From contig FTLJ01000039.1 of assembly GCA_900155495.1 (NCBI GenBank), forward strand, positions 28,529 through 92,528: a stretch of 64,000 bases of DNA, written 5' to 3'. The notes beneath the pieces are model-generated. The model saw only the letters and a list, made by a program, of their open reading frames with translations. It did no database searches and was not told where the DNA came from. Position 1 is the stretch's first letter; each line of letters opens with the position of its first letter. Made by a program: the position numbers and the translations under genes. The stretch comes from Porogramme epimiltina. Lineage: Eukaryota; Basidiomycota; Agaricomycetes; Polyporales; Polyporaceae. This document shows positions 1-64,000 of this stretch, in pieces.

Positions 1-1282
1 TTACCAAGTCAATACAGGTGCATGACGATGGTCCAGGTGGAATTGGTTACTGGAAAGCTCCCAGAAATAATTTATGCTAGTGCGAAAACATTATGATATT
101 CCATATTTGATATATCCAGCTGACAGATACTATGAGAAGCGTTCTCTGCACTACGTGGCTTTGCACTTAGCAGAAGTAAGGTATTGGCTCTACTCATCTT
201 CCTCCTCTCTTCAGCTCCATTCGGGGTCAATGTTGTAGGTCATTGAACGTTAATCGGCTACAGGCACTTGGTAACGCTGCCGGTCCAGTTCCAGTCGACC
301 ACATTTGTATGCATTGAAGATCCCGTTGTTGGGTTGGAGTTTTTCTCGTTGATACCTCCAGACCTGGTGCACAAGTGAGGAGCACTTTCATCTCGAGGTG
401 TCATATTTCTTACTTATCTTACCCATTAGATGTATGTCGTTTTTATAGTTGCGGTCGGAACCATGATACTAACCGGTTGGTCCGGGTCGAGTGGTGATCA
501 TATCGAGAACCTGTGTGATGAGTGCCGATATGGTTCTCATCAGCATAACGTGGTACAAACTCCTGTGCAAAAACAAGTTGAATTTGGCCATAGAAAGAGA
601 AACACTGGCACTTGTTCTCCTAACTGATGGCGAGTGCGACCTGGTATGTAACGGTATATCATTCTGAAGCGTACCTTTACTACCAGGGACAATTTATTTT
701 ATGTGGGTCACGCCTGCGAAACTCAGTTTTTCTGAAGGATGTCCGACCAAGACATGATTAGGGTGCTCCTCATCCTCAACACACTTCACCTGACTTTTAC
801 GTTGTTCTCAGTAAATGTCACTACTCTCTCGCGTGCATAATAGATATTAACAATAGGCTGTTACTAGTTTGAAGGTGCCTTGACATCTTCTAGTTACGTG
901 ACTCAATTCACAGATCCGTGAGACACCTTTTTGTTGCCGTTACCCACCGGTGCTTCATCGCCACTTATACATCTGCAGGATCACCTCAATCCTCGTCTCT
1001 CGCTTCCTACTCCACCTACAGGGTGCCAGCCAAAAAGCAGAGAGGGGGGGAGATTCTATATCGACAAGAGACGGTCTGACCGAGGACTCCCTCAGATTTG
1101 CTTCAATTGTTGGCTCTCTCGGTGCTAACCTAGGCCCATGTGATTTTACGGGGGCCATTGAGGAGGTGGAAGAAGACTATGGCCTAGATGTAGTGAACGA
1201 GTCGATCATGTCAGCGGAAAGTACACCTTCTGCCTTCTCCGCCAACGACATCTACAGGGATGATATGATCACAGAAATGTAA
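1..1282 (+). CDS. DUF6533 multi-helix membrane protein, 5' end outside the window
   Basis: The start and the DUF6533 core lie upstream of base 1, so only the later exons are seen. Exons recognisable by likeness to the two other copies in this window are about 138-228 (a helix ending APFGVNVV), 268-375, 445-642 (holding MSADMVLISITWYKLL), about 750-810 (RVLLILNTLHLTFTLFS), about 890-920 and about 975-1282. The last exon holds the helix ILVSRFLLHLQ and an acidic tail ending DDMITEM and TGA. The reading frame is open in each exon and the introns have GT..AG ends, so the visible part looks intact. The family is an Agaricomycete-expanded membrane protein of unknown role. Exact joins are my reading; confidence is for family and extent. 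Confidence 0.75.
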
Positions 1283-2490
1283 TCACCCTTCGAGCCGCTA
1301 GCATGGAAAGTACGACAGAATTTTTCTTGGTGGCACATCCATTTGGTGAGTACCCGTGATCATGGCGCTGCTACCTATGCTCTTTTGTCTCATCATCCTC
1401 CAGGCATTGGAAAACTTTTCAAACTAAGACATTGTGCTTGCTCTCAGCTTGAATCATACGTCTATATATTTATACTATGTTGCGGTCGGTTGCAGACTAG
1501 TCATAGCTTTCGATTATAAGGGAGTGTGGGCTTCAATGGAACACATATCCGTCGAGCTCCGATCGCTACCGTTTGGTAGGTGTAGGTTGGTATCTCCAGG
1601 GCCTGGGCTGCGGGCAGCTAAATTCCTTATGGCTTCATCGAAATGGGTCTCATGCTGCATTCGTTCCCCATCGGAGTGTTGATTCGAGCATGTGGGGGTA
1701 CAACCTTCGTCTAAAGCATCACCCCGTGAAGCCCTTGATTGCGTCGACACAATTTTATTATCATCAAAAAACCTCTAATAAGCATTACTACAATCACTCG
1801 GGCTCACACGTACGCGCGGGCTGGGAAAAACACACTTCAATCGCAACGTACGCAAGCCATCTTACGGTGCACTGGCGGACACGTCTAAATGATCCCTGCT
1901 TTGACGTCATAGAAGGACACCGAGATAGACGCGGAATTACGCGGAGAGGCACAGTCCTTCAACAGCGTGAACACGCCCGTCGAGAGCTGAACGTCGTCGG
2001 ACGAGTTTGACCTAGCCCTCGCCAGCGCCCCAGGCGACACTGTTGCAGCAGACGGCGACGGCGACCCCAAGCGCGAGCAGCTCCCGTTCTTCCGATCTTC
2101 TCAGACGACTCGGATTTGTCCCTTGCTTCTGCTGATAGCGTTGGGCTTTCCTTCGTCGTGCCGTCGTCAATGCCGTAGCCGCAGAGCTTTGAAAAAAGGA
2201 AAGGAAGGTGCATCGCAGTTGGTACAGAGAGGATGATGGAGTTTCAACGGTAGTGCTTACTACTAGAAGTTTTACGGAAGTTAGAACTGAGAACATGTCG
2301 CGGTGTGCACGTGATCGTGATGGTAGGCAAACAAAGGCAAAGCGGGCAGATTTCTGAAATACACGGCGCCACGTCGCGTCGCGCGCCCGCGATCACTTTC
2401 AATACCCCGCGTGTCCTCCCGCCCTCTCCCCGCCCCCTCTTCGCCCTTCTAATACCCACCTCGCTGCGCGCGATCGCCAGGAACAAGGCC
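1283..2490. other. Spacer with a possible decayed gene tail
   Basis: No intact gene is visible. On the plus strand about 1912-2178 reads like the acidic, Ser/Asp-rich end of a protein: KDTEIDAELRGEAQSF, a stop, then TSSDEFDLALASAPGDT, then in another frame DDSDLSLASADS up to a TAG near 2178. Either introns are missed or this is a relic. The other open frames here overlap each other on both strands and show no domain. Confidence 0.35.
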
Positions 2491-3366
2491 ATGTCGATGT
2501 ATAAGCTCATCCGCCGCATCTCGAGCTCTTTCTTCCCCCGCCCGGACCGGCCATGGAGTGAGGACGGTGCGTGCTCTCGACCTTCTCCGCCTAGCCCACG
2601 CGCCTGACATGCGCCTTCCCCGTGCCCTCTTCTCGAACGTCCCCTATCCATTTCGCATTATGGTTTATCGGCCTCGCCTTCCCCTCGGCAAATATCCGAT
2701 CGCCAATGCTATGCGCGCGGATGAATCAATGTCGTATATCTCGCGGGACGATCTACTGTCTGTGCCGCCCCGTCTACTCTTCCACTTCACTCGCTATGTT
2801 CTCCCCCTCCAGCAACATCCACAGCTCCTCAGATTGGCCGCAAGCGGAGGCTGAGCACGACAGAGCCTGACGACCGCGAGACGACGCCCGCGAAGAAGAT
2901 CCGAGCCGAGTCCGAGGCGCGCACCGAGGAGCAGGAGCAGGAGCGCGGAAGCTCCCCCGCCGCCCGCACCGACACGGAGGAAGTGAAGGAAGTCACGGAG
3001 GGCGTGCGGGACGTCGAGCTCGAGGACGGGAAACCGGTGCCGGCTTCCCTAGCTGCGCCGGAGGAGAAGGCCATCCAGTCAACGGAGGAGGCGGGCGCGG
3101 AGGAGGCTGCGGCAGTGCCCCTGCCGGAGTCGCCCACCCTGAAAGCGGCGGAAGGCGAGGACCAGGATGCGGAGGGAGAGATCGATGTCGAGGCGAAGGA
3201 AGGTGAGGTCGCTGCGCCTGTCGAGGATGCCACCTCGGCGACCACGCAATATGCCCTTGAGGTAGCCCCTATCGCCGCAGCTCCCGCCGACTCCGAAGAG
3301 GTGCCTGGCCTCACCCTCTCTGCCTCCCCCAGCAAGCCCACCGAAGAGACGACCACGGACTCATAA
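2491..3366 (+). CDS. Acidic, probably nuclear, low-complexity protein (about 209 aa)
   Basis: Exon 1 runs from the ATG at 2491 to 2566 and ends before GTGCGT. The best acceptor is the AG at 2811-2812 (or 2823-2824, also in frame), and exon 2 runs to the TAA at 3364-3366. The start MSMYKLIRRISSSFF is basic. Exon 2 opens with two basic clusters (RKRRL and PAKKIR) about 15 residues apart, a good bipartite nuclear signal. The remainder is a Glu/Ala/Pro-rich tail without cysteine or a recognised fold, and is probably disordered. Function is not recognised. The joined frame is 630 bases, a whole number of codons, which supports the splice. Confidence 0.6.
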
Positions 3367-4797
3367 TCAACCCCATACACTCCTGGATACCTGTTGTTAC
3401 CCCCGCCGTCCCCGCCTACGACGCTGTTACCCCCCATTCCTAATCTATGGGATATTTGTATAGTTGTTACTGTTGCTATCGCTGTTTGTACGACCCCTGC
3501 TTGCATTACAACGAGCTGCTTTCTTGCACATCCCCTCCTCCCAGAGACCGCCCGATCCCCGCTATATGCGTTCGCTCTTAGCTCTCTCATCTCATCTACT
3601 CTCGCAAGTCGTTCTGCTCCTCCAATGTCCCTCCATCGCTTTTCTTCGCTCTTAGCCCTCGCTCTTGCCGCCGATTGCCACGTACACCTCCCCAACATAC
3701 TCTGGGAACATCCCCAACCTATCGGGTAATCGATTACCAGCCGGTGGGGTAGGTGGCAGGGAATGCACCTCTGCTTTACGAGGTCTCAGGTACGTTCTCC
3801 ATCGTACCACACGCCATGTGTATGAAATGAGTGTAATGGACGACCATAGCAGATGCCAGAAGATGGTTGTCACATCGCCTCGTCCTCCGCTCAACGGCCA
3901 GCTTGCTGCGAAAGCTCATTCTAAGCGATCACATCCATAGCCCACGGTACGTTCCCCTTCCTCGCCTCAGACTCCTGCTTATAGGTCAATCGGGCGCAGG
4001 CTGTTCCGAGCGACCACTCCCAGCGCGAGCCGCCCAAGAAGCAGAGTTGCCGCGCCGGCCGCCGTATTTCGCACGTTGTGGACACGCCTGTAGCAACGTG
4101 CGAGTGCTCCTTTCAAAGTCAGGTCGCTCCTAGAATCCTCAAGAGGTTTCTCCGGGTGCTCCGGAATACAGACGCAAGAATCCACTCCACAGGCACTATT
4201 AATGACAAGCCCCTCATTCTAAGAAATTGGAAGCTTCCTGAACCCTATTCATGTGCTACTCCCCGCACCCGTGACGCCAATCCCCTCGCCTAAATGTGAT
4301 ACAAACTTTACGATGGTCATTATCTCCCTCCGTCCCCCCTCTAACTGCGTATCGAGTCCAACTCACACCTCGAGTTGTCACTTCCACATATCATCCCTCG
4401 TCCGGATTCCACATCCTACGGCCACGGGATGGCGTTCCTGCCTCCCTATCCCAATCTCGTCACTGTGACAATGGTCGATCCAGCCTGACGTATGGCTGCC
4501 GCCAGCCCACCACGCGCCGCTCGAGTCTGGCGCATGGCTTCATCTCCCGTTCGCAACACCCATGAGGCGAGGTTCGCGCTTTCGTTCGGCCCACAAGCCG
4601 TAGTGCTGCGTCCGTGAGGGGCCGCTGGTATAAGTGCCGCCGTACAGTGAGGCCTCAGGGACTCCACTCTCATCCTCCGTCCGGCCGCTCCGTTCCTGAG
4701 CCCATTCCACTATCCCAGCTCCAATAAGCGCGCACCTCGCCATCAATTCGCCCCCATTACTCGGTGGAGCCTCTTCAAGCCGCATTGCAAGCCCGCC
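3367..4797. other. Spacer, no gene seen
   Basis: Pyrimidine-rich, moderately GC-rich sequence. The open frames (up to 91 codons) overlap on both strands, lack recognisable domains and have no convincing introns. The last few hundred bases before 4798 are probably the promoter and leader of the next gene. Confidence 0.5.
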
Positions 4798-7496
4798 ATG
4801 GTGTTAGGCCCGCTCGCGCGCATCTTCCGCCGAAGCACGTCCTCGTCATCCCGCTCCCCCTCCGCCTCAGCGTCAGCGTCAGCCTCCGATCGCTCCCGCG
4901 AACCCGAGCGTGACCCGCTAGCCCCGTTCCCGGTCGCCCAGGTCAGCCTCAACGATTCCGACGAAGAGGCTGACAGGCAGGATGACGGCCCCAGCGCGCC
5001 CCCGCCTCCGTACACCTTCCACCCGCCCTCCCACCATTCCTCGCACAGGCATCCAAACAGCCTCCGCCTGATCCTCGACCCTTCCCCGTCAGCCCAAGTC
5101 CCGGCGCCGCCCTCGGAAGGCGCGGGCACTCCCCTTCTCTCGCGGCGGCAGCACCCCCAGTTCGGCGGGTCCACCGCGACGCTTGGAGCCACCACTGCGC
5201 CGCACGTGTTGTGGAAGACGCCGACGCCGACAGCGAGCGGGACGCCGACAACGTCCGTACCAACCCCTACGACAGCAGTCACGACGCACAGTGATACCAC
5301 GATCACTCAAGAGCGGGAGCAGGGTCAGGCGGAGATACAGGTACGCAGGGAGAGTGGGGCCACCAACAGCCCACCTACGTCCCCGATCAGCAACATGGTC
5401 TCGAGTGGGAGCGTGAGTGTAAGCACGGTTCCCCCCACCCCTACGACCTCCACCAGCTCGTCGCGAGCACACCCACTCTCGATGAGTCGCTCGTCCTCGT
5501 CGCCGTCGCTTCCATTGCCTCAAATATCCAACCCGTCAGCCCCGGGCTCGATCATACAAGCAGTGCAATGGCCGCGCCCGTCATCCGCCGGGCGGCGCAG
5601 CGCGCGCTCGCTCCGCCTTGGGGGCGAGTCGACATACGCGTCGGAGGAGTCGGATGCAGAGAGCGAGCCTGGGTCGTTTCGGAACGCCCGCTCTCGTGCG
5701 CAGGGGCATGTTCTGGGGATGGGGCTATTTGGAAACGGGAACGGAAACGGGAACGGTAGTGGAGCGACGATCGGTGGTGGAAATGCGAATGGAAATGGTG
5801 TCCCAGGATCCGCCCCCAAGCAGCTTTCGCCCATCCACGAGCAGCAGTTGCCTTTCCCGGCCCACCGAAAGTTGTCTTTGGACAGCGCGCCGCGTACGCC
5901 CGACTCGACGCGCACCTCCGACCGAATGAGTGAGTTTCCCCGCTGCGATGCTGGCGAACATGCGGCTGACCCCCCTGTGTAGCCATCTCATCCACAACCA
6001 ACGCGTTCCTTAACCGGCCTCTCAAGCGCTCGCTCAGCCAGACCAGCACAAGCACGCACCGCTCGACCGTGTCCGCCGTCCCGCCCGTAATCCCCCCGCT
6101 CGACCTCCGGCCCAACTTTCAGACTGCCGTCAGTTCCAGCTCCAGCTCCGGCATCAGTTCCGCCGCCGTGCCCGCCGCGCCCCCCATCCCCGTCGCCCCT
6201 GTCATTGTGGTCCCGGTGCTGGCCCAGCCCACCCCGCGCAAGTCGCGCCTGCCGCAGCCGACGCTCCCGACCGTCGCCGGCAGCCCGCGCGTGCCGAACA
6301 TGGTCTCCGTCATCTACGAGGACAGCTCGAGCGTCATCACGCGCACGAGCAGCTTCATCACCGCGCCGTCGCCCGTGTCGCCGAGCACGCCCGCCGCCGC
6401 GGCGGACGAGGCCCAGGCGCGCTTCTCGCTCGGGCGCGAGCTCGCGGCGATGTACGTCGACCCGAGCGCTATCCGCTCGAGCGACGCGACGGACGACTCC
6501 GCAGACACGGGCGGGACTCACGACACGGGCGGGACCGGCGAGACGAACGAGACTGGCGGGACGAATGAGACAGGCCATACATTCGAGACGACAGACACGG
6601 TGGACACGGAGCTCGCGGCCATCGCGCTCGGCCTCCCTGCGGGCCTGTACAACGTGGACGAGCACGGCCGCCTGTCCGCCACCTCGCCTGTGTCCGACGG
6701 CGAGCGCCCGACGAGCATGCCGAGCCGGCGCCCGAACAACCCCACGCCGCCCAGCGCCCACTCGCGCCTATCCGCACCGGACTCGCTGCGCCCTCCGCCC
6801 ATGCCGCGTCCGCACCGGAGCGCGTCGTCGTTCTCGGACGAGTCGTTCCTCGAGCAGCGCTGGCTCAAGGGGCTGTCGTTCGGCTCCAGCCTTGTCGTCT
6901 TCCCACCCCGGGCCGGAGTCGCGAGTAACGGCAAGAGCGCTGGCGCTGCGCAGGTGCTGTTCTGGCTCGGCTTCATCGTGCCGTGGTGTTGGCTCGTGGG
7001 CGGGTGGCTGCTCACGCGCGACGGGGGCGTGCGCGAGGAGGAGCGCGGGTCGCTCCTTCCGCTCTGGCACCGGCGGCGAGACCGGCTGCGCCGCGGGAGC
7101 GCGGAGACCGCCGTTGCGACCGAGCCCGGGAGCAGCACTGTGCACGGAGATGCGGACGCTGCGAAGGAGAAGGGCAAAGGGAGGCTTGTCGAGGGTAGCG
7201 ATGACGCGCAGCACCCTATGTCCATGGAGGTGTCCGCGCAGGACAAGGTGAAGGGCGCGGCGGCACGGCGGATCATGGCCAAGTCGTGGTACCCGCTCTT
7301 CGCGCCCTCGCTCGAGTCGCTCACACCGACGAGGAAGAGCGATGAACCTTCGTGCCGCTTGCAGAAGTGCTTCACCGGAGGACGCGTGGCAGATCCGTGG
7401 GTTGCGCGGTGTCGCATTGCGGCTGCGGTGAGCGGACTTCTTATTCTCGTGGGGTTCGTGGTCGCGATGGTGTTCGTTGCTGGGGCTTTGAGGTGA
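4798..7496 (+). CDS. Large Ser/Thr/Pro-rich protein with two C-terminal membrane helices (about 881 aa)
   Basis: Two exons, 4798-5929 and 5983-7496, are joined by a 53-base intron (GTGAGT..TAG) that keeps frame exactly (2646 bases, 882 codons). Residues 1 to about 720 are low complexity: Ser/Pro-rich, with a GNGNGNGNGSG run near 5728-5790 and a Thr/Gly-rich block with repeated TGGT and ETGGT units near 6500-6590. The C-terminus has a hydrophobic segment VLFWLGFIVPWCWLVGGWLL, a basic/acidic loop of about 130 residues, and a final helix around LLILVGFVVAMVFVAGAL that ends the protein. This suggests a membrane protein with a long disordered N-terminal part facing one side and both ends on the same side. 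Similar Ser-rich two-helix proteins are common in Agaricomycetes; their role is not known to me. Third-position GC is very high, so long shadow frames occur in every other frame. Confidence 0.8.
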
Positions 7497-7697
7497 AGGG
7501 GTCGGCAGTGACAGGAAGTGGCACAAGTTAATGTGCTAAGGTGGCGTCTCATACCCTAGACGGTCTTGCTACTTCGGACAGATTATGCCAGGCTTCAAGC
7601 CTACTGTACTAACATTGATGGACTCGACGCGCTGTAGTACTTATTGTCTTTATTAACTGTAGCTTTACGAAGCCCGCATAACACAACCACGAATCGT

Positions 7698-9434
7698 TCA
7701 TAAACGCGCTTGCCGAGGTCCTGCGTGCCTCTTATTGAGGGCCTCGTGTATTTCTCTGGCTGGCAGAGCAACAGTCTCAGGGATGGTGTGCAACATGGAA
7801 CGTGTGTTAATTGACTTACCTAACTGCCTCGGAGCCTCCTGCAAGATCATATGGCCGCTCTCCGGTATAATGACGTGTGACGAGTTTGCGGGCCTCCGCC
7901 AGACCATCTTCCGACGAAGATCTTTGTGGCTATAGAGATATTGGACATCAACGCTGGACACGGCCAACATCGTTGTATAACACGCACAAATCTGATAATC
8001 GCCCAGCGACGACCCAGCGCAGCTCAACGCGGTCGTCCAGCTTGCCAAGCAGTTCGAACGCCTCGGATACGCAATATTGGTCTACGTAGGCGATGCACTC
8101 GTGCACAACCGGCATCTTGAGCTTGACTTCACCAGTAGGGGTCTCGTGGAGTGCGCACTCCACAAAGATATCGACAACGACGGGGTCGAACGGTTTGAAT
8201 ACCCAGCTCGAGGCAATCGCTTCGCGTGCAGCGTCCCTGTAATGAGGTGTCAGCACGGGTTTCCGAGCATAGGCACGCACAGTGAAGACTCAAGAGGACT
8301 ATCTCTGCTCACCGAGAACGCCATCCGTCCAGTCTCAACACCGCATTCTTGACAATTGGGCCGAGGTACCAGAAGTCACCTACTTTGCCATTTCCAGGGA
8401 TTATTGCAGCGTCGGCAAGCACAAGAAATGGAAACAATGCTGGACATTCCACAGCCGCGCGAATCCTGAAATGACATAAAATGAGTGGGGCATGAGATGT
8501 AAATGGGCAAAACATACGTAGTACACGCTCCGAAGGAGTGCATTGCAAAAGCCATATCTCTTCCGGATATCCCTACAGCCTTTCGGCTCCTTCCTTCGGC
8601 CTCCGGGATCCGCTTGAGGTGCGTAGGCAGGATGTCGTTCAATGCAGAAGATGGGAGGTAATGTAAAAGGAAATGTAGTATATCGCGAGCATTGTCTCTC
8701 CAGTCATCTAAGTGCCGAATCGACGCATTAGTTCCCGAGGATATCCGAAATGCAACGAAGTGACATTACACAATCCGCCCAAGCTATCCTTATTGACAAG
8801 GAAGGCATCACCGTGGTTGACAGGTTCCCATGACCATATCTCGTCAATCTCGTAGGCGCTGCCCTCTGCATGTCCCAGTTCTATAAGACGCAGTAGAGTA
8901 GGCTCCCAAACCTGTCAACAATAATCTATATCAGCCTGCCTCGCCGGCGCACACCAAACACGTTTGATTCCAGTGAGAGGCACGCACTTCTTTGTGAAAC
9001 CCAACTCCGTGGGCGACGAAAAGAGTGACACCCTTCCCCAAGCCCTGTAGCCCCTTCCTTGTGTAACGGTTCACACAGGCCCACAGAGGCTTAGAGCTTC
9101 GCGGGAGATGGTCGAGCTCGCCACACCACTGCTGCCTTTTCAGTTCTAAAATGTCGCGTGCAGCTCGCGTGTGCTCTTCTGTGTCAGGCCTGGGGTGGCT
9201 AGGAAAGTAGGGCACTGGAACGTCGGGAGTCGTCCTAGGACAGGCTGCTGGGACGAGATGTGTTGAGAGTGTGAACCATAGATCGAGCAAGGACTGGCGG
9301 GGTGCGGAAGGTAGAGGCGGTAGGGGAATTATCTGAGAGGGTGTTTCAGATGGAATGAGAGGTCGAGGGTTACACGTCTGTAGAATATATGGATCTGGAG
9401 CGGAAAGGACATAAGCAGCCGATAGACGACTCAT
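7698..9434 (-). CDS. Alpha/beta hydrolase, AKT2/Lpx1-like, copy A
   Basis: First of four paralogues. The start is the ATG at 9434, where the N-terminal region lines up with the other copies; an upstream in-frame ATG at 9524 is less likely. The order is: Pro-rich start, LLDLWFTLSTHLVPA, then CVNRYTRKG, the strand VTLFVAHGVGFHKE, the intron, then EIDEIWSWE..NHGD, DWRDNARDIL, the nucleophile elbow FAMHSFGACT, a cap region (GNGKVGDFWYLG), LKMPVVHECI and the catalytic-His loop SGHMILQEAP. The last short exon is spliced at GTAAGT into a tail ending QARL. About seven exons. The nucleophile motif is M-H-S-F-G rather than G-H-S-F-G. The C-terminal ARL fits a peroxisomal targeting signal type 1, which agrees with known Lpx1/AKT2-family proteins. 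The substrate cannot be told from sequence. Confidence 0.75.
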
Positions 9435-10029
9435 GGCGATGCTCAAGGAATACGTGCATAGTGCAGTTGAGCGGAGGTGCTGGCAGGTGGCTGTTGGCTG
9501 CTCTGCGCGCGCCTCGAATGGCATGCTAGTGCATGATGTTACCCATTTGTGGTGGCCTTAGTGAGTTGAACGAGTCATTTTGCGGTCTAACTTTCTTGGG
9601 TCCTGGTGCATCTGTTTCACGTTCAAGAGGGTTGCGCAGTTGAGTGGATAGCGTTCTGGAGGCTCGAAAGAACGCGCTTACAAGGGTTCCAAAGATGGAA
9701 ACACGAAAAAATAGGTGGACTTCTGACTAATCACTCTACTGATTGAGCGCTAGAATTCTTTAGCTTACGCCCTCTCCTCTAGGACGACATCATTAGCACG
9801 CCCATTGAATCCCCTCAGGCTTAGAGCACGTCCGGTCCATACGTCAGATTGCTCCCTGCGATTCTACGGGTATGGAGGATACTGATATAATGGAAATGGA
9901 CGTATCCCCTGATGACTGGGACGAATTCACGTTTCCATCATCTTATGTTGAAATGACTCAAGGATTCGGAGGCGAATCAAGGCTAGAAAAAGTCTCATAA
10001 GTTGTCTTTATCATAGCTGACATATTTTG
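9435..10029. other. Divergent promoter region between hydrolase A and the HET gene
   Basis: No complete gene. A 41-codon open frame from the ATG at 9872 (start MEDTDIMEMDVSPDDW) ends just before the HET gene. A branch-like CTGAC at about 10017 and an AG at 10049-10050 could join it to the HET frame, but I cannot find a donor that keeps frame, so I did not add it. Confidence 0.4.
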
Positions 10030-11992
10030 ATGGAAAACAGGGATCCGCCTCACATATGCAGAAGGTGTATGGGCACGCTGTTTTCTTCAAGCTATCGCGC
10101 TTCCAAATTAGGTTGGAATGAAGAGATAAAGATCCTATTCACTTACGAAGAACTCCTCAAATCTGCCGATGGAGGCTGTAACTGGTGTAAATTTGCAGTG
10201 AAATGTATCTCCCCTTTCGGAAACCCTAAGCGCATCCTGACGATCAAAATACAACCTGATATTGAGGGAGAAGTCCGTCTACAACGCCTGTGGATATCTG
10301 ACAGCGCATGGTTTGATCAATTCTATATTTATACCAATGAAAGTGAGTCACTTCATAATACAGTCAGCGCAGGGTGCTAAGGCTGTCATAGGCGACCCTG
10401 CCGCTGCCTATGTGTCCGGGAGAGCACCTATACTCGATGTTGGGTCCCCACGGGCATTATCTCTTGCACTGCAATCCATAAACGACTGCATCCATGCACA
10501 TAGGGAGTGCTCAATAGGATCCAGCACCCTCCCTAGCATGCCGACTCGTGTCATTGACTGTGAAGACAGCCACAATCCTCATCTTGCTACTACAGACGGC
10601 GTTCACGAGCGGTACGCCGCCCTCAGTTATGTCTGGGGCGAACCTCAGCCACACATGACGACAACTCGGAACATCGCCAAATACATGCATTCGATAGATG
10701 TGGCACATCTCCCACGAACGATTCTCGATGCTATTCAAGTGGTCGTCGGACTGGGACTACGCTACCTTTGGGTCGACACACTATGTATTATCCAGGACTC
10801 CACCGAAGACAGAGATCACGAAGTCGCACAGATGCAGCACATATACCGAGACGCGTACATCACCATTATCGCTGCGATCGCGTCCAAAGTGAGCGAGGGT
10901 TTCCTCCATGCTCGACCTGCGACCCTCACTGCGCACGACACAAATCTGCCTTTCGCTCTACCGGGTGGCACCGGTTTTGGGACCTTGTGGGCGAACAACC
11001 TCGAGACAGCTACCGCCTACGACAGGTGGGACGAGCCCACCAGCCGGCGGGGGTGGTGCTTCCAGGAATACCTGCTCTCACCCCGCGCGCTCATATTTGC
11101 CTTGCATACCCTCCATTACCACTGCCAGCGCTCAACAACCTGTGTTGGGGGGGCGTGTCACCCCAGCTGGATCGGGAAGAAGAATGAAGGCCGGGACTTG
11201 CGGCTCCCAACACCCGCGCAGGCTCCCGCAGACGTTGCAGCGCTCTGGCGCGAGATCCTCGAGGGGTACACGATGACGGATATTACCATCCCAGATGACC
11301 GTCTTTCCGCGATTGCAGGTGTCGCAGAGGTCTTCCACGCAGCGTTTAAGACGCCGTACCTCGCTGGCCTCTGGCGCGCACACCTCCTCGATCAGGTCAC
11401 TTGGCGCGTGCGCACCAATTTCGAGGCTCCGCGACGTCGCCCGCTAGGATATCGCGCACCGTCGTGGTCATGGGCGGCCGCAGATGACCGCGTCCTCCTC
11501 GAAAACCACTACGGAATCGCAGACGTGCACTATGACGCCGAGGTACTCCAGTGCACGACCGTGCTCAAGAACGACCAATTACCCTTCGGTCAGGTTACTG
11601 ACGGGATCCTCGTTATTCGCGCCCGCGCCGTTGCATGCCAGGTCCGGTGGGATGAGGCCTGGAGGAGACATAACTTGTATACATTCTCAGAGGGTGTGCC
11701 TGATAATCTGGTGGGAGAGGCGTCCATAAGAGGCTCGGAAACGACGGGGGGCATTCTTATTGGCACGTGTAACCCGGATAGCGCAGAGGATGCGCTTTAT
11801 GGTGGTAGGGCATTGGTCTTGCTGATCAAACAGCTCATTTTCAAGAGTCAGCCTGATTCGTATGAAGGCGTCGTAGTGGTCTCACACGGGTCGCAGTATA
11901 GTCGTATCGGGAAGTATCACCAAAGCGGATATGGGGGAGAGGTTGACCGTGTGCTGCTCGATGCACCATTTAGAGAGTTCGAGATTATATGA
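10030..11992 (+). CDS. HET-domain protein (about 637 aa)
   Basis: Exons 10030-10342 and 10392-11992 are joined by a 49-base intron (GTGAGT..TAG), giving 638 codons in frame. The N-terminal part has a Cys pair (ICRRCMG) and CNWC. The HET domain (about residues 195-350) shows the usual blocks: YAALSYVWG, LPRTILDAI, LRYLWVDTLCIIQD and a following DR.HEVAQMQHIYRDA.ITIIAA block. Beyond it come SRRGWCFQEYLLSPRAL and an APSWSWAA motif typical of the family. HET proteins act in heterokaryon incompatibility and regulated cell death in filamentous fungi; whether this one does is inference. The gene is on the opposite strand to the hydrolases around it. It looks intact, but the first exon might extend upstream. 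Confidence 0.85.
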
Positions 11993-12074
11993 TACAGTGT
12001 ATAGTGCATTTTGGGATGGAGGATCATGAGCACCATTCGTCAACGGAAAATTCGTACTACTAGCTGATACGTGA

Positions 12075-13791
12075 CTATAAATGTGCTTGCACTATGGTTC
12101 GGGCTCTACATGCGAGGAATGTGTGTATTTCCAAGGCTGTCTGACATCGCGATCAGAAGATGCATGTCATTGAGTTGGCAACGAAACGTACACAGCTGTA
12201 CCGGAGCTTCCTGCAGGACCATATGACCACTCCGTGGAATAATGGCACAAGAGGAATTTGCGGGCCTCCTCCATACTTGCTTTCTGCGAACTTCTTGATG
12301 ACTTTGGGATCAATAATTAGTGATCCATCGTCGTGCAAATTGGCGATGAACTTTGTACTCACAATGCGGACAGTCGTCCCGGAATGACCCAACGCAACTC
12401 CACTTGTTCATCCAGCTTACGGAGAAGCTCGAATGACTCGACCATCGCGCGTTGGTCGGCGTACGTGATGCATTCGTGCACGACCGGCATCTTCAGCCTC
12501 ACCTCGCCTCCGGGAGCATCGTACAGCGCGCACTGAACGTAGATGTCGACCGCGTCCGGATCAAACTCCTTGAACAGGCGGTAGAAGGCAAGGGAGTTGC
12601 GTGCAGCTTCACTGTAAGCATCATTAGCCTGGATCATATCCACTACTAGGAAAATAATATATACCGAGATGACCACCCCTCAGGGCGGAAGATCCCATTT
12701 TCTACTGCTGGGCCCATGTACCAGAAGTCTCCGACTTTGCCATTCCAAGGCATAATTGCAGGATCTATTAGTATGAGGGAAGGAAACAGTGCGGGATATT
12801 CTACAGCGGCACGTATCCTGAAAAGCAGTGGTGTCAGTCTCGACACGGAAATGCAGCTCAGGAGCACTTACGCCGTACATGCACCAAAAGAGTGCATAGC
12901 AAATGCCATGTTTCGCTCGGTGATCCCAGTGGTTTTCCTGAGCTGTACTTCGGCTTCCGGGAGGCGCAGAAGATGTACCGGGAGCGTCTCGCGCGAAGCG
13001 CGGCGAGGAAGGTAATGTAGAAGAAATTGGAGGATGTCACGAGAGTTGTCCCTCCAGTCATCTATTGACAGAAAGCATCAGTCGCTGTAAGTAATTAAGA
13101 TCGAGATTCAGACGGTGCCTTACACAATCCGCTTAGTTTGTCTTTGTTAATTAAGAATGAGTCGCCATGGTTTGCTGCCTCCCAAGACCATATCTCGTCG
13201 ATCTCGTATTTTGCACCTCTTGTGCGAGAACGCTTGACGAGGTGCAAGAGGGTCGGTTCCCAGGCCTGATATTTATGAAGTCAGCTACCAATAACTCTCC
13301 TCGTATAATCACCTTGGAAAATCGGTGGCACTCACCTCTTTATGAGATCCGATGCCGTGCGCTACGAAGAGCGTGACGCCCCTCCCCGATCCCAAAGAAC
13401 CCTTGCGAACGTAGCGGTTGACGCATATCCACAGCGGCTGACGGCTAGGCGGCAAATGGTCCGTTTCGCCGCGCCACTGTCGAGCCTTCAGATCCAAAAT
13501 TTCGCGGGCGGCCTGCACGTAGGCGTCCTTGCAGGTGCCCTGACTAGTCGGAAGTTCGGGGACGGGGACGTGAGGGGCAGTCCGGGGAAAGGCGGCTGGT
13601 ATGATGTGGGTCGAGAGGGAGAACCACGGGTCAAGTAATGATTTGCGGGGCGCGGAAGGGAGCGAGGGCAGTGCCGAATTTTGAGGAGCTGGTGGCGTGT
13701 CCAAGGGAGCTAGTGGTGCAGGAAAACACGGTGACAAATGGTACGGCTCAGGAGGTGGGAGCAGAGTCGTCGGTGTCTGTGGGTATTCCAT
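12075..13791 (-). CDS. Alpha/beta hydrolase, AKT2/Lpx1-like, copy B
   Basis: The start is placed at 13791 because the Pro-rich N-terminus then matches copies C and D residue for residue in spacing (TLLPPPEP against LTFPPPEP). The same exon plan as copy A is followed: SLLDPWFSLSTHIIPAAFPRT, CVNRYVRKG, VTLFVAHG.GSHKE, YEIDEIWSWEAANHGDSF, the nucleophile elbow FAMHSFGACT, GNGKVGDFWYMG, EVRLKMPVVHECI, ELRWVIPGRL, and the His loop SGHMVLQEAP. The final exon is reached by splicing GTACGT to an AG just before CCTTGG and reads EIHTFLACRA..VQAHL with TAG at 12075-12077. Without that splice the frame still stays open for a while, so annotation software may miss it. AHL is a plausible peroxisomal signal. 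It pairs with copy A by its M-H-S-F-G motif. Confidence 0.72.
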
Positions 13792-14581
13792 GAGGTAGCG
13801 AGGAGTGCGTAAGTGTGTCAAGGTACCTGTGAGATGGTTTTACATGGACATAAGTACTTCTCCGATATTTTGAGCACACAGTACGGAAATGTCGCGGTGG
13901 TTGCTAAGCTGCGGACCGGAGGAGTGCGGGTTAGTATTTTGTGACACGGCGTGTCGCGGATCTAACATGTACCTTGTACTCCGCATTCTCCGCCCGGATT
14001 GATGGGTAGCTTGAGGCGCACTCTCCCCGGCTGTGCATTTTGCTTAGCATCGTCGTCAATGCTGTCATGTTTGAGGGGCGGTAGGAACTGAATCAGAAAC
14101 CATTTGGAGCTAGGAGGGCGGTGATATCGGTTGGAAATGGGTTGGATCCTTCACAAACACATTCGCATTCTTACCTGCTGGGAGAACAAGATCTCCGGTC
14201 GCGCCATTAAGCTGTGTGCGCCCTTGTCGACTAAAATGTTTCGCCCATTTCGCCGCTCGCGGAAGACGGTCTATCCGTGATTGGGGCCGGCACCTTCAGC
14301 CGCACAAAGCCGTCGGGCAAACCTTCCTACGCTTGAGAGATGTCCTATAAGCTCAGTCGCGATCAGGTAATGCAGCTCGGAGCACGGAGGAAGCAGGTAG
14401 CATTGGCCCGAAAGGAAAGTCGCGGTTTTCATTACACCGGTCGATCCTTGCATTTGCGTAGGATACATACCCTTCCAGTGCTCGGTCGGAATGTGAATAC
14501 TTCGTCCAGCATGGAGTGAAAAGTCCATTTGTTCTCTACATTACAAAACATTTATGTTAGATCCCCGCAGAATATCTATTC
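13792..14581. other. Spacer between hydrolases B and C with a hydrolase relic
   Basis: There is no intact gene. The only recognisable coding piece is the short relic at 14281-14322, described separately. The rest shows no open frame with a domain. Confidence 0.5.
14281..14322 (-). pseudogene. Relic of a fifth alpha/beta hydrolase exon
   Basis: On the minus strand this reads LPDGFVRLKVPAP, which matches APDGVVRLKMPGV of copy C (exon around 15000) in sequence and in bases. No further hydrolase motif could be followed on either side. It is most simply the remains of another tandem copy, or of a partial duplication from copy C. Confidence 0.5.
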
Positions 14582-16465
14582 TCACAACATAGCCTTTGGG
14601 CCTCCAAATCTAACGCTCAAGAATTCGTGCAGCTCTTGAGCTGAGAATAGGCCTATGGTCAGGTGTGGGATGCATTATGAGAAGGAGCGGACATACCAAG
14701 TTCTAAGGGAGCCTCCTGTACAATAAGATGACCCGACGATAGTATCCGTGTGTGCGACGAGTTTACAGTCCGTCGCCACACTGAGCGCTGCCGCGCCTCA
14801 GTATCTCTACACAAAAAACAACGCACGCACACCGTCAGCATAGCATTCCAGTCCTGACGACGAAGCCGGCGCACCTGGGGCTCAGCTTCCCCGCGACGAC
14901 CCACCGGGTCTCGATGCGCGGGTCGAGGCCCGCGAGGAGCTCGAAGGTCTCGCTCGGCGTGTACTCCTCCGCGAAGCACACGGCCTCCTGGACGCCCGGC
15001 ATCTTCAGCCGCACGACGCCGTCGGGCGCGTCGTAGAGCGCGCACGCGACGTACACCGCGAGCGCGGCGGGGTCCCACGCCGCGAAGAACGGCGTTGCGG
15101 CGAACTGCTTGTGCGCCTCCTCCCTGTCCCGCGAATGGATTGCTGGTGAGCATTGCGCGGAAAGGACAAAGGAAGGGGAGGGGGACCCACCGAGACGCCC
15201 AGCCGTCGCGCCGCTGCACTGCCCCGGTGGCCATACCGCGCATGAACGCGCTCGCACGCGGCGCGTCGGGGTGCAGCGGGTACACGATCGCGTCGACGAG
15301 GAAGAGGCTGCGGAACAGCGCGGGCTCCGCGAGCGCCGCGCGCGTCCTGGGGGCCGGGGAACGCCGGTCAGTGCACCGCGCGACATGCGTGGGTCGGAAG
15401 GGTGCGCGACGCGCGACGTACAAGGTGCAACCACCAAATGAGTGGCCGATGAAGACGATGGTGCGGTCTTGGAAGCCGTGCGAGCGGCGGGCTGCACCGT
15501 CTGTGGCAGAGAGGTGGGGAAGGTGGGTCGGGAGTGTGTCTGGTGTCGGGCGCGAAGGGAGGTAGAACTGGAGGAAGTTGAGGATATCGCGGCTGTTGTC
15601 ACGCCAGTCATCTGTGGGGAATATAGCAATCAGAAAAGGGAGTTCCACAAGCGCGACCGAGAGTTGCGAGATGTGAACATCGCTCATTTCCACAGCAGTA
15701 AACGTCATCCTCTTATGCTTCGGGTTGGAGACACTGCTCACATCCCACTAAACGCGTACAAACAGGATGCGGACACTCACAGATGCCCCCGAGCACGTCT
15801 CGGTTGATCAAACTTGAGTCCCCGTGGTTCGCCGCCTCCCATGACCAGATCTCATCGACCTGGTACCCGGACTTGGCCGAAAAGTCGCGCACGAGACGCT
15901 CCAACATAGGCTCCCAAATCTCCAGATAGCGAAGCCCGTCAGCGAGGGCCACCCCTTCGGCAGAAAACGAAAACAAGAAGGCGAGGTGGGCGGCAGAACA
16001 CACCTCTTTCGTAAACCCGTTTGCGTGAGCGCAGAAGAGCGTAATGCCTCCGCCTTGGGCTTCGCGAAGCTCCTTCCGCACATACCTGTTTACGCAGTTC
16101 CACCACGACCGCTCGTCCCTGGCCAGCCGGTCCAGCTCGCCACGCCATTGCCTCTCCTTTGTACCGAGGATACTGTCGGTTGTCCGTTTGACCGAAGCCT
16201 TGAACGCATTCTTGTCCGAGGACCACTGAGGAAGATCCGGGAGGGGCACTATCGGCGTAGTGCGAGGAAATGCAGCCGGGACGATGTGTGTAGTGAGGGC
16301 GAAGCGGGTGTCGAGCAACGAAGCACGAGGGGGTGACGGGAGCGTAGGGGGGTAGATGCACAACGGCGGCGGCTGGAGTGGCAGCAAAGATTGCGGGTTG
16401 CAGGTAGGAAAGTCGCGCGGCTCGGGTGGAGGAAAGGTGAGCGCATTTGGGTCGATGGTAGTCAT
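14582..16465 (-). CDS. Alpha/beta hydrolase, AKT2/Lpx1-like, copy C
   Basis: The ATG at 16465 opens MTTIDPNALTFPPPEP. Seven exons can be followed: SLLDTRFALTTHIVPAAFPRT with CVNRYVRKE and ITLFCAHANGFTKE; IWEPMLERL with QVDEIWSWEAANHGDSS; DWRDNSRDILNFLQFYLPS ending at the canonical elbow FIGHSFGGCT; ALFRSLFLVDAIVYPL; EEAHKQFAATPFF with LKMPGVQEAVCF and ETRWVVAGKL; VNSSHTRILSSGHLIVQEAP; and a tail ending GGPKAML. The Ser of G-H-S-F-G and the His of SGHLIVQ are the visible catalytic residues. The tail AML lacks the basic residue of a normal peroxisomal signal. Exons here are much richer in GC than the near relative copy D. Confidence 0.78.
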
Positions 16466-17419
16466 TTCGCTTGGTGTCTTTGAGGTGTGCTTGCGCTCAA
16501 AATCAGGTTGGACTAGAAGAGACGGAACTTGTTCACATTGAGAATGTAGTGGTATGATATACTGGGGGCTTACTCAGTCTTGTCGGCTACTCCCCATCCC
16601 GGCGAGCGAAACATGAGACGGAGGCGAATGAGCATGTTAAGTCACGCGGGCGGCTACCGACAGGCGCGGTGTCGCGGGGGGTTCATTTTCCGGTCCGACG
16701 GGCCGAAGGCTGCACAGCGCGAGCCCATGGCTATATAGAGCATGCCCCCGAGTTTGTCTCGCAAACGTCGACCACGCTGTTCGATCAGCCCGAACTCGCT
16801 CGTAGCTGCTCAGGGACAAACTTGTCATGACTCTCCGGTGCGTCGAATATAACGTGATAGGTTTCCTGATCGTGACTAAATGTGGGTCCGGGGCTCGACA
16901 TTCCCCGGCAGTGAAGGAGAATGTGAGGCCACCGACCAACTTGCTGGACGGCGAGCTCTCCTGACACAGGTGCACATGCGAATGCTATGTCGTGTGTGAG
17001 AAGTGTACAGTTGTATCACTGTCTGGCCTCGTGGAGTGGCGAAAGCTGAGAAGGTGTCGCACTCGGCTTAACTCCCCCGTCCGCCGTGTAGACCCACGTC
17101 TACAGCCCAGCTTTAACTCGCACCGCATGTCTGCTAATCCCTGATAACATTATGTAGCCCACAGTGGATATGCGCTTACACAGGAAGTGCCACAGACTGG
17201 CAGATAGATAGGGTCCGCCAGCTTCAATGCCATGCATGGGTGTCTCACCGAGTGTTCCGATATGTTCACCACCAAACGTAGAACGCAGGAAGCTGGAGGA
17301 AGGGGGCGGCAAGTAGGTGTTGATTCAACCAACCCTCTTATGTTGCGCATATAAATGAATTCTCGTCTCGGGTTGTGCCATTACTCCAGCGACTCTCCTC
17401 CTGGCCCCCAGCTACCAAC
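16466..17419. other. Divergent promoter region
   Basis: There is no gene. It holds the upstream regions of hydrolase C (minus) and the second DUF6533 gene (plus). A CTATATAG stretch lies at 16731-16738 and a better TATA box at 17350-17356. Confidence 0.5.
17350..17356 (+). promoter_or_regulatory. Probable TATA box of the second DUF6533 gene
   Basis: TATAAAT lies 64 bases before the ATG at 17420, a fitting distance for a fungal TATA box with a short leader. Confidence 0.45.
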
Positions 17420-19258
17420 ATGACCTCTGGCAATTTCGAAATTACAGCCATTGTAGCGCAAATAGATTCCAGGTATGTTTGGCTTAGCCCTATGTCTTCT
17501 GAAGGACAGAGGGTGATATGGGGCGATATAGTCTTGTAGATAATTTCTGCGGGGTCGCAGTAATGGGTAAGAGCCCAGCGAATGTCCTTTTGACTTTTGA
17601 CACTAGATTCACTGCGGAGCTCACTACACAGCGTTGGTGACATACGAGTACCTCATCACGTTCCACTGGGAGTTTCAACTGTTCTGGAGCAAGAAATTCT
17701 CGGGTACAAATGTCTTATTCTTCCTCAATCGATACCTCACCTTGATCAATTGGTGGTTCCAAATTGCTGTCGTAATTTTTAGCCCTCTATTGAAATCGGT
17801 CCCGGTCAGTCACTGCCTAATATCTCAGTAAAATCAATGCTGATAGCCTTGCAGAGGTAGGCAGGTCTCCTGTTGTGTTTATACGTGCCACGCCCCCTCC
17901 TCTATTTGTGTTGACGGCGGCTTTTCAAGCTGTGTATCGTCTGTAAGAAGCGGTGCCCTTCTTGATGCGTTACCGTTGGTGGTTTGGGGAGGTATGTATG
18001 ACAATCTCTGCCCTGTTTCAAGGCCTCTGACAGCTAGGAATGCCTTATGTCCACCCTGAATAGTTTTCTCCACCCTTCGCGCGTATGCACTCAGTCAGAG
18101 CAAAACCTTATCCTTATTGGTGTTGCCCTTGAGTCTGACTTCCTTCGGAGTGAACATAGTATGCTTTCTTAACCTACCGTTCACCTCCACCACCTATTGA
18201 CGTGATGATAATGATACGATGCAGTACCGCAGTGCCACTTTGACTTGCGCAGTCTTTCCTGTTATTGGACTAGCTGGATATTCCCCTGTTACAGAACAAG
18301 TTGCAATAAAGTGAGTCCCAAAACGCACAGGAATCACACCAGTAAAAACCATCTTGCTAACCTCATTAAAACAGGCGTGTGTAACAACACACCTTTGCCA
18401 ATACTCTGTCCTAACATATATTATTCTCGCTCAGTTATCGTTGCTTCGAGAGCTTGTCTAATGGCCGCAGACACAATCCTCATTGTTGTTACGTGGATGA
18501 GGCTTTGGAGCCATGTGAGAACACGGGAAGGCCTGAAGGGACATCAATCTTTGTCGGATGTACTTCTATACGACGGTAAGAGGCTTCGTTCCTACAATTT
18601 CCATACCAGAAGCTCAATTTCTGTTATAGGAACAGTGTACTTCGTGTAGGGCATTCACACATTTCCTCCATGTAGTGCTAAAATGCCTATTTTCAGGGTG
18701 CTCCTTGCGCTCAACGCATTGCATCTATGTCTCAGTGTGATATCCGTGAGTCATTTCGACACCATCATATCACTCAGAGGTACAACATGCTACTCCGGAC
18801 AGACAGAACTTCCTCTCCAAAGCGCGGTCCTCCAACCCGGGGTCAGCGACATAACCACATTCATAGATCCGTGCGTCCATTTCTCTGAGATGATACCTTG
18901 AATCCCCCTCACGTATTCGCCCGCATGCTGTAGAATTACGTCAATCCTCGTGTCGCGTTTCCTCCTCCATCTCCAAGCTTCCAGCCAGAGAGCTGCACGA
19001 GGAGGCAGATCCGAGTCGATGTCGGCGTACGATTGGGAGCAGGGCTCATCCATGTTCGCGAGAGTTGTCGGCCCCTTCGGCACACACGTTGATGCGGATG
19101 ATCTTGCGTGGATGGGAGCTGACGAAGACGTCATGTCCATCGACACTGGCGCCGAAGACACCGAGGACCTGCAAACGTCGGGACTAGTTGATGTAGAGGC
19201 CTCTCTGAGTAGCGGTGACAGCACCGGGACGATTTTGAATCCTGCTGGTTCCGCGTAA
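17420..19258 (+). CDS. DUF6533 multi-helix membrane protein, second copy
   Basis: A small first exon from the ATG at 17420 (MTSGNFEITAIVAQIDS) ends at GTATGT. The DUF6533 core is in the exon around 17612-17800: YTALVTYEYLITFHWEF, then FWSKKFSGTNVLFFLNRY and the helix after it. Later exons match the other copies: YALSQSKTLSLLVLPLSL.SFGVN near 18090-18165, VIVASRACLMAADTILIVVTW with LSDVLLYDG near 18430-18575, FRVLLALNALHLCLSVIS near 18696-18747, DITTFIDP near 18850, and the last exon ILVSRFLLHLQ with an acidic tail ending NPAGSA. The join between exons 1 and 2 does not keep frame with the simplest acceptors, so a tiny exon may be missed. The role of the family is unknown. Confidence 0.75.
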
Positions 19259-19491
19259 ACATTTGCATCGCCGGTGCAATAGGTAGTTTCTGTTTCTTGG
19301 ACGCTTTCCGTGATCGAAGATTCTTCGAGGCAGACGTAGAGGCAGTTGTCTAGATATTCTCATTACGGACTACACCTCTATTCGCTGTCTCGAGAGGGCA
19401 TGTACATTGTATTGGCACTGGAGGAGCGACCCTGCACAGCAGAATGCACGATGTATGCTATACGCTGTTCACAAATATTAGGACCCCGCCT

Positions 19492-21314
19492 TCACAATAG
19501 AGCCTTGCGGCCGCCAACCAGGCGGCTCAAGAATTTATGGAGCTCTTTGGCTGAGGACGAAGATCATCGTCAGACTATGCGTGAGGAGAAGCAGGCAGTG
19601 GTAGAACGTACCAAGCTTAGACGGTGTCTCCTGGACGATGAGGTGGCCCGATGACAAGACCCGCACGTGAGACGAGTTCACAGTCCGCCGCCACACAGTC
19701 CGCCTCCGCGATTCAGTGTCCCTAGGCAGTAGGCATCACACTGTCAGCTTTGTGCCCCAACAGTCCCAGGATAGAGCATGGAACGAGCCCTCCAGTGACA
19801 TAAAGAATTAACTCACTCTGCGTTCAGTTTTCCTGCGACAATCCACCGTGTTTCGATCCGGGGATCCAGTTTGGGCAGGAGTTCGAACGTCTCGCTCGGC
19901 GCGAAGGTCTCGGTAAAGCACACGGCCTCTTGAATGCCCGGCATCTTCAGCTTGACCGTCCCGTCCGGTGCATCGTACAATGCGCACGCAACGTACACCG
20001 CGAGCGCGGCGGGATCCCAGGCTTGAAAGAATGGCGTCGCGGCGAACTGCTTGTGCGCTTCTTCGCTATTACAGTGGCGATAGGTCAGAGCCCAGTCGGC
20101 GAGGCATGGCGAGCAGAGAGGACACACCGGGATGCCCAGCCATCGCGCCGTCTCACCGCTCCTGTGACCAAACCGCGCACCCAATCATTTGCGCGTGGTG
20201 CGCTAGGTTGTAGTGGGTAGATGATCGCGTCGACGAGGAAGAGACTTCGAAACAGCTCTGGCTCGTCGAGGGCAGCGCGCGCGCTGTTCATAGGTTGGTC
20301 AGCATGCACAAGCGACTTGCCTAACGACAACCATGACGTACAGACTGCAGCCGCCAAAGGAATGGCCTATAAAGACGAGTGTACGGTCCTGGATACCATG
20401 CTCCCGGCGAGCGGCACCCTCCTCGGCGGTGAGGCGGGGAAGATGCGTTGGAAGTGGGTCAGGGGATGGGTGGGAAGGAAGGTAGAATTGAAGGAAGTGC
20501 AGGATGCCGCGGCTGTTGTCCCGCCAGTCGTCTGCAACGCAGGATGACGAGTCAGATAAGGGAAACCCCGGAACGCGGAAAGATGACTGGAGCAAACATA
20601 GTCCCTCCAGACATAGAACACTCACAGATACCACCGAGCACGTCCTTGTTGATCAAACACGAGTCTCCGTGATTTGCAGCCTCCCAAGACCATATCTCAT
20701 CCACTTCGTAGCCGGATTCGGACGAGAACTGGTTGACGAGCCGTTCCAACATGGGCTCCCATATCTAAGAACATTGCGTTCGTCAACATTCGAGTCTGCT
20801 TTCTACAGAAATCGGAGCGGGGAGTAGAATGTAACCGACGTACCTCCTTCGTGAACCCATTAGCATGGGTGCAGAACAACGTGACGCCCCCACTCTTCCC
20901 TCTGGCTTCGCGAAGCCCCTTGCGCACGTATCTGTTCACGCAGTTCCACCACGGCCGCTTGTCTCTCGGCAACCCGTCTAACTCTCCACGCCATTGCTTC
21001 TCCTTCGTATCGAGGATAGCATCCGTCGTCCGTTGCACGGAAGCTTTGAACACATTCTTGTCAGGGGACCACTGGGGAAGGTCGGGGAGGGGCACCACGG
21101 GTGTGGTGCGCGGGAAGGCGGCAGGGACGATGTGTGTTGTAAGAACGAAGCGGGTGTCGAGCAAGGAGGCACGGGGCACGGAAGCGAGTGTGGGTGAGTT
21201 GATCCGCTGCGAGGGTGGTGGTTGGAGAGGAAGCAAGGGTCGAGGGTTGCAAGTCGGAAGGGCGGCAAACTCGGGTGGAGGGAAGGTGAGCGCGGCTGGG
21301 TCGACCGTGGCCAT
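19492..21314 (-). CDS. Alpha/beta hydrolase, AKT2/Lpx1-like, copy D
   Basis: Close relative of copy C. The ATG at 21314 opens MATVDPAALTFPPPE. The motifs in order are LLDTRFVLTTHIVPAAFPRT, CVNRYVRKGLREA, VTLFCTHANGFTKE, YEVDEIWSWEAANHGDSC, DWRDNSRGILHFLQFYLPS, the nucleophile elbow FIGHSFGGCSLY, LFRSLFLVDAIIYPL, EEAHKQFAATPFF, LKMPGIQEAVCF, ETRWIVAGKL and the His loop SGHLIVQETP. The final exon is spliced at GTACGT into KELHKFLSR..GGRKALL with TGA at 19492-19494. The ALL end is not a canonical peroxisomal signal. All catalytic positions seen in copy C are kept, so the protein is probably active. Confidence 0.78.
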
Positions 21315-22152
21315 GCTGCTTATGCACGTACGGCGCGGTTATGATACTATGGAATCCGCTCTAGAGCGGCGAGCACGATTGAGGTACCCTGCGGACCAGC
21401 CCAGCTACATATGACATATATTCTGAGAACGTTAAACTAGTCGGTTACTGTCCGTCCCGGAACATGAGCCAAGACATGGAGGCAATATAACGTGTAAAAT
21501 GTGATCACGCGAGAGCGAAAGGGATCGGAAGTTGAACGATTTCGTCCACAGGCTTACGCTCGCCGTCTGGAGCACAGAATCTCGGGTCCGGAAGCAGTGC
21601 TGATTCTACATTCTCGTCCCTGTGAAGGCTGCGTCATCAACGTGCATCAACCGTAGTCTATTTCGAGGTGATATCCAACGGAGAGATTGTGTGGGCGTTT
21701 ATTGTAGCCGCACCCGACCACCGGAAGGCATAGGAAGATGCAGTCGGAGGCCGCCAGAAGTTCCGGGGGCGATCATATTGTCCAGATTTTGGCGGGTATG
21801 ATACGATGGCTGTGCCGTAATGTTATGTCGTAGGTGTCGGATGTCGGCGTACGAATAACCGGAGGCGTACATGTGAGTGACGGACCACCTTTTCTCCCTG
21901 ACAGCTTGTTCTTGGCTCTCTGCGCTCGTAAATCGGACGGGACACTTCCCAAATGATTTATCAGTAATCAATTTGAAGGAGTACATGACTCATTTCGCGA
22001 AGGACGTCGTGGGCTTCAGGCGGTTCCAGCAACTCCAGCGTGTGGATAATGCATTGCATTCTCTAGAGTGACCAAGTAGGCGATACAATATACAACATAC
22101 AACATCTAGAATGCCTTCTCTCACCTACACGTACCCCTCGCCTAGTGATACC
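21315..22152. other. Spacer, no gene seen
   Basis: A 95-codon minus-strand frame at 21699-21986 has no recognisable domain, and no neighbouring exon joins to it. I see nothing else that I can support. Confidence 0.4.
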
Positions 22153-23833
22153 TTATGCCTGCTTGCGCTGGAGGTTCTTCGGCAGCTCCTTCACCCACGG
22201 AAGGAAATCGCGTCCCTGCATGTACGGACGGAGGACCTCGGGGATAACGAGACCCTGCGAAGGGATCAGCATCGGAGGGCAAAGCAAGTCGGGCCAACAG
22301 GACTCACTTCGGGCGTCTGGTAGTTTTCGACGAGGCAGCACAGCGCACGCTCCGTAGCGCAGAGAGTGCCGTTGAGCATGTGCACGTAGACCTTGCGCGT
22401 CTGGTCTTTCGTCTTCAGTCCACATCGAACTTCAAGCCTTCGGCTCTCTGGACGGAGGTAAGTCCCATGAAGATGCGGCGAGGTAACGACTCACGGTAAT
22501 CTGTGCAGTTCGAGCACGACACAAGCTCCTTATACCCGCCCTGGAATGGGAACCACGCTTCCAAGTCGTACTTCTGCGACGCCGCGAGGTTGAGCGCGCC
22601 AGAGACGATCGCGACGACCCGATAGGGGATCTTGAGGCTCTGGTAGAATGCTTCCGAGTTCGCAACCATCGTGTCAAAGACCTCCCAGCTCTTCTCCGGC
22701 TCAGTGATGCAGAACTGCTCGACCTTCTCGAACTGGTGTACACGGAAGATACCCCACATATCGCGCCCGGCCGAACCGGCCTCTTTGCGGAAGCACGTCG
22801 AGTAGCCGGCGTACTTGATCGGGAGCTGCGTCTCGGGCGAGTCGAACCATTCATCCGAATGGTACGCCGAGATGGGCTGCTCCGATGTCGCGATGAGGTA
22901 CTTCTCGTCTTCAGCGGCGATGACTTTGTAGAGCTCCTCGTCGAACTGGTCGAGTTGCGCAGTCTTGGCCATAACATCCTTGTTCATCATGAAAGGGGGC
23001 TGGATCTTCTTGTAACCCTGCTTGCGCAGGAAGTCAAGCCCATATGAAATGAGCGCCTGGTTGAGGTCGATACCGTCGTTCGTCAAGAAGTACCCTCGGT
23101 GGCCGGTGATCTTCGAGCCTAGGGGGAAGGTACTCGGTAGGCTGAAGAGATTCACGAAGATGGGGGCGCGTACCTCGCTCCAGATCCATGGCATCCAAGC
23201 GGAGTAGCACTTCGTGGTGCGGCATGATGTCCGTCCTCTTCTCGACCTCCTTCTGCTCAGGGTGCCATGTCCTCAGGGTCACATTGTCATCCTACTGTCT
23301 TTCATCAATAATGTAGACATCGACGCAGAGGTCATTGTCAAACGCACCTCCGTCAGGCTGACAGGAGCATCCTTCCCAACGATGTTGCCCGCGGTTGAGG
23401 CCTTTTGCCTCATGCTCGCCTCGAGTTCCTTCGCCTCCGTACGCTTGGCAACGACCTGCGCGTCAAGCTCCTTCTTCTTCGCGACCAGTTCATCTGCGTT
23501 TTCTTTAGCCTACCAGCAAACATTCTGTAAGTACACCGTAGAGTAGAGTGAGGTCCATTCGCACCTTCTTTTTGGCGGCTATGTCCTTCTGTACAGCGTT
23601 TACTTGTTTCGCCAAGCCGTTTGCATCGAAGTCCACTGTATGCACGCGACATGGAGCAGATGAGAGGATATCCGGGGATAGATTCTTGCGCACTCACGTT
23701 TCACCCAGTCTGCATACATCTGGATGACCTCATCGACGAGCTCGACTGAGAGACCGCGCTTGCGCTGCGACTCCCTGATCTCCTCAGCGTTGCCGCCCTT
23801 GTTGTCGATAAAGTGCAAGACGTCCAAAGTCAT
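22153..23833 (-). CDS. SES1: Seryl-tRNA synthetase, cytosolic
   Basis: This class II enzyme charges tRNA-Ser with serine. The ATG at 23833 opens [19 protein letters not shown], a typical eukaryotic SerRS start; an in-frame ATG 78 bases upstream is not family-like. The N-terminal coiled-coil arm spans the next exons ([17 protein letters not shown] and [14 protein letters not shown]). The core then shows [16 protein letters not shown] after a 55-base intron, motif 2 [17 protein letters not shown] followed by [29 protein letters not shown], and motif 3 [20 protein letters not shown]. The last exon, after an intron GTGAGT..CAG, reads [20 protein letters not shown]. About seven exons, all in frame. 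The gene lies head to head with SET1. Confidence 0.93.
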
Positions 23834-24781
23834 AGTGGTAGGATGACGCCCCGAAGATTCGGATGTGCGGTGTATGTGTCGTGGGCTACCGAGAGTGTAA
23901 GGGCGGGTCAAGTCTAGTCAGAGACCTATGTCGGAAGCTCAAAGTTCTGTAAGGCGGAGGAAAAGCAGCTGCTATTCTTCCCGCGAGGGCTGGATCGATG
24001 ACTCTTCGACCGATCGATTTCAAGGTTCGAAGCAAATCTCATCTAATCTCGCTTAACGACGGGCTAGATCTTGGGTAAGTCGCGGAGTGTGAAATAGAAT
24101 GCGTCCGAAGCCCTCCGTTTTGTACTCCGAAACGGAGCGTCTGGTCTCCGCTGTGCCACGTCGTTTCCGCCGTCGCCATCCTCGACGTCCTCTGCTCTTC
24201 TGCTTGCGATGAACCCTCGTTCCCCGAGCGACTGCTTATGATGCTCATGAGTCTCATGGCTCTACAGGTGATCACGCAGCAGCCGTTGTGGACGATGGGA
24301 CCGGCCAGTGCCCAGTGGCCCATCCCTTCTATCCCGTCAACCCGTTGAGAAGCACAGGAATAGGCAAGCAACAACCCCTTCCCCCCTTCAGGCGGACATG
24401 GCGGGAGAGGACGTGGTTAGCATTGGATGTTTTCATGTTGCGGGAGATCATTTGTCGGATATGGAGGATAATGGATGACGGCGTTAGGCAAATTTGTGGG
24501 CGGGGTGGTGAGAGTGGGCACTTCGCAGATAACGGACAAGAAAAAATGTCGTCCACGTCGCTGTGCGTATTCCATGAACGAGTGAACTCTTGAGCGAATA
24601 GTTGGCGTATTGTGAGGCGCGAGACAATGGGAGGCAGGCTCGCAGTGGCCGTCGCCGAAGATGTCGAACAAGAGCGCGAAGTCTGAGAGGGCGATGCCGC
24701 TTGACCCACGACCACCACCTCTGCCACGACCTTCCACCACCTCCCTCCCTCTCTCCTTCCTCCATCGCCCTGTGCTCGTCG
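23834..24781. other. Shared upstream region of SES1 and SET1
   Basis: The two genes point away from each other from this 0.95 kb region, which should hold both promoters. No TATA box stands out and no other gene is supported. Confidence 0.5.
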
Positions 24782-27700
24782 ATGTCGGGGAAAGCACCGC
24801 CGCGCGCGCCGCGAGCACTCCTCAACTCCATCCATGCATCCTCTCCAGCCGCGTCGTCCTCGTCCTCGGCCGGCGCGCCTGCTGCTGGCTCGCGTATAGG
24901 AGCCACGCCTCCAACGGGGCCGCGCTCTCTCATCAACGGCCAAGCGGGGCATCGAGGGCGGGGCGGAAAACCATACGTGAACGGCCACGCTGGCATTCCG
25001 CCAGGACCGGCGGCGGCGACATCGCCCCCAACGGGGCCCTCGGCGCTGAAGGGTAAACAAGTTGACGTTCCATGGTCACAACCTGGTAGTTCGAGTGGTG
25101 TAGGTTGTTTTTCGTTGAGGGCACGCAGGAGAAGCGTAAGCTCATGGACGTCCTCTGTTGCTTTACAGGCCCAAGTGAACGGCGTAGGTCCTAGTAGGGC
25201 TGCTGCAGCCTCTCCACCGCAGGAGCCCACGGTTCTCAACGCTAGGCATGCGGCTATCTCATTCAAGCTCAAACCTAGTACGTCGTCCTCGTCGTCCCGT
25301 ACGGTTAACGGGGACACGTTACACACTCCAACGTCGCCGCGATTACGGGCGTTTGCCCTGCCACCGTCGTCTTCGGCGCCCCCGCCACCTCCGCCCTCAG
25401 AACCACCTCCACCTCCACCACCGCCTACGACTGAACCACCACCTCCCCCACCGCCTACGATCGAGCCCCCTCCGCCGCCGCCGCCCTCGGACGAGCCTCC
25501 CCCACCACCTCCACCACCCACGGAGCCTCCTCCACCTCCATCCGAGCCACCTCCCCCTCCTCCTCCTCCATCAACTTCTGCACCGCCATTACCACCACCG
25601 CCACCCCTTCCTCCGCTATTCGATCCTCCACCACTGCCTTCCTTTCCACCACCGCCCTCGCCCTCCTCGCCACCGCCTCCCCCACCGGATGCACCCCCTC
25701 CTATTCCATCCACCTCGGCAGCGCGTTTGCCGCCTACAGGTCCAAGACGAGATCCTATCACTGGTGTATATTCCCCCCAGCCGGTTCTTCATTATCCCGG
25801 GCAAATCCCTACAGGTCCGCGTGCCCAACGGCAGCCAAGCCGGCCACCATCTCCCCCAGTCCCCCCTCCACCTCGACCCCCTTCGCCAATACTCTACTCC
25901 CTACCGCCTCCTCCTCCATGGCCCCCTTCTCCATCAGAGTACCCTCCAGGAAAGAATTGGAGGGTTCTCTTCGACTACGCTCTCGACAAGGACCGGGAAG
26001 GGCAGTACCGGGCGCTTGCTGAGAAGCTGCGGGAGAAGGGCATGGACCAGGGAGAGGAGGCACGGGTGAAGGGCAAAGGGAAGGGCAAGGAGATCATTTT
26101 GAGGTTCAACGGGGAGGTGATTGAGGGCGAACATGAGGCAGTCGTGCGGGACCCAAGAAAGGAGACGAAGGTGAAGAGGTTGCCATCGTTACGGCCTGGG
26201 AGAGCGCAGCTAGTGGCATGCAAGTATGAGGTGCGCTGTCCTTCTCAATATCTGCAGCTTTGCGCGAGCTAATGGAAAACAGTTTGACGCGAACTCGACG
26301 GGTCCGCCCCCAGCGGCGAGCGTCCTCGTGTTAGGTCTCTCGGCTCTGATCCCAAATCAGCACTTGCGACGACATTTTGGGGCACATGGAACTATTTTGT
26401 CGTTCGAGCCTCAAATAGACAAGTCTAGCGGTGGGGCGTTGGGGATTGTACGGATAACCTTCTCATCACACGACGAGGCCAAAGCCTGTGTAACGAAGGA
26501 GCATGGGAAGAAACTCGCACTCACCGTGCCAGGTGTCAATGATGAGGGCGAAGATCTACGGGTAGTGTTCGACGGTGAGGGGAAGCTCTTGAAGGCGGTC
26601 ATGGGCGAGCTCGATCGCAGGAGGCTGGAGAAGCGGAAGCGGGAGAAGGAGGAGAAAGAGAAGACGAACGTTGCTCACCTTAAGCACACCCCCACCTCGA
26701 GCGCCAGCCAGACGCCCGTACACGCCAACAACCCCTGGCGTATTACGCTACGTGACGGTGGTCTTCTCAAGAACCCTCAACACCAACACCAGCAACATCC
26801 ACTCCACCCTTCCCATGGCCACTCGCTTCCTCCCCATGCATCCCGGGTACTACCGCAGAATCCTCACCTACCCTTGCGTCCGCAGGGGATCACGCCCTTG
26901 TCGATGTCTAACTCGCCTGTACCCGATAAGAACAGCCCGCTCCCAAGCAACACCCCAACAGGCCCCAGACATGGGCCCGCCAGCCAGGCCCGCCGTGGAC
27001 GACCTGTCGTTCCGGTACTCGGTCGAGGGACGCAAATGCGTGCACCGGTGCCATCTGTGCGCCCCCCAATCTCGTTCTTTCCGAACGGATCGACTGGCAT
27101 GCCAGTACTCCCCCCAGGTTTCGAGAACCTCCCGGCGATGCCAGTTGCCGCCCCCGTCGTAGCGTCGTCTCGCTCGCCATCACCAGTCGGTGCCATCGGC
27201 CGTCGTCCAGGACAGCGTCCAGCGGCGGCAGGGAGACAAGTTGATTACGAGGCGGTCAAGGCTGAGCTTGCGAGGAATGGCCTGGAGCACATTGCGATTG
27301 ATGGACAAGTCGGAGGCGTGCAGGAGCAGCACGTAAGGGCGTTTCTGGGGCAATTTCAGATCGATCAGGTGTGTGGCTACCCCTTTGTTGGTTGTTTGTG
27401 AACTCAACGTTGAATGGCGCGGCAAAGATCCTCCGTGACCGCCACAGCTGGTACGTCACCTTCAGGATTCCGGACGCGGCGCGTCGTGCGGCTCTCTTTA
27501 TCACTGCCATGGGCTCGATGCTCGGGAATCATCCCGTCACGGTCACCGCGCGTCCTCCCCCGACACACGTTCCTATCGCGTACAAAACCCACTGGACGAA
27601 CGCCGAGCTTATCGACCAGGCGGAGAAGATGATCATGCAAGACTTACGAGCGCTGCTCGAGAAGGACATCACTGAACGCATGGTTGCGCCTCATGTCCGG

Positions 27701-29317
27701 GGAGTCGTGCATGAAGAGTCCGCAAAGAAGGGTGTCCGCCCTCCAGAGACTGCCACAGACAGTGCCGATCACCCGCAACACGACACGCTTGACGCGAAGT
27801 ACATCGACCGCACAGACCTGCGTGGTTTGTCGTTTCGCAAACAAAAGAAACGGCTGCGCGAAGAACCCGTCGTGGTCGAACCAACGCCCGCTCCTCCTGA
27901 GCCGCACGAGGACGAAGTGGTCGTGGTGGAGCCCCCGAAGAAAAAGAAGAGGATCCCGAAGAAACCGGTTGTCGAGGAGAAAGTCATCGAGTCTGAGGAC
28001 GAGGAGGCGGTTGTGTTCGTTCCGCCTCTGGTACCTCAGCGCAAACGTGCCATGTCCGACGCGAGCGATATCGAGGTGCCTGTCAAGAAGAAATCGAAGG
28101 GCCAGCAACAACAAACCGTCGAGGATGCTGTCGCTGTACCACTCCCGCGCACGAAGAAGCTCAAGAAGCCCGTCGTTCGCGAGCAGGTGTTCGAGGAGGA
28201 GCTGGTGCACGAAGTTCTCCCGGACACGTTGGCCTTCGAGCCGCCTTCCGTCACCCAACTACGCGTCAAATCGCTCCACGATACGCCTTCCCCCCTCCAC
28301 TCCCCCATTGTCCCGTCTATCGTACTCCACGACGCGCCGAAGATCGATCCTCTCGCCGAGGGCATCTGCGAAGACGAGGAAGATATGTACTTCGCACGGC
28401 TAGCCTTGGAACGCGTGCTCTTCGGCAAGGCTGCGCAACCACCCGAGCCGGAACCAGATCCCGATGCTCCTGTGACGTTCCGCAAGCACCAGACCGGCTC
28501 TGCGCGTACTGAGGGCTACTACAAGATCTCGCACACGGAGAAGTCGGCGTACGTTGCTCAGTATCAGTTACGAAACGCGTCGGCCACCGCCGCGGCTCAG
28601 CCAGAACACTCGACTGCGCCTCCCAAGCAGACGGTCGGATCGTCTCGCGCGAATCGTGCGAATGCGCGTCGGCGTGCGCAGGGCCTGGAGGAAATGAACC
28701 AGGTGCAGCGCGCGATGGCACTCTCGAAGGGCGAGGCGGCTGCGCCCGATTCCATCAAATACAACCAGCTCCAAGCGCGCAAGAAGCAGCTGCGATTCTC
28801 GCGCTCGCCGATTCACGACTGGGGCTTGTATGCGATGGAGAAGATCAACCGAGGCGATCTTGTTATCGAGTACGTCGGGGAGGTCATTCGTGCGCAGGTC
28901 GCGGACAAGCGGGAGAAGGCGTACGAACGGCAAGGTATTGGGAGCAGCTATCTGTTCCGTATCGACGAGGATCTCGTGGTGGATGCTACCAAGAAGGGTA
29001 ACCTCGGGTACGTTGCCTTCCGCTCTCTTCGTGCGCTTATTGCTAACGCTCGATTTGAAGACGGCTCATCAACCATTCATGTGACCCCAACTGCACGGCG
29101 AAAATCATCACGATTAGTGGGGAGAAGAAGATCGTCATATACGCCAAACAGGATATAGAACTCGGTGATGAAATCACCTATGGTGCGTCTTTCGATCAGC
29201 TCGTCGACCTTTCCATGGCTGACCGTTCCTCCTCTTGCAGATTATCATTTCCCTATTGAACAGGACAAGATACCCTGCCTCTGTGGCTCGGCGAAGTGCC
29301 GCGGGACTCTCAACTAG
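24782..29317 (+). CDS. SET1: Histone H3 lysine-4 methyltransferase, COMPASS catalytic subunit Set1
   Basis: Six exons: 24782-25099, 25169-26230, 26283-27368, 27428-29007, 29061-29182 and 29241-29317. They total 4245 bases and give 1414 aa in an unbroken frame. The start [14 protein letters not shown] leads to a disordered part with a poly-proline tract (about residues 175-290). An RRM follows ([34 protein letters not shown]), then a second RRM-like part split by the third intron ([19 protein letters not shown]), a charged linker with KKKKR clusters, and the N-SET region ([15 protein letters not shown]). The SET domain shows [35 protein letters not shown] and YDYHFP. It ends in the post-SET cysteines [13 protein letters not shown]. 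All SET catalytic blocks are present. Set1 methylates H3K4 on transcribed chromatin. Confidence 0.93.
25371..25720 (+). repeat. SET1: Poly-proline coding low-complexity tract in SET1
   Basis: Imperfect CC(A/T/G) codon runs separated by SEP, TEP, IEP and DEP units code for repeated PPPPPP blocks. The antisense strand reads as a long Gly-rich frame, which is a shadow. Confidence 0.85.
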
Positions 29318-29986
29318 GACTGCGCGCTGCTTTGTTTATGTGTCGGTATTGTTGCTTGCGTGACGTACTCTGCTGTCTGCCCGTCCGGTCTCTGTGCCCC
29401 CTGCCCTGTCTCTGTGCCCCAACTCCTGTCGCTGTCATTGCATCCATTCATTCATTTGCTCTTCTGCACGACCACCCACCCCCTGCACTACATCTGTATC
29501 TTATATTGTAACACTTGTTTTATTATCACCTCCCACGATACGGGGTAATGCACAGTTCGCAGGACGCCGGCGCGCCAATGCGACTTCTCCTTCGTCCTAG
29601 TCTCTGAGCGCGAAACAGACCTACGGTAGTGCAGGCATCAAGTGACGTCTTGCGTGAGTTGCACTATTCGCTTCGCAGAACACGACGAATTAGTCCAAAT
29701 GCAAAACGGTGCGTGGCAGCCCTCCAGCACGGCGACCCCCAACTGACTACGCATTTCTTAGATTTTATGTCGGTCTAAATGATGTCCATATGATATGGTA
29801 CATATATCCTCACGATTGACAGCCAGTTTTGCACAAGGCGTTGCGTTACCACCTCACTCTGCTGTGCCTTGTCTAGTTCTGCTCTAATGCTCCGTCCAAA
29901 GGTATCGTGCTCGAAGGCACAACAATAGAAATTGATATCGTTGACTCGTACATAATCGCGCAGCTATTACACGCCATCAACCTCCA
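29318..29986. other. SET1 3' flank and spacer
   Basis: Just after the stop is a C/T-rich stretch that is probably the 3' untranslated region of SET1. No gene seen. Confidence 0.4.
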
Positions 29987-30327
29987 TTATTCAAACGGTG
30001 ATCTCGTTTCCCAGATTCGTGCCTTCTGGCCACCTAACGTGTATAGGTTAGCAACAGGGGCAGGCAACGGATCAACAGGAAAGACACCATGTACACACCT
30101 TCGATTGCATCACGACGCGCACAGTTCACTCCAGGTATTCACTTTCAGTGGGCAGAGTAATCGCCCTGGCTAGAAACGCACATCAACGGCATAAGCATCT
30201 TCACCGATACGCCCTCAAGACTCGCCCACTCACCTTCCGATTTCGCGGGGGCCGCGAATGTAGCAGGGAGTGCCGCGACAAAGAAGAGCACGGCGAAGAA
30301 AAAGCGGATAGACTTGTAGCATTCCAT
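29987..30327 (-). CDS. Small secreted peptide (about 45-55 aa), possible peptide precursor
   Basis: The ATG at 30327 opens a strong signal peptide: MECYKSIRFF, a hydrophobic run FAVLFFVAALP, and a likely cleavage site after ATFA-A. Exon 1 ends at 30234 before GTGAGT, and a 64-base intron ends at 30170. Exon 2 gives ARAITLPTES. Read through, it stops at 30126 after EYLE (45 aa). If a second intron is used (GTGAAT to TTAG, with a CTAAC branch site 10 bases before the acceptor), a third exon adds GQKARIWETRSPFE with TAA at 29987. There is no cysteine and no clear Kex2 KR site. A TATA box stands upstream. Its place beside two UstYa-like genes makes a peptide-precursor role worth testing, but that is speculation. 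Confidence 0.4.
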
Positions 30328-30371
30328 GATAGAACGAGGAGATGTGAGGGAGCAGCGTGACTGGAGGTGGG

Positions 30372-30377
30372 TTTATA
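30372..30377 (-). promoter_or_regulatory. TATA box of the small secreted-peptide gene
   Basis: GGATATAAACCC on the minus strand, with TATAAA 45-50 bases before the ATG at 30327. The rest of 30328-30733 shows no gene; it is the promoter of this gene and the 3' flank of the UstYa-like gene. Confidence 0.5.
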
Positions 30378-30733
30378 TCCCCCATGACGCTGAGACGCCA
30401 ATATAGATGCTTACAAAAAGATATCCTTGCAGCTACAAAACGCCGAACTCCAAGCTGCGTGAGAATATCCGGCCTTCACTCCAGCTGCCTACTGACCCCG
30501 TCATTGTCTCTCGTGTTTTCAAGCCCCATAGTGATCGAATCTTGAGAAGTTCATAGAACTTAATGGGCGCGCACGCGCATCAGGGCGCGTTACGAAAAGA
30601 TGACACTTCATATGCAAGATAAGCCTATGATACGGTCATCCTAGGATACATCTAACGCTATCCGGTATGTGGGTCTCATTCTCGTCTCCTTCCGTTGTGC
30701 AGATCACCCAGGCTCTACAGTGATAGGACGAAA

Positions 30734-31399
30734 TTAAAACCCGGTCCGGTTCCCCCCAACCCTCTCCGTCCACACCACATGTTCCCTCTGGTTCTCTAAA
30801 ACTTTGTCGTACACCACCCGCCAGTCCCTGCAACGCCTCACCGGAAATTTGGCCACCGTGTGGACCCTCGACGCGTATTGCATCCCGTCTATCTGCAAGT
30901 CCCCGCGGCACATGACCGATTGTCGGAGATAGTTCAGGCAATGATGGGCCCGAGGGAGGTCGCGTTCGCCTCTATGGAGGGTGAATTGTTCCCGGATGAC
31001 GTCAAGGCACTGGAGTTGGTGCATCATCGCGATGGTGTAACGGGTGTGGTCGGGGCCGAGGTAGACGGCGCCACTGTCGGGGAAGAGGGGGGCCCAGTGT
31101 TCCGCATCCCGGAGGGAGTAGCGGTTCCAGCTACCGGCATACATTGCGACCTCTTTCGTGTCGAGAGACCAGAGTGCTGTCGTCGGGCAGGATCAGGCTA
31201 GTGAGATACAGTGCGAACTATCCGAAGACATGACAAGCTTACTGTTTGGTCCCTCCAGGGTCGTAGCGTCGGTCCTGCGATGGATGGAACGCAGGGCAGT
31301 GGTAGCGGAGAATTTGAAAGCGATATTGAGGGCGAGGATCACAAGCGCGAATGAAGTTGCAGTGATTTCGAGGGTACGCCTGGACGGTTTGAGCTGCAT
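30734..31399 (-). CDS. UstYa (DUF3328)-family oxidase-like protein, copy 1
   Basis: Type II membrane protein of the family that oxidises or cyclises peptide and other natural products in fungi. The start at 31399 (MQLKPSRRTLEITA) is preferred to the upstream ATG at 31462 because the TATA box lies only 12 bases before the latter. One helix follows (TSFALVILALNIAFKF). An intron (GTAAGC..CAG) joins GPN to TLWSLDTKEVAMYAGSWN. The first signature reads MHQLQCLDVI, so the usual second His of HxxHC is Gln. The second is HHCLNYLRQSVMC. The C-terminal RDWRVVYDKV..N is usual for the family. Divergent partner of the gene at 32058. The lost His may lower or change activity. Confidence 0.8.
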
Positions 31400-31473
31400 A
31401 TTCTTGTCTGACGTGCACCGGGGATATTTCAGGTATTGGTAGGGGTGTTGCAATGACCTCATGGCGAGTAAGA

Positions 31474-31479
31474 TTTATA
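31474..31479 (-). promoter_or_regulatory. TATA box of UstYa-like copy 1
   Basis: GATATAAAT on the minus strand about 75 bases before the ATG at 31399. The distance decides between two in-frame start codons. Confidence 0.45.
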
Positions 31480-32057
31480 TCTTTGCGCTCCGTTTGGCGA
31501 GCCGCGTGGGAACAAGTTCTTCGATTGCATCATGAGGTCCAAGTCGACAATAGATTCGTGATTCCACCGTACGGCGGCAATAGGTGCATAAATGTTTCCC
31601 TGCAAGAAGTCGATCTTCCTTTCCTAAGTCGATGTTGTGAGCATCGTTTTCACCATTGGCTCCAGAGCACATACCGCATATTCACTAGATCAAGCACGTT
31701 CGATACAACACAGGCCGCCCACAAAAGGCTCGCCGTGCCAGAACCATGCACATCTTCTTTCCAGCAACGTGTTCCTGATTTAATAGAACCAGCTACGATC
31801 GTATCCGGATATACGGGGTAACTATTTACCTTCATGTCCGGTTCACCGCAACCGAGTATAGCTGCAGTCTGCGGTTGGCGCGAAGTCGCTCGTAAAGCCC
31901 AAGCTGTCCACACCGCGTGCAATCGGGGAGTCCGTGAGTGTTAATTCTGTACCCCTATCGCACACAAGGGCAGAGTGCTGCACTATGATGCGCTACTTAT
32001 AGATCTCCCCGTATGTAATACTGGGACGCCTGATCCATAGGGGTGAAAGCTGTCCAA
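31480..32057. other. Divergent promoter region of the two UstYa-like genes
   Basis: A 122-codon plus-strand frame at 31453-31821 crosses the promoter of copy 1 and has no recognisable domain, so it is not called. A CTTATAGAT stretch near 31995 could be the TATA element of copy 2. Confidence 0.35.
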
Positions 32058-32803
32058 ATGACTTCGCACCCCGTAGCTCTCCTCTCACTCGCCGCACTGG
32101 CTATCCTCAATGCATGGACCATGAGGAGTCTCATTCGGTCCACCGAAGAGCAACTCGCTCTCCGCCCTCCCCCTCTATCCCATTATAGTGAGCACTGTAG
32201 CCCCGTTGCGACGTGTCCTACCAACTCTGACTCTCCTCACTAGCTTGGATCGAAGAGGACATCCCAGAGCGACTCGCATTGCTCGACGCGCGTCCACGCG
32301 TCCTCATCCCCTTTGAAGACAGCGTCCACTACGGGTTCCTCCCGGTCACGTCGTCCAACGCGTCCGGCCATCCCGAAGGCGGCAGCGAGCCCTCCCTCGC
32401 GCACCTCGAGTGGCTCTACACCGCCGCATCCCCAGCGGACGACGGGATCATCCACGTGGGCCCTCCGGACGTCGCGCGCGGGGTGGTCGTCGCGCAGGGG
32501 CACCAGACGCACTGCCTGCGGCTCATGCACCTCGCGCTCGAGGCCGACGCGTCGCTCCTGGACAGCGACGCAGACGTGGGGCCGCGTCTCCATATGGAGC
32601 ACTGCCTCTCGATGCTCAAGGATCAAGCGCTGTGCGGAGCGGATGGCCGCCTTGAAAGAGGGGATCCGCTTGGACGTGACTTCGGGTTGGAGAGGGATAT
32701 GGGGGTGAGGGAGTGTGCTGATATGGACGCGTATTATCGGACGATGGCGCGGTACTGGAAGGAATGGGCTGCAACGACAAGCACTCGGAGGGCCATGGCT
32801 TGA
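32058..32803 (+). CDS. UstYa (DUF3328)-family oxidase-like protein, copy 2
   Basis: The ATG at 32058 opens MTSHPVALLSLAALAILNAW, a short N-terminus with the single helix. An intron of about 50 bases (GTGAGC..CTAG) joins SHY to TWIEEDIPERL, the usual Y(T/S)W..D.P entry of the family. The domain continues with DSVHYGFL, DDGIIHVGPPDVARGV, and two complete signatures, HQTHC (within GHQTHCLRLMH) and HMEHC (HMEHCLSMLKDQALC). The C-terminus is short and charged. Unlike copy 1, both HxxHC motifs are intact. The pair probably shares the upstream region and acts in the same pathway (inference). Confidence 0.82.
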
Positions 32804-33142
32804 CACGTAGAACACCGTCGTGATTTTGTCTGTACTTATCTCATCTTGTTGTATCCTCTCTTTCCCGTACTCAACAACTCGTTGTCTTAACTTGAACGGA
32901 CATATAAGACACTCTCTTACCCCTTTCTACCAGTCTTCAATCTTCAAATGATGATCGATTATCGTACTCTGCTATGATCTCACACCGCCGAGACAAGTAG
33001 AAAAGGCCGTATCACTGCCCCACGCCTACTCCTTCGCTCGGACTCGTTTCCATCTAGATTGTCTGGTGCTGGTGCATGACGAGGCCTGTTCCGCGACATG
33101 TAGATCAGCGACCTGGACATAACTGGAAGGAAAGCACCCATC

Positions 33143-34105
33143 TCACTTACCATAACTCGTGTTCTGGCTTGACCATGTGTCCACGAAGCAGTCTGCTCCT
33201 GCCGCACACCGCATCTCAAACACGTGTAGAGACATAGACGGGCATGGGAACGCGTGTACGAGCGTCTTCCCGTCCTCCGTGTTCACGGTGAGGCTCGCTG
33301 CAACGCGTTCGACCACTGCGGGGCGCTTGGCGTACGAGATGGTCTTCGAATCGAGCGGGCGCGTGGCAGACAGCCGGAAGACATCGAAGCGGGAATTGGG
33401 CAGGAAAGATGATGACGCGCCGCGCTCGAGTGTCGTGTTCGGAGCCGGGAGGTCGAGGACGAGGTGGCAAGACTCCATCCCGAAGTCTATCGCGCGAAAT
33501 TGAACGAGCGTGTGTGTCTATGTAGAAGACGGAAATGAGAGAAGGTGTCTCAGCATAGAACCAGTGCAAATAATGAAATCCGGATAGTTGAAAGATTCTA
33601 ACCTTGGAATCGACGAGCAGGTGACGCTCATTCGGCGAGAGGGTCCCATGTGCTTCGGTCCAATAGTCCCTTTCGCCGCGAGTGGGAGTTCGGTGGGGTT
33701 CTTCGGGGAATATCTGGACGGAAATGGTCGGGCGCATGACGATTTGACTAATTTTGGCAGAGCTGATGCGCCCGTCCGCGTACATCTCCTTCAAACCAAC
33801 GTAGGGGTCTGCGTACTCGAGGTTGGCGGCGAAGTCCTTGTCCTGGAAGACAGTTGCAAAGGAGCGGCAGAGGGCGAGCGCTCCGATTAAGTCGATGAAG
33901 AAGACGAGCAGAATGGCGGCGATAGCCCAACGGAGGAGGGGTGGGAGACGATAGCTGGCGTTTGTGCCAGCGGGATCGCCTAAATGAAAGTAATGGTGAG
34001 CAACTATGGGGGAACAGCGAGCTAAGAAAACAATCTACCTCCTATAAGGGCGGTGTCGCACTTGTCCATATCAGAAGTTGAAAGACGTTGGTACTGTGCG
34101 CTCAT
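33143..34105 (-). CDS. Membrane-anchored protein, possibly with a But2-like C-terminal domain
   Basis: Exon 1 starts at the ATG at 34105 (MSAQYQRLSTSDMDKC) and is spliced at GTAGAT to GDPAGTNASYRLPP, followed by one helix (WAIAAILLVFFIDLIGALAL). Next come YADPYVGLKEMYADG, then ISSAKISQIVMRPTISVQI, FPEEPHR, LSPNERHLLVDSK, an intron, and a beta-rich C-terminal half (FRAIDFGMESCHLVLDLP, RFDVFRLS, SMSLHVFEMRC, DCFVDTW). The unspliced frame stops at 33143. A GTAAGT at the end might instead lead to another short exon, so the C-terminus is uncertain. Similar one-helix proteins in Agaricomycetes are labelled as But2 C-terminal domain proteins and often lie beside UstYa-like genes; the function is unknown. 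Confidence 0.6.
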
Positions 34106-34872
34106 TTTCTGGGTCGTGGCTTTGGGGGAGATGTGCGAATAGGTGCTTTCCAGTCTCCTCGACTGTGCGTCCTATTTAGTGCAGCTTTTGTCTGCGTCCT
34201 GTGCTCGCGCATGCTCTTCAAAATGAGGCAAGTGTCCGGTGACGAGCTTCTTTATGGCGGTACTTCTGGGCCGGGGAAATTTCTATCTGGATAGGGCCGC
34301 TGGCTTCGCAATACAATGTGTCGGTACCTACGCTTCAGGTTCCACACATCACCCCATCGACTCCCTTGCATGGGCGCTGCAGCAGATCTTTTCTGAGTGG
34401 AGTAGATATCGTTCCGGTTAGGTCGTCGTCGTCCGCATGGGGAGTCTTCCGGGTTCCCACCGTGGTTGCCGCGAAGATCAAGTGCTACGTGACGCACAGG
34501 GCCGCCCAAAGTGTTTGAAAGAGACAATCAAGGCACATCGGTAGGATTCAGAGGCATTAGAGCTGAGGAATGTCGGCCAGGTGCAACAGCGTCCAGCGTC
34601 GAAATCGAGCCTGACCGTGTATGATGCGGCGTGAATGATGCCGTGACTCGACAAGTTACAACATATCATTACGTAATCGAATTAGTGGACTCGCGCTACT
34701 GTACGACATCGGACCACTGCTGCAACGTCTGTTCGTGCCTCCTGCCACACGTCCGAGATACTGACACTCCGAGTCCGAGTCTTGGAAAGCAAGTTATCAC
34801 CGGCCTCACACCGCCTGCCTACCATGCTCCCCCATATATCCTGGTTTACCGCGGCATCGCTCCTCTCAAACA
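34106..34872. other. Spacer, no gene seen
   Basis: It holds the promoters of the But2-like gene (minus) and the GNAT gene (plus). Open frames are short and overlap on both strands. Confidence 0.4.
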
Positions 34873-36011
34873 ATGGCTCCCTCCAACGTCACGATCGAGC
34901 TCCTTGAGCACCCTACAGGCACTGCTTTCACCTTTTTTTCATCCGGTGCTAGGCACTAACTAAAGTGGCTCCGCAGAGGAGTTCGTTGAGCACGCAACGG
35001 AGATATTTGGACAACTCATGGCCTCCGGTAAGCTCACCGCGACATCACTTCTGGCACGCGCTATAAGCATTTCGCACATTTCCGTAGACCCGGCGTCGAT
35101 CGCCCTCACAGGTGGTAACATGTCGCTCATTAGGGAGCTGGGTAGTATTATGATTCGCCCCCTCGCGCTTTGCGCGGGGGTTGCACGCACATATACGGCG
35201 CGCGACGCGGCCGGCACTCTCGTCGGGTACACTATATTTTGTCTGCCGGGCCAACTCGCAAACTCTACGTGAGTCTCTTAGTTCATCATTACCCATAGTC
35301 TGTAAGAGTAGCATCCACGATGATCCCTGATGCGCGTGCTGTTTTGGGTAGCGAAGATCAGAGACAGCATGGCATGTATGAGTACCTTGCAAAGCTCTCC
35401 CCCGAGGGCCGGGTGTACTTCAATGAGACGGTATGTTTCGACCATATAAGTCCTCTTACCCGTTTAAGACGTAACGGAACAGATGGCGCAAGAATTCCCA
35501 AAGATGACGGATGAGGTCCTTAATCAGACCGATGCCGAGCGTTCTTGGTTCTGGTGCAACATGGCAATGGTCAGCGCAGAGTACCAGGGCCATGGCATTG
35601 CGATGGCTATGTTCGACCTCGCGTTCGAGGAAGTGAGTCCGCGTATCTCGTGACATCCTGAGGTAACGTATATTAATCCTTAACCAAATCTAGGCCGGGC
35701 GAACTGGAGAGACTGTGGGTCTTGCAACGACAAATCTACGTAACGTGAGCTTCTTTTCTCTTTCTACAATGTGGATATGTCCGAAACGCCGTCCTAAATT
35801 TATCTCCGCGCGGCTCCAGGTTCCGATTTACGAAGGCATCGGACTGACGTGCAGGGGAGAGCGGACCGTACCGTCGCCGTGGATAAATTGGAAGGTGTGG
35901 TTCTTCTCGAAGGAGACGAAGGCAATTGCGGAGCGAGCGCCGGTCGCGGGCTCAGCCCAGGGTGAAGCGATATCGAAATGCGAACAAGGCATGTGCAGAA
36001 GCAGGGATTAA
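34873..36011 (+). CDS. GNAT-family N-acetyltransferase
   Basis: The ATG at 34873 opens MAPSNVTIELLEHPTGTAF. A very short intron (about 31 bases ending GCAG, with a CACTAAC branch site) leads to EEFVEHATEIFGQLM and LTGGNMSLIRELGS. Later exons give YLAKLSPEGRVYFNET, then MTDEVLNQTDAERSWFWCN, the acetyl-CoA-binding segment MVSAEYQGHGIAMAMFDLAFEE (Q-x-x-G-x-G/A type), ETVGLATTNLRN, and VPIYEGIGLTCRGE. The end at 36011 follows FFSKETKAI. The order strand, Q-G-H-G-I-A loop, helix, then N..VPIYE.IG is that of GNAT enzymes. The substrate is not known. The first splice is unusually short, so the N-terminus is uncertain. Confidence 0.75.
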
Positions 36012-37127
36012 AGAGGATTTATGTCACAATGTTCTTATCGTTCGAGGAAGGGCCACAATCACGTCAGCTCCGGGCACGATAAACAAGAGTTTGGCCACAG
36101 AAGCGGGCTAATTTCAAATTTACCAGCTCCATCGGAGTCCTGGCAGCCCACGTGGACAGAGCTGAAAAGCGACAGGTTACGATATCCCCTTGCAGGTTTT
36201 ACGACACCAAGGCAAGAGAACCGTGGCGGAGATGATGCGCTCTGACGCAGAAGCTGATGGTATACAGGTATGTGCAGCTTTTGGCCACATATTTCCGCTT
36301 GGCGCCCACTCATATAGCGCTAGCATGGCTGCTAGTGGACCTGCCGGGTTGTCGGTCGCCGAATTAATTTGATATTGGAGCAATGAACGCATGAGACGGA
36401 CGTCCTTCGTTTACGAGAGAGTCCACAGGATGACAGAGGTCCCTGCAAGTGTTCATGAACCCGAAAATGGTTTGAATGCCCCTGTATGCCCGTTCATCGC
36501 GCCAACATATTCCTCCGTTTACTCTTAGCTCTCGACTTCAGTGTCCACATTCAGTTTTTTAGACACTGTTTGACGACACAGTCCTAGTGCCTCTTCCACA
36601 TTCATCCGGTATACAAAGCATGTGGTTGCTGATTGCTCAGAGGGCAGTATTCACGAGGTAGGCACAGTTTCAATTCAACCTTTCAACATGCTGACGTTTG
36701 TATCGCACAACGGCCCCATACCAGCACTTGAGCTCGACAGGTGGCATTGTGTGGGAGGATGTTAACCGCTCTCCCGAATTCAAGATCACAACCTATCCCC
36801 AAACCTATCCACCGTTGTCGCTAACGGTTTGCCGAAGGCCTCGTGGCATCCGTGGACGCTGGGCAGGTCTTTATCTGTGCAGTATCATGCTGCATGACCG
36901 CCAATCCACTTGCCAAACGGCTAGGCCGAGGCAGTGGACGTCGCCTTTGTGGTAAGTGGCGGTAAATTTTCGTGCGTCAGCAAGGCATTGCAGTTACACT
37001 CATCCTCGGTATCCCACCGGACAGCAAGCCGCGGCCGGCTCGTACTTCGATTTTATAAGAAGTATGCGAGTACCTGCTTCTGGGTTCCTCATTCAAGATT
37101 CCAGAGCAGCAAGATACAACGTCTGAA
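36012..37127. other. Spacer with unclear coding traces
   Basis: Near 36930-37050 a stretch reads AVDVAFV, an intron-like GTAAGT, then GIAVTLILGIPPDSK, which might be an upstream exon of the next gene or a relic. Nothing else is supported. Confidence 0.3.
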
Positions 37128-38433
37128 ATGGCTAACGACAACGCTATCTTCCAGAATGGGTGGTACATCGGGAACCAGCTCAACTGTATACTCTACGGTA
37201 CGCTCAACATTCCCTCGTATTTAACGTGAATGTGTTCTGGCACTTACGCGAAGCGACTCCGATAGGCATAGAGCTCGCGTTGTACTTCGTCACCGTCAGA
37301 TTAATCCTCGACGGGCGCAAGAAGAAAGGGCCCAAGGCCGAGAGCAGGCTCCTATACCTCAGCACGTTCTTCCTCATCATGACCACCGTCTACGTCGCAA
37401 TTCAAGGCATATTTGGCGAGGAAATGTGGATCGTCAACGAGGGATATCCTGGGGGCTCAGCCCAGTATTTCGCTACTCATGCCGCGGTATGGTACGAGAC
37501 ATTCGGAACAACGTGCGGGATCTTGATGAATCTGGGTAGCGATTGGTTCCAGGTTTGTATATGTCCAAGTCATGCTATTATCTGCTCACAAGTTCCCTCG
37601 TCGTCAATCCAGATTTATCGCATGTACATTGTCTGGGAACAGGACTACCGCGCCATTATCATCCCCAGCATCGTCTACCTCGCAAGCGCAGGTAGGTTTC
37701 CCCTTCTGCCCGCCGCATATTCACATCCCTTATGCTCATGCGCAATCCCCTAACCCCTTCCCGGTTCTTGATATCCAGTCCTCGGCGTCCTGACAGCCAT
37801 CTTCTCGGGTCTTCCGAACGCAAACTTTTTCGCTGGGTTCACGTCAAAGATCGTGCTCGCGTACACCGCGAGCACGATAGGGGTCAACGCCATATGCTCC
37901 GTGGCCGTTTGCGCGCATATCCTCTATCGCTCACGCAGTATCAATACCCTCCTCGGGCAGGAGGCCGGGCGCACCTATACAGGGGCTCTCGCGGTGATCG
38001 TCGAGTGCATGGTCCCTTATGTCCTCATTGGGCTCATATACCTCGTCATGCTCGGTCTACAAAACCCGCTATCAATTGTCTTCTTATCGCTTTACTCGAT
38101 GTTTATGGTGCGTGCTTCATCGTAAGGGTTCTTGCCAATTCCCCCTGAGCTGACATACGAACCTGCCGTCTGCAGTGCCTCTCCCCACAGATGGTCATTC
38201 TCAGAGTGCTCATGGGCCGCGCGGTGACGGTTGAGATCATGAAGGCGTCTTCGCTCCGCTTTGGTGGAACGTCCGAAGTCGTCACCTTGGCCGACTCTTC
38301 CGGTGCTCAGCTCAACGGGAGCCAAGTTGCGGAGGGCACCGCGGACCGGGTGGCGATACGACTGAACGCGCTCAGTCTGTCTGATCTTGGCCTAGCGAAG
38401 TCACAGAAACCGAACACCGCGGGCGACGTTTGA
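37128..38433 (+). CDS. Seven-helix membrane protein of an Agaricomycete receptor-like family
   Basis: Exon 1 (ATG at 37128, MANDNAIFQNGWYIGNQ) is spliced at GTACGC to GIELALYFVTVRLIL. The family pattern then follows: a helix YLSTFFLIMTTVYVAI, an extracellular-type loop with EMWIVNEGYPGG, then GTTCGILMNLGSDWFQ, an intron, IYRMYIVW (the usual Y-R-x-Y-I-V-W motif), IIIPSIVYLAS, VLGVLTAIFSGLP, a helix around TIGVNAICSVAVCAHILY, LAVIVECMVPYVLIGLIY, and an intron before the cytoplasmic tail with EVVTLADSS. Six or seven helices are visible. The layout is like fungal seven-helix proteins of unknown ligand; I do not claim a G-protein role. About six exons, all in frame. Confidence 0.72.
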
Positions 38434-41385
38434 AGAGGGCCGTGCCTAGCCGCATCGCTGAAGACCTGTTGACGTAATCAGGCGGAGAGAGAGGGAACAA
38501 GAGAAATGGATTACATGTAGCGTAAAGTAGACAGATTATATACATGATACAGTGAACAACCTGAGGCGAGCCTGCACGCCATGATCAGAGAAACAGAAGC
38601 CTGAGGGGCCTATGAGATACCCGAGCATGGTTAGACGACACGATGGAAAACTCGGGACAAGGTGAGTGTGATGATTGCCGGTCATCATGGGTACTGACGC
38701 TGCACGGTGAGTAAGGAGCCCGTTGCTGGGCCTGGCGCCTCTAGAGCAGGCGGGCAAGTAGATATGCCGATTACGAAGTGCCTATATGAGGTGGTGGGCG
38801 TTATGCACAGGCCTAGAGGTGCTAGCAGACGTACCGAGGAGGAAGGTTGGGCCGAGCCTCCAGGGTCACGGTCTAGTACTTAGTCGACTCACTTCACGGA
38901 AATTTGAAATGTCATTCGTCTTGAGCAGGATGTGGCAGGAAGGGTCGGCTACACTTGTACTCTACGAATCCGCTAGTAGGAAGCTAATATACCACACGAG
39001 CGCCGCTAGGGGAGGGCCGACCATGCCTGGGAGAGGGCCGACCACACTCAGAGGCTCGTAACCTCTGCCAAGGTGGTCGCTGTGATGCGTGGGGCGTCTC
39101 GGGTGTTATGTATTGTGCGACAACAGCCACGGAGCTTGAAGCGCTCGTTCCGACTAGCGCCGGAAAAAAACTAAGCCTTGCTTGGCAGGATTCCGTGACT
39201 CGACTTCAAGCGACTCAGGAGGAGCGGCCGGAAAGAGGAGTTTGTAGCTCTGCATTACGGAAACGTTGGGCGGAGCCATGTCCCCCACCGGCGTTTCGCT
39301 CCGCGAACTGACCACATCGTTTCTTCCCCGAGGTCCGCCCTTCTTTGCGTCGCCGACGTGGCGTCGAGCCAGGACCCTCCATCACATTGGGGGAGGGGGG
39401 GGGTAGGCGGCAGCACACTTTGAGGAAGGTTTGTCGGGTTCGGGTTCGTGGGGGGAGGGGGGGCGCTACGCCGAGCGGGCTGTGTGTATAGGCGTAGGTG
39501 GGTAGTGTTTTCGTCGTTTGTGTGTGCGGTTCGAAGCTGATCAGGTGAACTTCACTGGCCTCCGTAGGTTACGATAGCCCGCGCGACTGCCGGTGTAGCG
39601 GGCAGCGGGCAGATTTGGTCCCGTTGGTTGATGTTTAATGCCTTGGGGCCTCCGAGGTCGGAGAAGGTTGCTCGTCAGTGTTTACATTGTCTATAGTGCA
39701 CGCCCTTGAGTTCCCCGGTGGCCCGCTGTTGAGGTCTTCCACAGTCGCCAGAGGACGGGGAAGGAGTCGTTGCTACTGCGGAGATTGCATGAGCGACCAC
39801 AGCAGTCGGCGAGGAAACCATGTGGCGGTGGTGCCACTTACGAAGGCTCTACCCCGGCGGGGGGGCGCGATGAAGTTGATGAAGCATGCTGTAGGAGAAG
39901 CTATTTGCGATATCCACATTCGCGCCGGACATCAGATCTGTGCCTCAACAAGGTGAGCAGGTCCCTTGCTGTAGCCGACAGCTTTGTCGCCCGGGTGCCC
40001 ATCGAGGTGTCGGATTCCTCTCGGCTGGCATCCGGGACGCTGTGTACGCATCGTGACGGGTCTAGTTGTTCAACTACGTCCCAAGGGACATGATTGTGCA
40101 GCTTCCCCGAGCACGGGGGAAGGAAAATGTCGTAGTGCGTGCAGACTCTGATTCTCATAGGGCGGTTATTGCACTCATCGGCGGACATATCAAGCGGAGC
40201 CTGCATCGTGCACAAAGGGAAATGGTCGGACGGCTTGCTCTAGACGGTCACTGTTCAAGAATGTACCTATATCTAGAGGGCTTTTCCGTGGCTTCTAGTA
40301 CTTTGGCTGTGACTAAGAGCCGGATGGAATTGGTGGTTCGTTAATGCTACGCGTGAGGGTGAACAGAGTCCTGTATGTGCTATCAGGGGTTGGTCAGATG
40401 AATATGTATAACAGGTGATGTGCGAACTGGCATTGACCGTCTTTCTACATCTGTACACCGTGACATCCCTCGTTCCGGCGGCTTGGGCGTCCTAGAGGTC
40501 GACGAGTGGGTCGAAGATCGTCGGTTTTCGGAAGCCACGTCCCTCTTGGCCGACAAATACGACTATCTCACGCTTCTATGGGCATATCCTCGTCATCCTT
40601 GGGATCCCCAGGCGACGATAGGTATCTGTGCCGGGCACAGACCAAGAGCGGGGCCGTCTAATCTCGCCGTCAGCTGGATGCGGCTGCCCCGGTCAAACAG
40701 AAGGGGCGATTGGGGGTGTTCGGGGCCGAGGGGCCGTGATGAAGAACTTACCATGGCACCCAGTAACTGGCTTTACGCGGCACCACCCTCTCCAACCAAG
40801 CCCTCAAGGCCCCAAACGTCCCACTGAACCTTGTATTGACCACCTCTTCCGATCACGCCTCGGTGACGAAGGCCCAGGGCACACCGGTACGATCAATGGC
40901 TCTTGTTGTTGATGCCACAGTCTGCGAGGGCTGACTGCTTCTTCTTCTTCTTGGCTGATACGAAACGACCACCTTGGTTTGTTGGGGACGGATGACAGGT
41001 GATCATAGTCCAGGTGGGGAGACACGACTGAGTGAAAAGAGCTTTGAACAGAGGCGCGGGCTCGGATGGGGTCGTGCGTGCGGCGGGTAAGCAACGCGTC
41101 AAGCCTAATCATGAGCGACTAGAGCACAGACAGTCACTGCTCTTCGCGTTCAGCCACACTCTGGCCCATGCCTATCCTGGATCACCGTCCAAATGTCCGA
41201 CTTCTTCTCCAGCCTCCCCAATTGCTCTCATTCCCTATGAAATCCAGATATTGTGCAGACAGACGACACTCGTAAAGACATACCTTCCCAGCACTCCGAA
41301 AGGCCCACGGCGTTCCGTCATATCCGGAAACCGCGTGCACGCCCCGCCGCCGCCGCCGCCTCGTGTGGCCCCGCCGCCGCCTCGC

Positions 41386-41790
41386 GCATCAGACCTTCGA
41401 TTCTCTGAATATCAACCCGGTCCTCTGCTGTGTCGAGTCAACAACCGGAATCGAGTACAAAGGTACAGCGCATCATCCTATGGGATGTCCACGGTGCATG
41501 GTGGGACCACCGCCATCGCAGGTGTGGCGCATCGGATGCCTCAAAAACGTCGTATCCGGAAGTGTTGCTGAGTCTCCGGGATATGAGAGGTGAATTCCGC
41601 GAGCTTTCTACTCGCTGCGCATACGACTGATTACACGATGTACATCCAGATTTCTCCCATCCATCGGGGATACCCTGTGTACGTCACTAAGAGGCCGAGT
41701 GTGTACTCCGTCTGCCTATGTCCGGATACCTTCCGATGGCCGCATTCTGGTGCGGGCACTACGCAAGGGCAGTGCCTTGGGTAGGTTATA
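41386..41790 (+). pseudogene. Possible relic of a DUF6699-like gene
   Basis: Pieces in different frames read DSLNINPVLCCVESTTG, RIILWDVHGAWWD and MYIQISPIHRGYPVYVT. This order (I-N-P-L-L, then a W-D block, then a short strand) resembles Agaricomycete DUF6699-type proteins. No continuous spliced frame could be built. It lies just before the intact gene at 42251. Confidence 0.25.
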
Positions 41791-42189
41791 ACCTGCATAT
41801 GTCGGTCGTCCTCCTCCTCAGCATGATTCCTCGGTATCACGAATTCCCTTGGGCTCCCGGGTACTCTTGCTAGGAGTTGCGATATTTGGTCGCTCCCCAT
41901 CTGGATTGACAGCTGCACCACTGGAGGTGTTCCTTAAGCAGACGAGCGTGCAGCGGCGGTGCCTGCATACGGTCATGGTTCACGCTTTGCCAGGGCGCAT
42001 TCTTCCAGATATTACCGTTCTTGTGCCCATATCAAATGTCAGCCCGCAAAAGCAGATATCTCTGTGCGCCTTCAAGGCACCACCGCTTCAGTATCCGTGC
42101 GGCGTTGCGTACGAGCACCGCCCCACACCTCCGGATACCTTCCCGGGCTTCGTTGGTTAGAACGCGCAGCGGCCTCTCGTCGCGAGAAG

Positions 42190-42196
42190 TATAAAA
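42190..42196 (+). promoter_or_regulatory. TATA box of the gene at 42251
   Basis: TATAAAA lies 61 bases before the ATG at 42251. Confidence 0.55.
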
Positions 42197-42250
42197 CCCC
42201 ACTCATCTTAATTCACGATTATATTCAGCGCACTTGAACACACGCCCGGA

Positions 42251-43293
42251 ATGTCTCAGTCCCAGTCCCACACCGATCCTATCGACGAAGAGATGGATTC
42301 TCAGGTTAGTATATAAAGTATTACCTATGAGGACCGATAGACTCACCTACCATGTTTTAGCTGTACTACTCGCGACTCTGGTTTGACGACTATTGGAGAC
42401 AACTCGGCCTCGAAGAGGTGCAACGCGGCAACATGGAAAGGATTCCAAAGAGCATTCCACCCCCTACCCTCGCGGTCCCCCCCGGTGTGCGCTTGCCACC
42501 CACGACCACACAACCCCCTCCACCTGCCCAGTACCCTCTCATGGGAAGCCCTTGTGAAGTCGCTCATTTTAACGGATTAGATGTAATGATCATTTATTTC
42601 CCTCCCCCTGGACTACATGAACCCACGAACATCTCGCCCATCAGGTGTTTGCCCCACTGACACTTCACGACTATCCGGCGAGGGGGCAGGGTAGAGCCAA
42701 CTATATTGTACACTTTCTTCTCCTAGATGGCACCATCGGCATCCCGCTCAGGACTGTGATGGACATGCATTGGGACACTGTTGCGTCAAGACTCCTACAG
42801 GGCTACGACCAACCCGCTTTTCCCAGGGATGTCGCTACTAAGATTCACCTTAGGATTGGGGTTAGTCTTTGCTGTACTTTTATAGTAGAAGACGGTTGAT
42901 CTTACCGCACTGCCATTTACTAGTTTGAAGGGTCAACCGACGTTCACGCCAGGCAAATCATGTCGAGGCGGTCCACGGCAAATGCAGAGCCGATCGCTTT
43001 GAGGGTGCTTGCTTGGAAGCTCGCACATGACCTGGAAGCCGCCATAGTGAGTTCACAATAGTCGGGAAATTTGGGAAAAGGTCTGACAAACATGGTGTTA
43101 TAGGACTCGATCCACCCATGCTACAAAGAAATCCGCATAGACATCAACCATCTCGTCCTCCGCAGCCTGCGCCGTGTCGCTAAAGGGTCTTGGATACCCG
43201 ACCTTGCCATCTTCACGTATGTCAAATCGCACTGCACTAATCATCATCACACTGAATTCAACATACGCTAGGCCGCCTTACGATAGTGCTTGA
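42251..43293 (+). CDS. Hypothetical protein (249 aa), perhaps DUF6699-like
   Basis: Six exons keep one frame: 42251-42304, 42361-42582, 42645-42860, 42924-43046, 43104-43216 and 43272-43293. They total 750 bases. All introns are 50-65 bases with GT..AG ends. The protein has an acidic start (MSQSQSHTDPIDEEMD), an aromatic stretch (LYYSRLWFDDYW), a Pro-rich linker (PPTTTQPPPPAQYP), then a compact domain with LTLHDYP, YIVHFLLLDGTIGIPLRTV, MHWDTVASRLL, and a basic end. The late part (a short strand, then a turn, then P-L-R-T-V before a helix) recalls DUF6699 proteins of mushrooms, but I cannot confirm this. It is the only clearly intact gene between 38.4 and 47.3 kb. Confidence 0.65.
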
Positions 43294-44146
43294 GGTTGCG
43301 AACTCCAGGGGATGAGCACCGGTACCCGGGTATCGGTCTTCTAGTCTTCACAGGACATGCGTCCGTGAGACGGGGAGATGTTTGGTCGTTCGTACTCTAA
43401 TAAAAATCAATAATCTGGCACTACATGTCACCGAATATTTACCTGCGAAGTGTACCGTTCAGGGCATTAGATGGTTGGCTAACAGATTACTTCCCCTCAC
43501 TGCGGGATCGACTCGACAGGAATGCAGGGGGTGATGTCTGTAGTCAGACTAGTGGCGCCCATCGTCTGTCCCGGCGATTGCGATGCTTGGAGAGGTGTAC
43601 ACGTGCTCCGAGGTCGTGGGACGTCGCTTCAGCGGTCCTACCAGTAAGAATGGGAGGGGACAGATGTTAGCATATGCCGGAGGGGATGAGGGGAAAGATG
43701 CCGGAGGGGGGATGAGGAGACAGCTAAGTATCTTTCGCTTTGCGCCGGATATAAACATCCGGATACTAGGGTTCTGTCCCACATGGGGTCGACCCTGTGC
43801 GCTGATTGGGTGCGCGGCCTTTGCGTGACATCCAGATATCTGGCGGCGCCACCAACAGCGCCCTCTTCCCACTGGCTGACAGATGTGGGCCAAGGCCGTG
43901 TTAAGACCGCCGTAGGATGCAGCACTATGAACATCTTTGAGTCCACTGACCGGTGGCCTGTGGACCGAACCTGTCCAGAGGAAGCAGGCCCTCCACCACG
44001 TTTGCGGGACATCCGTGCCCGCCTTCACACAGCCGACGGGTATGAGAACACGGGGCATCGAGAAGGATATCTAAATTGAACGTCCCGGGAAAGGCACCTT
44101 TCAGATGGACCGTACGTCGCGCGTGTCGCGAATCAAACGCTGTTCC
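43294..44146. other. Spacer, no gene seen
   Basis: There are two overlapping frames on opposite strands (43549-44079) without domains. A near repeat of ATGCCGGAGGGG lies at about 43674 and 43699. Confidence 0.4.
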
Positions 44147-45624
44147 ATGTCCACGAAGTCCTACTTTGTTACCGACGTTCTATCCTGGCATATGAGATTG
44201 TTTATTTCTTGCAGAACCACCACCACTGAGCCCCGCCAGCTCACTCGGCGGCCGTTATATGATCCATTGGTGGTAACGTTTATAGATGTGGTAGACACGT
44301 TGCGGAGAAGGGTTCTCGGACTTGAGAGAACAAGCGGCGACGGGTAGAGCTCATATTGATTAATGTATATATCACTAGAATATGTTTGTGGTACCCCCTA
44401 TGGAGCAATATAAGTTCGTTTGAACTACCAGTGGAGAGAGCACCGCTGCCTCCAGAGTCCATAGTAGCCCAAGACGACTGACTGAGAGCGCGAGCACTCA
44501 CGGGGAAAACGATGCGTGGAGGGCCCCTGTGATATCATTAGTGGTCCTAACGACACTTTGGCAAACTTGCTTCCAGGTCTGTTAGTTAGGGTGTGATAGT
44601 CGCGTTTCACGGCGGGGTGGCTTCCCCAGGTAGACTATTTTGGCCGCAAGCCAGAATATTCTGTTCTCGTATTCGATAACAGAGGCGTCACCGGTAACAG
44701 CGACGCGCCGAGAGGGCCTTATACGTGCGTAAGCTAGGTTTCTACGTAGCATATAGTCTTACGGGTTGCCCGTCTAGAACAAGCGGTATGGCTCAAGACA
44801 TAGTCGCGCTGCTAGACTTTGTGGGCCCGACCGACAAGTTTCAAATACACGTGGTTAACATTTCGCTCGGTGATATGATCGCTCAGGCTCACACTTACAG
44901 TTATCCTCAGCAGTTCCACCAATATGCTCTCGCTGGTGTGACTTTCAGAGCTGGTGACCAAGAAACCAGAGCGCATTGCCCCCCTGACCCTTGTTGCCAC
45001 CAAGCCAGGCAGGCGGCGGCTCGTGGAACTTCCCTCAGTGAGCGTCATGCTCGTCATCTTGTCTCCCATCCGTGTAACAGTTTCTAGCGTGTCGGGACCA
45101 CGAACCTATTGAAGACAATGATGATAAAGGACCCTGAGCGGAAGGTACCCCTTCATGTGAGAGATGATCCATTAACGGGACTGGTTAGATTTGAAGAACC
45201 CATCCGATCCTCAAGGCCTAACCAGCTGTGAGATCGAGACCGAAGTAAGTGGCTCCTCAAACCTTGCAGGGGCATTCGTAACTTCGTCTCTGACACGCTG
45301 TACGCATATCATAGCAGGATCGCGGTAACGCGCTCCCAAAAGCTTCTTGGTGCAGTTTCCCAGATGGCGGCCGCTATGACACACTACCTCTCTCCCGAAC
45401 GGTTGCGCGAAATTTCCTCCACCATTCCAAAGGTTGTGATTATAACCGGCACGGTCGATCACCTGGTCGATCCCGCCAACGGCCACTACATGAAGAAATA
45501 CATGCCGGAAGCTGAGCTCGTGGTTCGAGAAGGCGCAGGCCACGGTTTGACGATGCAATGGAAGGATTGGGCGAACGGTCTTTTAGCGCGGACCTCTAAG
45601 GAGGGCGGGGAGAAAGCGAAATAA
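44147..45624 (+). pseudogene. Damaged alpha/beta hydrolase gene (with a possible fragment of a second one)
   Basis: The body from about 44634 matches soluble alpha/beta hydrolases: VDYFGRKPEYSVLVFDNRG, NSDAPRGPYT, intron, SGMAQDIVALLDFVG, VVNISLGDMIAQ, then in a shifted frame ELVTKKPERIAPLTLVATKPG, later TNLLKTMMIKDPERKVPL, and the C-terminal exon with IPKVVIITGTVDHLVDPANG and EGAGHGLTMQW, ending at 45624. The elbow is N-I-S-L-G instead of G-x-S-x-G. The junction after MIAQ has no GT donor, and no proper 5' exon was found. A fragment at 44147-44290 (STKSYFVTD..MRLFISCRT) resembles the N-terminus of a different hydrolase family. The Asp (TVDH) and His (GAGHG) positions remain. Probably a pseudogene. 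Confidence 0.55.
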
Positions 45625-46353
45625 TCATACGGTGTCCTGTATTAGAGCCTATAAATACCTGCGGTGTAGAGTAACGGTATGGTGGTCGAGGGTCCTGGGT
45701 TGTGTCACATGATAGAGCATAGCGTTCTGCTGAACGCCAGGGAGCCTGAAGCAGACTTAACACATGGGATATCACGGAGTAGAAGCAGCTTACCAGCGAT
45801 CCGCCAGCTCAATGTTCCCTCAGCAGAGTGGCCAACGTTTTCCTCGCTTCGCGTGGCAAGCCCCTAGGGGCTGTCTTCGCCTCGAGGGCCTCTATCCGGA
45901 TATTCGACAGGTACGCTTCGCCAGCTTCCTTCTTGCGCTTTTGTAAAATCTCCATGAGGGTAGGATTTAGGATACCCGAGCGCACAGGTTGAGGAATAGG
46001 CAGGAGAGCTGGATCGACCTGTGAGCACGGGACAACCCGGACAAGGCGGACGAGGGTGGGACGCATTGCGTGGTCTTGTAAGAACTGTGGGGAAGAGGGG
46101 GGAAGTCTAAGCCGAGGACGCAGGACGAGAGGGAAGGACGGCTCAGAGGTCGAAGGTCAAAGCAAAGCTATCTCGTGACCTCGACGCACGACACGTCTTG
46201 GGTGGAGCGTCAAAGCTTCCGCCAACCTTGACCCGACACACTTTGATCTCCGTCGTCCTCAGTCGTTCTTATACTATTTCCCTCCGGGAGCATCCTATAT
46301 TGGCACTGTACGCGTCATATACCAGGAGACTCTGCACCCTTGAAAACGCCTCC
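45625..46353. other. Spacer, no gene seen
   Basis: There are short frames only. A minus-strand frame at 45809-46066 ends with a Lys/Glu-rich helix-like segment (LMEILQKRKKEAGEAYLSN) but has no start context or neighbours that support it. Confidence 0.35.
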
Positions 46354-47153
46354 ATGTCCACAAGCTCGCGCAAAAGGAAGGATGATGAAGTTGTTGAGCC
46401 CCGCGGTCTAGATGAAGGCTGGTTCCCGCATGCTCGCTGATACTTTCCTGCTGCGTGTCGCCGCAATGTGGGGAGACAATGGGCTCTTGCTTATCTTACC
46501 TGAATACTCTGTCCCCATGACCCAGCTGTGCGGATCGGAGGGTACAGTGGCGGTAACAGGGAAACTTGATTATCTCCTTCACCTCTCGAAGACGTGGAAG
46601 GCGTATGAAGTTGGTGAGCGCTCTACATCTCATGCACGAGTGCAAATATTCACCCATCACAGAGACTCTCCTGAAGAACCCGCGTGATGTTGAGGAAGAA
46701 GGAACGAAGGGTTCTGCGATGGTGGAAGTGCTGTCCCGTCTTGATTATCGCTCTCTAGGCGAGGTAGTACCGCAGGCCATCCTGTAGGTTGCAGCGCTAG
46801 CGAAGAAACAGATGTGAGTAGCCCGTCGGTTCAATATTGGCGACTCACGGACACCGAAATGAAAGACCTAAAAATACCCTCATGAACGGCGCCGTTACGT
46901 ACGGGCTTAGCTGGATGTTCTTCTCGTTCACGCCCGGCCCTGACGGCGTTGGAGGCACCTTTGAATACTCCGCACAGGTGAATGCGGCGTCGCTCGACTC
47001 AAGAGCTGTGATTACGGGTATCCTAAAAGATATGGTACGTGTACTGGACGGATCGTGTGGTCCCTCGCATGCCATGACTTCTATCATGTGCAGATCGAAT
47101 GTGCATCAACAGCAGTCAGATTGCCTGCTTCACTCCCTACGCAAGGAGTTTGA
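46354..47153 (+). pseudogene. Nuclease-like Agaricomycete multigene-family member with an in-frame stop
   Basis: The ATG at 46354 opens MSTSSRKRKDDEV. The following pieces match a large mushroom family: ADTFLLRVAA, GTVAVTGKLDYLLHL, SAMVEVLSRLDYRSL with EVVPQAIL, then VAALAKKQ, intron, IPKNTLMNGAVTYGLSWMFF, and an end IECASTAVRLPASL. Between AIL and VAALAKKQ the codon is TAG (46785-46787), where a Gln (CAG) would fit, so the frame is broken by one base. The motif usually read V-E-A-K in this family is VEVLS here, so a candidate catalytic Lys is also missing. The idea of a PD-(D/E)XK fold is mine and untested. Confidence 0.5.
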
Positions 47154-47366
47154 CAAGAAGTTAAACTGACAGGTGGCATCCTTACAGCTCAATTTCGCCC
47201 TTATTATATAAGTGGCCTTTCGTACAAAGCTCACATCGGTAGCAGCGATCCGAACATCGCGTTTACACTACACACGGATAGGTCTGGGGTGAACGTGAGA
47301 TTAATCCGGTCCCTGATACAGTACATTGTCTACGTATTAATTATACACATATACATCATATTGAAA

Positions 47367-49095
47367 TCATGAAAAATTCGGCTCAGATGCCCGAGACACA
47401 GCAGATTGGAGATTAATCCGCGGCTCCTGGCTAATAAAGGTCAGATCATCCGACACGCCCTCATTCTCATCCACTTCGGTGACATAGTAGTCTTCGGACC
47501 CGATGCGGGCACCAATAGAACCCACAACTCTCGCGAATGAGAGCGAGTTCCAGTGATCGTTCTGGGTCGGAAGCGAACCGGACATGCCTCCCCAGGCTGT
47601 ATCTTGGCTCACTGACTGCAAGTGAAGGAGGAAGCGACCGACGAGCACTGATGTCGCGCTGGAAGTTGTTGAGCAATAACTATAGAAGAATGTACGGAGG
47701 TGCACTCACGGTTTCGTGAATAAAGTCACGAAGCTAGCTGAATTGAACGGCTGGACAATCTACAAGGTTGACCATTGAGCGCCGAAACGGAAAGAGGGTT
47801 GATGATGTGGTGCACTCACTGAGAGAAGGGATAAACTGAGGTGCAGAGCGTTGAGGACTAGGAGAATACTTGAAGGTGTTTGAGATGGCCTAGCTCACGG
47901 TAAATAATTTGGAGAGAAGACATACGTAAAGTAGATAGTGCCTGAAAACAAAAATGTAATCTCAGTAAGACGCGGACGACGTACGTGTACTGCCGCTCAC
48001 CGTCTCTAAGGAGAACCTCCGTGAAGGTCTTCATTCGAAGCGTCGCTCTAAATTTATTTTGCCGATGCAGTGTGTACCACGTGATGACGATGAGGATAGC
48101 GTCTGCGATCATCAGAGACACCCTCGACGCAATGGTCACTGAGATGAGATCACCGGAGAAAATAAGTTTTCGCCATGCAACAAGGCAGAACCACGCACAT
48201 CTGAGGTGACTACATCAGCCGGGAGCGAAATTATGTGGAAGTGCGGACCAACCGATGAGAGACATCTGCCGAAATGGATGACGACCCAATGCATCCCAGC
48301 ACTGACACATTCACCCCATGAGTAGTAGTAACTTGGCCCTATGCGATGACGTGGAATTAGCTACCTGCCCTTAGCAGCGACAACATGATACAAAACACCT
48401 ACGACGTTGACTCCAAAGGGGACTAATGACAATATGAACGTAAGCAGAGATAGAGGTTTACTCTGGCTCAACGCAAGGGCGCGGAGTGCTGTGAAAGCTA
48501 GTTCGGGGGTATCAGTCTCATGCGCGGTACGTGAGATGGTTGGGTATACATACCTGCCCATACAGCGTATTGACTCGAGTCGAGGACCTGAGCAGCTTGG
48601 GCGTACTTGTAACAGCTAAAAGGTTTATGGAATCAGTTCCTACAGCGGAAGAAGGGTACGGGACCCGGATGGCCTACAAACCTCTGTGTGAGTGTTAGCA
48701 TCGCATATCTTCTTAAGAAGTAACGACCTACCGGATCGGAGAGAGAAAAGAACGTGGGAAGCATCTCGTACCAAAACACCGTTAAGCTGAGATATCGGTT
48801 TAAAAGGTACAGGCCTACTGAGGCCGTAAATTTGCGGCCCCAGAACAGCCGAATCTCGTCGCTCCAGGTGATAATCCACTCATACGTCAAGAGTACTATA
48901 GCAAGAAGGCGTCAATTCCGTGATTGGAAGGGAAAACATTACATAGATCAGCTCACCAGTCGCCGCAAGGAGGCAGAAGTTCCCGGTCATACTTCAGATT
49001 CGCCATGTCAGAGCCAAGAGTAAGGGAGCCAAAGGGGCTACTCACAAACCGCTAAACTCTTCAGCAAAAGCAGAAGCGTCGGCACCAGAGGCCAT
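47367..49095 (-). CDS. DUF6533 multi-helix membrane protein, third copy
   Basis: The ATG at 49095 opens MASGADASAFAEEFS. A donor GTTTGT to an AG before TACTCTTGACG joins it in frame to the DUF6533 core VLLTYEWIITWSDEIRLFW, then GRKFTASVGLYLLNRYLSL. Further exons read CYKYAQAAQVLDSSQYAVW, FTALRALALSQSK with LLTFILSLVPFGVNVV, MHWVVIHFGRCLSS, ISVTIASRVSLMIADAILIV with TFTEVLLRDG, and the last exon ATSVLVGRFLLHLQ with an acidic tail, ending at 47367. It is the most completely readable of the three copies and appears intact. The role is unknown; the helices imply a membrane location. Confidence 0.78.
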
Positions 49096-50540
49096 TGTTG
49101 AAGTTGAAGACGAAAGGGGAGGAGGGTTCGGAGAGATACCCGATTGAAGAAGGCCAGGAACTGGGATTATAACAGTGTACAGCCCTAGCACCAACAACCG
49201 ATATTGCCTCCTTGATGAACGATGTTCCTGGAGAAATACTAGGTGAATCAAATGAGTCGTAACAGGGGCTATCATTTCTTACGCGTCTGCACGCGACACT
49301 ATAGAGACGAGCTTCAGGATCAGCCGGAGCCATGTGTTTGAGCCATCACTTGAGATACTTTGGTTCAGTAGGCACTTGCGATCGGACGTCCGCAATATCG
49401 AGCAGATATCATCGCGTCCTACGAGATCTATAAAGGGTGTGAAATAGTGTTCTCACACTCCTTCGAAGGATACTTAGCTGGTGGGGCATAGTCTCTGCAC
49501 GTGCTAATTGTCGAGGTCTTGAGGTGGAAGGGATGTAAACCCCGAACATCGGTGTATCATCGCAACTTGATTACACACCGCTGGTGCCACGTTGCGCGGA
49601 TCAGAATATCATGCGGGATCGCCGGCCAAACACTTGCCAAGCGGTGCACCACCTTGCCCCTTTGCTTGGCCTTTCGCTTCAGGACTTGAAAGTTGAAGAG
49701 GCCGAAGTGTTGAGGCTTGCGAGTTGATACTAGCTAGGTTTCCTCTCAAAGTTAGCGTCCAGCTGCCTGTCTCCGTAAACGTGGTCCTAGGAAATATGAT
49801 TGCATGATGATGTGGTCACCACAGGGCTATTTACTATTTGAATTCTCACCAAGTTCAAGTCGTCATATGTACTCGCCCACGTCATCGGTTTGTGTGAACG
49901 GCGACGTGGAGAGGCACGTATATTCAATTTCCACGTGTTACAGGCTATCCCAATTCCAATTTTCAACGTGGCATTGGCAACTGTTATCTGACGACTCTGA
50001 AACGTATGGACTATACGTAGAAGAAAACGTCTCTGGGAAGTCTGACAATATTGTCAATGTTAGTGCGAACTTCAACATAAAGTTCGACGTACCATGCAAC
50101 ACGAAGCCTTCCCGCTCGCGGTAATCCCCCAAAGGGAGAAAGGAGTGTGAAATATCTACAATTTCCACGACGCAGATGACGACATTGCGGGGTAACCAGG
50201 TACAGTAGGCACTTTGTGCGACGGACTTCCGGCAGTAGCAGCATAGCAGCACAGCGATGCACAATACAGATACAGTACAGTAGCTTCAGCACGACGAGAT
50301 GACAGGGAATACCAATGATGACGAATAAACAAAAGAGATGAGATGTGCGAGAGTGGATGAGACCCGAGTCCGTGAGATTAGATAGACGAAAATTACGTGC
50401 GAGGGATGAACGAAGGCGACGTGTAGAGCGGATGGAGGCGTGTGAATATATATACGTGGGGAGGGACCGGAGGGGACAACTGAGTGAAGAGGGCAGGGTG
50501 ACAGGGAGGGGAGGAAGATGGTGCTAATGTCACGGGCACT
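49096..50540. other. AT-richer spacer
   Basis: There is no gene I can support. A 106-codon plus-strand frame at 49804-50124 shows no domain. The last part before 50541 should hold the 3' untranslated region of IRE1. Confidence 0.4.
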
Positions 50541-53500
50541 TCAATCCCTCAACTCATAGTACGTGCGGAACATGGACTCCGTCCGGAGGATCGAATCTCC
50601 TATGACCTCATGCACATGAAGGAACAGGTTGGGGAACCTCCGCGTGAAGTACGCAAGGAAGCCCTCGGGCATTGACCCGAGCAGCCGCTTGACGTTGTCT
50701 GGTAGGTCCTGGTAATGGTGTTTCTGCATATCCGCGATGAGTCGTCGGTCGCAACATCACGGGACGGAGGTCATGAACACACCTTGTTCCTCAGTGCACG
50801 CAGTAGATCCTGCACGCTCCTCCCGTCGTACTTGCGGAACTTGCCCAGATTGTCGATGAAGAGCTTGTCAAGGCGCGCATGCCAGTCATGACCGACAACG
50901 TCCACCGCGCCCATCTCGAGTGCGAGCAAGTGAGCGTCCTTCGGGTCGCGACACATGATCTCAAACCTATCGGACGCATCCTGCAGGAACGCGAGGCGCT
51001 TGCCCGGGTCCCAGAAGTACGGATGCAGCAGACACGTACTTGTATCTGGCCTGTGTCCACGCGAGACATCAGTACTATCCCATCAGCAGCAGGTCAAGAG
51101 CCACGTACCTGTCACGCGCCTCCGGACTGAGCATCTTCGTGATCAGGTCCACACCCTCCGCGCCTTCCTCCCCGAATCGTTCCAGCCCATCCAAGCACTT
51201 TGATCCCTTGAGAATGTTGAACTCGCGCTCGAACCGGTCCCCGAAGGGGTGGGACCCGTTCGTGAGCACATAATAGTAAAGACATCCGAGCGCGAAGATG
51301 TCGACCGACTTTGTCAACCGCGTCGGCGTCCCCGCACTGCTCCCTCCTGAGGCACCGGAAACAGTCGCGACGCTGCCGCGGCTCGACTGCGACTCATCGC
51401 CCGCACCCGCGTCGTCGAGCTTCACCTCGCCCCTAAGGATCTCAGGCGCGCGCCAGCCGACAGTGCCCGCGGCCATTGCTCCGTGCGCAGTCGGCAAGAA
51501 GCTGGTTTGGTCGAGCTCGAGGCGCTTGCACAGGCCAAAGTCTGAGATGAGCATGCGGTGGCCGGCGTTGTCACCGCCCGCACCGCGCTTTGCGTGGGAG
51601 ACGAGGATATTTTGCGGCTTGATATCGCGGTGCACGATCTTGAGCGCGTGTAGGTGCCGCAGGCCCGCGGTGATCTGGCGTAGGGCGCGCTTTGGCTCGA
51701 AGGCAACGACGAGCTCGCGGTGAGCATCAGGGCGCTCGATGACGTCCGCGAGCGACGCGGGGCAGAGCTCGAGCGCAATGTAAAGGAAGTTGGAATGCGC
51801 TTCCTGGTAGTAGTAGCGAATGACGTTCGGGTGATCGTCCGATTCTTGGAGGACATTGACTTCGCGCGAGGCGAGGGTGACGAAGTCGGCGAGCATGCGC
51901 TTCACGGCGACCGCGCGGCCTTGAAGCGAGCCTTTGAAAACGACCGTCCCGTGGGAACCCATCCCTACAACAGGACGGTGTCAGTACTTGACATGAGTGA
52001 ATGTTAGTATATACGTACCTAACACAGTGTCCGACACAACCAAAGTCGGCGCGGCTTGCACGGGAGGCGTAGAAGGTGCGAGAATAATCGACGGCACAGC
52101 AGCGGGAGCGTCTTTCGGAGGCTCCGCGCTCCCGTTCGAATTTGAGGTGGCAGTCAGTTCCGGCTGATCCATGCCTTCGTCCGCAGGGATGACGATCGCA
52201 ATTGCTCCCTTTTTCTTCTTCCCGCGCTTCCTCCGAATACCTTTGCGCTTGCCTGGGGTGTCTGGAGAGTCGCCCTCCTTCTCCGAATCCTCGCCTTCTG
52301 CTGCAGAGTTGGCGCCATCTACTGGCTCGGGGGTGTCCGGTACAAAGAGGAGTTGCTTCGCTTGTGGAAGTTCGACCGGCGTCGTGTCGGGAGTTTCTGG
52401 CATCGGTTCGGCGACGCCACCGGAAATCTTCTCGCCCAGAGGGGTCGGCTCGTCCGCAACGGGTTGTGTAGAAGGTGTTCCGACTTCCGGGAGTGTAGAA
52501 GAGAGCGATGGCGGGGAGGGAGGAGGGGAGGACAGGAATTTCCGGATCGACATCCATAGTAGGAGAGCGATGGCACATAAGGCGAACGCCGAGAACGCCT
52601 GCGCAGACCCGCTCATCGCCATCAGACTAGAGGCAGGTCGAACCTCTAAGCGTGATGGGTCAGAACCGTTCGTCCAGCCCGGCGGGGGTCGCATGGAGCC
52701 GTTCATGACATCCGAGGAAGGGGGTACAAGAGGTTCTTCGCGAATACCAGTAGCGGGTTCGTTGTAGTTGAAGGGCGGAGAGGACGGAGGAGGCGAGACG
52801 GAGGGCGCACCATCCAATAATCTGCTCAACCTCGACTGGCTGTCTGACCCCAGCTTCTTCACTCCCGTGAGGCACCTGACGTCTATGTAACCGTTCTCGC
52901 AACGCTCGCGCAGTTTGCGAGCTTGAGCCTTGCGCTTTACGCCGTCCACGTCCTTAGGCAAGTCCCGATCGTAGTCGTAAGTGGGGTCGAACACGGAGTC
53001 GGGAGGGGGGTCTATGGAGCGCAGATGGCGGTTGTTACCTTCATTGGAGTCGCCGAAGACGACGAGGGGAAAGCGGTCGGGGGTCATAGCGTACAAGGAG
53101 CCGCTCTCTTCAACGAGCCCAACGTAGGCAGCATCTAGGTTGGGTAAACGCTGGTGTTGGGCGGCGGAAGTGAGATCAGGGAGGATATCTTGGAGGCGAG
53201 GCTGGGGTTGGACAAGGATGAATGGTTGCTCGCGCTTGGGGGACTTGAGAACGTCGAATGTGGCGACACTGGACGAACATGAATACCCAGAGAGCAGGAA
53301 GACGTCAAAGCGTGCTCACATGGGGTTGGAGAACTGCTGGTACCACATCAGATGTGCGTTGGGAGGCGAATCGGGGGATTCAGTAGTTGCAGCCCTGAAA
53401 GAGATGATCTTGCCAGTAGGGAGAGACTGGATATAGGTATCGTCCGCGGTGTGTTGGTAGAGGGTCTGGAATGCATGGTCTTGGTTGTTGGGCCCATATG

Positions 53501-54315
53501 TAGAGAAAGACAGCCGTTGAATATGAGGACGACCGCCCGAGCCCTTAGGGGGATTGGTGCGAATAGCCAAATGGTAATCTGGAGGGGAGGTGGGAATGGG
53601 TAGGCTACAGTATAGCCCGAATTGACATACCTGTACGCCCGATATAAACTTCTCTCGGTGGGGATGTGTCTTTCGGAGGTTTTGTGCCGTCTAACTCGTC
53701 GAGGTCGAGGTCTTGCGAAGTCTCGGAGACGTCCTCGAAGGGCTGCCACGGACACTTTGGATCCATGGTACCCTTTATCCTACCCGTCTCTAGCTCCACA
53801 AGGAGCAAAGAGCTCTCCTTGCTCCCCACGAAGAGTCTTCCGTCCTCGTCTCCTGCGAAGCTGTACGGTGACATGTCCACAAGCTGGGGCATGGAGAATG
53901 GAAGACGGTGGAGGGGGCTATCTGGAGAAGACATGACGTAGATGTCGCCGGTCTGGGGTTCAATCACGTATATTTCTCTACGCGCGTCGTCGTCGTCGGT
54001 GAGGTCCGGGTCGATGTCGGGGTGTTCTGTGCGAACCAGGGGGCCAAAGGCAGCGGGCGCAGGTCCAGAGGAAGCCATGGACCAGATGGCGGCACCTGAG
54101 GTCCTATTGAGCGCATGGAGCTTGCCGTCTACCGAGGCGACAAGGACGATGTCGAGAAGTTCGAGGCCATCATGTGTGTTGGGGAGGCGACTGTCGGGTA
54201 CGGCGTTGACTTGGGTTGAGAGTTCCTTGCCGACGTTGGCCCGGAGGGAAAGGACTTCCGCCAGACATAGACCTGCAGTGAGGAGGAAGGCAGAGAGAAC
54301 GAAGATTGGATTCAT
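50541..54315 (-). CDS. IRE1: IRE1, unfolded-protein-response sensor kinase/endoribonuclease (about 1,180 aa)
   Basis: The ATG at 54315 opens a signal peptide (MNPIFVLSAFLLTAGLCLAE). The luminal domain follows with DIVLVASVDGKLHALN, GAAIWSMAS, IYVIEPQTGDIYVM, DGRLFVGSKESSLLLVEL and, in later exons, LVQPQPRLQDILPDL and SGSLYAMTPDRFPLVVFG. One helix (AFSAFALCAIALLLWMSI) leads to a basic linker. After an intron the kinase shows GSHGTVVFKG, AVAVKRML, HRDIKPQNIL, DFG (ISDFGLCKRL), WRAPEIL and VDIFALGCLYYYVL, with a Ser-rich insert before it. The KEN RNase shows FLQDASDRFEI, KHHYQDLP, YFTRRFPNLFLHVHE and ends at 50541. About six exons. It sits in the ER membrane and splices the HAC1-type mRNA. Confidence 0.93.
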
Positions 54316-54517
54316 TCCATGCGAGGAGTGAAGAGCCAAGGAGTCGACTTGGAGCGGAGGATGCGGAGGGGAGAAGATGTCAAGTCAAGAGCGCAGTTCG
54401 GTATGTGTTTAACACTTGAACGAGTATGGGACACGACTGGCCCATCACAGCATCCGTGGCGCCGGGAGGCCTGAGGAGAATAGCGACATATACGTTTTTG
54501 CGCTCAAAGACTTCTAT

Positions 54518-54625
54518 GGCCCAATGGTCTAGTAGTATGATACGGCCTTCGGGCGTGAGCCCTCCTGAAAACAGGACTTGCTTACGTAAGCATATTTGGC
54601 TGTGGCCCCGGGTTCAGGTCACGCC
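54518..54625 (+). tRNA. Proline tRNA (anticodon CGG) with intron, truncated in the T-arm
   Basis: The 5' two thirds read as tRNA-Pro: acceptor strand GGCCCAA, D-arm GGTCTAGTAGTATGAT, anticodon stem CGGCC, loop TTCGGG with anticodon CGG, an intron of about 44 bases, then the matching 3' stem GGCTG. The B-box begins GGTTCA, but the T-stem does not close and no 3' acceptor strand (TTGGGCC) follows. The gene is therefore cut at about 54616. It lies about 200 bases upstream of IRE1 and points away from it. Confidence 0.5.
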
Positions 54626-54728
54626 CTTGTCTTTTGCTAAGACAATGCCCCTTTTTACGGCATCCATCCCTTACAATCTTCTCTGCAGCGCGACACTCGC
54701 TTGACTTGCTGGCACGCACACGCGCAGT

Positions 54729-54911
54729 TCGAAGGGCTGCCACGGACACTTTGGATCCATTGTACCCTTGATCCTGCCCGTCTCTAGCTCCACAAGAAGC
54801 AACGAGCTCTCCTTGCTCCCCACGAAGAGTCTCCCGTCCTCGTCTCCTGCCAAGCCGTATGGGCACATGTCCACGAGCTGAGGCATGGAGAAGGGAAGGC
54901 GATGGCGGGGA
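54729..54911 (-). pseudogene. IRE1: Truncated duplicate of an IRE1 luminal-domain segment
   Basis: The minus strand repeats the IRE1 segment at about 53735-53918 with only scattered base differences: MPQLVDMCPYGLAGDEDGR, LFVGSKESSLLLVELETGR, IKGTMDPKCPWQPFE. The copy has neither the flanking IRE1 sequence nor splice partners. It is in the same orientation as IRE1 and about 1 kb upstream of the source segment. Confidence 0.9.
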
Positions 54912-55186
54912 CTACTGCAGAAATTCTATCAGATGAGGACCCTTATTACGTCCCTTTCTGCTGCTCATGCAAATCCCTCCCAGAAGCCCCCAGTCCCCCT
55001 TATATTCCGAGTACGTAGCGGTGAGTTCCTTCCCCGTAAATTCCCCATGAACAACTCCAGTGGAATATACAGCTTTCGGCGCGCCCCTCCGCCCAGCGCG
55101 GTGAGTGCCTTTATCTCTTCCTACTAGTGACCTCGTCTCATCTCCCCCAGTGCGTTCTCATCCACGGTGTACTCGCCGCAGAGCTC

Positions 55187-55659
55187 ATGAGGCCCGAGGG
55201 GGGGCCACCGCCCCCCCACGCCGGGAGGGATGCCCCCTCCCAGCCCACCCTCACACAAATAACCCCGCCCGATCACTCCGGGCGGGACCACGCCGCCCCG
55301 ATGCCGGGCGACGTTCCCGCAGTAGCATGCGGCCCCCCTTCCCTACTCCCTCTCCCCACAACGTTCGACACCGACGAACTCCCCGACCTGGTCGACGTAG
55401 ACCCGGTCGGGGAGTTCGAATACGACTCCAGTTACGGCGCGGTTGTCACTCAGGTGCGCTACCAATGGTTCCTGCCCTTTTGCTCTGCTCACTCACGCTC
55501 GACCCCACTGTCTAGAAGGGCATCAGCGAAGAGGTCCAGGACAGCGACCCTGTCACTGGCCCCCGCGCCCCCACGGAATACGGCGGCACCAATGTTTCCG
55601 CTGACGTTGGCGCCGCCCAAAAAAAAGGGCCGCTCAATGGAGGCCCCGCGACGTCCTGA
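55187..55659 (+). CDS. Hypothetical Pro/Asp-rich protein, 5' end uncertain
   Basis: Exons 55187-55453 and 55516-55659 are joined by a 62-base intron (GTGCGC..CTAG) and keep frame (136 codons plus stop). The protein is Pro-rich at first (GGPPPPHAGRD), then acidic (FDTDELPDLVDVDPVGEFEYD), and ends in a Lys/Gly-rich tail. More exons upstream are likely: about 54920-55010 reads DEDPYYVPFCCSCKSLPEAP with a CCxC group. Function is not recognised. It lies among broken gene pieces. Confidence 0.4.
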
Positions 55660-55809
55660 GTTGGGAGACTCTCCAGGGATTTTTTGACACAATGTATTGT
55701 AAAGACGTGCGGCCCAAAAATTGATACGTTTCAATTTGCATGCTGTCTTGTGCAGGTGGCGGAGTCGCCCCCTCTGATTTGTTCGGTGTTCCTATCCAAA
55801 TATTGACAG

Positions 55810-55862
55810 GTTTGGTGCGCGTCACCACCTGCGAACCGACCTCGAAGAAAGCGCAAGAAATG
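55810..55862 (+). pseudogene. NmrA-like gene fragment 1
   Basis: Reads VRVTTCEPTSKKAQEM after an acceptor-like TTGACAG, matching RVTTRDPSSKNAQEL of fragment 2. Only this exon piece is recognisable. Confidence 0.5.
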
Positions 55863-55990
55863 TCGTGTGGCAACGAGCAGACCCATGTGATGTCGTGGCA
55901 GATAGGTCGTTGCGGATTACATTTTGATTACACGGCCTACACAAGATATCCCACATCTAACTGCCTAGTGCTCTCCACACCTCTCGCAAC

Positions 55991-56404
55991 GTGTCGTCGA
56001 ACAACAGTACCGTAGCGAACGTTGTCATCCTCGGAGGGACGGGCGAGCTTGGTGAGTCTGAGCTGGTGTACGCGCTTGGATTTTACCATGTAATAACCCT
56101 ATCAAACAGGCGCACACGTTTCTTCCATCTTCGTGTCACCACCCGAGACCCTTCTTCGAAGAACGCACAGGAGCTCGCCAATAAGGGTGCGGAGATTTTT
56201 GCGCTGAGCATCCCCTGGGACATCGATCTCGAAGGAGCCAACGTGGTAGTCAACGTCCTCCCAGTAGCGTGTGCCTTGATCCGATCCTGCAGCACCTTGG
56301 TCAAATCCGGCATGAAGGTTTACTTTGTGAGCGAGTTCGCGGGGTTGGTGCATCGCCACGGCTTGTTGTCTGCTCTTCTCCTGGTTGCATCCATTCCCCG
56401 ATAA
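55991..56404 (+). pseudogene. NmrA-like (NAD(P)-binding) gene fragment 2
   Basis: The N-terminal third of an NmrA/isoflavone-reductase-like protein. It reads SSNNSTVANVVILGGTGELG (Rossmann glycine loop), a GTGAGT..CAG intron, then RVTTRDPSSKNAQELANKG, DLEGANVVVNVLP and VKSGMKVYFVSEFAG. The codon where family members begin is GTG, not ATG. The intron join is off frame by one base, and nothing after VSEFAG continues the family. A dead fragment is the simplest reading. Confidence 0.65.
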
Positions 56405-56652
56405 GAACAGCGCGCTCCCGAGCAAGATCCCGGCCCTCCGTCCTCACGCTATCCCATGTGGTCTGCACACCGGCTCTGCTCGCACACTGCTTGTCTCGTC
56501 TCTGTCCCCACGCGATCCGCACGCCCGACCCCCAACATTTGGGCGTCGGGCGTCCGTCTGGTACCGTTTAGGTTTTTTGTACTCTCACAAAGTGACCTGT
56601 AATTATTCACTAGAGGCACCATCACTCTCGCCAGTCATGTGCTAGCCACAAT

Positions 56653-56910
56653 TCACTCATGAACCCAAACCCCACACAATTTACTGGAGAGATGGAGCTG
56701 ATGCGCGGCCACTGCATCTGCCATCGGGGGCACGTTCTTGAGTTTCGCGTGCACGCGTGAGTGGAGGGCCTTGATCACGCCCTCGTCTCTGAAGTAGTCG
56801 ATGCGCTTTCCGTTCAGGATGCCGACGCGGATGTGCATCCCAGCCCCGCTGCTACGTAGGAAGTTGACGACATTCCGGATTTCTTGCGAGGCCATGGACT
56901 GCTGCTCCAT
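56653..56910 (-). pseudogene. SEC62: SEC62 N-terminal fragment
   Basis: From the ATG at 56910 the frame reads MEQQSMASQEIRNVVNFLRSS, then RVGILNGKRIDYFRD, VIKALHSRVHAKLKNVPP, the characteristic start of the ER translocation protein Sec62. After about 60 residues the likeness fades (MADAVAAHQLHLSS), and neither the central part nor the membrane helices follow on the minus strand. It is a partial copy; the functional gene must be elsewhere. Confidence 0.75.
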
Positions 56911-57370
56911 AACGAATTACTAAAGGGAGGTATAACGTATGGAGAAGACCAGTCCACGTCACCGTCCTTCGCTGGTAAGGTCCCCAGACGGCCTGTGGTT
57001 GGCTTCAAGGTTTGTCACTAGAAATTATGCTGCGGTAAGCCCGCAGCATTCCTGAGTCCTAGGCGTCCCCAGAGAGCTCCTCGCCCTCCCTGGGGTCCAC
57101 CGTCCCTATACATCAACGCAAGACACATCATATGCCAGCGGGCTTTTCGGCGCTATTCCCGTCCTGTGGCAACTGGCATGAGGAAGGGCTTGGCCGCGCC
57201 ACTGCCGCGCTGGCGCCCGGGGCAACCAGCTGCGCTCTCTCGACTAGCAACTTGCCTCCACGTCAACACCCCGCGATTTTCCCTGCAGTAATTCAGGACC
57301 CATCTTTTGCTGTCGCACACCTGAAGCTACTCGTCTCTCTGCTCGAAGCTCTCCATCCAAGACCCTTGAG
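56911..57370. other. Spacer before the recombinase gene
   Basis: An 82-codon plus-strand frame at 57132-57380 has no domain. The stretch holds the upstream region of the recombinase gene. Confidence 0.35.
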
Positions 57371-57445
57371 GCGAAGGTGAGGGTTTATATCAGCGTCCGA
57401 GTGGACAGCGTCCACTCGGACGCCGATATAAACCCTCGTCTTCGC
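57371..57445. repeat. Hairpin-forming inverted repeat with opposed TATA boxes
   Basis: Arms 57381-57405 and 57411-57435 are 25 bases with one mismatch around a 5-base loop (CAGCG). They extend outward to 35 bases with three mismatches. Each arm carries GATATAAACCC, so a TATA box points both ways. The plus-strand one (57427-57432) lies 43 bases before the recombinase ATG. It could be a promoter, a protein-binding site, or both. Confidence 0.9.
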
Positions 57446-57474
57446 CCGGCCGTCTCTCAAGCCCCCTTCGTCCG

Positions 57475-60400
57475 ATGCAGCCAAACCTCAGGAGCTCACG
57501 AGACCCCCTTCCTCCAGGCCTCGGGTTCGGCCGGCGTACCGACCCAACAACCCCCTCTATAGGAACCCTCCGTGAGCTCGCGAACCCTCGGTCTTTATCA
57601 TTTGAAACAGCGGCGTCCTCGAACGTCGCACAGCAGCCAGAGGCCGCCCCGCCCCTATCATTGGGAGGTGGGGTCGCCGGTCAGGTAAGTATATCTCTTT
57701 TGATTAATCTTGTAGTGTTGGCTAACAGTTAGTAAACATAGACCCCGCAGGCCCCGTCCGATGGGAACCCTTTCCCATGGACTGCGGCGGGGCCGTCGCG
57801 TGACTACACTATGGCCTCTCGCCTCGTCACCCTTCCCACTGTCGATGGCTCACGCGCGAGGACGACATTCAGGAAGGGCATCGAGGCACTTGCCGCTACC
57901 TCTGGCATCACACCCAATGAAGTCATCCGCAAGATTCACGAATCCGCCTCTATCGAAAAAAACATGACCAACCCATTCACCCAAAAGCATCTCGCCGACT
58001 CTCTCTCTCGTTGGAGCGGTTTTTGTCTGGAGCTTGGCATCCCCGAAGAGCGCCATTGGACTGACAAGGTCGTCTTTGAGAATTCAGCGACGTACCTGAC
58101 GATTCGGGTGCGTTTTTTTATTTTATTTTATTAATCGCATCGTCTTACTGATGCAATGTACTATTATACAATTATACAATGTATTATTATATCTCTGCAG
58201 CTCGAGATCACAAAGGGTCGCTGGAGTCCGCGAGTCAAGGCCCGGACGATCGTTGGCTGGCTGACCTACCATGTGGCTAATGTTGTCAGCTATTGCCACG
58301 ACGCTACCACCGGACAGCGCAATGGCGTCTCTGTGCTTTCGACGGGAAGGTTGTGGCACCACCTTCACAGTCACGTTCTCTGGCGTGAGTCTTTTCTCTC
58401 TTCTGAGCAGTTCGTGTCTTGCTTACTTTGTATGTTAGTTATTTCACAGTATAAACTCGATAAATTTCGCCAACCGGTGAATTTTTGGGGCAAGCGTGAG
58501 GCGCGGCTCATCATTGAAGAAGCTCTGGCCAACACTACGAAACAACGGCGCTTGCACGCCATACAAACCATCGTGCTCGTCTGTCTCGCTCTCATTACGG
58601 CACTCCGACCAGGGTCTTTCATGGCTTCTTCCAAGCTCTACGCCAAAGAAGGCCGGACAATTTATCTTCGCGATCTCACTATCACTCGCACCGGCGTTGG
58701 CCTCTTCGTCGTCAAATTGTGTATTCGGAATTTCAAGGTGTGTTGACACCGGAGCATGTCATGATTCTCTTATTGACCAGAAACAATCTATAGGGCAGCC
58801 ACCAGGCTCTCGTCGGTGAACAGCTGGAGTTCGTTCTGACGCCTGTTACCAAGGCGCACAACATTGTCTTTGAGCCGAGCCTGTGGATCGTCTTATTTCT
58901 CTTTGAACGTGGTGCCTTTGGTCAGAGCAAGACATTGGTCGACATCATGGAGTCCGATGCAACACACCTTCTGATCGAAGAGTCGTTTCGCGACCAACCT
59001 CTGTACGTTGCACGCACACGTTCATATGTATCGCTCTGCCACTGGCCTATGGCATCCTCGCTAAAACATCTGCATGCGCTATGATATCTTTCTCTCCTTG
59101 TGTCCGTTCTTTTCGTGTGCTAGTGACTCATTGTCGGCCCAGCTTTCCAGCGTTCGGGTCAGGAGACCGCTTGCTGGTTGATCAACCGGCACTGATCGCC
59201 CAGGGCTACGACTCTATCAAGATGTACGCTGCCAACGCAGGGATCCACAGCACGGGCGCCATCTACAACTGGCGGCGAGGTGGGGGTGATGATGTGTGTC
59301 GACGACTGTATCTCTGGGTGCACGATATTGATGCTTTTTTCTTCAAATAGTATGGGATCAAGCTGAGCATTCAATGCATCAGCAAGATGTCGGCGTTACA
59401 AATGACCCTTATGACAACTTATCCTCACTATTTCTCCCTATCCCTGACTATTCCGTGCTCAAAAGCAGGTAATGGTGCGCAATAGTGCGAAATAGTCAGG
59501 ATTAGGCCTCAAAAGTGGCACTTGTAACACGGACGTTTTGCTGATGTGGGCCGCTCTTATCCTCAAACATCGTGACGCCACCCAAGCCAAGATGTTCAAT
59601 TCATTTTATTCTCAGCACCTTGCCAACCTCCCCCTCGTCGCTATTCGTCTGGGTGAGCTGGATGACACGGCGGATCCACTCACAAAGGTATGCGTGAGGC
59701 CAGCTCCGTTGCGTGTTTGCATTCTTAATATTTTTTATAAATTTTTGTAGGCCAAGCTGAACATGCAGGAACTCACAGATACGAGTGCCGTGATCGCCCT
59801 CGCTGGGCGCGCTATCCTTGCATCCCCCTTGAGGGGGATGACTATTGATTCTCAATCAGCCCAGGGCGATCAACTCGCGCTGTTTGCTCACAATGAGAGC
59901 ACACGGTATGGCACACGCACCGTGGGCCGCCCAAAAAAAGACCCGGAAGTTAAGCGCAAGATTGAGGTATGTGTCCGACTTTGGCAGTGACGACCTGCAT
60001 ATATTTTGTTGCGACGTGATTGCTGATGCGGTATACATTTTATTGCAGGTGGCCGTGGCACACATTTGGCCTCTGATTCATGCAGAGTATAAACGTTTTC
60101 TAACTGGGATCGACCCGCGAACACGCCCATTGACACATTTTCCCGACAAACTCGAAACCGGGGCCAGGCAGCCCCGGTTTGACAAGGGTCTCGAAAAGTG
60201 CGACATTATAGATGACGTACTCGTCGAGGACGTGAGTGCGGTAGCTTGTTATCTGAAATTGTGCATTAATTTTCTGTCACTACAGTCACTAGCCAAGCTC
60301 AGGGGGCTCTTCAAGGACAAGGAGAACGCCTCGCGTATCGTGGGCCATAGATTTACACGCGAGAAGACCAAGGCTAACCACGCTGTGCTCGAGAAGCTCC

Positions 60401-62310
60401 GGATTGAAACCCAGACGGTGGACAGTGCACAGACCATCCGAAGCACCCTCGACAAACCGTCTGAAGGTTCGTAGAAGGTCTCCCTGCCGTAGATGGAGAC
60501 AGTGTGTGACTCACCGTCGAAAAGTGTTGACGCGGAGCCTTGAGTGGCTCCGTGGCAGGCAGGAAGCACTCGCATCGTCCTCGACTTCCCCACAGTGCAC
60601 ACAGGGCCAGCTGGAATCGCAAACTTCGGCATCTAGTTCTCGTAAAAAGCCGGCCGAGCCGGTCCAAAGTGAGTGATCTATGAATAATACATGCGAGTGA
60701 ACTACTGACCTTTTTTTTTTGTTTGATGGCTAGAGCCGCCACGGGAGCGCTCGTTTGAGGACTGGGATCACTATCTCAACGGTCGCTTGGCTGACCTGAG
60801 TGAGTGCGTGGGGTTGTTTTCGGAGCCTGCAGGTGAGGATGAGGACGAAGAAGACCGTGGATTCCGAGAGCTAGCGCACCACATGCCTGTGCCCGTGGGG
60901 GGACCGGTGACCGCGTTTCTCGCCGCTGATGGTTTTGAACCCACTCAACAAGAACAACTGCCCGCAGCCGACGCGCCCCCCGACGGCAGCACGGCACTGC
61001 ACACCGGCGCGACGACAACTAGCACGGCCAAGAAACCACCGCAGCCAAAAAAGAGCAAGCCAAAGGTCAGGCGGAGTTCCCCGCCACCCAAAGACCCACA
61101 GGAGCTCGTTGGGGGCACGCTGGATCTTCTCGACGACAGAGGCGAACAGGATTTCCTCGGGCTGGGTGACGATCTCTATTCGCTGAGACTAGCTCTTGTG
61201 ACCATGGCGCAAGCGCCCCTCCATCGTGATCGCCAGCTGAAGAGCAAGTATCTCGTGAGTGCAGTATCATTTTTTTTAATAATTTAAATGATCTCTAATA
61301 CATCACTAGCGCGACAATAAATGGACGTGCACCCAGTGCACGCACACCGACAAAACCTGGGCGAAATTAAAGTCTCATCTTGGGTGAGTCGCGCGCGCGG
61401 TCTTTGCTTGCGGCCGTACCTACTAATGTCGTCTTTAAGCATGGTGCACTCGGATTGGGCCATGCTCAAAAATAGTCTTGGGAAAGACACCAGCATGCCA
61501 AAGAAGCGACGCTGGGTCTGTCACTTTTGCAACGTCTACGAAATGTGAGTGGTTTTTTTTTTTGCATTGTATTTTTATTAACCTCTTGTTATAGGTCCTT
61601 TGAGAGAGAGTCAGAACTGATCGCGCATTTCCTGTCCATGAACTGCACGCACGGCAAGCAGACGCGCCAACACCTCTCAGAGTACATCTCTATCTGTGTC
61701 GAAGAAAATATGCCGGACATGGAGCGCCAGGCGCGTCGTCTGCTCGCCGAGGCCCTTTTGCAGGACCAGTCTTCAGGGCGGTCCCAGGGACGGCCGCGCG
61801 CGCAGACGGTACCGTCGGGGTCGACATCCAGCGCGGCCCGGCGCCGGTGCGCAAGCGGACCCCAGCGCTCCACGTCTCCTGTCGTCATCTACGACGCCGA
61901 CGCCGACAGTGACGAGTACCGCGACAGCGACGATGACTTCCACGCCACTTCCGGACGCCATTCCATGGCGTCCGAAAGTGGCGAGGAAGAAGACGAGGAA
62001 GAGGAAGAAGTTGAAGACGTCGATGTCAATGCGCTCATCCAGTATCTGCTTCCTGTCAAGATTGCCCAGCGCGCGCGAGAGGTGCGTTTTTTTTGATAGG
62101 ACGCTGGCGAACGTCTGTCTGATAGCCTTTTAGCTCGGACTGAATGTGACGGACGACGATATCAGCGCGTTGAGCGACTTTATGTCTGACATTCAGGGTA
62201 TGATCAGCCAGCTCGCGACGGGGGCGCAGCAGTGCCCGTCCGCACGGGCGGTCACGGACGACGAGTGGCGGGAGGCGGGTGTGGACTTGTTGTACGCAGG
62301 CGACGATTGA
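57475..62310 (+). CDS. DUF3435/Crypton-like tyrosine recombinase with C-terminal zinc finger, MITE-interrupted
   Basis: A many-exon gene. The ATG at 57475 opens MQPNLRSSRDPLPP. After an intron come TFRKGIEALAATSG and LADSLSRWSGFCLELG (SAM-like core-binding part). The catalytic part shows LITALRPGSF (first Arg), YLRDLTITRTGVGLFVVKL, FKGSHQALVGEQLEFVLTP, NIVFEPSLWIVLFLFERGAF, TGAIYNWRRGGG (Y-x-x-R box), then, after a 134-base insertion, ILKHRDATQAKMFNSFYSQ, whose Tyr is the likely nucleophile. Downstream exons hold GRPKKDPEVKRK (basic), an acidic/Pro linker, and a finger C-T-Q-C..H..H (WTCTQCTHTDKTWAKL) with a second Cys pair (CHFCNVYEM), ending YAGDD. DUF3435 proteins are tyrosine recombinases related to Cryptons and Starship captains. 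Splicing of the middle is uncertain because of the insertion. Confidence 0.65.
59395..59528. mobile_element. MITE-like palindromic insertion in the recombinase gene
   Basis: The ends are inverted repeats beginning GTTACAA(A/G)TG, and the likeness continues about 40 bases inward (both arms hold ATCC(T/A)..CTATTTC-type sequence). The 134 bases have no coding frame in phase with the host gene. It lies between the Y-x-x-R exon and the catalytic-Tyr exon. A target duplication is unclear (perhaps CGG on both sides). Confidence 0.65.
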
Positions 62311-62591
62311 CGGACGATTTTGTTATCTTGACGACTTTATTATCTTGTACGCGTATGCAATGCCAGTGAATGTGATTGAACCATGTGCGCGTATACACGA
62401 GTGGCGGTCTACAGGATTCGTTGCGCGAGACTGAAGCGAAAGATGAACATTCGGCGAGCTCTGATCCAGGCCTCGAGTCATTGCCTCGATTCTCCAAAGG
62501 ACGAGCTCTTCTCCTGGGTGTGGAGGGCAGCCGAGTGCACGGTGTCCATTCGGGTGTGTCCGTGGTAGAGCAAGATGTAGCGAGGAGGCTG

Positions 62592-63037
62592 CTACCCCTC
62601 GATGACCATCGCTGCGTCATCGTGCGCGACAGTGTTGGCGTCGGCGCGCGCCCCCTCGCGCGCGGCCTTGCGCGCTGCCTTTTGTGCGTCCGCTTCGGCC
62701 TTGAGTCTCTGGGCGGCCGCGCGATGGGCTTGAGCTTCGGCGAGGAGCCTGCGCTCCTCGGCGGCCGCGCGCGCGGCCTCTTTTGCGATGGTGGCTTGCT
62801 GGAGGTCGGCCTCGCGGATGCGCACGGCGAGGGCCTCTAGACGGCTGCGGGTGGCCATGGCGAACAGGCGCTCGACTTGGTCGATGGTCCTGGGGGCTAG
62901 GATGGGCGCATATAGCGAGCGGTTGGGAGGAGGGGGACTTACATGGCCTTGACGTAGGCGTCCGCCATCTTGCACATGTCCGCGTCGGTGACCTTTTGCG
63001 CGGCGCGTTTTTTTGGGGGCTGGCGGGCGTGCGGCAT
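62592..63037 (-). CDS. Small Ala/Arg/Glu-rich coiled-coil protein converging on the recombinase gene
   Basis: Exon 1 starts at the ATG at 63037 (MPHARQPPKKRAAQKVTDAD) and is spliced at GTAAGT (62942) in frame to TIDQVERLFAMATRSRLEAL. The rest is one long helix (AVRIREADLQQATIAKEAAR, then AEERRLLAEAQAHRAAAQRL), very probably a coiled coil, ending DDAAMVIEG. It ends about 280 bases from the 3' end of the recombinase gene. The basic start may contact DNA. I do not recognise a family. It could be a partner of the recombinase (inference from position only). Confidence 0.55.
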
Positions 63038-63189
63038 CGGGGGCGAGTCTGCGAGGGGGCGGGGCTGCGCGGGGGCGTGAGGGCGGGCGGAGCGGGCGGG
63101 GGCGCACACGGACCTGGTAGTTCAAGAAAGAGGAGCGAGCGCGGACAGGCGGGCGTGGAGCGAGAGATTTTATGGGGCCGTCACCTCGT

Positions 63190-63209
63190 CTTCACAATAT
63201 ATTGTGAAG
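63190..63209. promoter_or_regulatory. 20-base perfect palindrome upstream of the coiled-coil gene
   Basis: CTTCACAATATATTGTGAAG is its own reverse complement. Weaker symmetry continues outward (CTCG..CGAG). It lies 153 bases before the ATG at 63037 on the minus strand. Such a site suits binding by a dimeric protein. Confidence 0.85.
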
Positions 63210-63240
63210 GGGCGAGATGACGCACGCAAGGCCCGCACGT

Positions 63241-63925
63241 GCGCAGGCGTAGTGCTGCTGGCCTATCCCTCGCGCGCGTGAGATCGGAAGGCGTGTTCCA
63301 CGGAGACGACAGTGAGGAGCGTGTGAGGTCACTGCAAGAGTGCCCCGAGATGGTCAGACCTGTGGTGACTGGGTCAGACGCGGGGGCAGACGAGGCAGGC
63401 TTTTGCGGTGCCTTGCGATCGAGTGCCGAGGTGAGACGAGTCGTGGACCTGCTCGTGTGGACTGGCGGCGTGTGGACTGGCAGGGGGCACGTGAGCGAAG
63501 GGGCGGGAGCGGGAGCGGTGCGCGGGCTCGAACGCAGGACGTACGTGGAAAATGGGCTGAGCTATGGCTCGAACCCAGGGGTCGGGAGGACGCAATCTCG
63601 CATCTTGATGCGGGCGTTGCGCGATTGCCCTAGGAAATAGACATGGGTGTGAGTCGAACGCGCGGCGACGGGCTGTGTCTTTGCCAAAAAAAAAAGTTGA
63701 TTGGGGGGCGGGCGGCAGTAAATACAGTAGGGGGGCACGCGACAAAGACAGCTGGGGAGGGCGAGAGGGGCGAAGGGGAGGGCAGGAGAGGGAGGGAAAG
63801 ACGAGAAAGATGAAGGGCGGAGAAAGACAATATGGGGGGCGCGACAGACAGGTGACGGGGTGCGCTGCGGTAGGGCGGGCTGCGGTAGGGGCGAGACAGG
63901 GGGCGTGCTGGAGTAGGGCGGGGAT
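63241..63925. other. GC-rich tail of the window with tRNA-like motifs
   Basis: No gene is supported. On the minus strand three B-box-like T-arm motifs (GTTCGACTC near 63650, GGTTCGAGCC near 63570, GTTCGAGCC near 63530) occur within 140 bases, but none folds into a full tRNA. Purine-rich simple sequence fills 63700-63830. Confidence 0.35.
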
Positions 63926-63982
63926 GCTGCGGTAGACGCCGGGGGCTGCGGTAGACGCCGGGGGCTGCGGTAGACGCCGGGG
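63926..63982 (+). repeat. Three tandem copies of a 19-base unit
   Basis: The unit GCTGCGGTAGACGCCGGGG is repeated three times without change, and degenerate copies (GCTGCGGTAGG) occur from about 63865. The array may continue beyond the window. Confidence 0.9.
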
Positions 63983-64000
63983 GGGCGGGGGCGGGGCGGG

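Follow-up and report, generated by a model that had tools for sequence, protein, structure and literature searches.

In the human genome, class 2 templated insertions carry neither poly(A) nor target duplications, as far as the accessible part of the source describes them (PMC5110952), and in end joining, hairpin-primed synthesis yields templated insertions, according to an extract of PMC7407515. For basidiomycete amylase introns, no donor was identifiable in the portion of the report that is available (PMC3584928). Among mobile elements, Starships have already been reported in a basidiomycete, Tremella fuciformis (excerpt of PMC13066641), and most fungal Cryptons carry terminal direct repeats (excerpt of PMC3212892). 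For Pleurotus, the excerpted text of PMC4289320 counts 0 intact Helitrons with host gene fragments.

Here we examined positions 54518-63417 (8.9 kb) of a 64,000-nucleotide window of contig FTLJ01000039.1 from Porogramme epimiltina (GCA_900155495.1). Eight short pieces in this stretch match other sites of the same genome: a tRNA-Pro, IRE1, an NmrA gene, SEC62, a chitin synthase, tubulin cofactor C, an unnamed gene on C236 and an intergenic stretch on C767. Some flank a large recombinase-like gene on either side, and others sit within two of its introns. The original prediction of truncated, functionally unrelated host fragments near such a gene is borne out by these genome matches, with a second copy found for 8/8 pieces; a reciprocal search was made for the C236 and C767 pieces. 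The clustering of the pieces exceeds chance: six with at least 85% identity fall within the 8.9 kb, and 69.7 kb of controls gave 0 single-source pieces of up to 500 bp apart from two reciprocal hits. Identities to the sources range unequally from 77 to 100%, which suggests separate events.

As had been predicted, the stretch opens with a cut proline tRNA. The copy (54518-54616, + strand) comprises the 5′ side, the D arm and the anticodon arm with a differing intron, and ends within the T loop, the 3′ end being absent. Its first 24 bases are those of three tRNA-Pro(CGG) genes, intact by ARAGORN, which called no tRNA gene at 54518-54616; the absent 3′ half was looked for within the window and not found. 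Possible tRNA remnants picked out by eye at 63.5-63.7 kb were rejected, having no Rfam match and ARAGORN calls at relaxed thresholds only. The predicted piece of IRE1 is likewise real. This exon fragment (54729-54922, − strand) has the orientation of the resident IRE1, is 90% identical over 195 columns to that gene at 53735-53929, and lies ~410 bp upstream of its putative start codon (54315). Fifteen of its 18 differences are at codon position 3 (185 aligned bases; p 0.004 against one half). An ATG inside the IRE1-derived end begins a tentative orphan coding stretch (54902-55659, + strand, rough hand model), for which no other genomic match at E 0.001 and no Pfam family were found. Two NmrA-like pieces had been proposed. 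One is well supported (55857-56379, + strand), matching C10:36110-36682 at 77% with its intron retained and Pfam NmrA at E 3.8e-4, under the cut-off, but the second is weak, with 41 nt at 55818-55858 matching 56132-56172 at 76% and 32 nt matching the C10 gene at a BLAST E of 0.014.

The proposed start of SEC62 is indeed the 5′ end of that gene (56685-56955, − strand), comprising the leader, exon 2 and part of exon 3, in three parts 81-100% identical to C192, where the source from exon 3 onward matches Pfam Sec62 at E 8.1e-42. Because two GT-AG introns are missing exactly, this piece is, as its sequence indicates, derived from spliced RNA. Exon 3 differs from the source at 21/103 positions and exon 2 at 5/123 (Fisher 1e-4), an unequal divergence that misfits a single insertion of one age.

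The recombinase-like gene (57475-62310, + strand) was modelled with 16 exons, of which exons 1-6 and 8-16 read openly. It had been called a DUF3435/Crypton-like recombinase, and a weak similarity to DUF3435 (PF11917) holds as the best Pfam match (E 0.05; profile positions 15-155 of 418), but its 13.0 bits stand against a gathering cut-off of 25.8 and the parts scanned gave no GCR1_C hit. A separate Pfam scan covering a portion of exon 7 through exon 9 gave no DUF3435 match, and finger-like stretches near the C end matched zinc fingers below threshold (E 0.1-0.45). The catalytic signature of tyrosine recombinases is R, [HKY]xxR, Y; the candidate catalytic residues RPGS, YNWRR and FYS were picked by eye. 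The AlphaFold model of exons 3-4, including intron 3, was unusable (pLDDT 37.8). No PDB relative appeared under E 0.85 and none in IMG/VR, and two word-based searches of a database that included fungi, with a query without exon 7, found no relative, one among 7988 candidates at E up to 0.001 and the other among 1298 candidates at E up to 1. Exon 7 holds a MITE (59377-59546; ends CATCAGCA/TGCTGATG) with matches on 18 other contigs, which, by alignment and translation, introduces in-frame stops. Similar flanks at the MITE copy on C590 raised the suspicion of a related recombinase there; translation and tblastn gave no support. Past the gene, a two-exon hand model at 62591-63037 (− strand) is a tentative short coding stretch, with an open frame only.

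Within intron 5 (59003-59142) lies an 89-bp piece common to C767 (59008-59096; 97%, reciprocal hit). An antisense chitin synthase exon piece of 48 bp (60465-60512, − strand; 94% to C193, where the source ORF has a DEK_C domain at its end) spans most of the proposed intron 10 (60467-60524). As a GT-AG intron, the latter restores the frame, as chance often allows, and its 3′ site, GAAAAG, is weak. Beyond the gene, a piece of the 620-codon open frame of C236 (62440-62590, + strand; 85%, reciprocal hit) has 10/14 differences at codon position 3 (p 0.09), and a tubulin cofactor C exon piece (63278-63417, − strand) is 93% and 100% identical to C498, where the source ORF matches Pfam TBCC at E 5.8e-6. 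The latter piece is ~63 bp shorter internally than its source; a spliced intron was ruled out as the cause of this gap because the source reads in frame across it. The original prediction had missed these four pieces, two in introns and two beyond the gene. It had placed the fragments directly upstream of the recombinase, and the upstream pieces are real, but others lie in its introns and 3′ of it. The idea of a fragment store kept by the recombinase is not supported, given these positions, the differing identities and the origin of one piece in spliced RNA.

The stretch also holds four palindromes: H1 (55375-55418; DNA fold z −6.0) within the tentative orphan coding stretch, H2 (56518-56556; z −4.0), H3 (57370-57446; 37-nt arms, 3-nt loop; z −12.2) and H4 in exon 15 (61937-61989; z −10.1). 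Four of the five short-loop palindromes in ~149 kb fall within this 8.9 kb (binomial 6e-5, post hoc). The motif GGCGTCCG occurs in H2 and H3 and twice in H4 and is absent from H1; any 8-mer was found in three of four hairpins in 3/5000 random mirrored sets. Upstream, the order is IRE1, H1, NmrA, H2, SEC62, H3 and gene, and hairpins and fragment edges do not coincide. Rfam gave microRNA matches only, under gathering scores, overlapping H3 and H4.

Among the repeats listed (20 direct families and 25 inverted pairs of at least 14 nt), there were no convincing element ends; the contig stops at window base 64000, which could have cut off a far end. No telomere repeats were found within the window, and no site sharing more than one piece was found in the assembly, the MITE alone being repeated. 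At seven junction pairs (tRNA left out), no poly(A) was seen by eye in 45 flanking bases, and microhomology was nowhere clear, a few bases at most. Flanking repeats match partially at SEC62 (4/7), tubulin cofactor C (6/9), C767 (7/10) and chitin synthase (7/9; the only one tested against random pairs, 179/20000 of which reached this value), and there are none at the IRE1, C236 and NmrA pieces.

The account that we favour, with moderate confidence, is one of a fragile locus, broken and patched repeatedly by templated, partly RNA-templated insertion. It is argued for by eight pieces from eight sites in 8.9 kb, on both flanks and in two introns, by the exact intron loss in SEC62, the unequal identities and the lack of poly(A) at the seven junction pairs, and by the clustered palindromes together with the nearly empty controls. 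Short copies of other genomic sites would have filled the broken ends, the SEC62 patch coming from spliced RNA or its cDNA and the NmrA patch from DNA or unspliced RNA. The palindromes may be a cause, as hairpins that break, or a by-product of ends that folded back and were then extended. The recombinase-like gene, resident in the locus, would have been patched as well, and its enzyme may have had a part in the breaks. The patch shared with C767, probably copied from there, would have lengthened intron 5, and the chitin synthase patch would have hit an exon, from which it is perhaps removed today as intron 10. Against patching, most of the IRE1 differences are synonymous, a bias not expected of a neutral patch, and C236 shows a similar tendency. 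Exons 2 and 3 of the SEC62 piece also diverge too unequally for one insertion of one age, microhomology is not clear and flanking repeats are not cleanly absent. Joining by polymerase theta, moreover, is described for animals and plants, with insertions rare in yeast, in the available part of PMC9779921, which also counts against patching here. This reading rests on one locus in one assembly.

It is unlikely that a recombinase-driven mobile element took up host fragments as cargo, as originally proposed. A large gene with weak DUF3435 similarity does adjoin the fragments, the hairpins could be recombination sites, and a 22-nt, 86% inverted pair (55616-55637, 62996-63017) brackets the gene. However, this pair is an ordinary one of 52 listed, no better than others unable to be ends, the fragments sit in the gene's own introns, and a spliced SEC62 is unexplained by a DNA recombinase. 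Gene and unit are also single-copy: DNA and protein searches at E 0.001 found no second gene in the assembly, and the further units with different fragments that had been envisaged did not appear.

We also consider it improbable that the stretch has an outside source, be it a different species or a diverged haplotype, its fragments having been made there from that species' genes. The IRE1 and C236 pieces jointly have 25/32 differences at codon position 3, and the lack of database relatives of the recombinase-like protein would fit, but no clear excess at this position is seen in SEC62 (10/26), tubulin cofactor C (3/7) or chitin synthase (2/3), and a chance arrival does not explain an IRE1 piece so close to the resident IRE1 start.

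Template switching by a LINE or LTR reverse transcriptase, with insertion of a chimeric cDNA, would account for the spliced SEC62 piece, yet that piece represents a 5′ end and lacks poly(A), an intron is retained in the NmrA piece and no retroelement was noticed in passing beside the pieces, which makes this origin quite doubtful.

A Helitron or Pack-type DNA transposon as carrier would suit numerous short fragments of unrelated genes and the hairpins, but it is very unlikely given that the unit has no second copy in the assembly, the stretches scanned have no Pfam helicase or transposase match and a spliced fragment misfits DNA capture. Most improbable is an integron-like fragment collector in a fungus, suggested because hairpins lie between the upstream fragments, in which a recombinase-like enzyme would join partly RNA-made fragments at hairpins with a shared core.

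If patching is the correct reading, this fungal locus would preserve a naturally formed, closely packed series of templated insertions, some of them RNA-templated, in which palindromes point to breaks and a new intron may have a known donor exon; the origin of new introns is an old question. If the integron-like reading were true, a eukaryote would possess a fragment-collecting recombination system.

With the bacterial integron, in part as an extract of PMC6431247 presents it, the locus shares, in a works-like sense only, a recombinase-like gene and fragments with hairpins between them, whereas here fragment edges lie off the hairpins, the fragments are not whole genes and recombination is putative. 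A tyrosine-recombinase-like protein was considered here as in Cryptons, but the parts scanned had no GCR1_C hit and no direct repeats of 4-6 bp were placed at both termini. Similar to a Starship, the locus has a recombinase-like gene with weak DUF3435 similarity; it differs in holding gene scraps, not whole cargo genes, and neither ends nor a second copy were found. The chitin synthase piece resembles the break-repair introns of Daphnia, as the available part of PMC4202315 describes them, in being an exon insert with a short flanking direct repeat that is possibly spliced out, but in this case a chitin synthase exon can be named as the donor, and the splicing is predicted. Finally, human class 2 templated insertions are likewise short extra copies from distant loci, without poly(A) and with RNA-derived members; compared with these, in the accessible text of PMC5110952, the locus described here gathers eight in 8.9 kb of one fungal genome, together with palindromes and, at some pieces, partial flanking repeats.

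Own-genome DNA searches of the 41.9-Mb assembly (926 contigs; the window is C26:28529-92528) found a second copy elsewhere in the genome for eight short pieces lying between window positions 54518 and 63417, which bears out the original prediction that fragments of host genes are present here. The tRNA-Pro piece (54518-54616) was traced by DNA search to contig C12 (85%, 52 columns) and the IRE1 piece (54729-54922) to the adjoining resident gene (90%). Search and alignment together placed the sources of the NmrA piece (55857-56379) on C10 (77%), the SEC62 piece (56685-56955) on C192 in three parts (96%, 81%, and 100%), the chitin synthase piece (60465-60512) on C193 (94%, 48 bp), and the tubulin cofactor C piece (63278-63417) on C498 (93% and 100%). 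Two pieces are named after their source contigs, C767 (59008-59096; 97%, 89 bp) and C236 (62440-62590; 85%). Among donors, intact status is claimed for three tRNA-Pro genes only. The SEC62 source belongs to the Sec62 family (E 8.1e-42) and the tubulin cofactor C source to TBCC (E 5.8e-6), while the IRE1 name rests on a kinase domain together with a PQQ-like luminal match. The source ORF of the chitin synthase piece carries a DEK_C domain; we take the gene to be a chitin synthase from a reading of the source ORFs, with no family match behind the name. No family was found in the scanned part of the C236 open frame, and the C767 source site is flanked by genes that, on visual inspection, appear to encode malate synthase and cytochrome c peroxidase. 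Judging by its seryl-tRNA synthetase exon, which matches Ganoderma leucocontextum at 91% (86% of the query covered) and G. sinense at 97% (79% covered), the fungus belongs to the polypores or is a near relative of them. Contig C26 terminates at window base 64000, close to a 19-bp tandem repeat (63926-63983, 3.1 copies).

The fragments had been predicted to lie directly upstream of the recombinase gene. Two of the eight pieces sit in its introns, so the pieces do not form one upstream block. The C767 piece lies inside intron 5 (140 bases), which measures 51 bases without it, near the 50-93 bases of the other introns, and this suggests that copying went from C767 to this locus. The chitin synthase piece, in antisense, makes up 46 bases of the proposed 58-base intron 10 (60467-60524). 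The gene itself (57475-62310, plus strand) is a 16-exon hand model that reads open except in exon 7, where a 170-bp MITE (59377-59546; ends CATCAGCA/TGCTGATG, long inverted repeats, matches on 18 other contigs) introduces stops on translation. The chitin synthase piece would also break the frame if intron 10 is unspliced. The gene is thus probably inactive at present, even though its remaining exons are open. Its protein matches DUF3435 at E 0.05, under the cut-off, and has no convincing relative in PDB, sequence database, or IMG/VR searches, nor in PHROG (one unknown family, E 0.13). The proposed search for further copies found none of this gene in the assembly at E 0.001. Opposing it, at 62591-63037 on the minus strand, is a tentative short two-exon coding stretch, coiled-coil-like by eye.

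Six pieces of at least 85% identity (IRE1, SEC62, C767, chitin synthase, C236, and tubulin cofactor C) fall within the 8.9-kb locus, for which the probability under uniform placement is 2e-6, a post-hoc figure. Control queries totaling 69.7 kb (window 1-17000, 17001-34000, and 34000-50900, plus 9501 and 9313 bases around two source loci, a non-random sample; 50901-54517 is omitted) yielded no single-source piece of ≥85% and ≤500 bp except two reciprocal matches back to the locus. Each of the three window searches left one candidate unscored and the query's own place unlisted, and such long queries may lose sensitivity. Matches outside the criterion were longer or gene-family blocks on C528, C546, C705 (78-83%), C223, C293, C413, C10, C577, C113, and the window's own contig, or short, multi-site sequences (976-1063, 38470-38551, and the end of C767). 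The nearest to a counter-example is the C705 match, three collinear pieces barely below the identity limit; these lie at 24780-26623, match a C705 gene at 78-83%, and are perhaps a further gene fragment. The 976-1063 sequence recurs at five further sites (C403, C498, C58, C546, and C174; 79-85%). About 38550-46390 is collinear with C528:94653-106277 (67-89%), a duplicated or second-haplotype gene cluster, and about 14580-16460 and 19490-21300 are same-contig gene duplicates (67-73%).

When arms of 15 or more, 88% pairing, and a loop no longer than 6 are required, the window has four palindromes, every one within 54518-63417: H1 (55375-55418), H2 (56518-56556), H3 (57370-57446), and H4 (61937-61989). 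Across twelve other loci of the genome, which sum to 86.4 kb (about 85 kb once partial overlaps are discounted), one was present. Each of the four outscores all 200 of its own shuffles in fold energy, H3 reaching -39.9 kcal/mol (z -12.2). H2, H3, and H4 share GGCGTCCG, an 8-mer that is not enriched in the window (5 observed vs 3.7 expected) and has four of its five occurrences inside palindromes.

In alignments, the SEC62 copy lacks both source introns, that of the 5′ leader (GTGAGC...CCTAG) and that following exon 2 (GTGCGT...CGCAG), with exact removal, whereas the NmrA copy retains a GTGAGT...ACAG intron. Judged from sequence, RNA is thus the origin of at least one piece, and DNA or unspliced RNA that of at least one other. 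The SEC62 copy differs from its source at 5 of 123 exon 2 positions and 21 of 103 exon 3 positions; leader and exon 2 are almost unaltered and exon 3 is about 20% altered, as if the origin had two steps. The share of differences at third codon positions is 15/18 for the IRE1 piece, 10/14 for C236, 10/26 for SEC62, 3/7 for tubulin cofactor C, and 2/3 for chitin synthase. The IRE1 pattern is unlike that of a neutral copy, and a foreign origin is one possible account.

Over the whole stretch, a 22-nt inverted pair (86%, 55616-55637/62996-63017) brackets the gene and is among the best 25 of 52 pairs; among the matches listed, it is no better than pairs unable to be ends. Of seven junction pairs tested, the closest flanking repeat is at the chitin synthase piece (7/9 bases, matched by 179 of 20000 random pairs), only suggestive given seven tests; C767 has 7/10, tubulin cofactor C 6/9, SEC62 4/7, and the remaining three none. 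Because the pieces are scattered, of unequal identity, and in at least one case spliced, and because palindromes accompany them, repeated patching fits better than cargo capture: breaks recurring at the locus would have been patched with short copied sequence, partly RNA-derived. The recombinase-like enzyme may have made such breaks.

Starships have already been reported in a basidiomycete (PMC13066641), and the matches listed in the literature searched, outside which most subscription papers fall, include no report of a tyrosine recombinase gene with clustered host exon fragments. Counting against patching, templated insertions in yeast are termed rare (PMC9779921). RNA-derived templated insertions are described in human cells (PMC5110952), hairpin-primed synthesis is described in end joining (PMC7407515), and intron gain is linked to breaks in Daphnia (PMC4202315).
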